Shown: in pieces, positions 1-53,278 of the stretch
How positions within the stretch are numbered: position 1 is the first letter of the stretch
Layout of the letters: each line of letters begins with the position of its first letter
NCBI GenBank assembly: GCA_949296425.1
Contig: CASFPN010000039.1
Span: 1 to 53,278, forward strand
Reading direction: 5' to 3'
From: an uncultured bacterium
GTDB taxonomy: Bacteria; Cyanobacteriota; Vampirovibrionia; Gastranaerophilales; Gastranaerophilaceae
Length of the DNA: 53,278 bases
Program-made: the position numbers and the translations under genes
The notes under the pieces: generated by a model
The model's input: only the letters and a program-made list of their open reading frames with translations
The model's database searches: none
What the model was told of the DNA's origin: nothing

Positions 1-2
1 CT

Positions 3-141
3 ATTGACCAGTTTTATTTTATTATTTTTCGCTATATTTCGTTGGGTTTCATTTTGCCTTTGCTCCCCAAATGCTCCCCAAATTGCTCCCCAAGAGTTAA
101 ATAATGCGATAGTTATCGTGTTTGGAGCAGGTGACGGGAAT
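3..141. repeat. attL: attL, left copy of the 139-bp att repeat
   Basis: This block is identical to the one at 53043-53181. Its right end (123-141) is the 3' end of tRNA-Gly, covering the acceptor strand and part of the T arm. The rest is the sequence lying just downstream of the tRNA. It holds three copies of the decamer TGCTCCCCAA (61-70, 72-81, 84-93). After base 141 the sequence diverges from the tRNA, so this copy is the phage/host junction lacking the 5' part of the tRNA. The left border is set by only two mismatched bases because the window starts there. Confidence 0.93.
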
Positions 142-340
142 TAAATATATTCTTTCATATTTTAACAAAATACGATAAATATCAACAAAATAATAGGACT
201 GAATGTCTATTATTTTCACTAAATTACATGTTTTTTCGTTTTTTTCTTCAAAATTGCTCCCCAAAAATTACGGTTATTTAATCCTGTTTTTGTAAACTAC
301 TCCACTTTTTTAAATTTCACTTTTAACACTGTAAAATAAA

Positions 341-373
341 AACGCTAAGGATAACCTTGCAAACCCTAGCGTT
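341..373 (-). terminator. Distal terminator of the late operon
   Basis: On the minus strand the arms AACGCTA and TAGCGTT, extended by a GG/CC pair across a mismatch, form a hairpin. It is followed by TTTATTTT. It lies about 120 bases past the stop of the giant gene, behind another hairpin. Confidence 0.65.
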
Positions 374-434
374 AATGTCGTATTCATAAGGCTCATACAA
401 GCCACGACTAATTTTTCACAAAAAATATTTAAAA

Positions 435-472
435 AATGAAACAATTAAAACCATTACAAGGTTTATTTCATT
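435..472 (-). terminator. Proximal terminator after the giant gene
   Basis: On the minus strand AATGAAA pairs with TTTCATT and AAACC with GGTTT across an internal loop, and a T-rich run follows. It starts about 20 bases past the stop codon of the 3161-residue protein. Confidence 0.6.
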
Positions 473-493
473 AAAACACTCTTTAAACTTTTT

Positions 494-3400
494 TTAAAGC
501 GATAAATCTGCAAGTTCATCGCTAATTAAATATTTAGAGAGATAATTCTTTGCCAAAGATTTTTCTGAATCAGTTAAACTGACACCTAAAAGTTTTAACA
601 TTGCTGCTACCTGACTTGGGTCATTTCCAACAATACTTTGAATCATTTGTTTGGCTTCTTCTTTTGAAGAGGCACTTCTTACAGCAAAGTATAAATTATA
701 ATAATCGTCGTATGACAAGCCTGTCTTGTTGCTATAGGTAGCCTTCTTATAGGTGGTTGAATTGTAATATTTCAAAGCCGCTTCTGCTCCAAATGCTTGA
801 TAATACGCTTCTGTTAGGGCATACTTATCGCCACTTTCAAGAGTTGCTTGATCCATATGAGATAAGACTTTTTTAAAGTTCTCAGCATTCTCTACTGCTT
901 GTTTATAGCTTTCTCTTATAGTTAAGTAAATTGCATATTTCTCAGCTTCATTAGGAGTTTGGTCAGCTTGCTCTTCTAACACATTAATCTCATCAATTGC
1001 TCTTGATAGATAACCATAAACAACTTTTGCCACCGGGTCACCATCACTGGCGTCGTATTGAACCTCGGTTCTATAGTCATAAAATTCACCACGATACTTA
1101 TTATTTTGAACAGCAGAAATTGATGTGTTCGAAGTTAAAAAATTAGTTAATGTATTTTCTACACTTCCACTTTGTGTAGTAAGAGGCAATAAAATATCAC
1201 CAACTACACCAGTCGATTGAGCCAACACATAATCAATTCTTTTTGGCGACCAGTTAAAAATCTTGCCTATGACTTTAGCAACTTCACTTGTTTCGGTATC
1301 GTATCTTGAAGAAGGGCGTTTAGTTAAATCGCTTTGCTTATCAATACTTTGACCATACCATGTAATATTTTTCATAGCGTCAGAGATTGGCTTACCAATA
1401 TAATTAATGCCACCACTAACATCGACTGGAGCAAGGTTTGTTGTTGCTGTATCCCAAAAATCATTTAAAGCCTCAGTTGGATTTTGACTGCCCCTAAATA
1501 TATCTACAACGTTATTAAATAACGATGAAAAAGTACCAACAATTCTTGCTCTTGGAATTTTTAAGAAATTGCCATTCCCAGTGTTAAATAAGTAATACGA
1601 TTCTTTTGTGTAATCTGGCAAGGCTTCGTAATCAGGATTTCCGCCATTGATAAGCATATTAAGAACTTCAGGAACAATGCTTAAAATAATAATCTTCACC
1701 AAAATTGAGGCAAGTTCTTTTCTATCTCTTGGGTGTAATATGATATTTGACATCTTACACCATCCTTGAATTTGAGCATTTAAGAAAGGTACAAAGTTTC
1801 TATTTAACCATTTAGCAAGTGTGCCGCCTCTTGAAAAGTCGGTTGTAATTTGAGCAGCGTCTAAAAGTGCATATGATAAAGCCATTTCTTCACTCATACC
1901 TTCTTGTAAGTATTCTTTATGTTTGACCTTAAATTCAGTAAATCTTGCTAATTGTTCAACTACCATATTAGCTTTTTCAATTGAATGTAAAACCTTATGT
2001 ACTTTACTATTACTTTCTTGATAGGCTTTTCCTAAATCTTCAAAAAGTACATTTGAATTCGATGTATCAAAATAAGATGAGGCAAGACCACCATTTTGCA
2101 CATATAAATTCCATTCAACACTATCGCCCTTTATTATTTCTACCACTGATTTTCCAAGTTCTTTAGTAAATGCTCCTAAATTACTTCTGCTTGTGGCGTA
2201 AGCGTCAACAATATCTCTTTGTGCGTTTCTAAAAATAAAGAAAGGATTCATTGAAGTTACAAGACGCTTAAAAGTAGAAACTAATTTTGATGGCATTTTT
2301 AGTGTTGACTTAAAGAACTTTTCAGTTCTAAAAGCACTGTAAACATGATTTTCCATATTTGCACTGATTAATTCCATTTTATTAGTATCGCTATTGTAGT
2401 GTCTAAAATTAATAGTGTTCCCATCTCTTGAAGAAAGCAATATATCATTAACGTCCTGTTCTATTACATCTGTAAAACGAGTTTGATCCTCTCCCATTTC
2501 AGTAAACGAGATAAGGTGATTGCCTTTTTTATTAGCTTTGAAAATAGTATTTAATTGCTTGTTCAACTCAACCTTAAAAGGAGCAATTTTAATCATATTG
2601 ACAATAGTTTCGTTTAGAGGAAGTATTACTTCATTTGAACCATCTCTATAACGAACAATATGCTCTAAATCTGTTCTTCCAACGACTCCACTCCCAAGTT
2701 GTATTTTGTGTCTTCTTGTTGGTACATAATTTGGATAAGCGTTTTTCATATTGTTAAAATCATCGTCGCTAATCATACCGCCTTCATGTATATAAGCATT
2801 GAGATTGTTTAAGTTTTCACGATAAATCTCAATCGCCTTAAAGAATTCGGGAGTATCTTTGTACTCGTTTATAATGGTATCTTGTGTTGCTTCAATTCTC
2901 TTTGTTGAAGGGTTCTCAAAGCCTTTAATAATTGCGTTTTGAAGTTTTTGAATTTGTCTATTTTCAAGGTTTTCTAACGAAATAAAATTATTTAAGACTT
3001 TTCTATAATCTCCGTAAGTTGCCTTTGTAGACTTTTCAAACTTTTTATTTAAAGCTTTAATTAAGTTTGAATCATCAACTAAATCTAGTGCGTTATTTAA
3101 TAAAAGCAATTTCTTATTACTTTCATTAAGACTAGAGACATCTATTACTAAATTATTCAAAATATCTTTTTTCTGGTTATCAAGATTCTTTGTTGGCGAA
3201 AAGTCATTGAAAGCGTCTTGCAAATCAGTGAATGATACTTGTTCCTTATCATTTTTCTTTTTCTGTAAAGTATCAAGAAAATCGGCACTATTATCAGCTT
3301 TTTTCTCTAAAAATTTATTTATTTCTGATAATAATTTTGTGATTTTTTCATCGGATAAATCCAAATAGAAATCCTTTTGAAAATCTGATTCTAAAGCTGT

Positions 3401-6400
3401 GATTTTTTCAATGTTTTCTTTAGCTTTATCTAAATATGGTTTCGAAACTTCTTCGTATTCTTCTAAAAATATATCCGTTCTATTGCCAAATCTTTCATTA
3501 AGTGTATCAACTAAACTTAAGCCGTTAATTTTTCCTAATATTTTATTCAAATTAAAAAGTGATTCATTTTTAGGATTAATAAAACTAAAGCGTTCAAAGC
3601 TCTTACCGAAAGTATCTTTAATAACTACATCATCTGTAATATCAGGAATCTTTGAAAGAAGTTCATTAATTTGGCTTTGCTTAACTGCGCCATCATTATA
3701 AAAATTCAACATATCGTCATTAATGACTTTGACAAGTTCTTGATAATGTATGTTTTCTTTGCTTTTGACTTGTTTATCAATATAAGCAAAAGTTTTTTCA
3801 AAAGCCTTTGTATATTCGACATCAATATTATTATCGATAACAAAATCAACAAGATATTTCTTTAAATCATTTGCATACTTAATGTTAGTGTCTTTCGCAA
3901 GGTCACAAAGCATATATGCAAATTGGTCTCTTACTATTTTCTCTTCAGCGTCAGTAAAACGTTTACTTAATTTTTGTCTCCAAGTTTTATTTGCGCCTTT
4001 CTTTTTGATTACCTCTTTAGTTAGATAATTAGCTTCAGTAAGTGGACGAGTTAAAACTTCTCTTCCTTTCTCGTCGAGTATTCTTTGACCATTTTCATCA
4101 TAAGTAGGCATTCCTCTTTCAATAAAGTTAGTGCCTACATTATTCATACGACGTAAAGACTGAGAAAACATTTCCGCCATTCTATAATCGCCAACATTAC
4201 TTAAAACGATCGCTTTTTCGTAACCAGCAAAACTATTAGTTAACATTATCTGGAAATTCATCCATTTTTGGCTATAAGTAATATTATTTATTAATTTTTC
4301 AAGCTTCACCTTTGCTGGATCATTAAGATTTATTTTTTGTTGTAAAGGATTTATAGAATCAGGATTTTGAACCTCTACTCTTCTTTTAACATCTGTTGCA
4401 GGAAGAATCGAATCAGCACTATTAGGAACTTGGAATTGAACAATTTTTGCATTCTTTTCACCAGTTGGAATGCTGCCTTTGCCCTCACTAATAAGAGTGT
4501 TTATCACTTTCATTTCTTCTTCAGTTAAAGGCTTGGTGCTTGTTTTAGTGTTATATAAAGTATTATTTTCTAACACGTTTGTATCTACAATTGAATTTGC
4601 AGATAAATAGTCAACAATAGTGGATTTTTTGCCGTTTTCAATATAGTTTATTGCGCCGCTAATAGCATCATATGTGTCGTCAAGACCGCTTAAATTCTTA
4701 GCATAGTCAATAAGTTTTTCTTTGTATCTACTTGCAAACTCACGCATTCCCTTTTTAACATATGCTGTTTTTTCTTTTTCTGTAAGCTTATTTAAACTCT
4801 TATCATTTCCAACTTCAGCAGTTAAACGTTTACGCTCTTCTTTAAAAACGCTTTTTGTCGAGAAGAAGGTACCAGTTAAATGATTTTTAAATCCATTATA
4901 AATTTGATTTTCAGCTGCGACTTCCTTAGCAAGTTGCTTTTGCTTTTCGATTCGCTCAGTAATAATTTTCTTCCCTTCTTCAACGCCTTTTTTGAACTCT
5001 TTGCTTAAAAGTTTATCGTTTTCTTTTAAGCCTTTCTTGTAGCCTTGTTTTTCTGCTTTCCTAATCTTATTTTTTGCATAGTAAATATCATTAAGTTCTT
5101 TCTTTTTAGCCTTTTGAATTTTATCAATTTCAGTGTTCACACTAGTTCTGGATTTTTCCAAAGCCCTATTTATTGCATATGAATAGGTTGCGATTTTTCT
5201 ACCTTCATCAATCTTTTTACCTATTTTCCATGAAGGAACTTTTCTTAAATCGCTTAAATCATCCCTATTTGATGGATTCAAATTAAATATATATTGAGTA
5301 GTGTCAAATCGATAAGGATTAAGGTTGACTGTAACTTTTTCTTTTTTCTTTGAATCACCTTTACTCGGAACTTCTTTAGTCTCTAATTGAGTTGAAGCAA
5401 TATTAAAAACTGGATAGATTTCATAATCTGCTAAGACTGTTAAAGCGTCTTGAGAAGATACTAAATCTTTTCCAAAATCAATTAAAACAGCGACTGCATT
5501 TGGTGAACCTGCAGTTCTTCTTCCAAAAGGAGAATCATTATATCTTTTACCGAAAACTTTGGTGCGAATAAAAGACCCAATGTTTTCATAAACAAGCATA
5601 TTGTTCCCAAGATTGAAAAAGGAATTTACAACCATTGAGTTCTTTGTATTTGCATTTTTTGCGTTTAAGTTATACCAAGAAAAACCGCTTAAGTTTTTAG
5701 TGTCACCTAAATTTTCTTCAATCAGTGCGTAATGCATAACAAGATTTTTTCTTGAGCTTATTGCTCCTGGTTGTGTTCTACTATGAATTGCAACACCAGG
5801 AATATTCATAATTCGCTTATAATCCTCTTCACGAACCCATTTAATAACAATCGATTTCTCAACATCGCCTTTTGTATAACCAGTTAATGTTTCTTCAGAA
5901 ATAGGCTTAATTGTTTCTAACTGTGTGCTTGTAACATAAGTTGTATTTCTGATATGACGTTGTTTTCCCCAATTGCTTAGGGCTTTATTTACGCCACTCT
6001 TGTAGAAATTATTTTTAAGACCTTCCCAATCAGTTTTGAGTTCTTCTTGTTTTGTTTTGATGTTGTCGCCTGTATTAGTTACATAGTGTCCAGAGCCTTC
6101 ACTTACTTCAAGATAATTACCCTCATTATCTGTAACATAATATTCATTTCCATATTCGTCAGCCAATTCTGAAAAATAAAAATCACCTTCACCTTGTTCT
6201 AAATTACTAGTTAATTCACTAAAATGTTCTAAGATTTTTGTTGCTGGTCTATAGTAAGTTTCATAAAGAGCACTAATAACATCCATAAGCGATTTATTAA
6301 CATCCCCTATTTGTTGACTAGATAAATCTCCTTTAATTCTGCTACTCAAATCGGCGTAATCAGCTACAGGTAAAATATTTCCCTCTCCTGAGCCTTTTCC

Positions 6401-9400
6401 AGCAACTAAAGACTTATTAATTTCTCCAAAGGCATAAGCTAAATCGCAAGCTAAATTATATGCTTCTTCTGCCATTTCTTTTGTAACAACTTCTAATTTT
6501 TCAAAATTATCAGCATATTCTTGAGCAGTTAAATTGTAGTCTGCAGTTCTGAAGCTTCTAATTTGCTTAGCAAGTTTTTTATTAGCCTCAATTATGGTTG
6601 AAATATTTTGAGCATTTATAGTTGATAAAGATAAAATATCTTGATTAAAATCGCTGATTTGTTTTTGGTATCTTTCAAAAACTGACGCTTGTTCAATTTT
6701 ATTAACAGCATTTTCTATTTTGTTATTGACTACTTTTTCACTCGCACCTTGATCAATGTTTTCATCTGCTTTGAGTTGTGAAGCATTGTCCTCCATTATA
6801 TCTTTAACTTCTTGTTCATCAACTTTTGCAATTTGGACTTCGGTGTTGTCACTTATAATCTTTTTTTCGTCTACATCATACTTATATTTTTTAAGCATGA
6901 AAGACTTGTAATTATTTTTAAAGTTATTGGCTTCTTCAAAAATATTACCTATGTCAAAATCATCAAAACTCCAATCTTCACTATCAAATTCTTCGCCGTT
7001 TTCTTTTGCCATTCTTCTAGCGTAAGATTCGCTTTTCTTATAAAACCTATTTAAGTCTGCATTATTATTTTCGACTAAATAATTATAGAGTCTTTGAGCG
7101 TTAATAAAATCTTGTTGAGTGAATTTTTTAATATTGCCTTTTTTAAGATAAGAATTCATTTTCTCTAATCTTTCAGTGAGAGATTGAGTCATTGATTCAA
7201 AAGTGTCGTCATAAGTTAAATCTTCAAGAGTTAAGCTATTAATATAACGCAAAAAGTTTAATACCATATTGTCATTGACATTAATAGCAAGTTTATTATA
7301 TTTCTTTGCGTTTTCGTCATAGCACTCAAAATCAGTAGTGTCAAAATCCGAATCGTTAATATCGTAAACATTTGACCTTTTATACTTATAATCAGGTTTT
7401 ATTTCTTCACTAATATCGCCTCTTATTAGATACTCAACACTATCTTTATCATAAATATTTCTTGAAAAAGAAACTCCGCTATTAATTGCTAATCTCCATG
7501 CTCTATATCCAGCACTTCTAACTAAGCGAAGAGTTTTGCTAAGTTCATCCAAAAATAAGTTATCAGCACTAGATTTATTAATTGTTTTTAAAAGAGTTTT
7601 GATAGATGTAAACAATCTATTTGGCTTAGTTAATACATTAAAAACTCTGCTAATGTCGCTTGTTTCATTAAAAACAGCATTTTCTAAATAATTAGCAAAA
7701 AGTTCGCTTTTGTACTTTTCATTATCTATGTTTTCATTAAAATTGTAGGTTCTTTCAAAAGATTCTTTGTTTTCTTTATACCAATCAGTTTGCTTAATTT
7801 CCTCAACTATTTGGTCTCTTTCGGCTTCAAGAAAATTATCATATATAACGTGACCAACATATTCATGTGCGAACACTTTAGCATAGCTTGTTTTATTAGC
7901 GTATTGCCTATTAATATAAATGGTATTTTTCTTACGGTCGTATCTAGCATGTTCACCGTTTTCTCCACCATCAAAAAACATTATTCTAATGTCAGGATTA
8001 AATTTTCCAAAGTTTTTATCTTGAAAATTATAAATTTGATATTTGACAATTTCTTCTTGAACTGTGGTGTTTTTCATTGAATTTATATATTCATTTGCTA
8101 CACTAAGCAACTCATTTCTGCGATCATCAGTTAAATCCTCAAAAATAGTGCTTAAATTTGTTAAGCGCTTGCCAAAAGAAATTTTCTCTTCATCAGTCAT
8201 TGCTTTATCAAGACGAGAAAAATCTTCCCTAATATTTTTAATGTCTTCACTTAAAGTTAATTCATTCTTAGAAGAAGAGTGTTTCAAATATGTTCTTAAA
8301 TGTTTTCTTAAAATTTTGTCGTCTCCAGCCAATTTAACTTGGGACGCGTTCTCAAAAGATGGGACAAAATCATTTACTTGTTCAACTATCTTTCTATTAA
8401 CCCATTTTTCTTCACCTTCTTCAATTATCGTAGAAATTGGATCAATACGATTTTTCTTTATGTTTTCAAGAACAGTTATATTTGCACCATTCTTTTTTAA
8501 TTCTTCGTATTGATTATTATAAACTTCAAGTTCTTGTTTGAGTTTTTTAAAGCCATCTTCAACACTAATTCCAGTCAATGCTTTAAAATATTGAGCCTTT
8601 TCTTTTTGAGACATTTTATCTATTAAAGCATTATGTTGCTCCAACTTATCAGTCATATCCTTTACTATGGCTTGTGCTCTTTCATTATATTGAAGAGAGC
8701 CATCACTAGTTATTTCTGTTGCTTGTCCTTTGTTTTGCAAGTCGATAAGCTTGTTGTAATCTTCTTGCACACCAGCCAATGTATTTTGTGCAGCAAAACC
8801 TGTTTTGCCACCAACTCTTTTTCTTCCAATCGCAATGTTTGCTCCACCCATAATACCTGCTGTAATAGCGCCCAAGGTAAAGCTTTCTACCATGCTGCTT
8901 ACATTATATTCATCATAATTTTCTTTTACAGATTTACCGTTATAAATTGATTTAACTAAAGGCTGCAAAACATCGCTAAAAACTTCTTCAGCGCCTTCTT
9001 CGACAGCCTCAGCAGTAAGTTGCCCGAGAAAGTTTTTGCTAACTTGCTTTCCGAAAAAGCCACCAACACTATTAGGTAATAAATTTGCAAGTTTGCCTGT
9101 AGATATTCCAACTTTCCCAGCAATTTTACTACCTATTCCACCTAATGCAGAAAAAACATATTCACTAGCACCTTCAACGGCACCACTAGCAACACCATAA
9201 AGCATAACATTGCTTAAGTCTGCTTCTGGGTTTTCTTCTAAAGCACCAGAAACACTACTACCTGCAGCACTTAACGCCATTGAGCCAACACTTATTAATT
9301 TGCTACCGATTGTAGCACCAATGCTTGTCCCACCAGTCGCAATTCCTAACGCAATTGAAGGAACCATATTTGCGATGTTTTCTATAACAGCATTATATCC

Positions 9401-9979
9401 ATCATGAAACCAACTAGGTAATTCATTAACCCAAGAAGCCTCATATAAATCTTGGTTATATTTTTGAACACCTTCGTCAGAAAAATCCCAATCTTGTGCT
9501 TCTCTATCAAGCCAGTTAATTGGTGTTATATTAGTTATTGCTTGAGCACCTCTACTTGACCAGTCGTAAGATACTGCGTCCTTTGCCCATTGATCATCTG
9601 CACCAAACCACGAGCCTATTTCTCCTGCAGCACCAATAAAGAAATCACCAACTCCTTCAAAGAATCCTAATATTCCTTTTGTTGCGTTATAAGTAACTTC
9701 ATTAATTGTAGCTTGCGTCCTATCCCATATATTTAACGTTTCAGCAGAACTCTTTTCTATTTGGTCAACAGTTGGCTCAGTTTGATATAAATTGTTGAGA
9801 TTTGCGGAGTTTTTGATTAAATTGCTTATTTCTTCATCGCTTTGGTTTTGGAGCATTTGACCACTTAACATGCTTTCAAAGTAAGCTTCACTTTCAAAAT
9901 CAGAAGCAAAAGAAGGCGTATAAACACCTCTTCCTTGTTTTAATCTTCTTAAAAATTCAACGTTACTTAATGTTGACAT
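494..9979 (-). CDS. Giant 3161-residue polyvalent protein (zincin + LPD38-like), probable ejected virion protein
   Basis: The N-terminal 190-400 region is rich in Gly/Ala/Ser and hydrophobic stretches, as in proteins that enter or cross membranes. A zinc metallopeptidase motif HEYVGH lies at residues 705-710, with ELFANY about 50 residues later as a possible third ligand. The middle is long, charged and coiled-coil-rich. The region from about 2430 to 2870, with NPFFIFRNAQRD near 2575, resembles the large polyvalent protein-associated domain LPD38. Polyvalent proteins of this kind are thought to be injected with phage DNA and act in the new host. It is the last gene of the late region, 9 bases after a Q/N-rich protein, and has a good AGGAG site. 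A podoviral internal or ejection protein is the likeliest role. No RNA polymerase or lysozyme motif was recognised. The catalytic function of the middle is unknown. Confidence 0.75.
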   Translation of the reverse strand: MSTLSNVEFLRRLKQGRGVYTPSFASDFESEAYFESMLSGQMLQNQSDEEISNLIKNSANLNNLYQTEPTVDQIEKSSAETLNIWDRTQATINEVTYNATKGILGFFEGVGDFFIGAAGEIGSWFGADDQWAKDAVSYDWSSRGAQAITNITPINWLDREAQDWDFSDEGVQKYNQDLYEASWVNELPSWFHDGYNAVIENIANMVPSIALGIATGGTSIGATIGSKLISVGSMALSAAGSSVSGALEENPEADLSNVMLYGVASGAVEGASEYVFSALGGIGSKIAGKVGISTGKLANLLPNSVGGFFGKQVSKNFLGQLTAEAVEEGAEEVFSDVLQPLVKSIYNGKSVKENYDEYNVSSMVESFTLGAITAGIMGGANIAIGRKRVGGKTGFAAQNTLAGVQEDYNKLIDLQNKGQATEITSDGSLQYNERAQAIVKDMTDKLEQHNALIDKMSQKEKAQYFKALTGISVEDGFKKLKQELEVYNNQYEELKKNGANITVLENIKKNRIDPISTIIEEGEEKWVNRKIVEQVNDFVPSFENASQVKLAGDDKILRKHLRTYLKHSSSKNELTLSEDIKNIREDFSRLDKAMTDEEKISFGKRLTNLSTIFEDLTDDRRNELLSVANEYINSMKNTTVQEEIVKYQIYNFQDKNFGKFNPDIRIMFFDGGENGEHARYDRKKNTIYINRQYANKTSYAKVFAHEYVGHVIYDNFLEAERDQIVEEIKQTDWYKENKESFERTYNFNENIDNEKYKSELFANYLENAVFNETSDISRVFNVLTKPNRLFTSIKTLLKTINKSSADNLFLDELSKTLRLVRSAGYRAWRLAINSGVSFSRNIYDKDSVEYLIRGDISEEIKPDYKYKRSNVYDINDSDFDTTDFECYDENAKKYNKLAINVNDNMVLNFLRYINSLTLEDLTYDDTFESMTQSLTERLEKMNSYLKKGNIKKFTQQDFINAQRLYNYLVENNNADLNRFYKKSESYARRMAKENGEEFDSEDWSFDDFDIGNIFEEANNFKNNYKSFMLKKYKYDVDEKKIISDNTEVQIAKVDEQEVKDIMEDNASQLKADENIDQGASEKVVNNKIENAVNKIEQASVFERYQKQISDFNQDILSLSTINAQNISTIIEANKKLAKQIRSFRTADYNLTAQEYADNFEKLEVVTKEMAEEAYNLACDLAYAFGEINKSLVAGKGSGEGNILPVADYADLSSRIKGDLSSQQIGDVNKSLMDVISALYETYYRPATKILEHFSELTSNLEQGEGDFYFSELADEYGNEYYVTDNEGNYLEVSEGSGHYVTNTGDNIKTKQEELKTDWEGLKNNFYKSGVNKALSNWGKQRHIRNTTYVTSTQLETIKPISEETLTGYTKGDVEKSIVIKWVREEDYKRIMNIPGVAIHSRTQPGAISSRKNLVMHYALIEENLGDTKNLSGFSWYNLNAKNANTKNSMVVNSFFNLGNNMLVYENIGSFIRTKVFGKRYNDSPFGRRTAGSPNAVAVLIDFGKDLVSSQDALTVLADYEIYPVFNIASTQLETKEVPSKGDSKKKEKVTVNLNPYRFDTTQYIFNLNPSNRDDLSDLRKVPSWKIGKKIDEGRKIATYSYAINRALEKSRTSVNTEIDKIQKAKKKELNDIYYAKNKIRKAEKQGYKKGLKENDKLLSKEFKKGVEEGKKIITERIEKQKQLAKEVAAENQIYNGFKNHLTGTFFSTKSVFKEERKRLTAEVGNDKSLNKLTEKEKTAYVKKGMREFASRYKEKLIDYAKNLSGLDDTYDAISGAINYIENGKKSTIVDYLSANSIVDTNVLENNTLYNTKTSTKPLTEEEMKVINTLISEGKGSIPTGEKNAKIVQFQVPNSADSILPATDVKRRVEVQNPDSINPLQQKINLNDPAKVKLEKLINNITYSQKWMNFQIMLTNSFAGYEKAIVLSNVGDYRMAEMFSQSLRRMNNVGTNFIERGMPTYDENGQRILDEKGREVLTRPLTEANYLTKEVIKKKGANKTWRQKLSKRFTDAEEKIVRDQFAYMLCDLAKDTNIKYANDLKKYLVDFVIDNNIDVEYTKAFEKTFAYIDKQVKSKENIHYQELVKVINDDMLNFYNDGAVKQSQINELLSKIPDITDDVVIKDTFGKSFERFSFINPKNESLFNLNKILGKINGLSLVDTLNERFGNRTDIFLEEYEEVSKPYLDKAKENIEKITALESDFQKDFYLDLSDEKITKLLSEINKFLEKKADNSADFLDTLQKKKNDKEQVSFTDLQDAFNDFSPTKNLDNQKKDILNNLVIDVSSLNESNKKLLLLNNALDLVDDSNLIKALNKKFEKSTKATYGDYRKVLNNFISLENLENRQIQKLQNAIIKGFENPSTKRIEATQDTIINEYKDTPEFFKAIEIYRENLNNLNAYIHEGGMISDDDFNNMKNAYPNYVPTRRHKIQLGSGVVGRTDLEHIVRYRDGSNEVILPLNETIVNMIKIAPFKVELNKQLNTIFKANKKGNHLISFTEMGEDQTRFTDVIEQDVNDILLSSRDGNTINFRHYNSDTNKMELISANMENHVYSAFRTEKFFKSTLKMPSKLVSTFKRLVTSMNPFFIFRNAQRDIVDAYATSRSNLGAFTKELGKSVVEIIKGDSVEWNLYVQNGGLASSYFDTSNSNVLFEDLGKAYQESNSKVHKVLHSIEKANMVVEQLARFTEFKVKHKEYLQEGMSEEMALSYALLDAAQITTDFSRGGTLAKWLNRNFVPFLNAQIQGWCKMSNIILHPRDRKELASILVKIIILSIVPEVLNMLINGGNPDYEALPDYTKESYYLFNTGNGNFLKIPRARIVGTFSSLFNNVVDIFRGSQNPTEALNDFWDTATTNLAPVDVSGGINYIGKPISDAMKNITWYGQSIDKQSDLTKRPSSRYDTETSEVAKVIGKIFNWSPKRIDYVLAQSTGVVGDILLPLTTQSGSVENTLTNFLTSNTSISAVQNNKYRGEFYDYRTEVQYDASDGDPVAKVVYGYLSRAIDEINVLEEQADQTPNEAEKYAIYLTIRESYKQAVENAENFKKVLSHMDQATLESGDKYALTEAYYQAFGAEAALKYYNSTTYKKATYSNKTGLSYDDYYNLYFAVRSASSKEEAKQMIQSIVGNDPSQVAAMLKLLGVSLTDSEKSLAKNYLSKYLISDELADLSL

Positions 9980-9988
9980 TTATAACTC

Positions 9989-10972
9989 CTAACTAATATA
10001 TTCGTACCAATCGCCATCTTTATATATGTAATACTTATTATCATATCGAAGAATATCGTTCTCATTTGGATAAGGGCGGTTATTATAAAGTTGCAATTGT
10101 CTAAAATCGTTAGCTTTTTCGCCAATATTATTATTGCTTACATTTTGATCTTCATTGTTGGTGTTATTGCTTTGCTTGTATTCTTTAAGAGTTCTTTCTT
10201 GACCAAAAGTTTTGTACTTATTTCCTTCATGTGAATTAAAGTAACTTTCAGTAATGTAATAGAGATTTCCATTATCGTAGATTAAATAAACAGAGCCATT
10301 ATCGGACATATTTGTCATTTTAATCATATCGCCATCTTGAATGTTGCCATTACGAATATTATTGATGACGGTTTGAGTCTCATCTTTAAACCTGTTATTA
10401 ATAGTATCGCTAACAACTTGACCACTACCATTAGTATATGTAATTTGATTATCAAGACTTGAAACATCGAAAATATTAGCGTCAGTATAAGGAACTTCTT
10501 CAACATTAGCAGCATTAAAGTAGTTTTGTAAGTATGCTTGACTTGCTTGATCAAGATTTTTAAAGACATCACTATTTGTATTTAATGTGTAATTGCCTTT
10601 TGAATCTCTAATTGCTAACCCATAACTTTCCGCTCTTGAATAGAAATCGTCACCAGTTAAACCTTGTGTATCAGTTATGAAAGTTTGGAATGTATTATTC
10701 GCATTATTTGCAATCTCTTCTTTCTCTTGTTGATTAAGTTCAATAAGGGAGTTTAAATAATCAGTTTGCAACTGGGATTGATTGTTTTGATAATTATTAT
10801 TTATTTGTGCTTGTTGAGTAGCACCATAACCTTGACTGCCATAGCCTTGGGCATTTAATGTTTTTTGTACATTTCTACTCGCTTGTTGTTGGCTATTTGC
10901 AAGTTGAATTTGCTGATTAAATTTTTCACGTTCTAGTTCTCTTCTATAAGCGTCCCAATCTGTTGTTGCCAT
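9989..10972 (-). CDS. Q/N-rich virion protein, probable internal/ejection protein
   Basis: 327 residues. The N-terminal third is strongly Gln/Asn-rich with heptad-like spacing (for example QQIQLANSQQQ) and a GYGSQGYGA stretch. The C-terminal end is Tyr-rich (KYYIYKDGDWYEYIS). Low-complexity Q-rich proteins directly before a very large protein are typical of the internal-core or ejection proteins of short-tailed phages. It shares a promoter with its neighbours and has an AGGAGG site in its leader. No enzymatic motif is visible. The assignment rests on composition and position. Confidence 0.5.
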   Translation of the reverse strand: MATTDWDAYRRELEREKFNQQIQLANSQQQASRNVQKTLNAQGYGSQGYGATQQAQINNNYQNNQSQLQTDYLNSLIELNQQEKEEIANNANNTFQTFITDTQGLTGDDFYSRAESYGLAIRDSKGNYTLNTNSDVFKNLDQASQAYLQNYFNAANVEEVPYTDANIFDVSSLDNQITYTNGSGQVVSDTINNRFKDETQTVINNIRNGNIQDGDMIKMTNMSDNGSVYLIYDNGNLYYITESYFNSHEGNKYKTFGQERTLKEYKQSNNTNNEDQNVSNNNIGEKANDFRQLQLYNNRPYPNENDILRYDNKYYIYKDGDWYEYIS

Positions 10973-10986
10973 AATATTTTCCTCCT

Positions 10987-11799
10987 TTAAATATCACTTG
11001 TGCTTAATAATTTGGTCTTAACTTCAGCCCAAACGTAATAATACTTAGAGCCAACCCCTTTAATACGAACTAGTTCATATAGTTTTCTATTGATATTACT
11101 TTGAGCGTCAATCATAGAATAATACTGCTGAATGCAATATCTTTCGTTTATAGCGCCTGATGGGCAGCTTTCGGGAGAGATAAAACTATTAACATCCTCA
11201 TTTGATTGTGTTGCAATATTTAGTTTTTCCTTATCTACAGGATATTCAAGTGAATAGTTTTGGTCTGTAATATCAACATCTAGTCTTCTTGGCGGTGCAT
11301 ATTTTGTTCCGCCGTCCCCATACCAATATCCTGACACGCCTAATTTTCTATTTGTATCCCATTCAACCCAAGCTTCATAAAATGTATTAGTATTTACTTT
11401 TACTACATGATTTGTCGATGGCTCAGGACAATAAAGTTTTATTGGGTTATCTCCTGTTCCAGAATCGTCTAATTGTGTTGCGACTACTCCTAATATTTTT
11501 GCTTCCCAATCGATAGTTGTATTTGGCACAACTAATTTAGTTCTTACTAAATAAAAATAATCTGTTGATAAATAGGCTCCAGTTCCTGGGCGCGCATAAT
11601 TACCAACTCCATAAACTCTTAGTTTGAGTCCATTCAATATATCGTTAAGGTTTATAAAACCATCATTATCTGAAGTTCTGAAGTTATATAGTCCTTTTGC
11701 TTGCATTGCCAACAATTCGGCATTTGACGCCTCAAGAAATGGGCAATATTTTATTTGTTCGTTTTTATAAAATCTAGTTTTACTCGTTATTACAGCCAT
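10987..11799 (-). CDS. Unknown late protein, probable virion component
   Basis: 270 residues with no family I recognise. It is rich in Tyr, Trp and Asn with alternating hydrophobic residues, suggesting a beta-rich fold. It includes a segment WVEWDTNRKLGVSGYWYGDGG. It is the first gene of the unit read from the promoter at 11863-11891 and is followed by the Q-rich and giant proteins, so co-assembly or co-ejection with them is possible. The ATG has an upstream AGAGGA site. Confidence 0.5.
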   Translation of the reverse strand: MAVITSKTRFYKNEQIKYCPFLEASNAELLAMQAKGLYNFRTSDNDGFINLNDILNGLKLRVYGVGNYARPGTGAYLSTDYFYLVRTKLVVPNTTIDWEAKILGVVATQLDDSGTGDNPIKLYCPEPSTNHVVKVNTNTFYEAWVEWDTNRKLGVSGYWYGDGGTKYAPPRRLDVDITDQNYSLEYPVDKEKLNIATQSNEDVNSFISPESCPSGAINERYCIQQYYSMIDAQSNINRKLYELVRIKGVGSKYYYVWAEVKTKLLSTSDI

Positions 11800-11839
11800 T
11801 AAATTAATCCTCTTAAAAAATTATACAAAAAAACGCAAA

Positions 11840-11867
11840 ATAATATACATATTTATATGTATATTAT
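11840..11867. promoter_or_regulatory. Perfect 12-bp inverted repeat, candidate operator
   Basis: The arms ATAATATACATA and TATGTATATTAT are perfect complements separated by TTTA. The right arm overlaps the -10 box of the minus-strand promoter and the repeat covers the expected start site, the classic place for a repressor. No T-run follows, so it is less likely to be a terminator. Confidence 0.6.
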
Positions 11868-11891
11868 AGTATAACCATTTTACTATTGCAA
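11863..11891 (-). promoter_or_regulatory. Sigma-A-type promoter for the giant-protein transcription unit
   Basis: On the minus strand TTGCAA (11886-11891) lies exactly 17 bases from a perfect TATAAT (11863-11868). It sits between the terminator of the preceding gene and the unknown late gene, so it should transcribe the last three late genes independently. Confidence 0.7.
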
Positions 11892-11900
11892 AATTATAAA

Positions 11901-11925
11901 AAATAGGCTAGTTTTTAGCCTATTT
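11901..11925 (-). terminator. Rho-independent terminator
   Basis: On the minus strand a perfect 10-bp stem (AAATAGGCTA with TAGCCTATTT, 5-base loop) is followed by more T residues. It overlaps the end of the 144-residue gene and closes the two-gene unit before it. Confidence 0.8.
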
Positions 11926-12354
11926 CATAGCGAAATAATATCGTAATGCTTTACCCTCTTTTGCGTCTTTATCACATAGAAATTTCTTCGCCATTTTTCC
12001 ATATGTTGTTGTATCATTGCTTACTGACCCGTAATAATCGCTATACATCATGTTTAAGACATAATTCCAATCATATTCATTAAAACTATCGAAACTAACA
12101 TTTAACGAGAGTGCTATTTGTTTTGAGTCCGTAAGTCCCCATCGACCGCCAGTTGTACCATCTTCATTTTCCATTTCCGCTAAAGCCTTGTTCAATAGCC
12201 ATTCGCAAAAATGATTTCCATAAGCCTCTTTATAAATCTTCTTTTCAACGCATTCATATACTTCACTATTCATATCCTTAATAGTTGCTAAAGTATTAAT
12301 AAATGCCTTTCGAAGTTTTTCGTCGCTTATATGATCAATTAGCTCTCTATACAT
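11920..12354 (-). CDS. Small gut-phage-type protein of unknown function
   Basis: 144 residues from the ATG that overlaps the end of the preceding gene. There is no clear ribosome binding site, so translation is probably coupled to that gene. It is helical and acidic with aromatic residues (CEWLLNKAL, YDWNYVLNMMYSDYYGS). I have the impression that similar short proteins occur in structural clusters of gut Firmicutes phages, but I cannot name a function. An upstream TTG start, two codons earlier, is possible. Confidence 0.55.
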   Translation of the reverse strand: MYRELIDHISDEKLRKAFINTLATIKDMNSEVYECVEKKIYKEAYGNHFCEWLLNKALAEMENEDGTTGGRWGLTDSKQIALSLNVSFDSFNEYDWNYVLNMMYSDYYGSVSNDTTTYGKMAKKFLCDKDAKEGKALRYYFAMK

Positions 12355-12754
12355 ATTCAATTGCTAAAGAAACGTTGCTAACTGTAATTGGTATACCGGT
12401 GTTGATCAAGGTAAATACTGCAGGGGCTTCAGAGCAAAGAACTCTAACAATACCAGTAATTGTTATTGTATTAACTTCAGTTGTTGCTGTTGTTACAGTT
12501 GCAGAAGCACTCATACCGTTGATACTCGCATTATTTTTTTGTGCTTGTATACTTACTAAACCTGCTGCTGGGGTTGTAAATGTAATTGTTGCCACAACCT
12601 TATAATACCCAGCCTTTTTCAATAAAACTGAATTAAGATTAGTTTCAAGAGTACAACCACTTTTCCTTTGTATAGTTAATAAAGGTACAACTCCATTTGT
12701 TGCTCCTACGCTAGTAGGGGCTGTTGTAGTTAAATAAATTAAACTAGGACACAT
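12347..12754 (-). CDS. C1q/TNF-like jelly-roll protein, probable head or tail decoration
   Basis: 135 residues, nearly all Thr, Val, Ala, Ser and Ile in alternating patterns. The order matches the beta-sandwich of C1q/TNF-like trimers such as the C-terminal domain of BclA: a GYYKVVATITF strand, then AQKNNASINGM, then SNVSLAIEYV at the end. Such domains form trimeric surface knobs that bind glycans. Cysteine is nearly absent. A strong AAGGAG precedes the ATG. The family call is by pattern only. Confidence 0.5.
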   Translation of the reverse strand: MCPSLIYLTTTAPTSVGATNGVVPLLTIQRKSGCTLETNLNSVLLKKAGYYKVVATITFTTPAAGLVSIQAQKNNASINGMSASATVTTATTEVNTITITGIVRVLCSEAPAVFTLINTGIPITVSNVSLAIEYV

Positions 12755-12781
12755 AAATTAACTCCTTCTTTTCTTAAAGTA

Positions 12782-12807
12782 AAAGGCTACCGAAATTGAT
12801 AGCCTTT
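12782..12807 (-). terminator. Hairpin terminator or attenuator
   Basis: AAAGGCTA pairs with TAGCCTTT around a 10-base loop. The minus-strand T-run (TTTTACTTT) is interrupted, so read-through into the next gene is likely. Confidence 0.55.
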
Positions 12808-12857
12808 GCTCATATTATTTTTTTTCGACAAACGTGTCTTGCCAACAAAGGCTAAAA

Positions 12858-13463
12858 TTAAATATTTGTGCTTCCACAACCACAAGCCGCAAATGGGTTG
12901 CAGTAGGTTGCATAAGTAGATTGTGTTGGATATTTGACTACTCCACATGTAGCTTGAGCGAGTTCAAGTTGATGAATTCTTGCTTGTAAACTCTCAATCT
13001 TGTTTTGAGAAATTGCGTCTAGGACTTTTTGTGTTTGAGCTGTAACGTTTGCATTAATGCCGGCTGCATAATTTGCCATATCAAACTTTGTTTGTTGGGT
13101 TGCTAAACGATTTTCACAGCAACAATCAGAAATTTGTTTTGCCAAAGAATAAGTGTTTTCTAAATCACGATAACCAAGTTGACAAACTGCATTATCTACA
13201 TTTCTAAAACCACTTGCAATTTCGCTTCCAATACCTTGAACTTGTCCTTCAAGTCTTGTGAAGTTTGCACTATTATTCAAATCTTCAACAGTTGCACATC
13301 TTCCCTCAAAGGCATTTCCGAAACGATTTCCGCCAAAACCGCCCCACATAAGAGCTAAAATTGCGAAAAGCCATAAGCCACCGCCTCCAAAACCAAATCC
13401 ATCATAGGATCCTCTTTCTGCAAGGTTGTAAGTAGGTGTAATACCACCAGTCATTCCGTCCAT
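12858..13463 (-). CDS. Gly-rich membrane/coiled-coil phage protein
   Basis: 201 residues. A Gly/Phe-rich N-terminus runs into one hydrophobic segment (GGLWLFAILALMWGGFGG, about residues 27-45). A coiled-coil region with a CCCENR cluster follows, then a Cys-rich tail (NPFAACGCGS). This arrangement looks like that of short proteins in structural clusters of gut Firmicutes phages. A membrane-anchored or virion-associated role is plausible but unproven. It has a strong AAAGGAGG site. The Cys-rich C-terminus could bind metal or be oxidised. Confidence 0.55.
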   Translation of the reverse strand: MDGMTGGITPTYNLAERGSYDGFGFGGGGLWLFAILALMWGGFGGNRFGNAFEGRCATVEDLNNSANFTRLEGQVQGIGSEIASGFRNVDNAVCQLGYRDLENTYSLAKQISDCCCENRLATQQTKFDMANYAAGINANVTAQTQKVLDAISQNKIESLQARIHQLELAQATCGVVKYPTQSTYATYCNPFAACGCGSTNI

Positions 13464-13504
13464 TCTGTTTACCTCCTTTCCTTATTTAAACAACACATAA
13501 TGTG

Positions 13505-13771
13505 CTATTTACCTAAAAATGTATTTAAAAATTCTTGCGGATTTATACCACGTTCTTTACACATATTCATAAAAATTTGTTGTGGATTTCCGCCACTTCT
13601 AATTAAATTTAATACTGGTTGCAATTGTGGATTTTGCATTGCCATATTTGTAAAAACTTCCATTGGATTACGACTCTTTGAAAAAACGCTATAAGCATTA
13701 CGTAAATCTTGGAAATTAGGATTATTTACATATCTTCCAATGTTTTCTTTTTGAAAAAATGGGTTTGCCAT
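13505..13771 (-). CDS. Small Asn/Gln-rich phage protein
   Basis: 88 residues. The N-terminus (MANPFFQKENIGRY) is followed by amphipathic helices rich in Asn, Gln, Pro and Met, ending GINPQEFLNTFLGK. It lies 3 bases after the 129-residue gene and appears co-translated, as its own ribosome site is weak. The function is unknown. Confidence 0.5.
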   Translation of the reverse strand: MANPFFQKENIGRYVNNPNFQDLRNAYSVFSKSRNPMEVFTNMAMQNPQLQPVLNLIRSGGNPQQIFMNMCKERGINPQEFLNTFLGK

Positions 13772-13774
13772 AAA

Positions 13775-14164
13775 TTACTCTACTTTTGGGCTTTCAAATT
13801 TACTAGCAATTTCATTATATTTTGCTTTCAATTCTTCTACTTCCTTTTTAAGACTCTCAAGAGAAAATTCTGATGAAATAGGACTTTTTATTTCGTTTTC
13901 ATTCACTTCAACTAATTTGAAATATCTTAGTGTTGCTTGACCTAAAGAATTTGCAGTTTTCATATAAACTACAGGACTATCACTGTCCATTAACATCATT
14001 GTTTGATTAGGTGCTACTTGAAAAGACTTAGCTCCTTCGATTCCATTAACAAAAGCATAATAGTTAAGTTTTGGCTGATTAAAATTGGAGCCATAATAAT
14101 TAGGGTGATTATAGTCAGGTTGTTTATATGGTGGAAAACCATAAGGATTAAAGTAATTTGACAT
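13775..14164 (-). CDS. Phage protein with Tyr/Pro/Asn-rich head and coiled-coil tail
   Basis: 129 residues. Residues 1-30 are Tyr/Pro/Asn-rich (YFNPYGFPPYKQPDYNHP). A compact segment follows (FVNGIEGAKSFQVAPNQTMMLMDSD, residues about 38-62) of a kind I associate with gut-phage genomes. The C-terminus is a predicted coiled coil (LESLKKEVEELKAKY). It heads a small transcription unit after the terminator at 14225-14248. A hairpin abuts its ribosome site. The function is unknown. Confidence 0.5.
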   Translation of the reverse strand: MSNYFNPYGFPPYKQPDYNHPNYYGSNFNQPKLNYYAFVNGIEGAKSFQVAPNQTMMLMDSDSPVVYMKTANSLGQATLRYFKLVEVNENEIKSPISSEFSLESLKKEVEELKAKYNEIASKFESPKVE

Positions 14165-14176
14165 CTTTATTTATCC

Positions 14177-14199
14177 TCTCTGCAATTATTTTAGAGAGT
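14177..14199 (-). promoter_or_regulatory. Hairpin overlapping the ribosome binding site of the 129-residue gene
   Basis: On the minus strand CTCTCT pairs with AGAGAG. The second arm runs straight into the Shine-Dalgarno sequence GAGAGGA. Folding would limit ribosome access, suggesting translational control. Confidence 0.4.
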
Positions 14200-14224
14200 T
14201 ATTTCTATCAAAAACTATCATCAT

Positions 14225-14248
14225 AAAAAAGACCACAATTAAGTGGTC
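14225..14248 (-). terminator. Rho-independent terminator
   Basis: GACCAC pairs with GTGGTC around a 6-base loop and is followed on the minus strand by TTTTTT. It includes the stop codon of the 109-residue gene and ends the long adaptor-to-fibre unit. Confidence 0.75.
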
Positions 14249-14568
14249 AAATCTTTATACGCTCGTTTTACTGCTTTCAAATATCTATATAGAGTTGCTA
14301 CTCCAATATTGTTTTGATAAGCAAAAACTTCATTATTTTGATTATAGGGTCTGTGCAGATTTTTATAGACAATTCGTATAACCTCAGCTTTAATTTGAGG
14401 CATAAGAAGTGTCATTTCTTCTTCCGTTAAATTGTACAAAGTTTTCTTTTTCAAATTCTTCATAACAAGATTTTGATAAGCGAAGATTGTTGTAATACAA
14501 ATTTCTGTGATTTCCTTACAATTAATTTGTGTCAAATATTTATTCTTCAAATGTTTCCTGTTTCTCAT
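14239..14568 (-). CDS. Basic small protein, possible HTH DNA-binding
   Basis: 109 residues, Lys/Arg-rich. The C-terminal half (EVFAYQNNIGVATLYRYLKAVK) has the spacing of a helix-turn-helix: the phrase AYQNNIGVATLYRYLK reads like a turn plus recognition helix. It is the last gene of the tail/fibre unit, an unusual place for a regulator, so it may control the following units. A GGAAGG site precedes the ATG. No family could be named. Confidence 0.45.
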   Translation of the reverse strand: MRNRKHLKNKYLTQINCKEITEICITTIFAYQNLVMKNLKKKTLYNLTEEEMTLLMPQIKAEVIRIVYKNLHRPYNQNNEVFAYQNNIGVATLYRYLKAVKRAYKDLTT

Positions 14569-14614
14569 TTATTTTCCTTCCAATTCATTAATTCTTTTAA
14601 TATAGTTTCCCTAT

Positions 14615-15565
14615 CTAATTGACATTTAAAACCGCTACTGTTTGAGAAGGCTTGTATTTAGGACTATTGACTTTTAAATTGACTGTAAAATATACATTTC
14701 CTGATAAAGTACTTGGAATTTCAATTGACAAACCATGATTTGCAGCAACCATATGTCTAAGTGTAATTATTTCCCAAGTTTGACCGTTTAGATAATACAA
14801 GTCAGCATATACTGTCATATCATTAGGATTTTGAACAACAACCACTTTCTTGCCACCCTCAATAGCATAACTAATTGTTGCTTGAGCAAGTTGTGTTCTA
14901 AAATCAAACGCCTCGGAAGTTTCACCAGTTGCTCCCCCTTCAATTTCAAAAACAACTTTTATAGTCCCAGCCCATGGAAACTCCTCAGTTGCCCATGAAG
15001 TGCTAACATTAAAGGCGGAAGTTTTTCCATCTATAGTTCTCTCGTCATCATATCCAACTAAAAGAGCACCTTCTGTATCGTAAACATAGTAAGACATTGA
15101 AACATCTTCTAAATTATCATTTCTGACATCAAATATTATTGATGTCCTATCTGCCAGTGTTGAATTTCTAACATTACTTATGATTGGCGCTGTAATACTA
15201 TCTTTAGCAAACTCAAAGTTTTGCGTCATATAACAATTAGCTGGTATCTCGTTAGTCTCAATTTTAAATGTTGTTTCTTTTACTCCATCACCAACTACCT
15301 TATAGCCTTCATGAGGAACTGCGGTTAATTTTATCGTGTCACCATAATAAACTGTTGCACCACTATTAATAGACCCAGTTGTTGAATAAGGCGATAACTT
15401 ATTAGTCCTTGTGATTGAGTAGCTACCTCCTACTAAAACTGAACCAGTGATTGTTAATTTACCTAAAGGTTTAGTCCATAAATAAGCACCATTACTCTTA
15501 CGAGTTGCTTCATAAACTTCAGTGCCTTTAATAATAAGTTGTTTTACATTAGCGAAGTCTATCAT
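14615..15565 (-). CDS. Ig-like/adhesin-domain tail protein
   Basis: 316 residues. The start (MIDFANVKQLIIKGTEVYEA) resembles the N-terminus of baseplate and fibre-tip proteins in Firmicutes phages. Residues 35-110 look like an InlB B-repeat-type beta domain (SGATVYYGDTIKLTAVPHEGY). The rest is predicted Ig-like beta sandwiches. It overlaps the fibre gene by 4 bases (ATGA), so it is translationally coupled and probably sits at the fibre tip for host binding. Confidence 0.55.
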   Translation of the reverse strand: MIDFANVKQLIIKGTEVYEATRKSNGAYLWTKPLGKLTITGSVLVGGSYSITRTNKLSPYSTTGSINSGATVYYGDTIKLTAVPHEGYKVVGDGVKETTFKIETNEIPANCYMTQNFEFAKDSITAPIISNVRNSTLADRTSIIFDVRNDNLEDVSMSYYVYDTEGALLVGYDDERTIDGKTSAFNVSTSWATEEFPWAGTIKVVFEIEGGATGETSEAFDFRTQLAQATISYAIEGGKKVVVVQNPNDMTVYADLYYLNGQTWEIITLRHMVAANHGLSIEIPSTLSGNVYFTVNLKVNSPKYKPSQTVAVLNVN

Positions 15566-18081
15566 ACATCTATTATCAACTTTCCATCTTCATCAATTGA
15601 AAAAGCGTCCTTTTTAATATATGTTTGTTCAACCCATTCTTCACTGGCTATTTGTCTAGTGGATCCATAAGGAAATGATGTTGTTCCGAATTGAACATGA
15701 GACCATGTATTCACCACACCAGGAACAGAAACTGTTATTTCTCTTTGATCCTCTGCATTTTTTGAATTTATCATCAAACCACTTTTTCCATCACCGTCTT
15801 GGCAAATATTGTTCATATTTCTACCACTTGCGGAAAAGTTTAATACTCCATTTATAGTTCCACCAGCAAGAGGCAAATATTTATTATCAGCCCAAGTTTC
15901 TGTTGCTAGCTTTTGGTTGTTTGAATAAATTCCATCTTCTTGAATTTTCGCAACTAGAGTCTCGTCAGAATCACTGATATGTTTGTAAAAATTCCAAACT
16001 CCTCCATACTCATAAAAATTGCAATAATTAACATTTGAAGTACCGAGTACTATTGAGTGGCAATCTTCGTCCGTTCCTGGCTCATTACTCCATTTTGGAC
16101 CTTTAAGAACGCCACTAAAAGAAGGATTTTGAATTTGAAGATAATTACCAAGATCTGAACTATTAGCAAGTTTCACCCATGATGAATTATCAATACTTTG
16201 TCCACTTACGTTCTTTCTATAATAAACAGAATCTCCGTTTTCGGTCGGAAGAGCCAATTGAGAAATCCAATGTGTATTATCAGAACCAATCCAATCCATT
16301 GATAAAACATGCCACCAAGCATGCTCTGTTGGTAATATTGCGCCATTATTATCGCTATTGCACATTGCAGCCCAATAACCTGTTGTACCAGTAGGAACAG
16401 ATTCTCCACGTGTAACTTTAAAAGTATTTTCCCCAAGAGAAGACGTATTAACTTTTCCATCTAAACTACTTTGTAAGTTTGTGATATTAGCAATAGTGTG
16501 TGTGTGACTAGAATTAGCCTTACCGCTTAACTTATTATCAATTTCAGTTTTTGTGTAAGATGAAGCATTAACTATTTCAGTTACTGCACTGACAGTTGGA
16601 ATAGAGGTTGCTCCACTGCCTTGCATACCAGTGACAACTCGACTAGAATCCACCTTTCCATTTAAACTATTTTGTAAGTTGGTAACATCACTTATTGCAT
16701 GCGTATGATTAGTGTTGGCTTTGCCAGTCTGAAGTGCTGCAATTGCGTCAGCGTTTGCCTTACCTTTATTACCTGCATATGCAGTCGAAGCAGTTTCACC
16801 TAACGCTAATGATGAGCTGATTTCTACATAAGTTGTACCACTCCACCTATATTGCTTATTTGTATCTTCAGCGATATAAATTTTGCCATCTTCACCTGTT
16901 GCAGGGAATGAATTACGATTTGAATAATCAAGAATGTCATCTACATAACTAGGCAACTGTGAAGAAGGGACTTTGCCACTACTATCAAGAGAGGCGAGTC
17001 CGTTTACTGAGCCCTTTAATTCAAGCTCAATAAACATAGCAACGCCACTTTTAGTTAAAACATCATCATTTCCAGCGCTTACTCCGTCTGAATAAATGTC
17101 TTGTTTATCCAATTTGCTATTAAGTTCAGTTTGCAAGCCGCTTATATTAGAAATACTGTGACTATGAGATTTTGCTGCATAATGAATATCTGCATAATTT
17201 TTTACCGCGTCACCTCTTGCGGCTGCATATTGATAAAGGTTATTTCCATAATGCGTGCCGACGCTTCCTGCTTGAATAACTACTTGTCTGCTGATGTTAT
17301 AAATATCTGAACCATCATAATTTAGATAGAGATTTTCTTTTTCACAATTCCCATCAGAATCAGGTGTGCCTATTCCACATACACCACGAGTAACTAATCC
17401 AGCTTGGGCGGCTGAACCACCAAACACGATTCCGTTTGAAGCATACATTTGCCCTAAAATCTTATATAAAGTTTTGCTAGAACCAATAACTGTACCTGAT
17501 ACATCAGTTTTTTCTAAATATTTGCTATGAACGTGGTTTTTAGCAGAATATTTTTCTTCTAAACTTGTGTTATTTTCAAATATTGTTGAAGCATAAAGAT
17601 ATTGAAAATTATGAGTACTGTCACCTAATGAACCTACGTTATTTTTATTTGGCTTAAAAGCGCTTTCATCAAGTTTATATCCGTTTGAAGTACCATCACC
17701 TTTTAATCTATATTGGATGTTATCCACATCAAAAAATAAAGACGAACCGCTTTCTGGTTGTTGCCAAACCATTGCTCCAGCAGTGTTTGAAGCTCTAAAA
17801 AGGAGTCTTGTTGTTCCTTCTTTTTGTTCGAATTTTACCATTGAACCACTATTAGCACCTTCTTTGCCAAATGAAATTGCTCCGGTTTGCGAAGAACCAG
17901 TTTTAACTTTTACTTTATAGACTACATTTTCATCACCCTGAGAAAATGCAGTGGAATCGTCAATTGTCAATTTGCCTGTTAATGTTCCACCAGTTAAAGG
18001 TAAATAATCGCCAGTTATCTCAGCAGCACCTATTAATGCTTCAACTTCTTCTAACGACGGTATTTTCTTTTGAATAGGCAT
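15562..18081 (-). CDS. Long tail fibre with HxH repeats
   Basis: 839 residues from the ATG placed 7 bases after GGGAGG; a start five codons earlier lacks a site. An N-terminal attachment segment leads to DYLPLTGGTLTGKLTI. The shaft has repeated units of the type NHTHAISDVTNLQNSLNGK. It includes at least four HxH motifs (NHVHSK, KSHSHSIS, NHTHAIS, SSHTHTIA), which in other phage fibres coordinate metal along the trimer axis. A second LPLAGGTINGVL repeat lies near residue 760. It starts directly after the stop of the preceding fibre-region gene. Confidence 0.8.
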   Translation of the reverse strand: MPIQKKIPSLEEVEALIGAAEITGDYLPLTGGTLTGKLTIDDSTAFSQGDENVVYKVKVKTGSSQTGAISFGKEGANSGSMVKFEQKEGTTRLLFRASNTAGAMVWQQPESGSSLFFDVDNIQYRLKGDGTSNGYKLDESAFKPNKNNVGSLGDSTHNFQYLYASTIFENNTSLEEKYSAKNHVHSKYLEKTDVSGTVIGSSKTLYKILGQMYASNGIVFGGSAAQAGLVTRGVCGIGTPDSDGNCEKENLYLNYDGSDIYNISRQVVIQAGSVGTHYGNNLYQYAAARGDAVKNYADIHYAAKSHSHSISNISGLQTELNSKLDKQDIYSDGVSAGNDDVLTKSGVAMFIELELKGSVNGLASLDSSGKVPSSQLPSYVDDILDYSNRNSFPATGEDGKIYIAEDTNKQYRWSGTTYVEISSSLALGETASTAYAGNKGKANADAIAALQTGKANTNHTHAISDVTNLQNSLNGKVDSSRVVTGMQGSGATSIPTVSAVTEIVNASSYTKTEIDNKLSGKANSSHTHTIANITNLQSSLDGKVNTSSLGENTFKVTRGESVPTGTTGYWAAMCNSDNNGAILPTEHAWWHVLSMDWIGSDNTHWISQLALPTENGDSVYYRKNVSGQSIDNSSWVKLANSSDLGNYLQIQNPSFSGVLKGPKWSNEPGTDEDCHSIVLGTSNVNYCNFYEYGGVWNFYKHISDSDETLVAKIQEDGIYSNNQKLATETWADNKYLPLAGGTINGVLNFSASGRNMNNICQDGDGKSGLMINSKNAEDQREITVSVPGVVNTWSHVQFGTTSFPYGSTRQIASEEWVEQTYIKKDAFSIDEDGKLIIDV

Positions 18082-18083
18082 TT

Positions 18084-18890
18084 TTAAGCCTCCCAAGTAA
18101 ATGTAATTATTCCTTCAGAAGTTAAGCCATCTGACAATGATACTTCCATAGCGTCTGCTTCTAATAACGCAATTCTTGAAGAATGCTCGTTTACAGTATT
18201 TGATAAAGTTTGGAAACTAGTTAATGTAGCATAGTTTTGCAATACTTTAGATAAAAATGCTGGAGTGAATGCAGTAGTGTCGTTAGTTGCGTATTCATTA
18301 GTATAGTTTGCTGCTTTAAATAACTTGACCATACCAAAAGTGTTAAAAGTTGCTTCGATTAAAAAGCCAGTCAAAGATACAGTGAATATTTCCACACCTT
18401 TTCCGTTTTTAAAAGACAATGTGTTGTCTTCTAAGTCAACACCTTGAGTAACTTCATCAGTAAATTTGTTATTTACTTCTGATTTTGTATAGTAAGAAGA
18501 TAAATCAACTTTCTCGACTTCAAGTTGATAAAGTTTGTAATAACCAATTGTATAACTGTCAGCAAACGCTGTTCCACTGGTTGGTAATTGGTCACTACCT
18601 TTATTTGCTACAACTTCAGCAACATACCAGTCAGGCACTTGCGTAGCACCAATATAAATATTGTCGCCAACTTGTAAATCTGTGTTGCTCATGGCTGAAA
18701 TAGCAGCATTTGCCGCTGCATTAGTTGCATAACTTACAGCTCTGCTTCTACCTTTAGCTAGTGCTTCAACCTGTGTTAATTTTGTCTCAAGCTCAGCAAC
18801 AGTTATCGATGTGCTACCTGTAATCTCAGTTTTAAAATCTTCTAAACGAGCAAGTACCTCTTCGCCAGAAAAAACATTAATATTTGCCAT
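18084..18890 (-). CDS. Tail-fibre-region protein
   Basis: 268 residues. The N-terminal helix and a middle beta region are followed by SYYTKSEVNNKFTDEV, the YTKxEVNNKF spacer typical of fibre shafts, and a C-terminal helical stretch (LTSFQTLSNTVNEHSSRIA) that could trimerise. It immediately precedes the long fibre. A fibre-attachment or receptor-binding accessory subunit is likely. Its AGGAGG site is strong. Confidence 0.6.
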   Translation of the reverse strand: MANINVFSGEEVLARLEDFKTEITGSTSITVAELETKLTQVEALAKGRSRAVSYATNAAANAAISAMSNTDLQVGDNIYIGATQVPDWYVAEVVANKGSDQLPTSGTAFADSYTIGYYKLYQLEVEKVDLSSYYTKSEVNNKFTDEVTQGVDLEDNTLSFKNGKGVEIFTVSLTGFLIEATFNTFGMVKLFKAANYTNEYATNDTTAFTPAFLSKVLQNYATLTSFQTLSNTVNEHSSRIALLEADAMEVSLSDGLTSEGIITFTWEA

Positions 18891-18905
18891 TATATATAGC
18901 CTCCT

Positions 18906-19625
18906 TTATTTGTTATAAGTCTTAATTGATATGAACCCATTTTGTGTTTTTGGAGTATAAACTTTGCCTCCATAATTAAACGTATCTATCGTTTTAATAT
19001 CTTCTTTAGGAACATAAGTTTCAGCAATTGTTGCAAGAATTTCATTTTTCACTACTGCAATTTGATTTGCTACATAGTCTTGACCAATGTTCTTGGCAAT
19101 TTTTCCTTCGCAATTATATGTTTGTCTATTAATAATAAGGACTACGTTTGCGAAATAATCAGTTTCTAAATCAATTGCAAAACCATAAATTTTAAATTGA
19201 GTATCTTCTGCTTTAACTACGGCATGAACAACGAAAAATTGTTTATTAATAATTAAGTAAAATTCTTTCATTGTCTTGCTTTCAACATAGTTTTGTATTA
19301 ATTGCATTTGATCAATCGAAAGCGTTAAATCAAATTTTGCAATCGTTCCTTTAAAATCAAAAACTAGCCCTGCTGAAATATCTAATGTAAAAAGTCTATA
19401 ATTGTTATCGATTAATTTATCTGCGTCAATTCGAATATCAAATAGCCATTCATAAAGTTGAAGAATTGGCTCAAACATTTTCCTTTTTATATCTTCTGCT
19501 CCATAACCTTTACTTGATGGTTTGTTAGGCGAAGAATACATAGAAATATTTAGCAGAATTTCTTTACCTTTTTGGTATTTTGCATACTCTTCAGTCGTTA
19601 AATTATTTCTCAAATTATAATTCAT
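18906..19625 (-). CDS. Unknown tail-region protein
   Basis: 239 residues from an ATG 10 bases after AAGGAG; an ATG three codons earlier is too close to the site. It overlaps the membrane-protein gene before it. No transmembrane segment is seen. The pattern is mixed alpha/beta with many short hydrophobic strands (EFYLIINKQFFVVHAVV). It sits between membrane proteins and fibre genes, so it may be a fibre adaptor. Confidence 0.45.
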   Translation of the reverse strand: MNYNLRNNLTTEEYAKYQKGKEILLNISMYSSPNKPSSKGYGAEDIKRKMFEPILQLYEWLFDIRIDADKLIDNNYRLFTLDISAGLVFDFKGTIAKFDLTLSIDQMQLIQNYVESKTMKEFYLIINKQFFVVHAVVKAEDTQFKIYGFAIDLETDYFANVVLIINRQTYNCEGKIAKNIGQDYVANQIAVVKNEILATIAETYVPKEDIKTIDTFNYGGKVYTPKTQNGFISIKTYNK

Positions 19626-20688
19626 AAGTACCATTCTCCTTCTTCACAATAATTGCGTTTCTTTCATCACCAATTGAATGTTCGACAAGTTCCGGAATTA
19701 CAGTGTTCTTCTTTTTTTCTTCTTCGTATTCTTGGAACTCTTTTTCAGCAATTTCTTCTTCAGTTAATGCTTTGAAATCTTTATCCAAATTAAATGCGCG
19801 GTTAATGTTGAATTTAAACTCAAGAATTTCTGCTTCTTTGATTGTCATAATTTGCCCAACAGCAAACCCATAAACGAAGCTAGAAAGCATTGTCCAAACT
19901 CTACTTAGAGTGTTTACAACTCTACCTACAACTTCGCTTGGATCACTGGCTTGAACCAACTCAAAACCAAAACTCGAAAAAACAAAAGCGAAGGCAAAAA
20001 CCATGATTATTCGATAAATGATGAGAGAAAAATATAAGAAATTGTTTCTTTTACCTAGACGAGATTGTTCAATATACTCACTTAAAACCATCTTTCCGTT
20101 TAAAGTTTTAAAATAATCATTAGGAATTTTATCCACATGAATTTTTCCGATAAAAATGTCTTTAATTAACGATATTTGATCATCTGTTAAACTTCTAAAA
20201 TAAGTGTCTTTTCTTCCTTCAAAAGAAGTATTTTTCCAGCTCTTTTTATATGGTTTTGATAAGTTTTCTAACTCCGAAAGGTCTAAATCAAGCACTTGTG
20301 GGTTGGTGATTCCGTGCATACTTAATATATTCAGAAAGTATTCTTTTTTTCTATCGTTATAATACTTATCTAACCACTGATTAAATTCATTATCTTTACC
20401 GATAGTTTTTTCTCTTTCTTCGAGGAACTTTCTACGTGCTAATTCGTATCTCCCTCCAATTTTCTTTTGGTGTAAATTTCTTCCTTCTGGAACTCCAAAA
20501 AGCAGACAATAAACACATAAAGCAAAAGAAATCGCAAGTTCAGGAAGAAAGGATTCTTCAGTCGCTTTGAAATAAAAATTGCTTCCAAAACCTAACAAAA
20601 TACAAATTATAAAAGCAATTGTTAAGGCAAGAAAAGTCATGATTGTTTTCTTGTCGCGTAGATATTCTTTGTAGACTCCTTCTTTCAT
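19615..20688 (-). CDS. Multi-pass membrane protein in the tail gene cluster
   Basis: 357 residues. About four hydrophobic segments are visible: near residues 17-38, 47-65, 220-245 and 262-285. They flank a charged middle domain (80-215) and an acidic C-terminal tail with EEEIAEKEFQEYEEEKKK. No family was recognised. It overlaps the upstream 74-residue membrane gene by 4 bases. It is one of four consecutive membrane proteins that may act in membrane penetration, lysis or host takeover. Confidence 0.6.
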   Translation of the reverse strand: MKEGVYKEYLRDKKTIMTFLALTIAFIICILLGFGSNFYFKATEESFLPELAISFALCVYCLLFGVPEGRNLHQKKIGGRYELARRKFLEEREKTIGKDNEFNQWLDKYYNDRKKEYFLNILSMHGITNPQVLDLDLSELENLSKPYKKSWKNTSFEGRKDTYFRSLTDDQISLIKDIFIGKIHVDKIPNDYFKTLNGKMVLSEYIEQSRLGKRNNFLYFSLIIYRIIMVFAFAFVFSSFGFELVQASDPSEVVGRVVNTLSRVWTMLSSFVYGFAVGQIMTIKEAEILEFKFNINRAFNLDKDFKALTEEEIAEKEFQEYEEEKKKNTVIPELVEHSIGDERNAIIVKKENGTYEL

Positions 20689-20909
20689 TGCTTAAGTCTC
20701 CATAAAACAACCAAGCCAATCACAACTAGAACGATAAAAACGGCTATAAAAGCAAGAATAAAGACATTCTCAGTAAAAATGCTGTCTTTAAACATCACAA
20801 TCAAAATAATTGTTGCGATTAATAAAATCGCACATAATATGCCAATTAAAATTTTTTGATATTTTTTTAATTTTAAGTGCTTTTTGTTTGGTTTTTCGTA
20901 CTTTTTCAT
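20685..20909 (-). CDS. Small two-helix membrane protein, holin-like
   Basis: 74 residues. A very basic N-terminus (KKHLKLKKYQK) is followed by two transmembrane helices (about 21-40 and 49-70) and a short tail. Size and topology fit a holin, and it lies among other membrane proteins. No endolysin is next to it, so the holin call is only structural. Confidence 0.45.
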   Translation of the reverse strand: MKKYEKPNKKHLKLKKYQKILIGILCAILLIATIILIVMFKDSIFTENVFILAFIAVFIVLVVIGLVVLWRLKQ

Positions 20910-20911
20910 AA

Positions 20912-21463
20912 TTAATCAACAGGAATATATTTATCCTCTCCATCTTTTTTACTACCAAATCCACTTGCTTCTTTTATTGCTGAAACAATGCCATCTAACT
21001 TCTCATTTTTATATTTCTCTATGCCTGCCATTTTGGCATAATAGATTTTCTTATTTTTGTAATATTTCTCTGGTATATCTAATAAGAAACTAGATGTTAC
21101 TCCGAGCGAGGCATAAAGCAAAATCGTAGTAAGTTCTTGTAATATTGCTTCTGCTAACACACATATACCAAACGCTAGCCAGAATCCTATTACTGCAGTT
21201 AGCCCTGTAAACTTAAACTCTTTTGCGAATTTTTTATATAAAGCAAAAACCGAAACAATAATACATAATGTAAGACCTACACCAACTTTGATAGCGTCAG
21301 TCTCGTTGGTAATCCAGGTATTCCATTTAATACCAATCAAAGTGCAATCAGGAGCAATTAATGCCAGCCAACTAGTAATTCCAAAAGTATATTGAAGAGC
21401 TTTTGACTTTTTATATTTATAAACATCAGTTTGCTTGTACGCTTTCTTTTCTTCCTTCGTCAT
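20912..21463 (-). CDS. Multi-pass membrane protein
   Basis: 183 residues with about four hydrophobic helices (near 25-45, 58-76, 86-108 and 112-128) between basic ends. The C-terminal tail is hydrophilic and Lys-rich. It overlaps the preceding signal-peptide protein and has a GAGGAA site. No family was recognised. Confidence 0.5.
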   Translation of the reverse strand: MTKEEKKAYKQTDVYKYKKSKALQYTFGITSWLALIAPDCTLIGIKWNTWITNETDAIKVGVGLTLCIIVSVFALYKKFAKEFKFTGLTAVIGFWLAFGICVLAEAILQELTTILLYASLGVTSSFLLDIPEKYYKNKKIYYAKMAGIEKYKNEKLDGIVSAIKEASGFGSKKDGEDKYIPVD

Positions 21464-22115
21464 CAGATTTTTCCTCCAATTCTTTTGCCTTTTTCATTAG
21501 GCTTTTTGCAATTCCTTTTGAAACTAAATCAGGCGTATTGCAAGCAATTTCAAGTTGATTTTTAAGCAAAATATCCATTTTCGAATTTGCATTATCGATA
21601 TTCTTTAAATACTCAGAATTGTCATTTATTACCTTTGTCACGTCAGTTGTTACTTTTTTGTTTTCTTCTAAATAAACAAGGAGTTTATCAATTTCGTTTC
21701 GCAATGAGTCATTCTCCTGCTTTATAGTTTCAAGTTGAGTTTTTGCTTGATCTAAAATTAAAGCGTTTTGTTTATTTTGTTCTTCTATTGCTTTATCGCT
21801 TGTATCAATAGCTTTATTAAATTTTTTCCTAACTTTAACGAAAAACAAAATAACAGTTCCTGCTCCTATTACTACTGTTGCAATAGCACCTATTGTTATT
21901 CCACCAACAAGTTCAGTGTTTTTCCACTCTTCTAAAATGGCTTCAATCTTATCAGGGATACCGTCATTATCACTATCAGTAGTCCATTCTATAACTGTAT
22001 TTTGAGCATTCTCCCAATCAGTATTAGTATCTTGTGTAGTTGTATCGCCAACATTTTCTGCATAATTAACTGGTGAAAACAACAAAGCACTGGCTAATAA
22101 ACACTTTCCAAACAT
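21426..22115 (-). CDS. Membrane-anchored protein with signal peptide and TSP3-like calcium motif
   Basis: 229 residues. A signal-peptide-like start (KCLLASALLFSPVNYA) is followed by an acidic segment with DSDNDGIPDKIE, matching the calcium-binding thrombospondin type-3/dockerin-like loop. One transmembrane helix runs about 68-92 (ITIGAIATVVIGAGTVILFF), then a long coiled coil reaches the C-terminus. The predicted topology places the calcium motif outside the membrane and the coiled coil inside. This is unusual within a virion gene cluster and could be a spanin-like or fusion-like component. The role is inferred only. Confidence 0.55.
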   Translation of the reverse strand: MFGKCLLASALLFSPVNYAENVGDTTTQDTNTDWENAQNTVIEWTTDSDNDGIPDKIEAILEEWKNTELVGGITIGAIATVVIGAGTVILFFVKVRKKFNKAIDTSDKAIEEQNKQNALILDQAKTQLETIKQENDSLRNEIDKLLVYLEENKKVTTDVTKVINDNSEYLKNIDNANSKMDILLKNQLEIACNTPDLVSKGIAKSLMKKAKELEEKSDDEGRKESVQAN

Positions 22116-22116
22116 A

Positions 22117-24177
22117 TTAATCTCCTCCTACAACATAATTATTTATTGTGTAAACAATGTTCATATTCGATAAAACAGCATTTGTATTTTTCTTGTTATA
22201 GAAAACAAAATCAGTAAATCTTTGTCTTACAATATTTCTGTATTTTGTATAACTCCTGGCTGCAATATAGTCTTGAGCAAGCGACATACTTGTAAAATCA
22301 AACATAGATAAAGAGAAACCAAAAACATCATTTATATCGCCAACAAGCTTTGCTTCTTGAAGTGGCATTGAATTTGAAATGATTGCTAATGTTACGTCGC
22401 TTTTCTTCCTTGTATCATTGGTTAATGTATAAGAATAAATGTTTTTATATCTATCCAAAGCCCCCATATGTATTGGAGCAGAGACATACACTGCACTAAC
22501 ATTTTCTACATGCTTAACATAACCAGAATAGACAGGGTTTAAATTAACTAGGTCAATATCGTTTCTAGAAGTAAACTCGTCTACTTTAAACTCCAAAGTG
22601 TAATAACCTTCATCATCGACATCACTTATAATCAAACTATCTTCGCCTTCAATAATAGAAAGAGCATACTCATCCCCAAAACTTACATTTTGAACATAAA
22701 ATCTATCGCTAACATCGTCATATAAAATATTTGTGCTATAAACTTGATCAGGGTTTTCTTTCTTCATAATGAATACTCTTCTTTTTGAATCACAAAGGTA
22801 TCTCAAAAATAGTCTTGTTTCTTCATTATTTGCAGTTATTATTTCTCCACTTTCTACAGTAATGTCTTTGCCATTTGTTAAATTATTAAATCTAAGGTAA
22901 TAAGACGTTACAAGAAAATCTCCAACTTCTATTTCGGACGTGAGTTCTTTTCTAAAGACTTTATTATTAAAGTCACCACTTGTAAGCCAAACTTTACGGT
23001 TGTCTTCATACTCGCCTTCAACTTCATTTTTGATAGCGAATACATTACCTAGATTAGTAGCGAACAAAATATCTTCTTCATTTTTGAAGAAAGTTGTAAT
23101 TTTCTCATTGTCCTTTAATATTCCAGTATCTAATAAGTACCATTCGTATTGATAATCACTTGTTGAAAATTCATCATATCTACAAGCAAAAATTAAACTA
23201 CCAATAGCCAAATATAAGAATTTACTATCTGAAAATAAAGCAGCTTTACTTAATTCATCTTTTGAAAAATTGCTTAGTTTTGCGTCAATTCTTTTCGAAC
23301 TAGAAATAATGTACTTGCCTTTATCTTTTAAAGCGTCCGTTGAAAGCAAAACAGCTAAATTCTTCTCATTTGATAAAAATAAAGTTCTTCCGGCAAAATT
23401 AATAACCAATTTATTATTTAAAGGGTACGCACCAGCATTACCACTAAACATGTTAAGTTTATAATCGTAAGTTGCTGTTTCATTATTATAAATTTGTGCC
23501 CCTTCTCTAAAATAAATGGTTGGTTCATTTTCATAACTATTTTTAAATACAACCAATTTGCCATTTTCGTCTACGTCATAGCCAACAACTGCGGCTTGAT
23601 CACCACCATAATAACAATAGTTTTCTTCAGGGAAATATGTTAAATCGTTGTACATTAAATCTCTACGAATCACTTTATCGTCTTGATGAGCATAAACATT
23701 AATATCATCAGTCCACCAGTCACAATTAGGCTCGTCTTCGTTTCCACTGATAACAAGTCTATTTTGTGAATATTGGTCAGAATATAAAATTCCAAAAGTA
23801 CAATGATTTATATAATTCGATCTATCAGTTTCTGAATTATAACTTGGATAAGTGATTTCAATGTTATTTGGAAGAACATCAATATTACCTATATTGCAGA
23901 ACAAAGTTAGCTCGTTTGAGCCTTCAATAATATATCCATAAATTTTGTTGCTATAACCATCAACATGAGGAATAGCGTCCAAAATATCTGTAACTCCAGC
24001 ACCAACTTTATTTGGATAACGTGTTAATGTAATGTTAGATAAATAAATGCCATTATCAGTATCTGTTTCATCATACAAAACATAACATTCTACACCGCTC
24101 AAACTCTCTTCCATAGTTTCGTCAGTAGAAAGAGTTTTCTTTATAAAACTTAGTTTTAATGTAACTAACTCGCTCAT
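22117..24177 (-). CDS. Large beta-rich tail protein
   Basis: 686 residues with repeated short beta strands and Asp/Asn/Tyr-rich turns (KFLYLAIGSLIFACRYDEF, ILFATNLGNVFAIKNEVE) that resemble beta-propeller blades. In short-tailed phages, large beta-rich tubular or hub proteins follow the head-tail adaptor. It overlaps the 508-residue protein by an ATGA-type junction. Assignment is by length, order and pattern. Confidence 0.5.
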   Translation of the reverse strand: MSELVTLKLSFIKKTLSTDETMEESLSGVECYVLYDETDTDNGIYLSNITLTRYPNKVGAGVTDILDAIPHVDGYSNKIYGYIIEGSNELTLFCNIGNIDVLPNNIEITYPSYNSETDRSNYINHCTFGILYSDQYSQNRLVISGNEDEPNCDWWTDDINVYAHQDDKVIRRDLMYNDLTYFPEENYCYYGGDQAAVVGYDVDENGKLVVFKNSYENEPTIYFREGAQIYNNETATYDYKLNMFSGNAGAYPLNNKLVINFAGRTLFLSNEKNLAVLLSTDALKDKGKYIISSSKRIDAKLSNFSKDELSKAALFSDSKFLYLAIGSLIFACRYDEFSTSDYQYEWYLLDTGILKDNEKITTFFKNEEDILFATNLGNVFAIKNEVEGEYEDNRKVWLTSGDFNNKVFRKELTSEIEVGDFLVTSYYLRFNNLTNGKDITVESGEIITANNEETRLFLRYLCDSKRRVFIMKKENPDQVYSTNILYDDVSDRFYVQNVSFGDEYALSIIEGEDSLIISDVDDEGYYTLEFKVDEFTSRNDIDLVNLNPVYSGYVKHVENVSAVYVSAPIHMGALDRYKNIYSYTLTNDTRKKSDVTLAIISNSMPLQEAKLVGDINDVFGFSLSMFDFTSMSLAQDYIAARSYTKYRNIVRQRFTDFVFYNKKNTNAVLSNMNIVYTINNYVVGGD

Positions 24178-25703
24178 TATTTCTCTCTCCTTTTAATGAC
24201 ATTTACTATAGAACCTGTTGTATTAACGCTTTCAGGATTGGCGTCATAAATTACTCCATCATAAGCAAAACATTCATGGTAAGCAGGAATCCATTCAAGA
24301 GTAAAATTTTGCCCTATTTGTACTTCTTGAGCATTATCTAATATGTAATTTTGATCCCATTGATAAGGTATGCCATTTGGGTCTTTGTTAGAATCATCTG
24401 GATATTTAATGCGGTATTTTTTAATTGTTAATTTTGGGTTGTTTAAAGCATTAAATTCATTCCACTTTACATCAATCGTAGCTTTGCCATTTGTTCCTGG
24501 GGCAGTATAAGAAAAATCAAATGTTGCCAAAGTTAAAGTTTTTGGCTTAAGTTTATAAAAACGAATTACATCGCTCACTAAAGTGCCATATCTTATTCTT
24601 ATAAATTTCTCTTTATAAGTGAAATCAGGGTCTGTTTGTGCAAAAGTAAATCCTGGTTGTTTAATTGCTAATGTGTATTTTCCTGTATCTGATTTCTTTT
24701 GCATGACTATTATTCTTGATGAATCGCTATAGTTATAATAAAAATCACTAACAGGTTTTTCTTCAAACACTAAATCCTCAACTTTAGCATTTTTGTTTGT
24801 GCTTCCTTCGGCAATTCCGACAAACAAGAAATCTCTTTCGATTAATGGTTGATCAGCATTAAATTCAGCCCACAAATAGATACTGTCGCCTAATAAACTG
24901 ACACAATTTTTGCCGTTAATATAAGGGCTCATTACTATTTGGTTTGTTTCAAAATCACCAAAGCTCAAAGCAGGATATAAACTAATTTTCTTTGCTTTTA
25001 ATGAGCCGATTGTTTCTAAAGCGTTGTTATAGCTTATTTCCACCTTCATTTTTGATATGTCGACATCATTTTTCAGTTTGAATACTGAATCAAGCGTGTA
25101 TTTTAGTACTGTTGAAATATCTAAAATATTATTTTCTGTAATACCGCTTGATAATTCGTTAACGTGAAAATATGTTAAGTTGTTAAAAGAATCATAACTT
25201 TCTCTGTTTGTATCACTGACATTAGCTAAATTGTTTGGTGCTATACCTATTGTTGTTGTTGGTATTTCGGCAATATCTTCAACGTTTTGAATATTGAAAT
25301 CAGAATCTATTACTAAAAATTTAATTCCGCCTAAAATCCAAAGTTTTTTGTTTCTATAAAATGCATTTAAAAATTGGTCTTTAACTATATTGCTAAATGA
25401 CTTTTCCTTGCTTTCAAAAGATTTACTATAAATAAAAATGCTACCACTTGCGTTGACCACATATTTATTGTTGAATAGCCAAACATTATGAATGTTTAAA
25501 CCTTCTAAAGCAGCAATGTGGTTATATCCGTCTCGCTTCTCTAAAACATTTTCTTTTCGAATAAAGTTTAAAATATCTATAGCTCTGTTTTGATCAACTT
25601 CAAAAGTTGGTGAAGTATAATCAACACCTTTAAATCCGTTTAAATTAAGCGTCTTTTTTTGCTTTTGTTGTGAATTTAATCCGCTAAAATTGGTTCTTTT
25701 CAT
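24177..25703 (-). CDS. Tail/stopper protein, beta-propeller-like
   Basis: 508 residues. The start (NLNGFKGVDYTSPTFEVDQNRAIDILNF) and a later PTTTIGIAPNN segment resemble tail-needle, stopper or tubular proteins of podoviruses, which bind the adaptor and begin with a 'grounding' strand. WLFNNKYVVNASGSIFIY and KLWILGGIKFLVIDSDF look like propeller blades. It lies one base from the end of the adaptor gene. The assignment is by context and pattern. Confidence 0.5.
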   Translation of the reverse strand: MKRTNFSGLNSQQKQKKTLNLNGFKGVDYTSPTFEVDQNRAIDILNFIRKENVLEKRDGYNHIAALEGLNIHNVWLFNNKYVVNASGSIFIYSKSFESKEKSFSNIVKDQFLNAFYRNKKLWILGGIKFLVIDSDFNIQNVEDIAEIPTTTIGIAPNNLANVSDTNRESYDSFNNLTYFHVNELSSGITENNILDISTVLKYTLDSVFKLKNDVDISKMKVEISYNNALETIGSLKAKKISLYPALSFGDFETNQIVMSPYINGKNCVSLLGDSIYLWAEFNADQPLIERDFLFVGIAEGSTNKNAKVEDLVFEEKPVSDFYYNYSDSSRIIVMQKKSDTGKYTLAIKQPGFTFAQTDPDFTYKEKFIRIRYGTLVSDVIRFYKLKPKTLTLATFDFSYTAPGTNGKATIDVKWNEFNALNNPKLTIKKYRIKYPDDSNKDPNGIPYQWDQNYILDNAQEVQIGQNFTLEWIPAYHECFAYDGVIYDANPESVNTTGSIVNVIKRREK

Positions 25704-25704
25704 T

Positions 25705-26394
25705 TTATTTCACCGTAAAAGTTGGGTTGATTCTGTTTTGGTAGTGAATTGTTGCACCACCAAAATCATCTAAATCAGAAAAATAGGCTTCAGCTTGATT
25801 GATTAATTGATTTGCTTCTGAACCATAGACATCTCGCCCAAGTTTTCCTTTAGTGTAAAGAGCAATATATGAAGCCGTTTTATTACTGATTCCTAAATCC
25901 TTTAATTCAACATCCATGTCAACTCTCTTTTCGCTAAAAGGATCAACGTAGTAAGCTATATCTTCAAAAGAAAAAAACTTCATTTCTGGATAATATTCAA
26001 CGCTTACTTCAATATTAGGAACGCCTATATCGATTTTTGCAGTTGTTAAATTGCGGAAACCATAATTTCTGTTTTTGTCAAAAATATTAATAACAAAATC
26101 GAAATCTTCAATTAAATCAGTTAAGTCAATTAGTCCATCTGAATCAGAAGAAGCTTTAACAATCTTTGGTGGAAGTTTCTCTAAAGTAGCAATTCTTTGC
26201 ACCGCTTCATTTAGTCCATCAAAGACATTATCAACATTTCTTTTATAATCAGAATCAATAGAAAAACCTTCGTCACTTTCGCTATTAGTCAAATGATAGG
26301 CATATTCTCTTACTCTTTGCCTAGTTAAAGAACTACTATTTTCGAATAAAGTAACTCCAGTAATAATGTTATAAACTAATTCACTTAACTTCAT
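25705..26394 (-). CDS. Head-tail adaptor (P22 gp4/tubular-A-like)
   Basis: 229 residues, mostly helical, with a DVFDGLNEAVQRIATLEKL helix and a beta insertion (IEVSVEYYPEMKFFSF). The tail ends in FSDLDDFGGATIHYQNRIN. Length, helical pattern and position between capsid and tail proteins fit the ring of adaptor subunits under the portal. It opens a new unit after the terminator at 26408-26459 and has a GGAG site. Confidence 0.55.
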   Translation of the reverse strand: MKLSELVYNIITGVTLFENSSSLTRQRVREYAYHLTNSESDEGFSIDSDYKRNVDNVFDGLNEAVQRIATLEKLPPKIVKASSDSDGLIDLTDLIEDFDFVINIFDKNRNYGFRNLTTAKIDIGVPNIEVSVEYYPEMKFFSFEDIAYYVDPFSEKRVDMDVELKDLGISNKTASYIALYTKGKLGRDVYGSEANQLINQAEAYFSDLDDFGGATIHYQNRINPTFTVK

Positions 26395-26407
26395 AAAATC
26401 TCCAACA

Positions 26408-26459
26408 AACTACCCAGCCCTATGGTAAGAAATTTAAGGAGGGGTAAGACTGGGTAGTT
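26408..26459. terminator. Stem-loop after the capsid genes
   Basis: AACTACCCAG and CTGGGTAGTT are perfect 10-bp arms. CCC/GGGG pairs extend the stem inside a 32-base loop region. The minus-strand T-run is short, so it may act as a partial terminator or mRNA stabiliser that keeps capsid expression above adaptor expression. Confidence 0.6.
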
Positions 26460-26469
26460 TTTCATTTAA

Positions 26470-26661
26470 TTAGCCTACAAGGGCTACACGATCTTCAATG
26501 TAACTTCCTTTGATACAAAGGTCATACATTGCTTTAGGTATTTCAGTAGTTTGGTTTGCTACTAAAATTACTTGTTCACCGTTTAATGAAATGACGTGTG
26601 TTAACTTTTTATCGTTAGGTGTTTTCATTAAACGTACTTTAACTGTTTCGACTTTAGTCAT
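26470..26661 (-). CDS. Small protein after the capsid gene, possible decoration protein
   Basis: 63 residues. The sequence VRLMKTPNDKKLTHVISLNGEQVILVANQTTEIP has beta-strand alternation as in capsid decoration or head-completion proteins. It is located directly after the major capsid gene and has an AAAGGAGG site. No family was recognised. Confidence 0.45.
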   Translation of the reverse strand: MTKVETVKVRLMKTPNDKKLTHVISLNGEQVILVANQTTEIPKAMYDLCIKGSYIEDRVALVG

Positions 26662-26684
26662 TTTAATAGTTGCCTCCTTTATTC

Positions 26685-27986
26685 TTAGGCGACTACAGTA
26701 AACTTAATTGCTCCTGTAATATAGCCTTCTTTTTCGACGTAAATTAAGACTTCGCCTGCTGCAACGCCAGTAACTGTAGTTCCACTTACTGTAGCTTTTG
26801 ATGTATCGCTACTTCTTGTGGTATAACCACTTAAAGCTGAGCCTGTTAATGTGTCTTTAATTGTCAATGTCGCTGTCTTGGTTGCACTAATCTTTAAGGT
26901 AGTTGTAGTTGCAGTTACAGTCATAGCATTTGGAGATGTTACACTAGTTGCTGCTGTGCCATCTTTATTCTTATTTGCGATAACTGTTCCATTAACTGTA
27001 ACTTTGCCATCGGTATAGTTATAACCGCTCTTAACTGTTGCAATATCACTAGATTGAATTGTGATTTCTACTCTAGCCAAACATTCTTCAGCGGTAATCA
27101 TATTGCCGTATGCTGCCATTTTGACGCCCATTGAACCTTCTTGATTGAGAGGATCATGTGTACCACTAGAACCTAATGGTTTTTGGATAAATTGAATATT
27201 ATCAATGCTGTTGCCACAAATTGGGTATCTTCCTTTGCTATCCTTTACATAGAAAATTGCATATCTTTTTGTAGCACCGTTATCTGGATAAAGTGCTAAA
27301 TTATCGTCTTCTTCAATAATTACACCTTCAAATTTAAAGAGTTTTCCGTTTAAGACGCTATCTTCGTTAGCTGGTAAGTCTTGGAATAAATTTGCACCTT
27401 CTTTGTTATATCTAAGTCTTAAACTTGAGACATCTTCAGGTGTCATAATTGCATAAACTTGGGCATTTTCGCTTTGTGCAACTTTTCTTAAAGAGATACG
27501 AATTTTAATAATATCTTCTCTAGTTAAGCCTGTTGTAGCTTGCCATACTTGAGTACCTTTTGTATAAAGTTTTGCAATATCGTTATCAATTGTTCCTTTA
27601 AATTGATTACTTAAGTCATCAACGTTGTCTCTTACAACATCATCAAAACTATAAGTGGCTGCTTCGTCAGTGTATGACTTCCACATACCTAATGGTTCAA
27701 CTGATGTGGTATATTCGCTATAAATAACACCATTTACTGGGTCTGGTACAACGCCTTCTTTTAAAACAAGTTTTTCAATGTCTGGTGGAAGTCTATATGT
27801 AACTGTTCTAAAAGTCATTGTTTTGTATGGAGCAGGAACATTAATTCTTGATACTTTAGAAGCCCAAGAACCGACTTTTGGTTTAATTCTTGCGAATAAC
27901 TCTTTTTCAATTAAAGTTTTATTCTCTACACTTAAAAAATCTTTTAATTTGATTGCACTATCATAACTTTGAATATTTGCTGGCAT
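26685..27986 (-). CDS. Major capsid protein with C-terminal Ig-like domain
   Basis: 433 residues. Residues 1-310 have the pattern of N4 gp56/P22-type HK97-fold capsid proteins: an early FLSVENKTLIEKELFARIKP helix, a beta-rich E-loop-like region, and HDPLNQEGSMGVKMAAYGNMI near 288. Residues about 350-433 form an Ig-like (BIG2-type) domain: LTIKDTLTGSALSGYTTRSS, then KATVSGTTVTGVAAGEVLIYV. Such domains decorate the outside of the capsid. It lies after the scaffold gene and has an AGGAG site. Confidence 0.85.
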   Translation of the reverse strand: MPANIQSYDSAIKLKDFLSVENKTLIEKELFARIKPKVGSWASKVSRINVPAPYKTMTFRTVTYRLPPDIEKLVLKEGVVPDPVNGVIYSEYTTSVEPLGMWKSYTDEAATYSFDDVVRDNVDDLSNQFKGTIDNDIAKLYTKGTQVWQATTGLTREDIIKIRISLRKVAQSENAQVYAIMTPEDVSSLRLRYNKEGANLFQDLPANEDSVLNGKLFKFEGVIIEEDDNLALYPDNGATKRYAIFYVKDSKGRYPICGNSIDNIQFIQKPLGSSGTHDPLNQEGSMGVKMAAYGNMITAEECLARVEITIQSSDIATVKSGYNYTDGKVTVNGTVIANKNKDGTAATSVTSPNAMTVTATTTTLKISATKTATLTIKDTLTGSALSGYTTRSSDTSKATVSGTTVTGVAAGEVLIYVEKEGYITGAIKFTVVA

Positions 27987-28009
27987 AAATTCTCCTTTCG
28001 AGGGAATTT

Positions 28010-28705
28010 TTACTTACCGCCAAACTTTGTCTTTCCAAATAAATCATGTACTTCTTTATCGTTAAGGTTAGAATAATCAGGTTTCTTTTCTGGATAATCT
28101 CCAGATGGAGTTGGTGCTGAACCACTCATTTTTCTGCCTTCTTCATAAGATTTATCGGTCTTATCCCAACCTTTTAATCTGACAAAAGTTTTGGCTGCTT
28201 TGCCTAAGTCACCACCACTAGTAATCATCGAACCATATAAATCACTAAAATCAGAATCTTTAAGAATTTTTTCTCTTAATGCTGAATCAGGAATCGCTTC
28301 TTTAAGTTCGTTGAGTTGACGTGTTTTAATTTCTTTAGATTTTGCTTCCTCTTCTTCTTTAGCGTTTTGCCTATTAATATAGCTTTCGTAACCGCCAATA
28401 ATAGCGGCATTTTCATCGCCATTTTTACTAGCATTAAGCATTTCCTCATAAAGTTCTAAATCACGTTCACTCTTGATTTCTTTTTTTGTAAATGGGTTGA
28501 CTTTAATGGCGTCCATTTTCCCTCTTACATAAGCTTCATGTAAAATTCTTTTGTTTTTCCATTCACGATTTTCTTTTGAAGTTTGTTTTTTTGTAACCTC
28601 ATTTTTATTACTTGAACCTTCTTCGTCTTTATCTTTAGACTCTGGTTCAGTGTTATCGGTTTGCTCATCTTCAAAATTTAATTCATCAATGTTTTTTTCT
28701 TCCAT
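28010..28705 (-). CDS. Scaffold protein
   Basis: 231 residues, highly charged. Residues 1-60 are acidic (DELNFEDEQTDNTEPESKDKD). A long helical coiled-coil middle follows (RQNAKEEEEAKSKEIKTRQL), and the C-terminus is Lys/Gly-rich. Size, charge and position between portal and capsid are typical of assembly scaffolds. Expression may be controlled by the folded leader just upstream. Confidence 0.75.
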   Translation of the reverse strand: MEEKNIDELNFEDEQTDNTEPESKDKDEEGSSNKNEVTKKQTSKENREWKNKRILHEAYVRGKMDAIKVNPFTKKEIKSERDLELYEEMLNASKNGDENAAIIGGYESYINRQNAKEEEEAKSKEIKTRQLNELKEAIPDSALREKILKDSDFSDLYGSMITSGGDLGKAAKTFVRLKGWDKTDKSYEEGRKMSGSAPTPSGDYPEKKPDYSNLNDKEVHDLFGKTKFGGK

Positions 28706-28713
28706 TTTTAAAC

Positions 28714-28733
28714 TCCTTTCGTAAGGAATTACG
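28714..28733 (-). promoter_or_regulatory. Mutually exclusive hairpins at the scaffold ribosome binding site
   Basis: On the minus strand CGTAA-TTCC-TTACG (28720-28733) leaves the AAAGGAG site free. The alternative TCCTT-ACGA-AAGGA (28714-28727) uses the site as its 3' arm and hides it. The two hairpins share bases and cannot form together. They lie in a 129-base gap that is unusually long for this tightly packed region and that also contains three TAGCGT repeats and a GTC-GAAA-GAC tetraloop stem. Confidence 0.45.
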
Positions 28734-28834
28734 CTATCAGTGCGATAATAGTTATTAGTCTTTCGACACGCTAACTAATGCGAAATTCGTTGTAATGATT
28801 AGGTTTCCCACGCTATCTACTTGCGTATTTATCT

Positions 28835-30982
28835 TTAGCCGTTAATTGCGGCATTAAGACCTTCACTCATAATTTGACTAGTCTCTTCGCTTGTTGATGA
28901 TTTCGAAGTATTACTAGCCGTTTGTTTACTTGCCTCTTGCTGCTTGATAATTTCATCAATAGCGTTTTGTTTATATTGATTAATTTTATCTGCAGCACTT
29001 AATCGATTCTTAAACTCGCTCTTCAAGTCTTTAATGTATTGAGCATACATTTCAATTTGTGCGGTAAGATTTTGGATTCTTGCTTGTTGCTGTTGCACCG
29101 CGGTTTGAAGTTGTTTATTAGTTTCAACAAGTCTTGCGTTTTCACTTCTTTCTTGGTTATCAAGAATTTCTTTAAACTTGCTTTTTGTCGTCTCATCAAT
29201 CATTGGGTTTAGTTCGATATAAGCTCGTTTATCTGTGACACTTAAATTTGCAATTGTTCCATCTTTAAATAACTGGTTAATTTGGTCTGCTTGAACAACT
29301 TCAGAATACTTAATTCCTCTGCCTGCTTTAGGAACAATATAGAAAACAGTTTTCTTAATATCTGAAGAAGAAAATTCTTCTTCTGTGTTTCTTTCAGGCG
29401 TTGGATAAGCGTCAAAACTTGGAGGAATTTGACCACTAGGATTAGCCTTATACCTTTCTAAATCAAAAGCTCTTTTTTCATTAACAAGCGATACAGCCTT
29501 TTCATATTCAGTGTCTGAGTATTCGTAAAGAAACTTGATCTTGTCTTCGTAATAAAGCAGATAAAATTGAAGTCTTATTGTTGCTTCTGAAACTGCGAAA
29601 TCGTTCCAAAGTTTAGATTGAATCATTTCAAAAACTGTATTACCTTGCTCTTGAAGTAAGGAAATGGCATATCCTGAAAGTTGGCTAGCATTTTCTCCAG
29701 TTATTGTTTCGTTAGCACCATTTAAAGTTCTTAAAATGTTGAGCATTTGATTTACGTATTCAACGATATTAAGCATATTTCCACTATTTGCTTCTACTCT
29801 TTGCACACCAAAAGAAGCATTTTTTGAATAATCTATAAGCAGTTGCCCGCCATCATTATTGATTTGCTGTCCTCTTAAAGCGCCGTATTTAGCAACCCAT
29901 TTACCCCAAGCATTTTCTTGAATGCTCTTACCAGCCATAGTTAAACAGAAATTAATAACTTGTTGTCCAGCAATAACGTCTTGGATGTCGCTGATTCCAT
30001 AAAAATGGTTGAAACGTCTTGTTGGAGCAAAATCAACAAATGGATATGATTTAAACTTGGTTAATTCGTCAATATACTCGCTTTCACTCATTGTTTTTTT
30101 ATCGCTTTCAATGAGCATTGCTTCACTATCGATTTTATAATCGATTATTTTATTAGGGTTGTTTGCGTCTTTTTCGTTTTCTTCTAAAGATTTTTTAAGT
30201 TTTTTATTGATTTTCTTTGCATTAGTATGTGGGTTTAAAGAAATTGGATCAAATAAGTCGTATTCTCTTGTCGAAGATTGATAATAAACTTCCCCATTAA
30301 CCCTAAAATAACGTGTATATACAGTACAGAGACCATGAGAAACGTAAGATTGATCAGGATATTTATTATCGGTGTAATCATCTGGCATTATTCGGCTCTT
30401 TCTAGTCTCAAAATCTTCTTCTGATTCACCTTCCATTTTGATACAGCGTTCTCTTACAGCCTCAACTTCTTCTTGTTGCCAATACATAACCCATTTTTGG
30501 CGTTGTAATGATGGTAAAAATGGATTTGCGACTGCAAAACGACGTAAATCAATGTGCTCTCTACTTAATTTGCCTTTATAAACAGCATTTAATGTGACTG
30601 ATTCGCCATCAAAATGATAAAAAACAACCTCAGTACCATAAATAAGCATATTAATGATAGAGTCTTGAAGTTCAGTATCGTATTTAAGGTCTAATAAAAT
30701 AAATTTATCGAACTTTTCTAACTTTGTAGTTGCTTGTTTATTGGCTGATTGAAAAGCAAGGGTATAAGGCGTACCTCTTAACTTACTGGCTTTTGTGTTT
30801 ATAAGGTATTTACAAAGATTAGCAGTAAATTTAGGTATTCCAGTTAAATACCCATCAGGAAACTGCTTGCCTTCGTAAAAATCTTGCATTTGATCCCAAT
30901 ATCTAACTAAATTAGCGTTATCTTTGTAGGATTTATCTGCCAGATAATACTTGTAATTTATTGTTTGCTTACTTTCTACCAT
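28835..30982 (-). CDS. Portal protein
   Basis: 715 residues. The N-terminus (YKYYLADKSYKDNANLVRYW), the crown/stem order and the middle KYLINTKASKLRG match SPP1/P22-like portal proteins that form the dodecameric DNA gate. The C-terminal 110 residues are Gln-rich coiled coil (TAVQQQQARIQNLTAQIEMY), longer than the usual barrel and possibly reaching into the capsid. It overlaps the preceding small coiled-coil gene. It precedes the scaffold and capsid genes. Confidence 0.85.
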   Translation of the reverse strand: MVESKQTINYKYYLADKSYKDNANLVRYWDQMQDFYEGKQFPDGYLTGIPKFTANLCKYLINTKASKLRGTPYTLAFQSANKQATTKLEKFDKFILLDLKYDTELQDSIINMLIYGTEVVFYHFDGESVTLNAVYKGKLSREHIDLRRFAVANPFLPSLQRQKWVMYWQQEEVEAVRERCIKMEGESEEDFETRKSRIMPDDYTDNKYPDQSYVSHGLCTVYTRYFRVNGEVYYQSSTREYDLFDPISLNPHTNAKKINKKLKKSLEENEKDANNPNKIIDYKIDSEAMLIESDKKTMSESEYIDELTKFKSYPFVDFAPTRRFNHFYGISDIQDVIAGQQVINFCLTMAGKSIQENAWGKWVAKYGALRGQQINNDGGQLLIDYSKNASFGVQRVEANSGNMLNIVEYVNQMLNILRTLNGANETITGENASQLSGYAISLLQEQGNTVFEMIQSKLWNDFAVSEATIRLQFYLLYYEDKIKFLYEYSDTEYEKAVSLVNEKRAFDLERYKANPSGQIPPSFDAYPTPERNTEEEFSSSDIKKTVFYIVPKAGRGIKYSEVVQADQINQLFKDGTIANLSVTDKRAYIELNPMIDETTKSKFKEILDNQERSENARLVETNKQLQTAVQQQQARIQNLTAQIEMYAQYIKDLKSEFKNRLSAADKINQYKQNAIDEIIKQQEASKQTASNTSKSSTSEETSQIMSEGLNAAING

Positions 30983-31283
30983 CTAAATTAACTTCCTCGA
31001 AACCTTGTAAAGTTGGTGTTTTTGAATAAGAAATTTGTATTTTAAATTCTTTTGCTAAATCTTGCATTCCATCATAAATCTCTTCTATGGCATGATTAGT
31101 TTCAGCGATAAGTTTATTCATTTTTTCTTTTAGTTCGGCGTTTTCTTTTTTAAGACTTTCGTTATCTTCTCTAAGAGTCTTTAAATCTTTCTTCAAAGAA
31201 ACGAAAAAATCTCGGTTTAAACCAAAGAAATAATTAAACCCTTCTAAACTAGCCAAAAATAATTTAAAACCACGTGATTTCAT
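30969..31283 (-). CDS. Small coiled-coil protein between terminase and portal
   Basis: 104 residues. A basic, aromatic start (FKLFLASLEGFNYFFGLNRD) leads into a heptad coiled coil (LREDNESLKKENAELKEKMN). It overlaps both neighbours by a few bases. It could aid terminase-portal docking. No family was recognised. Confidence 0.5.
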   Translation of the reverse strand: MKSRGFKLFLASLEGFNYFFGLNRDFFVSLKKDLKTLREDNESLKKENAELKEKMNKLIAETNHAIEEIYDGMQDLAKEFKIQISYSKTPTLQGFEEVNLDGRK

Positions 31284-33085
31284 AAATAATAATTGTCAAA
31301 AAGTCCTCTTTCTTGTTTAGTATCGTCTTCTTCGAAGATGTGTTTATAACGCCAATCTTTTTTCAAAACATTATTACTTTTGTATTTAACAAGAGTAGTT
31401 TGTTGGTTCATTCCAGCATAAGCTAAGACAGCACTCATAACACGGTCGTCATGATTTTTCCCAGCACCTTTAATTTTTACTGTTCCATTACCACTACCAC
31501 CTTTGCCATAGTCATAAACAAATGTCCCCATTTCGATTAAAAGCGAATAATCAACAATGTTTGAATAAGGTTCATCATCGTCTTCGCAAATTTCTCTAAA
31601 ATTATCTACCATGCTTGATTTATTTCTTTGAGTTGTTTTGATTCCATAAGAACCAATAATCCCTTCGCTTTCGCTTGTTTCATCAACCTCTCTTTGATAG
31701 ATATTTTCATAATCGAATTTTTTAAGAATACGAATTAATGTTGTGCCATAGTTTACTTCTGGAGTAATTAGAGCGTCGTTATAGTAATAAGCTAGTGCTA
31801 TAACATCATTAGAGAAATCTTCAGCAGCAATAGTATTAGCTACCATAGAAGCAACTTGTTTTTTCGTATCGTTTCTAAAAATAAATACTGCCGAATTGTC
31901 ATTTCCTAAGCCAACTGCCATATCAACTCCCATTACATATGGAACTCCCTCTTGTGGCTTTTCAAATATTTTCACATACCCTATATCGCTTTTAATAAAC
32001 TCGACATCTTTCATTACAAGTCTGTCTATGTCGTTATTAATTGGATCAATTTTATATTTCATAAAACCAATCTCATAAGCGATATTTCTAACGGCGTTCT
32101 TCCTTTTATCAAGTTTTTGATTGTCGAATACTCCTGATCCAGTTGAAATAAAAGCGTCATATGGATCAAATGGATATTCTTGAAGGGTAAGCATAAGATT
32201 TCTTTTATGAGACAAAAACTTCTTTCTCCAAAATGCCATTTGATAAAGGTCAAGATTATGCTTTGCCATCTTTTCCCTTTCAAACTCATTTAACGAGCTT
32301 TCTTCTACTGGAACTGAATCTCTATATTCTGGATTTTTAAACCAAGGTATGAATATAGGAACCCAAACTGATAAGCTGTCGTTTCCAATAGTCTCACAAG
32401 CTTCATCCCAATAATCTTTAAAAGCATTTTGCCCATTCGCCGTTGACTCCAAGAAAATAAAAGTCACAGGGTTAATTTCAGTTGGTGGAACTGCTTCTAA
32501 AACAGCGGCAAGAACATCTTCTTGATTTTCCCAAAACGCAAACTCCGAACCTTCAAAGAATGTAATTGTCGTACCTCTAGCGGCGTCCATAGTTGATGGA
32601 GCAACACGCATTGAACAAGGAGGATCTAATGTAACAATTTGATTCCCAGTTTTAGAATCAAGTTTCCTTGTTAGGTCATACTCTTTTGTTTTTAAATTTT
32701 CATAAGAGTATTTTAGTTTCGCGAAAATCTTGTTGGCGTTTTCGTTAGTGTTAGCCATAATGATTCCGCTTTGGTTTTTCCTAAAAAGAACAAATATAAT
32801 TCCTAAAGCCTCAATAATGGTCGTAATACCGTGTTGTCTGGCTTTTAAAATTATAAAGTTACATGGCTTCATTTCATGGAGCCTTTTACAAACCGCCTCA
32901 TAGAAAATCTCTTGAGGGCGATTAAGTTTTAAAAGCACCTTGTCGCCATTCTTATCGATGATGTAAATAAAGTGTTCAATTAGATAGCGCACCGAAATCC
33001 ACTTGTCATTTAAAAGGATTCCAATGTCCTTAAAATCGTCGCTAACTCTAACATCACCTTTTTTGGAAACAACTCGATAAGTCAT
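31280..33085 (-). CDS. terL: Terminase large subunit
   Basis: 601 residues. A deviant Walker A (LKARQHGIT) lies at about 79-87, a Walker B-like segment ITFFEGSEFAFW at about 174-185, and a coupling motif FLESTANG. A nuclease domain follows with GVDMAVG near 386, PEVNYG and HDDRVMS near 544, supplying the acidic metal-binding residues. It packages DNA into the prohead through the portal and cuts it. The ATG follows the TGA of the upstream gene as TGATG; a GTG one codon earlier is also possible. Confidence 0.93.
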   Translation of the reverse strand: MTYRVVSKKGDVRVSDDFKDIGILLNDKWISVRYLIEHFIYIIDKNGDKVLLKLNRPQEIFYEAVCKRLHEMKPCNFIILKARQHGITTIIEALGIIFVLFRKNQSGIIMANTNENANKIFAKLKYSYENLKTKEYDLTRKLDSKTGNQIVTLDPPCSMRVAPSTMDAARGTTITFFEGSEFAFWENQEDVLAAVLEAVPPTEINPVTFIFLESTANGQNAFKDYWDEACETIGNDSLSVWVPIFIPWFKNPEYRDSVPVEESSLNEFEREKMAKHNLDLYQMAFWRKKFLSHKRNLMLTLQEYPFDPYDAFISTGSGVFDNQKLDKRKNAVRNIAYEIGFMKYKIDPINNDIDRLVMKDVEFIKSDIGYVKIFEKPQEGVPYVMGVDMAVGLGNDNSAVFIFRNDTKKQVASMVANTIAAEDFSNDVIALAYYYNDALITPEVNYGTTLIRILKKFDYENIYQREVDETSESEGIIGSYGIKTTQRNKSSMVDNFREICEDDDEPYSNIVDYSLLIEMGTFVYDYGKGGSGNGTVKIKGAGKNHDDRVMSAVLAYAGMNQQTTLVKYKSNNVLKKDWRYKHIFEEDDTKQERGLFDNYYL

Positions 33086-33345
33086 CACTTCTGCTCGCCA
33101 TCTTGGAGCAATTTATCAAGAGGCGTGTAATTGTTAATAACTGTCTTGTTCTCTGTAAGGTCACCAGTTATTTTGGCAATAAGTGTAACATCATTCACGC
33201 TAGCATTCTTTTTCGCTCTATTAACCACAGCAAAAGCGATAAGATCCGCATTTGAAGCGTCTTTTAAAAAGTCAGCGTCGGCTGTAGAAAATTTTGAATT
33301 TTTTTCGAGCATTTGTTTGAAAGCTTCTTTTAATGTCTTTGCCAT
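33085..33345 (-). CDS. terS: Putative terminase small subunit
   Basis: 86 residues. It is mainly helical, with a basic N-terminus (MAKTLKEAFKQML) and an acidic C-terminus. It overlaps the large terminase by one base, the usual place for the small subunit, but it is short and no HTH is clear. No ribosome binding site is visible before its ATG. It could instead be another head-region protein. Confidence 0.45.
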   Translation of the reverse strand: MAKTLKEAFKQMLEKNSKFSTADADFLKDASNADLIAFAVVNRAKKNASVNDVTLIAKITGDLTENKTVINNYTPLDKLLQDGEQK

Positions 33346-33363
33346 AATGATATAAAATCACAT

Positions 33364-33388
33364 AAAAAAAGCCCTGTTAATAGAGCCT
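33364..33388 (-). terminator. Terminator-like hairpin in the late leader
   Basis: On the minus strand GGCTCT pairs with AGGGCT (two G-U pairs) and is followed by TTTTTTT. It lies about 20 bases before the first late gene, so any late transcript from upstream would meet it first, as in antitermination control. Confidence 0.5.
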
Positions 33389-33394
33389 AATTTG

Positions 33395-33431
33395 TTACTT
33401 ATATAATAATTATTAATAATAATATAAGTAA
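33395..33431. promoter_or_regulatory. 37-bp AT-rich palindrome upstream of the late genes
   Basis: Perfect 10-bp arms TTACTTATAT and ATATAAGTAA flank a 17-base AT core. It is placed just upstream of the leader hairpin. A regulator-binding site is plausible. Confidence 0.5.
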
Positions 33432-33488
33432 ATTTTCTGGAGAAAAATGTGAGGGTGTAAAAAGTGGGGAAATTTTGAGGGGGACATC

Positions 33489-33515
33489 ATTATACGCAAA
33501 CACGGGGGTAGGCAA
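33489..33515 (-). promoter_or_regulatory. Possible late promoter
   Basis: On the minus strand a perfect TATAAT (33489-33494) is preceded by TTGCCT (33510-33515) with a 15-base spacer, shorter than ideal. If used, transcripts would read the palindrome and leader hairpin before the terminase genes. Confidence 0.35.
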
Positions 33516-34045
33516 AAAATGGTATGGGGGGGGTACCTAAAAATTGGCTAAAATCTTTATTTTTTTTGCTCCCCAACGTCGGAAAAATACGCATTTTATC
33601 ATATTTGGTGCAATTCCTAGAAACTGCACTTTAAGACAAGATTAAAAGTTATACAACAAATGGCTATTTTTAGGCTGTTTGTTGTATATAAAATATAGTC
33701 TTTTTTCAACCTAATATAATTTAACAAAAAAGAAACATAATAGTATTAATAATATTTACGATAATTATCTTATAAATTGTACTAGAAATTATCTTAAATA
33801 GCGCCTAATTTTAGATACTTAAATACACTAAGAAAAATCTATTAAAATTTATGCGAGTTTTTTAAATTGATGCGAGAAAAGAGAAAAAACTTAAATAATA
33901 CGATAATTAGGCGACTTTTTGGGCTTTGGTTAGATTTTTCATTTTTGCTCTTCTTTACATGTTGCGTTGGTTATGGCTGGCAACCTTAACTGCCTAGCCC
34001 TAATTCGTAGGGCTTTAAAAAAGTTTCACAAAAGGATTTAAAAGT

Positions 34046-34624
34046 ATGAAACAAAAAACCATTAACACCATGAGCGCTGAACAATTAACAGCCATCGCTC
34101 AAGCCGTCGCGCTTGCTTTAGCAAGTCAGCAACAACAAGCCGAAACCACAACCAAAACAAGAGCCAAAAAGACAGCCGAAAAACCACTAGAAGACAAAAC
34201 AATTTTAGAGGTTTTAGAAGAGAAAAAAGGCGTTGAAAATTTCCCTTTAATCACACCTCAAAAAACAAGCACCACCGAAAAAGTACTAGCGATAATTCAA
34301 CATCGTAAAGAGTTAACCGGTAAAGAAAAATTAGACGAAAGCAACGACAAAATTTTTGATTTAATCTTTAGCGATTTATTAAAAGCCTATCACAATTACA
34401 AGAGTTTTAAGGCGCAAGACGACAGCGAAAACTCTAAATATTGGTTAAATCAAATTTCGCTTTATATCTTAACATTTAAAACATTTGTAAAAGACGAAAC
34501 CGCGCAAGCATTACAAAAGAAATATAAGTTATATTTTAGCCACTATATCACTAGTGAAAACTTTAAAGATTTAATCACTTATAGAAGCGCTTTAATAAAA
34601 TTATCTAGCGAGGTTAAACAATAA
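34046..34624 (+). CDS. Unknown first gene of the + strand island
   Basis: 192 residues. The N-terminus is Ala/Gln-rich (AIAQAVALALASQQQQAE), followed by a Lys/Thr linker and a helical C-terminal domain (about 90-190). Synonymous codons such as GCC and ACC are used more than in most of the phage, as in the ArdC gene. It has an AAAGGA site. No family was recognised. Confidence 0.5.
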   Translation: MKQKTINTMSAEQLTAIAQAVALALASQQQQAETTTKTRAKKTAEKPLEDKTILEVLEEKKGVENFPLITPQKTSTTEKVLAIIQHRKELTGKEKLDESNDKIFDLIFSDLLKAYHNYKSFKAQDDSENSKYWLNQISLYILTFKTFVKDETAQALQKKYKLYFSHYITSENFKDLITYRSALIKLSSEVKQ

Positions 34625-34752
34625 TGAAACACATTATAAAAATTACATTTAAAGCACTTTTAAAAGGTGGATTTACAAGGGCTCAGGCGGTCAATTATTT
34701 ACTTAAATATTATGCTCTAGCCGACATTCTAGACGCAATAAAAAGCAAGTAA
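34624..34752 (+). CDS. 42-residue basic peptide
   Basis: Starts with TAATG overlapping the preceding stop. The product is basic and helical (MKHIIKITFKALLKGGF, then a second helix YLLKYYALADILDAIKSK). It lies before the terminator-like hairpin at 34756. Translation is inferred from coupling only. The function is unknown. Confidence 0.45.
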   Translation: MKHIIKITFKALLKGGFTRAQAVNYLLKYYALADILDAIKSK

Positions 34753-34755
34753 AAG

Positions 34756-34780
34756 AAAGGGCTATAAAAAAGCCCTTTTT
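34756..34780 (+). terminator. Terminator-like hairpin 1 between the first genes and ardC
   Basis: GGGCT pairs with AGCCC around a 7-base loop (extended by A-T pairs) followed by TTTTT. Confidence 0.6.
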
Positions 34781-34808
34781 AAATGCTCATTTTATAGTTT
34801 AATCGTAT

Positions 34809-34840
34809 AAGGCTTTAACCTAGAAAATTAAAGCCTTTTT
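34809..34840 (+). terminator. Terminator-like hairpin 2 upstream of ardC
   Basis: A perfect 10-bp stem AAGGCTTTAA/TTAAAGCCTT with a 9-base loop is followed by TTT. A third small stem (GCGTT/AACGC, 34846-34858) follows. The series suggests attenuation or a small RNA in front of ardC. Confidence 0.6.
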
Positions 34841-34950
34841 AAATAGCGTTTTTAACGCGTTTACAAGCGCTTTTTTGTTTGGATGGTGTAGTTTCGACGC
34901 GAGAACGCAATTAAAACGCATTTTATTTTTTTGAAAGGTGTTAAAAATTT

Positions 34951-35958
34951 ATGAATGAAAAGCAACAAAAAGTATTAGATCGTGTGAATAGCTTAATTTT
35001 AGAGCGCATAAAAAATGGCGAAAATTTTCTGGTAAAGAAATACACAAAAGTCGACCTATTAGACGGCTATGTGAACGAGCCACGCAATTATGTTTCTAAT
35101 AAGCCTTACACAGGGGTCAATCGTGCACTACTTGAGCCAGGCTATTATGTATCGTTTAAACAAGCCAAAGAATTAGGTGGCAAAGTTAAAAAAGGCGCTA
35201 AGGCTTCTATGGTTTATGGCTTATTTACACACGAGTATGTTAAATACAAATACATAAGTGAAAATGGCGAAACCATCGAAAAGACAACCACAAAAGACGG
35301 CTTTGAGAAATTAAAACTCAAAAATCCGGAAATCGAATATGAAATCATCGAAGAACGGACAACCACAAGACACGCTTATTTTTATGTGTTTAATATTCGA
35401 GACTGTGAAAATCTTAAAAAACTTAATCACACAGTTATAAAAACAATCCCTGACCCAAAAATACCAACACAAGAGTTAGACCCACTAGCCGAGTTTATTG
35501 TTAAGTTAAACACAGAAATCAAGCCAAATCCAATACACTTACAACCAAATAGTGTTATTGAATGCTCTAGTTATTCTAGTGAAACGGACACAGTTTACAT
35601 GAAAAATTTCTTTGAGTATGAAGATTCGAGTGATTATTATGACAACTTATTTCATGAGTTGAGCCATGCTACAGGACACGAAAGTCGTTTAAATAGAAAG
35701 TCGTTAACAACCGAAGCAAGATATGGCGACGACATCTATAGCAAAGAAGAACTCGTTGCACAAATCTCATCTAACTATTGTATGCAACGCTTACATTTAC
35801 TTACTTACAAGCAATTAGAAAAAAGTAATGAATATGTAAAGTCATGGTACAACCACTTAAGCGAGCCGCTTAAAAAAGACCCTGCTTTCTTAATCAAAAT
35901 TTTTTCTAGTGCTGAAAAAGCAAGCAACTATTTATTTTCAAACGGAGGTAATGAATAA
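34951..35958 (+). CDS. ardC: ArdC-like antirestriction protein
   Basis: 335 residues. The N-terminal ArdC-type ssDNA-binding domain is shown by PYTGVNRALLEPGYYVSFKQ and AKELGGKVKKGAKA. The middle VFNIRDC matches the usual YxVFN segment. The C-terminal zincin has HELSHATGH at residues 235-243 followed by SRLNR, and EELVAQI later supplies the third ligand region. ArdC proteins from plasmids protect incoming DNA from restriction. It is the leading enzyme of the + strand island, with a GAAAGG site at a long spacing. Confidence 0.85.
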   Translation: MNEKQQKVLDRVNSLILERIKNGENFLVKKYTKVDLLDGYVNEPRNYVSNKPYTGVNRALLEPGYYVSFKQAKELGGKVKKGAKASMVYGLFTHEYVKYKYISENGETIEKTTTKDGFEKLKLKNPEIEYEIIEERTTTRHAYFYVFNIRDCENLKKLNHTVIKTIPDPKIPTQELDPLAEFIVKLNTEIKPNPIHLQPNSVIECSSYSSETDTVYMKNFFEYEDSSDYYDNLFHELSHATGHESRLNRKSLTTEARYGDDIYSKEELVAQISSNYCMQRLHLLTYKQLEKSNEYVKSWYNHLSEPLKKDPAFLIKIFSSAEKASNYLFSNGGNE

Positions 35959-36977
35959 TGGCAAACACAACAACAATTTTGGAATGCATTCTTAACGGAA
36001 ATTTAGAAGAAGCAAGAGTTAAAGCTGAACAAGTTTTAAATGGGGAAAGCACAGCAACTGCTGTTAAAGAAAACAAAACCGACCAAGAAAAGCCAAGTGA
36101 AGAAGAACAAAGCACTTCTACTGAAGAGCAAAAACCAAAAAGTGAGCAGTCAAAACCAAAGCCAAAATCACAACCTAAACCAAAACCACAACCAAATATG
36201 AAGTCGTACATTAAACCTAAAATTTATAACGATGTAAAAAGTTGTGTTGAAAACAAGGTTGCTGTGCTTTTAACAGGTGAAGCCGGAACAGGTAAAAACG
36301 AGATGTGTAAAAACATCTCGCTTGACCTTGGTTTAGATTTTTATTTCTGCAATGCAATTAATGACATATTCCAACTTACAGGCTATGGAAACGCAGATGG
36401 CGAATATGTAAAAACACAATTCTATGACTTTTGTGTAAATGGTGGCGTTTTTATGTTTGATGAAATAGACGCTAGCGACCCACAAGCATTAATTGTATTT
36501 AACAGCGCTATTGCAAATGGTTATTTTGACTTCCCAGTTAAAGGGCGAGTTCAACTCAATGAAAATTGCCGTTTTATTGCTTGTGCAAATACAAAAGGTC
36601 AAGGCGCTTCATTAAGTTATGTAGGCAGAAATCAACTTGATGCCGCTACTCTTGATAGATTTGTTATGTTCAGACTTGAATACGACAAAGAAGTTGAAAA
36701 GAAAATTTCAAACAATAACACTGACCTTGTTGATTTTATTGAGTGTTTTAGAGACGCAGTTAATAAAGCAGGCTCATTACAAGTTATTACTTCTTATCGT
36801 GCTATTACAGCAATCACAAAACTTGAGAACATTATGGACTTAACAAAATTAATAAAATGCACAATTACAAAGCATTTAGATAAAGACGACATAAGATGTA
36901 TTTGCAACAACTTTAATACTGCAATAGATAACAAATATGTTGACGCTTTATTTAAACTAGGAGGTGTTAGAAAGTGA
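35958..36977 (+). CDS. MoxR/CobS-type AAA+ ATPase
   Basis: 339 residues. A Lys/Pro/Gln linker (about 45-80) follows a short N-terminal helix. The Walker A GEAGTGKNE is near 107-115, Walker B VFMFDEID near 163-170, sensor FIACANT near 200 and LDRF near 227. AAA+ proteins of this class remodel partners together with VWA-domain proteins. It starts one base into the ardC stop with a GGAGG site and overlaps the next gene, which is VWA-like. Confidence 0.85.
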   Translation: MANTTTILECILNGNLEEARVKAEQVLNGESTATAVKENKTDQEKPSEEEQSTSTEEQKPKSEQSKPKPKSQPKPKPQPNMKSYIKPKIYNDVKSCVENKVAVLLTGEAGTGKNEMCKNISLDLGLDFYFCNAINDIFQLTGYGNADGEYVKTQFYDFCVNGGVFMFDEIDASDPQALIVFNSAIANGYFDFPVKGRVQLNENCRFIACANTKGQGASLSYVGRNQLDAATLDRFVMFRLEYDKEVEKKISNNNTDLVDFIECFRDAVNKAGSLQVITSYRAITAITKLENIMDLTKLIKCTITKHLDKDDIRCICNNFNTAIDNKYVDALFKLGGVRK

Positions 36978-37834
36978 TTAAAAAAGAAATTCGTCCTGAT
37001 ACAACATTTCCTAGTAAAATTATTTTATATAAATTTAATAGCGTTTTCGAATTCTATGACCATCTCACTGAAAAATTTAACAAATTTTATCTTCAAGTTT
37101 TTAAAACTTTAATTGGTGAAGATGATGAGCGGATTGGTGAAAATTACGAAGAATGTATGCAAGCCCTTAAATGCGGCTATACAAATAACGTAAATGAGTT
37201 GTCAAAAACAATTAGACTTACTGAGAAATATTTTTCAGAAGGTCAAGCAAACAAGTCAAGGCTAGGAAATTATTATTGTGGCTCACGACCAAACGTAGCG
37301 AATTATGTTCAGGGTTTACCTTTAAACATGATGAGACTTAAAAAGACGCCACAACCTAGAAAAATCATAAACATAATTTTTGACTGTGCAGTCAGTTGTG
37401 TCGAGGAAAAAGAAGATGTATGCAAAATGTTTAATAATATTTTAGCTTACATTTATAAAGTTTGTTTAAGAGGCTATAAAGTAAGACTTTCTCTACTAGC
37501 ACCATTTAATGTTAACAAAACACTAGAAGCACCATTCTTACTTATTAAACTTAAAGATGAAGCCGAACCTTTTAATTTAACTAAATTGTCTTACCCTTGT
37601 ACTTCAGTAAGCTTTTTTAGAGCATTTTGTGTCAAAGCCTTTTATGACATTTATTGGCGATATATTGAAAACAAACAAACAAAAGACAGTTTTGATGCTG
37701 GTGGCGGCGTTCCTTTGTACCGAGTAAATAGCGAAAAAAGAAACAGCCTTTTAAGCGCTATCTCTGAACCTAATACAACTGCTCTTTATGTAAATTTATA
37801 CAGTGATTTAGAAAGGACATTTAACAATTTATGA
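36974..37834 (+). CDS. VWA-like partner of the AAA+ ATPase, degenerate MIDAS
   Basis: 286 residues, GTG start with AGGAGG, overlapping the ATPase gene by 4 bases. Residues about 93-115 (GSRPNVANYVQGLPLNMM) and about 129-150 (KIINIIFDCAVSCVEEKED) resemble VWA-like proteins paired with CobS/MoxR ATPases in phages. The metal site reads D-x-A-x-S instead of D-x-S-x-S, so metal binding may be weakened or lost. This would be the substrate-recognising half of a two-component remodelling machine. The target is unknown. Confidence 0.55.
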   Translation: MIKKEIRPDTTFPSKIILYKFNSVFEFYDHLTEKFNKFYLQVFKTLIGEDDERIGENYEECMQALKCGYTNNVNELSKTIRLTEKYFSEGQANKSRLGNYYCGSRPNVANYVQGLPLNMMRLKKTPQPRKIINIIFDCAVSCVEEKEDVCKMFNNILAYIYKVCLRGYKVRLSLLAPFNVNKTLEAPFLLIKLKDEAEPFNLTKLSYPCTSVSFFRAFCVKAFYDIYWRYIENKQTKDSFDAGGGVPLYRVNSEKRNSLLSAISEPNTTALYVNLYSDLERTFNNL

Positions 37835-38124
37835 GAAAATTAAAAGCATTTATTTCGTTCTTAGGGGAGTATTTTAAAATGCTCCCTTACAGAAAACAAT
37901 TTCACAGAAATCTTGTAGCGTTTTATTTACATTTCAATGGCGACAAAGAAAAACTAGAAAAGTTTATTAAAGGCGAGCAAGAATTACCAGATTTTCAAGT
38001 TGATGAAATCTTGATTGGTGTAAACCTCAAAGATTATATAACGCCCGCTTACCCATTTGCATTTGCATATTATTGCTATAAGAAAAAGTTAGATGTAAAT
38101 AAAGAAATTTGCATAAAAAAATAA
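37831..38124 (+). CDS. Unknown small protein
   Basis: 97 residues, overlapping the VWA-like gene. The phrase AFYLHFNGDKEKLEKFI resembles IYLFCNGDSKKAVKLM in the next gene, suggesting remote paralogy. The function is unknown. Confidence 0.5.
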   Translation: MRKLKAFISFLGEYFKMLPYRKQFHRNLVAFYLHFNGDKEKLEKFIKGEQELPDFQVDEILIGVNLKDYITPAYPFAFAYYCYKKKLDVNKEICIKK

Positions 38125-38256
38125 AGTTTTGCAAGGTTTTTAATTAAATACATATACATATTAAATAATTATATTAGGTCTAAATTTTTAAAGACGAATA
38201 TCGTAAAGATAACAATTTTTTAATACACATTTTATTCAATTTATGGAGGTTTTTAT

Positions 38257-38526
38257 ATGTCAAACAGTAAAAGATTTACGGCAAAACAAATTATTATTGG
38301 TATTTATTTATTTTGCAACGGAGATTCAAAAAAGGCAGTTAAATTAATGCGCGAACACTTTGATATAACTGACTATTGCACCGAAAACATTGACTTTATT
38401 AATCGTTTAGAACCACTTGTTTACTCAGTCTTAGATGAAAATTATCCAGGTTTTTACAAAATCTTACCATACCCACCATTAATTGTTCTCAAAAGTACTA
38501 CTGAATGTTTTGGAGAGAGTAAATAA
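38257..38526 (+). CDS. Unknown small protein, possible paralogue of the previous gene
   Basis: 89 residues with a YLxxNGDxxK phrase like its neighbour. It follows a 132-bp AT-rich gap and has a strong ATGGAGG site, so it could also be read from an internal promoter that I cannot define. The C-terminus is Pro/Tyr-rich. The function is unknown. Confidence 0.5.
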   Translation: MSNSKRFTAKQIIIGIYLFCNGDSKKAVKLMREHFDITDYCTENIDFINRLEPLVYSVLDENYPGFYKILPYPPLIVLKSTTECFGESK

Positions 38527-38528
38527 TT

Positions 38529-38762
38529 ATGCTTTACGATAGAGAAATTAGAAACAAACTAACTGGATTATGGAGCCGCTTAAACAATGCAACTGCTAAA
38601 TATGAAATGCACGCTATATCAAGTAAAGAGTTTAAGTTTAAATTAGACTACATCAAGTTAATCGCTGATAACTTAGATATAGGATTTGATGGCGACTATC
38701 AAGACTACAAAAATCTTATAAAAGCAATTAATGATACGTTAACAATTTATGAAATTAACTAA
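38529..38762 (+). CDS. Unknown small helical protein
   Basis: 77 residues, helical and close to neutral, directly after the preceding gene, with a GGAGAG site. No family was recognised. Confidence 0.5.
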   Translation: MLYDREIRNKLTGLWSRLNNATAKYEMHAISSKEFKFKLDYIKLIADNLDIGFDGDYQDYKNLIKAINDTLTIYEIN

Positions 38763-38773
38763 GGAGTAAAAAT

Positions 38774-39070
38774 ATGACTTATTTTAACCAACTTTTAGCA
38801 TTCAACAATACCCGTTTTAATCTGCTTGATTTAGATATTGCTAACGAATTATTAGCCATATCAAACAAAAAACTTATTGAGTTAAATAGCGATAAAAATG
38901 CACAAGAAGAATTTAATAAGGCTTGTGGATTAATTAAAGGCGCTTATCTTGAAGTTGATTGTGATATATCGCTTTCAACTGTTGTTAATGCTTTTTTTGA
39001 AGCAATGCAAGAAAACGACAACGACATATCAAGAATTGATGAAGATGTAATCACTCAAAAAATTTATTAA
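38774..39070 (+). CDS. Unknown acidic protein
   Basis: 98 residues, acidic (ENDNDISRIDEDV near the end), helical. It has an AAGGAG site with good spacing. It belongs to the run of small acidic products of the island. Confidence 0.5.
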   Translation: MTYFNQLLAFNNTRFNLLDLDIANELLAISNKKLIELNSDKNAQEEFNKACGLIKGAYLEVDCDISLSTVVNAFFEAMQENDNDISRIDEDVITQKIY

Positions 39071-39081
39071 GGAGCAAGAAC

Positions 39082-39267
39082 ATGGCAATAAACGAATTAG
39101 CAGAATTTTTAGAAATCTACTACTTCTATGACGCAAGAGATAACGACATTGACGTTTTAGGTGAAGAATACAAAAGCGAAATGAAAAGTCTTGCAAGGAA
39201 AATTAATAAAATACTCAAGCAAGATAAAACAAAGACACTAGAAAGCGTATTAGATAACTTATTTTAA
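39082..39267 (+). CDS. Unknown acidic small protein
   Basis: 61 residues with an acidic N-terminal half (DARDNDIDVLGEEY) and a basic segment (KSLARKINKILKQDK). It has an AAGGAGC site. No family was recognised. Confidence 0.5.
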   Translation: MAINELAEFLEIYYFYDARDNDIDVLGEEYKSEMKSLARKINKILKQDKTKTLESVLDNLF

Positions 39268-39276
39268 GGAGGCTTT

Positions 39277-39561
39277 ATGAAAGAAAAATTTAAACAAATG
39301 GATTACGAGCAATTAATTAATTTTGTACGTGATAACGATACTTATAGTGAATGTTATGACGAACAGGAGTTTTTAGATTATATTATCGACCGATTGCGAT
39401 ATGGCTTTTATGAGCAAGCCAAAGATTTAATAGATATATTGCAAAAGCAACGTTATCATTTTGACGATGGTTTTAACTACTGGAAAAACGATTGTGGAAC
39501 GTTTATTCCACTGCTTACAGAAGAAGACGTTTTAGATAATTTTGATTATTTATTTGAGTAA
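39277..39561 (+). CDS. Unknown strongly acidic protein
   Basis: 94 residues with a large excess of Asp and Glu over Lys and Arg, rich in Tyr and Phe (CYDEQEFLDYIIDRLRYGFY). Composition recalls DNA-mimic inhibitors but that is only an analogy. It has an AAGGAGG site. Confidence 0.5.
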   Translation: MKEKFKQMDYEQLINFVRDNDTYSECYDEQEFLDYIIDRLRYGFYEQAKDLIDILQKQRYHFDDGFNYWKNDCGTFIPLLTEEDVLDNFDYLFE

Positions 39562-39577
39562 TTTAGGAGGCAATCAC

Positions 39578-39853
39578 ATGACAGTTAAAGACGCAGTTTA
39601 TAAAGTTTTTTGCGATTGTATAGACGAAGAATTTTTAAACGAAATTGTAAAGTCATTAAAACAACTAGAGTTTTGTAAATCCAAGATGAGCGAAGATTTT
39701 TTAGAAGAGACATCAGAGTATTTAACTACTGAACCAGATATGGCTTGGAAGTTTCTAGCTTATTATCAAGAGCCTGAATTTTGTAATTACGAAGAAATGA
39801 TAGAAAGTCTTAAACAAAGTTTAAAAGAAATTTACGATACTTATCATAACTAA
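39578..39853 (+). CDS. Unknown acidic protein
   Basis: 91 residues from the ATG with TTAGGAGG at good distance; an upstream ATG in the same frame lies inside the previous gene and lacks a site. It is acidic and helical with several Cys (FCDCIDEEF). It belongs to the same class as its neighbours. Confidence 0.5.
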   Translation: MTVKDAVYKVFCDCIDEEFLNEIVKSLKQLEFCKSKMSEDFLEETSEYLTTEPDMAWKFLAYYQEPEFCNYEEMIESLKQSLKEIYDTYHN

Positions 39854-39950
39854 CAATATTCGACAAAGTTTAAAGTCGTTAAAACTTGACTGCTAGGAAG
39901 TTAAGTAGGTTTACGACATGGCAAAGAAATAAAATTCAAAGGAGTTAAAA

Positions 39951-40298
39951 ATGGCATTCAATTACAATTTATTTTTAATCGAAGTTAGACAGAGTTTCTG
40001 CAACAGTATAGATAGCCGAGTTTTAAAAAAAGCTGCTTACGATAACAAAGAATACAGGAAATACATAAATTATTTCATGGACGATTTAAAAGATTCAGGT
40101 TTCATCTTTGAAAAAGTCATGCCTAAAGGACTTAATGAAAGTCGTTATATGATAGTTTATATTGACGAAGACGAAGGCTACCCTATTAGAAGAGAAATAT
40201 GCTACTTCCGTTATGTTACAGGTATATATGGTGGCTGCTTAGCACAACTTCATGACTTAAAAGACAAATTGATAGAAAGTAGAGGCAATATTTGGTAG
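39951..40298 (+). CDS. Unknown protein
   Basis: 115 residues, mixed alpha/beta (SRYMIVYIDEDEGYPIRREI). It follows a 97-bp gap containing a short inverted repeat (AAGTTT/AAAACTT) and has a good AAAGGAG site. No family was recognised. Confidence 0.5.
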   Translation: MAFNYNLFLIEVRQSFCNSIDSRVLKKAAYDNKEYRKYINYFMDDLKDSGFIFEKVMPKGLNESRYMIVYIDEDEGYPIRREICYFRYVTGIYGGCLAQLHDLKDKLIESRGNIW

Positions 40299-40310
40299 GA
40301 GAAAACAGCA

Positions 40311-40730
40311 ATGAAAACAATATCTTTAGTAGGTTTAAAGTTTAACGGGTTTAATTATTTAGATCTAAATTGTGAAGAATACCACTTACTTGGTTTTAAA
40401 GGTAAAGGCGTATATTTAATTGTCAACATATTAGCCTTAGAAGAGGCTACATCAGTTAACGTTTCAACAAAAGACGATTTTACAGAGCAAGAACAAAAGT
40501 TGCTTTCAAAAATTCTTAAGAAGCTTTACGCTGCAAAAGATAACGACTACATGATATTTTTTGCTAAAAAGGGAAACGAAAATATTATTCGCCTTCTTGA
40601 AAAAGTTGGAACCATAAATCCATCAAATCGTGCATACGATGAATATTATACCGAAGAAAAAATAGCAATATTCGATAATTTTCTTACATATTTTAACTTG
40701 GCAGATTTTGGAATAATAGGGAGTAAATGA
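40311..40730 (+). CDS. Unknown protein
   Basis: 139 residues, beta-rich at the start (SLVGLKFNGFNYLDLN) and helical later (EQEQKLLSKILKKLY). It overlaps the next gene. A TAGGAG site precedes the ATG. No family was recognised. Confidence 0.5.
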   Translation: MKTISLVGLKFNGFNYLDLNCEEYHLLGFKGKGVYLIVNILALEEATSVNVSTKDDFTEQEQKLLSKILKKLYAAKDNDYMIFFAKKGNENIIRLLEKVGTINPSNRAYDEYYTEEKIAIFDNFLTYFNLADFGIIGSK

Positions 40731-40732
40731 TT

Positions 40733-40975
40733 ATGAAATACTATTTAACATGTTTAGAAAGGCAAGAGATTAGAGAATTACTAGCAAAAGGCTATTACGT
40801 TTATCAAATTAGATGTAATCCAGATTGGCATGACACAATAGAAAAAAATGTTTTTATTAACAACATGGGCGAAATTATAACCAAAGAGGAAATTGATTTT
40901 AAAAACAAAGACTACGTTTTATATAACGCGTTTTGCAAGAAAAACAAAAGCGTTGAATCAATAGAAGAACTTTAA
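40733..40975 (+). CDS. LPD28-like small protein
   Basis: 80 residues, taken from the second ATG because the first is 3 bases from the GGGAG site. The order GYYVYQIRCNPDW, TIEKNVFINNMGEIITKEEI resembles the large polyvalent protein-associated domain LPD28, where a similar run includes an ATIEKRV-type segment. That domain is linked to conjugative elements and polyvalent proteins. This is an attribution from memory of the pattern. It ends the island before the bidirectional terminator. Confidence 0.5.
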   Translation: MKYYLTCLERQEIRELLAKGYYVYQIRCNPDWHDTIEKNVFINNMGEIITKEEIDFKNKDYVLYNAFCKKNKSVESIEEL

Positions 40976-41005
40976 AAGGGCTATCATTACGATAGCCCTT
41001 TTTTT
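40974..41005. terminator. Bidirectional terminator between converging operons
   Basis: GGGCTATC pairs with GATAGCCC (loop ATTAC) with AAAA before and TTTTTTT after. It serves the + strand island and the minus-strand early operon. Confidence 0.9.
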
Positions 41006-41702
41006 ATGACAACAACGCTTTAATTTCTAGTAGTCTTGCTTCTTCTCTTTTAGTCCTTTTTGGCTTTTCAAGAAGTTCATCATAGCGCTTTTTAAGGCGT
41101 TCTTTTCTTCTTTCTTCTACTTCTCTTTGGTGCTTTTCAGCCTTTAATTTTTTAAGTTCTTCACGTTGTTTTTTAATGAGTTTGCTAGGCTTTTTCTTGT
41201 CGCCTATTTTCCATTCAACCCACTTTTTATCACGCCATAACACGACTTTGATATATAAGCCTTTCTCTTTAAAGTTATGGTCGAATAATTGCTTTTCAAT
41301 TAAGAAGCGAGTGTCTTCAAATAAACTTGCTCCTTTAACGTCTTCTACAACTCTTTTACCTGTTTCGCAGTCTTGATAAATAAAATCGGCGTTATAAGTT
41401 ATGGCAGGAATAAAATCGCCATTTGCGTTAATAAATTCATCTTGAACTTTAAGAAGATAGTGAACCCCTAGATTTTTGATTTTAGAAGCGTTTTCTAACT
41501 CTTTAAGGTAAATATAGCGGTTGCACTCTAAATCGCTGTCAAACGTGATAATATCGTTGCTATTTAGAAAATTAGCAAGACAATAATCTATTGCTTTTTG
41601 TTTGCCATCTCTTTGACCTTTAGAGTTATAGAATTTTTGACCATTTATGAAGTAGGTTTTTTTACCTTCTGGATGATACCTATTTTTAGAATTAAAACTC
41701 AT
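41004..41702 (-). CDS. DUF1064-type nuclease (PD-(D/E)XK-like)
   Basis: 232 residues. The phrases SDLECNRYIYLKELENA, YNADFIY and VVEDVKG are those of the DUF1064 phage family, related to Holliday-junction-type PD-(D/E)XK nucleases (E near 60, D near 106, EDVK near 118). Residues 170-232 are a Lys/Arg/Glu coiled coil not usual for the core family. It is the last gene of the early operon and overlaps the 50-residue gene by 4 bases. Confidence 0.75.
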   Translation of the reverse strand: MSFNSKNRYHPEGKKTYFINGQKFYNSKGQRDGKQKAIDYCLANFLNSNDIITFDSDLECNRYIYLKELENASKIKNLGVHYLLKVQDEFINANGDFIPAITYNADFIYQDCETGKRVVEDVKGASLFEDTRFLIEKQLFDHNFKEKGLYIKVVLWRDKKWVEWKIGDKKKPSKLIKKQREELKKLKAEKHQREVEERRKERLKKRYDELLEKPKRTKREEARLLEIKALLS

Positions 41703-41851
41703 TTTCTTTTGTCCCTTTCGTATTGCTCTCGATGAATTTCATCAAGAATTTTCATATACATTTTTTTGAAATCACGCATTGAATAAGTTTTATCAATACT
41801 CACTTTAATTTCAGGTTCGTTGTCGTTAAAAATAATTTCATAATCTTCCAT
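41699..41851 (-). CDS. Short 50-residue early protein
   Basis: The ATG has a TTAGGAG site and the gene ends in an ATGA overlap with the DUF1064 gene. The product is acidic at the start (MEDYEIIFNDNEPE) and basic at the end. The function is unknown; it may be needed mainly for coupled translation. Confidence 0.55.
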   Translation of the reverse strand: MEDYEIIFNDNEPEIKVSIDKTYSMRDFKKMYMKILDEIHREQYERDKRK

Positions 41852-41862
41852 ACTCAAGGCTC

Positions 41863-42279
41863 CTAAAATGGTAAATCTTCATCAGCAACAGGAATAGCAT
41901 TAAGTTCTTCCATAGTTGGCTCGTGATACGTGTTCTCTTTTTTTACTTGTCTTAAATCTTTTTTGCCATCTATGAACGAATAACTATTCACAACACAGCA
42001 GTAATAACTTACTTTTTTGCCATCAGATGTAACATAGATTTTTTGTCTTAAATGCCCTTCTATTTGAATTAAACTTCCTTTATCAGTGAATTTTGCAACG
42101 TTTTCTGCTCCTTTTCCATAGAAAGTTACTCTGATAAAATTAGAAGAAAACTTACCATTTTCGTCCTTTGTAGGCGAGTCAAAAGCGAGATCATTCTCAA
42201 GCACAAAAGTCCCGTTTGATAATGCTTTTAATTCATTTTCTTTACATAATCTACCTATTGCAAAAAATTTATTTAACAT
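41863..42279 (-). CDS. ssb: Single-stranded DNA-binding protein
   Basis: 138 residues with an OB-fold pattern (FFAIGRLCKENELKALSNG, RVTFYGKGAENVAKF, SLIQIEGHLRQ) and the acidic C-terminal tail EDLPF, which in SSB recruits partner proteins. It coats single strands in replication and RecT recombination. An AGGAGG site precedes it. Confidence 0.85.
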   Translation of the reverse strand: MLNKFFAIGRLCKENELKALSNGTFVLENDLAFDSPTKDENGKFSSNFIRVTFYGKGAENVAKFTDKGSLIQIEGHLRQKIYVTSDGKKVSYYCCVVNSYSFIDGKKDLRQVKKENTYHEPTMEELNAIPVADEDLPF

Positions 42280-42287
42280 ATATCCTC

Positions 42288-42572
42288 CTAAATTTGATTT
42301 ATTATTTCTTTGATTTTTTCGACCATTTCAGCTTCGGTCAATTTTAAATAATTTTCCCTAATAAAATTATCTATATAACTTTGCTTTCTTTCATCGCCTA
42401 TTATTCGCTTTAGCCGTTTTTCATAATGGACGACCTTTTGGCGAATGTTTTCTTCCGAGTATAAAATCGAGTTGTTATTAATGGTTTCATATAGCCTTGA
42501 ATAAGAATGTATTGTTCCAAAAATCGCTTTTTCTGTTCGGCTATACTTTTCAATATTCCAACAATTAATCAT
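42288..42572 (-). CDS. Unknown early protein
   Basis: 94 residues from an ATG overlapping the previous stop; a TTG six codons earlier is possible. It is basic and helical (VVHYEKRLKRIIGDERKQSY). No family was recognised. Confidence 0.45.
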   Translation of the reverse strand: MINCWNIEKYSRTEKAIFGTIHSYSRLYETINNNSILYSEENIRQKVVHYEKRLKRIIGDERKQSYIDNFIRENYLKLTEAEMVEKIKEIINQI

Positions 42573-42798
42573 ATTTTTGCATTTCTTCAAAATCTCTTCT
42601 TACGTTATTGAAAGCAATTTGTAAGTGATCTATTTGTTCTTGAGTCCATATGCAATCAAGCTCAATCATAAAATCGTCAAATTGAATATCGATTATCATA
42701 ATTCCATTATCAAACGATTTTTCATATTCATAAGTCAGAGTGTCTGGGTCTAGTCTTCGTATATAACCTATGCTTTCTAAATATTCTGCTTTAGTCAT
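42565..42798 (-). CDS. Unknown early protein
   Basis: 77 residues, acidic, beta strands then helix (GIMIIDIQFDDFMIELD). It overlaps the Tad2-like gene by 4 bases. No family was recognised. Confidence 0.5.
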   Translation of the reverse strand: MTKAEYLESIGYIRRLDPDTLTYEYEKSFDNGIMIIDIQFDDFMIELDCIWTQEQIDHLQIAFNNVRRDFEEMQKYD

Positions 42799-43178
42799 TC
42801 TTCTACCTCAACTTCTTGGTCTAAAAATTTGTCGCTATATAGGTCTTTATGTTTAATCCAGTAACTATCATAAAAGAGGGTACAACTAACATTATGGAAA
42901 ACACACTTATCACAATCTCTTCCATAATTACCATTTCCTGTAAAACTCTTGCAATATTTCTTAAATTGTTCTTCGGTTAAATCTCTTAATTTAACTTTCT
43001 TTTTAACAATTTCCCAATCATCTGCTTCTAAATCATAAGCATAGATAACAACATTACAACGATAGTCATCGACAAGAGAGTCGTCTTTGATAATAATAAA
43101 AGAGCGCACTCTTCCCCAACTTTTTCTTCTTATCTTTTTGCCTTCTCTTAACGCTGGCAAAACTTCTTCAAATTTCAT
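42795..43178 (-). CDS. Tad2-like (DUF2829) protein with Cys-containing C-terminus
   Basis: 127 residues. Residues 1-59 match the Tad2 layout: FEEVLPALREGKKIRRKSWG, a beta middle and DLEADDWEIV. Tad2 proteins of some phages sequester Thoeris signalling molecules. Residues 66-127 add a separate segment with CKSFTG, CDKCVF and VSC, which may bind metal, and SDKFLDQEVE, a phrase I also associate with other phage proteins. It lies in the early operon, the right time for anti-defence. Activity is not proven by sequence. Confidence 0.55.
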   Translation of the reverse strand: MKFEEVLPALREGKKIRRKSWGRVRSFIIIKDDSLVDDYRCNVVIYAYDLEADDWEIVKKKVKLRDLTEEQFKKYCKSFTGNGNYGRDCDKCVFHNVSCTLFYDSYWIKHKDLYSDKFLDQEVEVEE

Positions 43179-43179
43179 A

Positions 43180-43458
43180 TTATCTAATCTCCAATTTCTT
43201 TATCGCTAAAATACAATAATCTTTATCAAGTCCGTATTCTTCTACGTTTTTTAAGATATATGTGATTTTGTATAAAGTGTCTTTATCTATATAAATATCA
43301 CAATCGCAATTACCACTATTACTTTGTTTTATATCAATAAATCTTATTAAATCTCCAACTTGATAATCTCTATCATTCTTTCTCAATTCGAATGTTTTTC
43401 TTCCCATATCTACTTCAATAAGATATTCGTGTTTAATTTTTAATTCATGTAATTTCAT
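43180..43458 (-). CDS. DUF3850/ASCH-like protein
   Basis: 92 residues from the ATG giving MKLHELKIKHEYL; a GTG four codons earlier is too close to the AGAGGA site. The order HELKIKHEYLIEVDMGRKTF, ELRKNDRDYQVGDLIRF and ITYILKNVE matches DUF3850, an ASCH/PUA-type fold thought to bind RNA or nucleotides. The role in phages is unknown. Confidence 0.7.
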   Translation of the reverse strand: MKLHELKIKHEYLIEVDMGRKTFELRKNDRDYQVGDLIRFIDIKQSNSGNCDCDIYIDKDTLYKITYILKNVEEYGLDKDYCILAIKKLEIR

Positions 43459-43862
43459 TTCTTTAGCCACTCCTCTAATTCTCTTACGTCCAAATAGCCG
43501 TATTTATCATAAAAACTTTCTTCGTTTACAAAAGGCAAATTGAATTTCTCGCACATAGGTTTAACGAGTTCATTTTCTAGTTTATCTAGTGCCTTTTTGA
43601 CAACATTTAAACTTTCAATAAAGTCTTCTAATTCAACTCGATTGTAAACTTCCTCTAGGCGATTTCTATCGAAGCCATAAATACCAATTGAAACTTTGGT
43701 TATTCCTTTTGTTTTTTTAACAACTTCCATTTCAATCTTGAAAGTTTTAATGTCTAAATTTCCAAAGCTAATTAAGTCTGTTTCATCACTCCGTTGTCTA
43801 TCAATTTGTCCATACCAACCACGCTCAAGAAGATATATTGATACTTCATTAATCTTGTCCAT
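43455..43862 (-). CDS. Unknown early protein
   Basis: 135 residues from the ATG with AGGAAGAGG just before it; an earlier in-frame start lacks a site. Mixed alpha/beta, ending in YGYLDVRELEEWLKK. It overlaps the previous gene by 14 bases. No family was recognised. Confidence 0.5.
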   Translation of the reverse strand: MDKINEVSIYLLERGWYGQIDRQRSDETDLISFGNLDIKTFKIEMEVVKKTKGITKVSIGIYGFDRNRLEEVYNRVELEDFIESLNVVKKALDKLENELVKPMCEKFNLPFVNEESFYDKYGYLDVRELEEWLKK

Positions 43863-44196
43863 TTTCCTCTTCCTCACTATCTTTAAGATATTCATCAACA
43901 GCTTCGCATAGTTCAAAAATACTTTTTATTGCTTTTCTATTTAATGCGAAATCTTCTATACTTTGTTCCCCAAAATATGCAAATGCACAATTCCCCATAT
44001 GTGTAATTTCAACAAGATACTTACCTCCGTCAATTTCGTAGACGCCTTTGCTATCGAAAAATTTAATTCTGTCGAATTTCCCTCCCTCCCAAGTTCTGAT
44101 AGCAAAGTCAATGCAAAAGTTATTGTAGTCAGCTTCTTCTAAACTCTTTGAAATTGTTTTGCAAACTTCTTCTGCTTTTTTAATTATCTTTTCCAT
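43849..44196 (-). CDS. Unknown early protein
   Basis: 115 residues, acidic, with an N-terminal helix (KAEEVCKTISKSLEEADY), beta strands (GKYLVEITHMGNCAFAYF) and an acidic tail (SEEEENGQD). No family was recognised. Confidence 0.5.
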   Translation of the reverse strand: MEKIIKKAEEVCKTISKSLEEADYNNFCIDFAIRTWEGGKFDRIKFFDSKGVYEIDGGKYLVEITHMGNCAFAYFGEQSIEDFALNRKAIKSIFELCEAVDEYLKDSEEEENGQD

Positions 44197-44557
44197 CTTC
44201 CATTACCTTTAACTTTTCAACAATTGGCATTAAGACCTTTCTAAATTCTTCGTCGCTTAATGGCTCAATTCTATAAGCATGCTCATTAATAAACTTGATA
44301 AATCGCTCAACTTTTTCGATATGTTCAAGTTCTTTCTTACCTCTTTTGAAGCAAGATGTATTAAGCCAAACATTGAAATCGACTGTAATATGGTGTTTTG
44401 TTGGATTATCTCTACTCATAAATCCGAGTTCGCCATAATCAGATAATTTCATTAAGGCATGTGAGCAGATAAAGTCGAACAGTTCTAACGCCTCTATGAT
44501 TTCTTCCTTACTCATCTTCTCAAAATCTAAATGAGCGACTTGTTTTTTACTTGTCAT
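44180..44557 (-). CDS. Unknown early protein
   Basis: 125 residues, helical, with scattered Cys and His. It overlaps both neighbours slightly. No family was recognised. Confidence 0.5.
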   Translation of the reverse strand: MTSKKQVAHLDFEKMSKEEIIEALELFDFICSHALMKLSDYGELGFMSRDNPTKHHITVDFNVWLNTSCFKRGKKELEHIEKVERFIKFINEHAYRIEPLSDEEFRKVLMPIVEKLKVMEDGKDN

Positions 44558-44826
44558 TTTTCAATTTCCTTTTCTAGTCTTTCAAACTCTTCTTTGCTAT
44601 CATTTCCTAGCCACGTAATTTTTTCATCCATAATCGTGTCTAGCATTGATAAGAAGCCGTTTTTATCGACTGGGTAATTGTTAAATTCAAGGTTCATTTT
44701 TACTTCGCCAAATTCGTAAATATAAGTAATGTCAATGTATGAATTATCGTCTTTGCATTTCATAAACTTATTTGCACGATTTCCACGAATACTGAAGCCT
44801 TGTTTTTTTAGATCGTTGAATTTCAA
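44554..44826 (-). CDS. Unknown early protein, TTG start
   Basis: 90 residues. The TTG start overlaps the preceding TGA (TTGA) and lies 8 bases after AAGGGGG, which decides the start. Beta strands lead into an acidic helix (DSKEEFERLEKEIEK). No family was recognised. Confidence 0.5.
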   Translation of the reverse strand: MKFNDLKKQGFSIRGNRANKFMKCKDDNSYIDITYIYEFGEVKMNLEFNNYPVDKNGFLSMLDTIMDEKITWLGNDSKEEFERLEKEIEK

Positions 44827-44984
44827 TTTGCCATCCCCCTTGACTCGTCAATCTTTCTTTTCTCATCAATTAACCTAGATAAAAGAACTTTTTTCTCTTT
44901 TTCGGTAGTATAATCACTAAACTTTGTTCCATTTAATGACGCCATAATGATTCCAACTTCCCTTTCACTTACTGTTATCACCAT
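44823..44984 (-). CDS. Short 53-residue early protein
   Basis: The ATG follows AAAGGAG by 7 bases, the site lying inside the end of the sigma-like gene. The product is basic and helical (TTEKEKKVLLSRLIDEKRK). It ends in a 4-base overlap with the next gene. The function is unknown. Confidence 0.55.
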   Translation of the reverse strand: MVITVSEREVGIIMASLNGTKFSDYTTEKEKKVLLSRLIDEKRKIDESRGMAN

Positions 44985-45423
44985 TTTGAATCTCCTTTAT
45001 GTCTTTAAATAATTTATTTAATGTTTCAACCTCATAGTGTTCGTTAAACATTTGTGAAGCTTTTTTCTTTACGCTCGCAACAACATGTCTCACATACTCT
45101 TCAGAAAGGTTGAGGTCTTTTGCGATTGAAATGCTATCTTTCTTTTCCATGAGCAATTTCATAAAAACTTTAGACTCGGTTTCGCCAAAGGTTCCCGCAA
45201 TTCCAAGTAATTCATTTTTTAAATTTTCTAAGCTTTTCTTACAACTCATATGAAGTTCAGAGAAATACTCTCTCTTCTTCTTTGAATCGAGTTCAAGCCT
45301 ATTTATCAAAACTAATGTCGTTTCAGCATTTGAATTTGCTTTGGTCAACTCAAATGTAATAGCGGTCATTACTGTAAGATAAATAAATGCATTTCTTACT
45401 TCTGCTAATGTAATTTCACTCAT
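44965..45423 (-). CDS. Helical protein with sigma-70 region 4-like HTH
   Basis: 152 residues. After a helical N-terminus, the C-terminal third reads TESKVFMKLLMEKKDSISIA then KDLNLSEEYVRHVVASVKKK, the pattern of the sigma region 4/LuxR-type HTH. Phage proteins of this kind (ArpU-like) act as late regulators. It is in the early operon, the right timing for switching on late genes. Assignment by pattern. Confidence 0.55.
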   Translation of the reverse strand: MSEITLAEVRNAFIYLTVMTAITFELTKANSNAETTLVLINRLELDSKKKREYFSELHMSCKKSLENLKNELLGIAGTFGETESKVFMKLLMEKKDSISIAKDLNLSEEYVRHVVASVKKKASQMFNEHYEVETLNKLFKDIKEIQNGDNSK

Positions 45424-45809
45424 TAATAAGGCACCCTTTCATCTGTTGTAGAAATATCTTCTGGTTCGTCCTTTGTATTAACAGCAATCCTTCTAGCATT
45501 AACTAAAGTAATTTCGCCTTGTTGAAGCCCGATTTCACTAACTTTGACGTATAAATTTCCATCAGGTCTGCTTTTTAATGAGCCAATAATCGCTACTTTG
45601 TTTTTTATGATTTTTTTCGCATTGTCTAAAAAGAAGTCTGCGATTTTTCCTATTGCCAAACATTCGATTCGATTATATTTACTTTTCATATTTTCGTAGG
45701 CTTCGTTATATACAATGAGCGTGAATGTAAGTGAAATTCTATCTTTATTGATAGTCTTTTTTTCGTACCCATCTACAATAAAGCCCTCTAAAACTACGCT
45801 ATTTATCAT
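45423..45809 (-). CDS. OB-fold SSB-like protein
   Basis: 128 residues with OB-like strands (SVVLEGFIVDGYEKKTIN, ISLTFTLIVYN, NKVAIIGSLKSRPDGNLYVKV) and an acidic tail TTDERVPY that ends unlike the true SSB tail. It overlaps the next OB-like gene by 11 bases, suggesting a pair. Confidence 0.6.
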   Translation of the reverse strand: MINSVVLEGFIVDGYEKKTINKDRISLTFTLIVYNEAYENMKSKYNRIECLAIGKIADFFLDNAKKIIKNKVAIIGSLKSRPDGNLYVKVSEIGLQQGEITLVNARRIAVNTKDEPEDISTTDERVPY

Positions 45810-46188
45810 CTTTCTTCCCTTTCTTTCTAAACTCTTTTAGCAAGTCTTCCGTGTCATATAAAGAAAGCAATTTCTCAAGGACAACGTTTTCGGTAAATTC
45901 AATTCTAGGTGAATTAATCTTGCTCGCTTTTTCAACTACTAAGTAAAGCCTTATAAACGCTTTGTCTTCGTAGTATTTCAGCTCAGAAACAAACTTTCCT
46001 TGAACTTCAATAGAATTACCAATTCTTGCTATACGCATTAATTTGTCAGCAACTTTCCCTGTAGCGAAGAAAGGAACAAGCGTATGGTCGTCGCTTTGTG
46101 ATAAAACAAACGCTATGTACTCTTTCCCGCTTATTGTTAATTTCTCAGGGTTATCTCTTACAACTCCATTAAAACAAAAGTTGTTCAT
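45799..46188 (-). CDS. OB-fold SSB-like protein
   Basis: 129 residues, OB-like pattern (FCFNGVVRDNPEKLTISGKE, VPFFATGKVADKLMRI, NSIEVQGKFVSELKYY). A charged C-terminal helix replaces the SSB tail. Adjacent to another OB-like protein, so the two may form a heteromer. Confidence 0.6.
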   Translation of the reverse strand: MNNFCFNGVVRDNPEKLTISGKEYIAFVLSQSDDHTLVPFFATGKVADKLMRIARIGNSIEVQGKFVSELKYYEDKAFIRLYLVVEKASKINSPRIEFTENVVLEKLLSLYDTEDLLKEFRKKGKKDDK

Positions 46189-46403
46189 TGCTTATTTTTT
46201 GCGTTTGTTTGGGCGAATAAGAATGCTGTCTGAGTAACTATATCTAGGATTGCAGCATTCACACCCATGCCAACAATTTGTGCATACTTTAAAATTGCTT
46301 CCTCAATTTTTTCTGTCTTTGGTATCTCTTTAATCGCCTCGATTAAAAGGTCGTTAGCTACTTTTTTGCTTTTCTCTGCTAAAGCTTTCTCTTTTTTTGT
46401 CAT
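46185..46403 (-). CDS. Unknown early protein
   Basis: 72 residues. A basic N-terminal helix (KKEKALAEKSKKVANDLL) is followed by a hydrophobic helix (GMGVNAAILDIVTQTAFLF). It overlaps the next gene by 4 bases. No family was recognised. Confidence 0.5.
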   Translation of the reverse strand: MTKKEKALAEKSKKVANDLLIEAIKEIPKTEKIEEAILKYAQIVGMGVNAAILDIVTQTAFLFAQTNAKNKQ

Positions 46404-46816
46404 TATTTGTCTCCTCCTAAATATGCTTCAATAAATCGAATATCTGGTAAAAAAGCCCCTTGACCATCTAATTTGATTTTCTTGACTATTTGCCAGTATC
46501 TTTTAAGTTTTCGTAAGCCGCCCCTTAAGTAATAATTTGCGAACTGTTCTGCTTCTTGTTTGTCTTTTGCGATTTTATAAGTGAAATTTTTTGCGACAAT
46601 TATTTGATCAACTTCTTCACTGAAATTAATTGCTACAATATCGCTCCAAATTCGACTACAATTATCGTGTGTGTTTGGACTATCATTCCAAACATAACCA
46701 TCTTTATGCTCACTGATAGGGTAATTTTCATACAATTGGCGTTGCGATGTGATTTTCCCTTCAAGTGAGTTTTTTTTAATTAATTCATAGGTCGCTTTTT
46801 GTCGAGACGTTAACAT
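46403..46816 (-). CDS. Unknown early protein
   Basis: 137 residues. The start LTSRQKATYELIKKNSLEGK suggests a winged-helix-like N-terminus, followed by WNDSPNTHDNCSRIWSDI and a basic helical C-terminus. It has an AGGGAG site. A DNA-binding role is possible. No family was recognised. Confidence 0.5.
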   Translation of the reverse strand: MLTSRQKATYELIKKNSLEGKITSQRQLYENYPISEHKDGYVWNDSPNTHDNCSRIWSDIVAINFSEEVDQIIVAKNFTYKIAKDKQEAEQFANYYLRGGLRKLKRYWQIVKKIKLDGQGAFLPDIRFIEAYLGGDK

Positions 46817-47084
46817 AGTTCCCTAACTCCCTAGAAAGAAGTCCAATGATGTCGTCAAATGTTAAACCTTTGTCGAGCCATTGATTTAAGTCGCTTCCGA
46901 AATCTTCAACTCTTAAACAGAAAATATTTTCGGTTGCAAGTTTCGTTCTCACGTTTTCTAAAGTTTTCGCAGATAACGACTTTAAGATTAATCTAGTAAG
47001 CACTAATAATAATCTTGCTTGTTTTTCATTTTGGTCGATAACTTCGACAACTTTGTCTAAAAGTTCTTTGTTTGAATAAGTCAT
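46785..47084 (-). CDS. Unknown early protein after the replication initiator
   Basis: 99 residues, helical, ending GLTFDDIIGLLSRELGNYV. It is near the initiator and may be a replication accessory. It has a TAGGAGG site. Confidence 0.5.
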   Translation of the reverse strand: MTYSNKELLDKVVEVIDQNEKQARLLLVLTRLILKSLSAKTLENVRTKLATENIFCLRVEDFGSDLNQWLDKGLTFDDIIGLLSRELGNYVNVSTKSDL

Positions 47085-47096
47085 TTTTTAAACCTC

Positions 47097-47870
47097 CTAA
47101 TTTTGTAATGCCCTATCTATTGCTGTTTTAAAGTAAAGAAATTTATTACTAACGTTTTTGATTGATTCGGTTAACTCTCTATACAGATCGCCATTATTCG
47201 CTTTTAGAGTTGTTGTTTGATTTATGAAATAATCAACTTTTACTTTTAAATCTACAGGTGAAACAAACTCTAATAAGTTATCGAAATAGTTGTAGTAATC
47301 TTCGAGTTCCAAATCATTTTCGGTTATGTAAGCTGAAGAAATAAGTTTATCGACAAGTTGTTCGCATTTGTCAAAATGCTTATATCTAGTTTTATCTAGT
47401 TCTATCTCTTTTAACTTATCTTTACTTATCTTAACTTTACTTAACTTATCTTTACTTATCTTATCTTCGGTATCCATTTTGTATCCATTTTGTATACATT
47501 TTGTATCCAAGACTTTTTTTGCCGTTTCTTTTTCCGTATATGCTCCATTTTTATCGAAAAATAAACTATTTAAATCATCTACATAGTTTGTCTCGTGAAA
47601 CCTATCGCTTTGAATTAAGTTATTCATTCTAAAGTGCTTTTGCAGTAAAAGAGTTTCACCTCTAAGTAATATGAATCGCTTTTGAATAAGTAGCTCTAAA
47701 TCGCCCTTACTAGCACCTATCAAACGAATTATTGCTTTGCCATTAGGAATGTAGCCTCTGTCGTCTGTCTCCATTCCTAGTTGAAAATAGAGTGCTTGTG
47801 AGCTTAAAGGAAGGTCTAAAAATGAATCGCTCCTAACTATATCTTTAGAGAACATTCTTCTCTTTCCCAT
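47097..47870 (-). CDS. Phage replication initiator/replisome organiser-like protein
   Basis: 257 residues, taken from the ATG giving MGKRRMFSKDIVRSD; a TTG five codons earlier is possible. The N-terminus (FLDLPLSSQALYFQLGMETD, RGYIPNGKAIIRLIGAS) resembles the winged-helix domain of phage replisome organisers. A repetitive linker (KISKDKLSKVKISKDKL) separates it from a C-terminal helical domain. The gene contains iteron-like repeats. It overlaps the AbrB-like gene. Confidence 0.65.
   Translation of the reverse strand: MGKRRMFSKDIVRSDSFLDLPLSSQALYFQLGMETDDRGYIPNGKAIIRLIGASKGDLELLIQKRFILLRGETLLLQKHFRMNNLIQSDRFHETNYVDDLNSLFFDKNGAYTEKETAKKVLDTKCIQNGYKMDTEDKISKDKLSKVKISKDKLKEIELDKTRYKHFDKCEQLVDKLISSAYITENDLELEDYYNYFDNLLEFVSPVDLKVKVDYFINQTTTLKANNGDLYRELTESIKNVSNKFLYFKTAIDRALQN
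47405..47510. repeat. Candidate replication origin: iteron-like repeats inside the initiator gene
   Basis: Three tandem 11-bp copies of GTATCCATTTT (47470-47480, 47481-47491, and 47492-47502 with one change) plus a partial fourth lie beside a 23-bp AT-rich direct repeat (47411-47433 and 47441-47463). The 11-bp unit is not a multiple of three, so the repeat is kept at the DNA level and not as protein repeats. This matches the lambda pattern of an origin inside the initiator gene. Confidence 0.6.
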
Positions 47871-48015
47871 TTTCTTTATTCTCAACTTTCTTAATGATTA
47901 TGTTTCCGCTTCTTGTAGTCTCGAAATAAACTACATCGCCAGGCTTAATTCCCGCGTTTTTAGGAAGTGAAACACGCATTTTGCTATCAATAGTTTTGGT
48001 TTCTCTAACTATCAT
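47845..48015 (-). CDS. AbrB-like swapped-hairpin peptide
   Basis: 56 residues. The phrases VRETKTIDSKMRVSLPKNAG, IKPGDVVYFETTRSGN and IIIKKV are those of the SpoVT/AbrB fold, a dimeric DNA-binding domain common in regulators and antitoxins. It starts in an ATGA overlap with recT and ends inside the initiator gene. No toxin is obvious next to it, so a transcription regulator is more likely. Confidence 0.7.
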   Translation of the reverse strand: MIVRETKTIDSKMRVSLPKNAGIKPGDVVYFETTRSGNIIIKKVENKENGKEKNVL

Positions 48016-48788
48016 AATTTTGTGCCTTCTGGAAAACCAAAGTTGTCGCCAATTTCAAGTGTGTTTTCGACATTTGATTTGAGGTTTGCGGTGTTTTCGC
48101 TTTCGTTTTCTGGATTATCAACGTAATCAAAACTACCATCTTCTTTGATAACTGCTTGGTCGCTTTGTAGTGCTTTTTGAAGTTCAATTGACATAACTCC
48201 CCATTTAGAAATAAGGTGCTTTAAAACTGTTTTTTGAGCCATTGTATCAAAGTCAGTAGTCCATAATTTGTTATAAGATTTTGAATATCTCTTGCCGTGC
48301 TTTTCGCATTTTTCTTTTGTCCAATAAATTCTTTTTTCAAAGCCGTTATTTAAAAGCATGTATGCTTCATAACCAACTACTGGTTTATCTTCATCGTCAG
48401 ACCATTCAATGATAGGTTCGCCAAATCTATCTCTACCTTTATATTCGCCTTCACGAACTTCATTGGTTCCAATTTTTTGATATTGACCTGTTCTTTCAGC
48501 CAGTTGAATAAAGCCCTTATAACCTACTTGGAATTGTGCTTTATCGCCATAAGGAATAAGATAGCAATAACCAAGTGAATTGCTTAAAGAAAGCTTTAAA
48601 CTTTCAGCCATTAAACCAGCCGAGATAATTGATCCAGCGTCGCATTTTTGAAGTGCAGGATTATTACTAACTGCGGTTGTAATGTTTGCTACGAAGTTTC
48701 TTGCAATTTCTGGATTGCCTAAAGTTTGATTAATTAAGTTTTTATATGCGTCGCTTCTAATTGCTACACTAAATTTTTGTTGTGCCAT
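48012..48788 (-). CDS. recT: RecT single-strand annealing protein
   Basis: 258 residues. The phrases NPALQKCDAGSIISAGLMAE, LGYCYLIPYG and QVGYKGFIQLAERTGQYQKI are clear RecT signatures. It anneals single strands left by the exonuclease encoded two genes upstream. It has a strong AAGGAGG site. Confidence 0.93.
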   Translation of the reverse strand: MAQQKFSVAIRSDAYKNLINQTLGNPEIARNFVANITTAVSNNPALQKCDAGSIISAGLMAESLKLSLSNSLGYCYLIPYGDKAQFQVGYKGFIQLAERTGQYQKIGTNEVREGEYKGRDRFGEPIIEWSDDEDKPVVGYEAYMLLNNGFEKRIYWTKEKCEKHGKRYSKSYNKLWTTDFDTMAQKTVLKHLISKWGVMSIELQKALQSDQAVIKEDGSFDYVDNPENESENTANLKSNVENTLEIGDNFGFPEGTKL

Positions 48789-48791
48789 TTA

Positions 48792-49229
48792 CTATTCCTC
48801 CTTAAAGTTAATTTCGCAATTTGCTTTTTCACAAAGTGTCTTAATTTTTGCGATTAAATTAATGTCCGCTGTCTTGACTTCTATGGTATAAATTTTCATT
48901 TTATTTTCAGGCTCTTTTGCTTCTTTATAAGCCTTTAATTTATCGCCAATTTCAGCTGATTTGTCTTTTAAAATCTTTTCAATTTCTTTGCATTTTGCCT
49001 CAAATTCGCCACAAAAAGCCTTTGTAATTTTAATTCTTCCGTCTGTTATCTCTTTTTGACGTTTGTTAATTTCAGTACGTGCTTGCTTTAAGTCTTTGTA
49101 GTCTAGGTCAGATAAAATCTCGACATTAAATTTTGGCTCGTTAATGAACTCTAAAACGTTATTTTTAACTGCTTCAAAGTTATCAATTACAAGTACGCCA
49201 TTTTCTAATTTGCTATTAATTTCTTCCAT
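48792..49229 (-). CDS. DUF1351 protein
   Basis: 145 residues, mostly coiled coil (LKQARTEINKRQKEITDGRI, FEAKCKEIEKILKDKSAEIG), matching DUF1351, which regularly lies next to recT in Firmicutes phages. Its job is unknown. It has an AAAAGGAG site. Confidence 0.75.
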   Translation of the reverse strand: MEEINSKLENGVLVIDNFEAVKNNVLEFINEPKFNVEILSDLDYKDLKQARTEINKRQKEITDGRIKITKAFCGEFEAKCKEIEKILKDKSAEIGDKLKAYKEAKEPENKMKIYTIEVKTADINLIAKIKTLCEKANCEINFKEE

Positions 49230-49246
49230 TTTTTGAAACTCCTTTT

Positions 49247-49936
49247 TTAAAATGCTGGTATCTCATTGCCCTTTATATATCTTTCATAAAAAGCAATTTC
49301 AGCTAGTTTTAATTTGTTAATTGTTTGTTCAAATTCTTCTCTATAAATGTAGTAATATCTAAATTCTTCCCCTTGAAATAACCGATTATCATGTTCGTAA
49401 GCATAGTGATTTAACTTTGCTACGAGCACTGCCCCATTAAAGTCATTCATTACCATTAAGTAATGTAATACTTGAGTTAGATACTCTTGAGGCAACCTTC
49501 CATTCCATAAGGCTTCATCCTCCTTTCCTTTTAAATCATGGGTTTTTATTTCGAGAATAAACTTTCCTTTCATACCACGCTTATTAAGTTCTTCATTTTC
49601 TACTTCTAGCACTCCATCAAGCGTTGCAGTTAGAAATGGGTAAGTTTTGTCAACGTACATTTCAATTCCTTTTGGGCTTTTTACTTTCACACCTTCTCTA
49701 GCAAGATTAAGTTTTACAATCTCTCTAATAGGTGCTTCAGCAAGTGTCCCATAAGTTTGATTTTCCGTTGCTTTACTTTCGTCTACTTTGCCTGTTTTAA
49801 ACTTGTACCAAATGTCAATTTTCTTGTTCCGATGAGATACGCCAATAATTGCAGCTGCTGAACTTCCACCAAACTTTCTTCCAGTCTTTAGCCACTCTTC
49901 ACGGCTTTTAAACTTAATTTTTTTGTAAGTTTTCAT
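49247..49936 (-). CDS. YqaJ/lambda-exonuclease-type nuclease
   Basis: 229 residues. SREEWLKTGRKFGGSSAAAI is the usual N-terminal motif. The active site follows in ATLDGVLEVE and GKFILEIKTHD (D-ExK). Together with RecT it makes the recombination pair: the exonuclease resects and RecT anneals. The ATG used has a weak site; a TTG 11 codons earlier, inside the upstream gene, is possible. Confidence 0.85.
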   Translation of the reverse strand: MKTYKKIKFKSREEWLKTGRKFGGSSAAAIIGVSHRNKKIDIWYKFKTGKVDESKATENQTYGTLAEAPIREIVKLNLAREGVKVKSPKGIEMYVDKTYPFLTATLDGVLEVENEELNKRGMKGKFILEIKTHDLKGKEDEALWNGRLPQEYLTQVLHYLMVMNDFNGAVLVAKLNHYAYEHDNRLFQGEEFRYYYIYREEFEQTINKLKLAEIAFYERYIKGNEIPAF

Positions 49937-50144
49937 AGAGTTGGATTTCTCTTTCTCTTGTTGTACCAAGATAGAGATAAAGCGAATCGCTAGTAATGAG
50001 ACGTGGCTCGTACTTTATCGCTCCACCATATTGCTTCCTGCATATTTTCATTACTTGATAAGCTTTTGTCGTCTTGCACCCCACAATTTGGCATACATCC
50101 TTGTAGTCATAAGTTGGCTTAAATAATAAAGATATATTAGTCAT
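49914..50144 (-). CDS. Small HTH protein, possible excisionase
   Basis: 76 residues. FKPTYDYKDVCQIVGCKTTK followed by AYQVMKICRKQYGG looks like a MerR/Xis-type winged helix, with a C-terminal wing ITSDSLYLYLG. Xis-type factors steer integrase to excision. Its place as second early gene fits. A regulator role is equally possible. Confidence 0.5.
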   Translation of the reverse strand: MTNISLLFKPTYDYKDVCQIVGCKTTKAYQVMKICRKQYGGAIKYEPRLITSDSLYLYLGTTREREIQLYENLQKN

Positions 50145-50170
50145 ATTTTAAATTTGTTCCTTTACGCAAC

Positions 50171-50380
50171 CTAACTTGCAAACAAAAGATCAATAACTTC
50201 TTTTTCGCTAAAAACTTCAAACATCTTTATTATCTCGTTGCGACTAAAATTACCATTGTTTTCGAGTCTCGAACGCAATGTAGGCATACTCATATGCATT
50301 ATTTCGCAGAATTTTACTTTATTTAGCCCGTATTTTGCTAATAATGCGTTAAAGTCGTTTTCTTTAAATACGTAATCCAT
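50171..50380 (-). CDS. Cro-like HTH regulator
   Basis: 69 residues from the ATG with GGAAGGGAG; a TTG nine codons earlier lies within the operator repeat. FCEIMHMSMPTLRSRLENNG is a helix-turn-helix. It is the first gene read from the early promoter and is divergent from the repressor, the usual place of Cro. Confidence 0.65.
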   Translation of the reverse strand: MDYVFKENDFNALLAKYGLNKVKFCEIMHMSMPTLRSRLENNGNFSRNEIIKMFEVFSEKEVIDLLFAS

Positions 50381-50393
50381 ATTTCTCCCTTCC

Positions 50394-50408
50394 GTTGCAT
50401 TAAGCAAC
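50394..50408. promoter_or_regulatory. Palindromic operator GTTGCATTAAGCAAC
   Basis: Perfect 5-bp arms (GTTGC/GCAAC) around ATTAA, at the start of the early transcript. Related half-sites occur at GTTATGCAAC (50435-50444) and GTTGC (50471-50475). Confidence 0.6.
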
Positions 50409-50415
50409 TACAATT

Positions 50416-50443
50416 ATTATAAAAGATTATTCCCGTTATGCAA
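50416..50443 (-). promoter_or_regulatory. Early promoter (P-right-like)
   Basis: On the minus strand TTGCAT (50438-50443), 16 bases, then TATAAT (50416-50421). It drives the Cro-like gene and the early operon. The -35 box lies in one of the GCAAC half-sites, so repressor binding would block it. Confidence 0.75.
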
Positions 50444-50471
50444 CGAAAAATTTAAAAAATGTTAAATTTTG

Positions 50472-50499
50472 TTGCACTAATTGAAAAAAATGTTATTAT
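50472..50499 (+). promoter_or_regulatory. Repressor promoter (P-maintenance-like)
   Basis: TTGCAC (50472-50477), 16 bases, then extended -10 TGTTATTAT with box TATTAT (50494-50499). The start site would fall near 50506, giving a very short leader whose AAAGGA is the ribosome site. The -35 lies in a GTTGC half-site. Confidence 0.55.
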
Positions 50500-50518
50500 T
50501 GTTTTGAAAGGAATGCTT

Positions 50519-50863
50519 ATGACAAACAAAGAAATTGGCTTACTATTAAGAACCAGAAGAGAAGAATTAAAAATGACTGTTAATCAAGTTGCGAATTGTC
50601 TTGGTGTCTCAAAATCAACTGTTAGCCGATGGGAAACTGGTAATATTGAGAAAGTTAAACGTAGCCATTTATTTTTATTATCACAGACACTTTACTTACC
50701 TATTGAATTATTACTTGGCACTGGTTCTCCAAAAATTGAATCGGCTGAAATTATTCTTGCCAGAAAACAGCTAGAAAACAAAATTAATACTATAAAAGAT
50801 ATTAATAAAATCAATTATATAAATAAATTCATAGATACATTTATATTAAATGAAAAGGAGTAA
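50519..50863 (+). CDS. XRE-family repressor (CI-like)
   Basis: 114 residues, from the ATG with AAAGGA 6 bases upstream; an ATG two codons earlier is too close. The N-terminal HTH reads IGLLLRTRREELKMTVNQVA then NCLGVSKSTVSRWETGN. The C-terminal part is a short helical domain, with no peptidase-type self-cleavage region, so it may be removed by another factor. Divergent from the Cro-like gene with shared operators. Confidence 0.85.
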   Translation: MTNKEIGLLLRTRREELKMTVNQVANCLGVSKSTVSRWETGNIEKVKRSHLFLLSQTLYLPIELLLGTGSPKIESAEIILARKQLENKINTIKDINKINYINKFIDTFILNEKE

Positions 50864-50866
50864 CGT

Positions 50867-51787
50867 ATGATAACTGAGACGCTAAATAATCCTAATAGGG
50901 ATGAAAGAATCAGAATGTGGAATATATATAAAATTATGTTCACACTATTACTAACTATGGAAGGCGACGAAGTTTTTGGTGAAAGACCACTAAAAGATAA
51001 GTGTGAATTAATGTTTGATTACATCAAATATTTAACTAACGACGGTATTCAAAGGCTACGCCAAGAAATAGATTCGGAGAACTACGAATTGAGCAAAGTT
51101 GTCCCCAATTATGATGAATGCAAAATACCCGATGTCGATGACGTTAAATTACTTAAAAATTTTACAAGTATAGATATATTAAACTTTTTTAACGACGCAA
51201 TCCTTAAAGGCTATATGCTTATTGAAGAGGACGCTTTTCTATTATTACCTTTCTCAATTTCTATGGCGACTACTATTCTTGCAATTAGCCTTATGAGTTA
51301 TAATGAAACCTACATAACACTTGAAGATATAAAATTGCGTTGTGAAACTGATGGCGTTTTCGATTACATCCAACAAGGTTATGAAAAAATTGGCGATAAT
51401 AGAAATCTAGATTTTATAAAAAACAAAGTCATGCACAAAGTTATCAACAATTTATGCGATAAACATAATTTAGAAGAAATTGGGTTTGAAAAAATTAATG
51501 ATAAAAAATTTAGAATTATACATAACCGACATTCATCTTTATTTCAGAATAATATCGATTGGCGCAAGCAAGCTTATATAGAGTCAGCTAGGCAAGAAAT
51601 AAAAAAACAGAAAACTTTCTGTGAAGTGATGTTCTTTATTGGATTAGTTCTTGCTGTAATTGGAAGTATTTTAATCGCAAGTAATACTTCATTGGGAGCA
51701 GGCATAGCTATATTAGTCATAGGTATAGTGATTGGTGTCTTAGGTGCTATAGGAAGTTTCTTATTATCAGGCTATAAAACTAAATAA
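50867..51787 (+). CDS. Lysogeny-module membrane protein
   Basis: 306 residues. Residues 1-245 are soluble and mixed alpha/beta. The C-terminus has two hydrophobic helices (about 253-273 and 278-301) rich in Gly, Ile and Val that form a membrane hairpin. It starts four bases after the repressor stop with an AAGGAG site, so it is expressed in the lysogen. Superinfection exclusion or another prophage-conferred trait is plausible. No family was recognised. Confidence 0.5.
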   Translation: MITETLNNPNRDERIRMWNIYKIMFTLLLTMEGDEVFGERPLKDKCELMFDYIKYLTNDGIQRLRQEIDSENYELSKVVPNYDECKIPDVDDVKLLKNFTSIDILNFFNDAILKGYMLIEEDAFLLLPFSISMATTILAISLMSYNETYITLEDIKLRCETDGVFDYIQQGYEKIGDNRNLDFIKNKVMHKVINNLCDKHNLEEIGFEKINDKKFRIIHNRHSSLFQNNIDWRKQAYIESARQEIKKQKTFCEVMFFIGLVLAVIGSILIASNTSLGAGIAILVIGIVIGVLGAIGSFLLSGYKTK

Positions 51788-51841
51788 AAAGGTGCCCCAC
51801 CGACCAAAGCGAGCACCAAAATAGTAAAGGAGTTTCAAAAA

Positions 51842-51913
51842 ATGACTACATTTTTCAAAACCATTTTTATTTTAACACAAGAGAAAGGAGAAAAATATGG
51901 CAATTTGTTATGA
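51842..51913 (+). CDS. 23-residue leader peptide overlapping the integrase start
   Basis: An ATG with AAAGGAG 9 bases upstream encodes MTTFFKTIFILTQEKGEKYG and stops 14 bases inside the integrase gene in another frame. Arrival of ribosomes at the overlapping stop could control integrase translation. It might instead be a fortuitous ORF. Confidence 0.4.
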   Translation: MTTFFKTIFILTQEKGEKYGNLL

Positions 51914-53003
51914 TAGTTCACGTAAGCTTTATTACATTTCTTATAGGTTAACTTTGCCTACAGGCGAAATAAAATCAAGAAAAATAAGAAATACTGAGCG
52001 GACAAGAAAAAGAGTTGTTCAGCAAATTGAACTTGATGAAATTGAAAAAGACAAAGAAAAAATTCTCAAGGGTTATCACAAGAAAAAAGACACTTTTGAA
52101 AATCTCGTAGATATATATTTCAGACAATGTGAACTAACAAAAAAAGATAGCACAAACTACGGCAACAAACTTGTTTTTAAAAATTATATTTTCCCTTGTT
52201 TAGACAAGTCACTTTCGCTTGAAGCAATATTTGAGCCATCCAATATGTTGTCTCTAGTTGGTAAAATAAAAGACCTTTGTAAAACAAAAAACGTGACTAC
52301 AAAGCGTCTTAATATATCAATAACTTTGTTAAGAGAACTTTATGATCAAGCTTTTCAATTAGACTTAATAAGTGCAAATTCATATAACAAAGGCAAATTG
52401 CTTTTAAAACACGACAAAGTTGTAAAAGTTAAAACAGAAAAATTAATGTTTTGGACGCCAGAGCAATTCGACCAATTTATTGCAACATTTGATAAGGAAG
52501 ACCAAAAATGGAAAATGTTTTTTGAAGTTGCATATTGGGGCGCTTTTAGAATTGGAGAAATCCTTGCTCTAAAATGGGAAGATTTTAATTACGAAAAGAA
52601 GACTCTAAATGTAAATAAAACCATTGATAAAAATGGAAAAATATCAACCACCAAAAATAAGGCTAGTATAGACGATGTTGAAATACCTGATAAAATCGCT
52701 GACGAACTATTAGAATATAGAAAATCTTACAACAATCCTTTTGATAGCGATTATATGTTTTTTATAAGACATACTTCACGCACGTCAACAAAAAGAATAA
52801 TGGATAAGCATATCAAAATGGCTAATTTGCCTCACATTAAATTTCACTCATTAAGACATTCAATGGCTTCAAGGATGATTAACGCTGGCGTTTTACCACT
52901 TTATGTAAGTAAGCACTTAAGACACGCCTCAACGCAGCAAACTCTTGATACTTATTCGCACTTGTTCCCTAAAGTTGGTCAAGGAATAATGAACCAAATT
53001 TAG
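51897..53003 (+). CDS. int: Tyrosine integrase
   Basis: 368 residues. An N-terminal arm-binding region (LYYISYRLTLPTGEIKSRKI), a core-binding domain (about 60-170) and the catalytic domain with Arg218 (RIGEIL), His317-x-x-Arg320 (HSLRHS), His343 (RHAS) and Tyr353 (TYSH). It recombines attP with the tRNA-Gly attB and lies next to attR. The AAAGGAG site is strong. Confidence 0.95.
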   Translation: MAICYDSSRKLYYISYRLTLPTGEIKSRKIRNTERTRKRVVQQIELDEIEKDKEKILKGYHKKKDTFENLVDIYFRQCELTKKDSTNYGNKLVFKNYIFPCLDKSLSLEAIFEPSNMLSLVGKIKDLCKTKNVTTKRLNISITLLRELYDQAFQLDLISANSYNKGKLLLKHDKVVKVKTEKLMFWTPEQFDQFIATFDKEDQKWKMFFEVAYWGAFRIGEILALKWEDFNYEKKTLNVNKTIDKNGKISTTKNKASIDDVEIPDKIADELLEYRKSYNNPFDSDYMFFIRHTSRTSTKRIMDKHIKMANLPHIKFHSLRHSMASRMINAGVLPLYVSKHLRHASTQQTLDTYSHLFPKVGQGIMNQI

Positions 53004-53028
53004 AACTTCAACACTTATACACTGTTAA

Positions 53029-53065
53029 AAAACTGGTCTTAGATTGACCAGTTTTATTTTATTAT
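53029..53065. terminator. Bidirectional terminator at the attR border
   Basis: AAAACTGGTC (phage side) pairs with GACCAGTTTT (inside the att repeat) in a perfect 10-bp stem with a 7-base loop. On the + strand a T-rich run follows (integrase), and on the minus strand TTTTTT (tRNA). Confidence 0.8.
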
Positions 53066-53181
53066 TTTTCGCTATATTTCGTTGGGTTTCATTTTGCCTT
53101 TGCTCCCCAAATGCTCCCCAAATTGCTCCCCAAGAGTTAAATAATGCGATAGTTATCGTGTTTGGAGCAGGTGACGGGAAT
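53043..53181. repeat. attR: attR, right copy of the 139-bp att repeat
   Basis: Identical to attL but continuing into the intact tRNA-Gly. The repeat keeps 120 bp downstream of the tRNA in addition to its 3' end, far longer than most att cores. The three TGCTCCCCAA decamers lie at 53101-53110, 53112-53121 and 53124-53133. Confidence 0.93.
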
Positions 53182-53236
53182 CGAACCCGCGTAATCAGCT
53201 TGGAAGGCTGATGCTCTACCATTAAACTACACCTGC
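53163..53236 (-). tRNA. tRNA-Gly (TCC)
   Basis: The minus strand reads GCAGGTGTAG TTTAATGGTA at the 5' end and ends CACCTGC TCCA. Acceptor arms GCAGGTG/CACCTGC pair fully, the anticodon stem is CAGC/GCTG with loop CTTCCAA (anticodon TCC), and the T arm is GCGGG TTCGATT CCCGT. The CCA is encoded. The prophage integrated at its 3' end and restores that end. Confidence 0.95.
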
Positions 53237-53278
53237 GCGCTTGATTATTATATTATACAAGGTCTTAATAATCAAATA

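Follow-up and report, generated by a model that had tools for sequence, protein, structure and literature searches.

The core of a gene cassette at positions 34,046–40,975 of the window (the whole analysed stretch of DNA, 53,278 nucleotides long) is probably an autonomous MoxR-VWA remodelling machine, one that seems to act early rather than in the virion and lies beside a plasmid-type ArdC gene. It would be formed by a MoxR-like AAA+ ATPase of phrog_249 (35958..36977, + strand) and a NorD-like VWA partner of 286 aa, DUF7192 or phrog_1909 (36974..37834, + strand). The pair is a MIDAS-less variant of the MoxR/VWA dyads of the NorQD, CbbQO and RavA-ViaA type.

The window is a prophage of a temperate phage, with attL at 3..141, a 139-bp perfect direct repeat, and the identical repeat as attR at 53043..53181, overlapping the 3' end of tRNA-Gly (53163-53236, − strand); the Rfam scan of the window yielded tRNA and nothing else. 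The cassette contains 15 + strand genes, which are preceded by ribosome-binding sites and follow one another closely or overlap. It is flanked by − strand head and packaging genes (TerL, portal, MCP) on the left and by − strand replication genes (resolvase, SSB, DnaD, RecT, RecE) on the right, so that the preliminary description was right to report at least 12 genes opposite to both flanking phage modules. The overlaps are 1 nt between ardC and the ATPase gene, 4 nt between the ATPase and VWA genes and 4 nt between the VWA gene and the following gene for a 97-aa protein. Also as described earlier, the cassette ends at a bidirectional terminator (40974-41002), shared with the convergent resolvase gene and having a 12-bp perfect stem, −17.5 kcal/mol and T runs on both strands. 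Another bidirectional terminator-like hairpin (34754-34780, −12.9 kcal/mol) is internal; it was detected on the − strand by the generic scan, and its + strand T run was found by direct reading. Since this strong terminator separates the first two genes, hyp1 and hyp2, from ardC, the cassette comprises at least two predicted transcription units and not the single unit proposed initially. Overall, the generic scan found no excess of terminators (4 vs 3.9 in shuffled sequence) or promoters (25 vs 34).

Sequence and predicted structure both point to a MoxR-clade AAA+ protein, as had been suggested for the ATPase. It matches Pfam AAA_5 (1.3e-09, 38.7 bits vs the cut-off of 22) and carries Walker A GEAGTGKN and Walker B FMFDEID; among the 29 compared ATPase sequences the Walker B DE is present in all, and R224 and R234 are invariant. 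Profile matches include Midasin (8e-18), CobS (1.8e-08) and NorQ (2e-4). The predicted model is closest to NorQ (Z 19.8) and CbbQ (Z 19.3), about 4 Z units over the other AAA+ groups (Z 15.2 and below). In the model, short strands 143-144 and 150-151 precede helix 154-161 and may form the helix-2 insert beta-hairpin. The Walker A Ser/Thr is replaced by Asn in 23 of the 29 members, so ATP hydrolysis is not certain.

For the partner, sequence libraries return only DUF7192/phrog_1909 with function unassigned and make no VWA call. Its profile matches nothing among PDB sequences, so structure and gene pairing carry the VWA assignment. The predicted model (pLDDT 76, pTM 0.76) was searched with Foldseek against PDB, and the top five matches were all NorD of NorQD (best 3e-4). 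The VIA comparison gave NorD a Z of 8.4 (184 aligned, rmsd 7.9), although NorD values of 7.8-8.4 are near background for models with no clear match and the rmsd of about 8 Å is high. Rea1/Midasin MIDAS domains followed at Z 6.0-6.8. In BFVD the first matches are DUF7192 proteins, followed by phage CobT/VWA proteins (E ~1e-4). The structure-based search proposed in the preliminary description thus returned NorD for the partner and NorQ as the best match of the ATPase model, and calling the partner VWA-like was correct by structure only, the NorD VWA domain being the first fold match.

The DUF7192 family has largely lost the metal site, while one loop is strongly conserved. A complete MIDAS motif, DxSxS, occurs in only one of 30 non-redundant sequences, and the window's protein has DCAVS in its place. 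In the loop at residues about 99-122, G103, V108, P109, P116 and M119 are kept in 27-30 of the 30 sequences, within the family motif GFxPxVPNAIxGxPxSM. In the model these five residues are bounded by strands 99-101 and 120-122, a helix spans 108-112, and the first VWA strand follows directly; the segment at the finger position, modelled as a hairpin, has a low pLDDT of 52-64. The pore-inserting finger of NorD comprises residues 403-448 (PMC13036017), and the nearly invariant DUF7192 loop is predicted to sit at the corresponding place.

The two genes travel together. They are adjacent in 31 of 33 IMG/VR and GTDB loci, 21 of them in one gene order and 10 in the other. A homologous partner also adjoins the ATPase in Enterococcus, Kayvirus P108, Lactobacillus, two Listeria lineages and a Mycobacterium phage (hmmsearch 1.8e-82 to 3e-22), and the Listeria carriers include P100-type phages. 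Together with the NorQ/NorD-like models, this adjacency supports the earlier suggestion that the AAA+/VWA pair with overlapping genes could work as a machine. Beside the pair no third gene is found repeatedly: each family occurs in at most 3 of the 117 neighbours. A MoxR-vWA ternary conflict system (VMAP, iSTAND etc.) was rejected on the same count, having no conserved third component. Metallopeptidase-VWA coupling was likewise rejected as a general rule, with three HExxH proteins among the 117 neighbours vs about 0.9 expected. PADLOC gave only weak matches to known defence systems, through generic ATPase models, and NCBIfam gave nothing usable. Among host relatives, DUF7192 yielded two marginal fragment matches in 289, and searches of 382 genomes of the class and 386 of the phylum found none except the window's own. 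Being essentially absent from host relatives, it belongs to phages and is not a host chaperone. Single-sequence pattern searches of IMG/VR found no close relatives of the window's VWA protein, ArdC or TerL, and none of the papers searched names DUF7192.

Evidence on timing comes from other phages. In Listeria phage CKA15 the pair corresponds to CKA15_175/176 and lies 4 bp downstream of CKA15_173-174, whose expression is reported to be maximal at 5 min; the 29 listed virion proteins do not include CKA15_175/176 (PMC12282133). The paper's text gives the timing for CKA15_173-174, and early expression of the pair is deduced from these genes directly upstream. The annotation of Kayvirus ISP has a host-type promoter immediately upstream of the ATPase gene; the main text of the Kayvirus transcriptome papers does not name the ATPase. 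The pair lies near integrases in loci L005 and L006 of the survey.

These data bear on a rather unlikely alternative, namely that the pair is a virion-assembly chaperone folding or assembling a head or tail component. Such a role has been proposed for Acidianus two-tailed virus (ATV) p618/p892 (PMC4124505) and for jumbo phages (PMC7824862), and two loci, L011 and L035, have the pair between the major head gene and MuF/portal/TerL genes. However, pair and head genes are encoded on opposite strands both in the window and in L011, the pair is opposite to the structural operon in several relatives, and no structural gene recurs next to it. In CKA15 it stands directly behind the 5-min genes and outside the listed virion proteins, unlike ATV p618, which is a major virion component. 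An early, non-virion role of the machine agrees better with these observations.

The preliminary description took the remaining genes of the cassette as members of a possible anti-defence or takeover island, for which the pair could be the machine. ArdC (34951..35958, + strand) was identified correctly as a member of the antirestriction family: an ArdC-N ssDNA-binding domain (Pfam ArdcN 6.9e-12) and a zincin-like metallopeptidase (MPTase-PolyVal 3.5e-21; phrog_7245) with the HExxH motif HELSH are all present, and the PDB match is ArdC 6i89/6sna (1.7e-15). It had been called the first enzyme of the set; the identity stands, and ardC is preceded by hyp1 (34046..34624, +), which encodes a basic protein of 192 aa with no family and no homologue found by tblastn in 50,697 phage records, and by hyp2 (34624..34752, +; 42 aa, basic, 1-nt overlap with hyp1). 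Downstream of the pair lie genes, all on the + strand, for the 97-aa basic protein (37831..38124), which has no homologue beside the ATPase/DUF7192 pairs of the 33 loci, an 89-aa near-neutral protein (38257..38526), a 77-aa protein (38529..38762), acidic proteins of 98 aa (38774..39070, pI 4.2), 61 aa (39082..39267, pI 4.65), 94 aa (39277..39561, pI 4.2, charge −13) and 91 aa (39578..39853), and proteins of 115 aa (39951..40298) and 139 aa (40311..40730), the last with no homologue among the 50,697 phage records. For the 91-aa protein the ATG at 39578, which follows AGGAGG, was preferred over the TTG at 39542, and its charge was computed from a reading started at 39569. The last gene encodes an 82-aa LPD28-like protein (40727..40975, +); this earlier assignment holds through a marginal Pfam LPD28 match (28.0 bits vs the gathering cut-off of 27.0). 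No family is assigned to the eight proteins from the 89-aa to the 139-aa one. Ten small proteins are present, where at least eight had been noted, but "mostly acidic" does not describe them: only four are strongly acidic, with charges from −4.5 to −13.4; a single one is basic (+5.7) and the others are near neutral. Comparison of the small proteins for paralogy revealed no related pair.

An anti-defence or takeover island, in which ArdC, the ATPase-VWA pair, LPD28 and the acidic proteins act jointly at phage entry, is in our view improbable. Small acidic proteins are common among anti-defence factors, and the genes share a predicted operon with overlapping junctions. In polyvalent proteins LPD28 is linked with MPTase domains (PMC5512222), and jumbo phages fuse metallopeptidase to VWA (PMC7824862). 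Against this, the survey of co-conservation upheld the ATPase/VWA part of the proposed set and not ardC: neither ArdC nor hyp1, LPD28 or the small genes have a detectable homologue in the flanks fetched around the 33 pairs (at most 10 kb). On the test of co-conservation that the preliminary description itself set, the idea of one anti-defence island is therefore not supported. Nor is any third gene co-conserved with the pair, zincin-like neighbours are rare elsewhere, and the terminator at 34754-34780 lies inside the proposed unit. ArdC occurs mostly on plasmids, with 886 records there against 57 in phages; these 57 phage records and the 421 with the ATPase belong to largely different hosts.

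An auxiliary metabolic role, with a CobS/CobT-like pair aiding host cobalamin synthesis, is favoured by the phrog_249 name, by CobS among the ATPase profile matches and by the CobST/CobN-hijack hypothesis for tailed viruses (PMC8651126), but it is very improbable, as the host genome lacks CobN/Mg-chelatase large subunit (controls positive), which contradicts this reading in this host, the two models resemble NorQ and NorD most closely, and the MIDAS site is lost.

For the autonomous remodelling machine we propose the following scheme. Following the example of NorQ/NorD, the ATPase would form a six-subunit ring, and the DUF7192 adaptor would sit on it and push its finger-like loop into the pore. 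ATP hydrolysis would turn or pull the adaptor, so that the bound target protein is remodelled. Having no MIDAS metal site, the adaptor must hold its target without metal. Most likely, the pair targets a non-structural complex, of the host or of the phage, and does so early in infection or as a moron. A plasmid-type ArdC would shield incoming DNA from restriction, as in plasmids, and its position beside the pair is a matter of local assembly and not of a conserved system. A bolder version, which we consider unlikely, is a general phage machine for host takeover: a metal-free early MoxR-VWA remodeller, found in many unrelated phages, would dismantle or rewire a conserved host complex, and operon coupling to ArdC would here join DNA protection with host remodelling.

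Phage records with the ATPase number in the hundreds; among them are Kayviruses applied against Staphylococcus aureus and P100/A511-type Listeria food phages. The ATPase is usually annotated as "porphyrin biosynthesis" or CobS, and the partner is publicly labelled "hypothetical protein". Recognition of the NorQ/NorD type makes this unannotated gene pair a testable mechanism and argues against the cobalamin reading. The MIDAS-less pair is also a natural experiment that can show whether a MoxR-VWA machine depends on MIDAS to hold its target.

NorQ and NorD are a MoxR AAA+ protein and a VWA protein that insert metal into nitric oxide reductase. They are the closest solved structures to the two partners independently, and their genes are adjacent; DUF7192 has a conserved element at the position of the NorD finger, before the first VWA strand. 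Unlike NorQ/NorD, the pair is phage-borne, its 286-aa adaptor has no large N-terminal domain, MIDAS is degenerate (intact in 1 of 30) and most ATPases carry Asn in Walker A. The ArdC of pSa (PDB 6i89/6sna) shares the full ArdC-N plus zincin architecture with the window's ArdC, which is about 30% identical to its best plasmid homologues and, in contrast to plasmid ArdC, is phage-borne and stands next to an AAA+/VWA pair in a predicted operon. Among viruses, ATV p618/p892 likewise combine MoxR with a VWA partner and are proposed to serve extracellular tail development (PMC4124505); p618 is a virion component, whereas CKA15_175/176 are outside the listed virion proteome. Phage CobS/CobT and the MoxR-vWA pairs of jumbo phages also place an AAA+ gene next to a VWA gene in tailed viruses (PMC8651126, PMC7824862). 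Their partners are mostly ~500-860 aa long and annotated as VWA, with MIDAS reported for some and metallopeptidase fusions in some, whereas DUF7192 is short, MIDAS-less and recognised as VWA by structure only.

One temperate phage is contained in the 53,278-base window, on a contig of a 2.0-Mb bacterial genome. A 139-bp sequence, perfectly repeated and ending within the 3' portion of tRNA-Gly, marks the two attachment sites. The prophage carries an integrase (51897–53003), a repressor-like gene (at 50459), RecE, RecT, DnaD, SSB and resolvase genes on the minus strand (49969 down to 41004), and TerL, portal and major head protein genes on the same strand (33088 down to 26685). At the far left of the window are tail genes, including an 844-aa tail fibre (15562–18096, minus strand) with the Phage tail repeat (PF12789) in three stretches, and a 3161-aa ORF (494–9979, minus strand), the last of the late operon. 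In Pfam this ORF contains LPD38 (large polyvalent protein associated domain) at residues 2782–2939 (1.2e-26) and no family elsewhere; the product is probably either injected or an internal protein of the head. The 10-mer TGCTCCCCAA occurs on the plus strand at 61, 72, 84, 255, 53101, 53112 and 53124, within both attachment sites and close beside one, and these copies are likely integrase arm sites.

Fifteen genes (34046–40975) separate the packaging module from the replication module and run on the other strand from both. The preliminary description, which had counted at least twelve, was largely right. The cassette ends, as it stated, at a bidirectional terminator, which is strong (40974–41002, −17.5 kcal/mol) and is shared by the resolvase gene converging on it. 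Another hairpin of this kind (34754–34780, −12.9 kcal/mol) separates the first two genes from ardC, and therefore the set comprises at least two transcription units instead of the one proposed. From ardC through the 97-aa gene (37831–38124), neighbouring genes share 1 to 4 bases at each junction, an arrangement suggestive of coupled translation. A simple promoter and terminator scan performed no better than on shuffled sequence, and base composition does not differ between cassette and flanks (31% vs 32%). Of the small proteins, described as mostly acidic, four are strongly so, one is basic and the rest are near neutral. The packaging module diverges from the cassette across 700 bases without a convincing gene (33346–34045), which contain G-runs and hairpins, match no Rfam family and might carry sites that control both sides. 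An extra copy of TGCTCCCCAA, rarely expected there by chance, is located in this stretch at 33567 (plus strand).

The antirestriction gene recognized earlier (34951–35958) encodes a complete 335-aa ArdC, with ArdC-N and a zincin metallopeptidase domain containing HELSH, and matches the solved plasmid ArdC. Its relatives are found mainly in plasmids (886 records vs 57 in phages), and ArdC-N is mostly a conjugative-element domain (Iyer et al. 2017, PMC5512222). Judging by its family, the protein would be expected to shield entering DNA from restriction.

The next two genes encode a 339-aa ATPase (35958–36977; AAA_5, phrog_249) and a 286-aa partner (36974–37834; DUF7192, phrog_1909). Among 33 loci drawn from collections of viruses and bacteria, 31 have the two families side by side, with the ATPase first in 21 and the partner first in 10; in the other two the ATPase is near a contig end. 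Some of these loci are near-identical, so the independent cases are fewer (30 non-redundant partner sequences, reference phages included). The pair is also present in the annotated phages Staphylococcus P108 and ISP, Listeria LP-124, LP-026 and CKA15, Mycobacterium OhShagHennessy, Lactobacillus 3-521 and Enterococcus vB_CECAV_04, where the partner is labelled hypothetical. The ATPase was found by tblastn in 421 phage records, and DUF7192 is almost never present in bacterial genomes related to the host. That the two genes stay adjacent whichever comes first, and in phages unrelated to each other, argues strongly that their products act together. Homologues of other cassette genes were found in none of the 33 loci, and no third family recurs beside the pair; hence the proposed anti-defence island is not supported as one unit. 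ADP-ribosylglycohydrolases are among the neighbours in three surveyed loci. Large head-morphogenesis proteins adjoin the operon in two relatives (L035:14079–17327, with an ADP-ribosyltransferase domain, and its homologue L011:13509–16493).

Three lines speak against the pair being a virion part. Its strand is opposite to that of neighbouring structural or integrase genes here and in the relatives' loci L005, L006, L011 and L035 (in L006 these are the lysis and tail genes, the adjacent integrase sharing the pair's strand). The Listeria phage CKA15 pair, CKA15_175/176, is absent from the published list of 29 particle proteins (PMC12282133). Kayvirus ISP has an annotated host-type promoter immediately before the ATPase. 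Early action of the pair is our inference, drawn in CKA15 from its upstream neighbours: CKA15_175/176 start 4 bp past CKA15_174, and expression of CKA15_173–174 peaks at 5 minutes (PMC12282133). The published RNA-seq and virion proteomics of CKA15 (OR088597.1, 112940–122788) are ready data for timing the pair. A cobalamin-related role fails in this host, since its genome lacks CobN.

DUF7192 is not recognized as a VWA protein by any sequence library. Structures of both proteins were predicted using alignments of relatives. The top five PDB matches of the DUF7192 model in Foldseek are all NorD of the NorQ–NorD complex. On re-alignment NorD scored Z 8.4–6.6, near background for the aligner used, the Rea1/Midasin MIDAS domain 6.0–6.8, and all other VWA proteins 4.7 and below. 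The ATPase model matches NorQ (Z 19.8) and CbbQ (Z 19.3), with dynein, Midasin and sigma-54 activators about four units lower. Either fold match singly would be weaker evidence because of the near-background NorD score; our main result is that models of two adjoining genes select, independently of each other, the complementary members of a single known machine. The AAA+/VWA assignment of the preliminary description is thus upheld on better evidence. So far as the literature could be searched, we found no functional tests of the pair.

NorD inserts a finger (residues 403–448) into the pore of NorQ; its MIDAS residues are required for the target and dispensable for ATPase binding (PMC13036017, PMC9976466). 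The most conserved DUF7192 residues (G103, V108, P109, P116 and M119, each in 27–30 of 30 sequences) lie in a segment that immediately precedes the first strand of the VWA domain and takes the form of a hairpin containing a short helix in the model; the MIDAS DxSxS is intact in one of the 30. The family has thus kept the predicted motor-coupling part and dropped the metal-dependent grip. The ATPase would form a ring that twists or pulls this MIDAS-less adaptor so that a target protein is remodelled; the adaptor would grip the target elsewhere on its surface, perhaps through the conserved HxSxxRRxGF segment. Asn takes the place of the Walker A Ser/Thr (GKN), which is unusual for an active P-loop ATPase, in 23 of 29 non-redundant members (alignment of relatives' loci L002–L042), yet Walker B is intact in all; hydrolysis is possibly slow or altered. 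Among MoxR–VWA machines the pair represents a variant without MIDAS, widespread in phages, whose partner resembles NorD in having a conserved segment at the finger position but differs from it in having lost the MIDAS site in most members.
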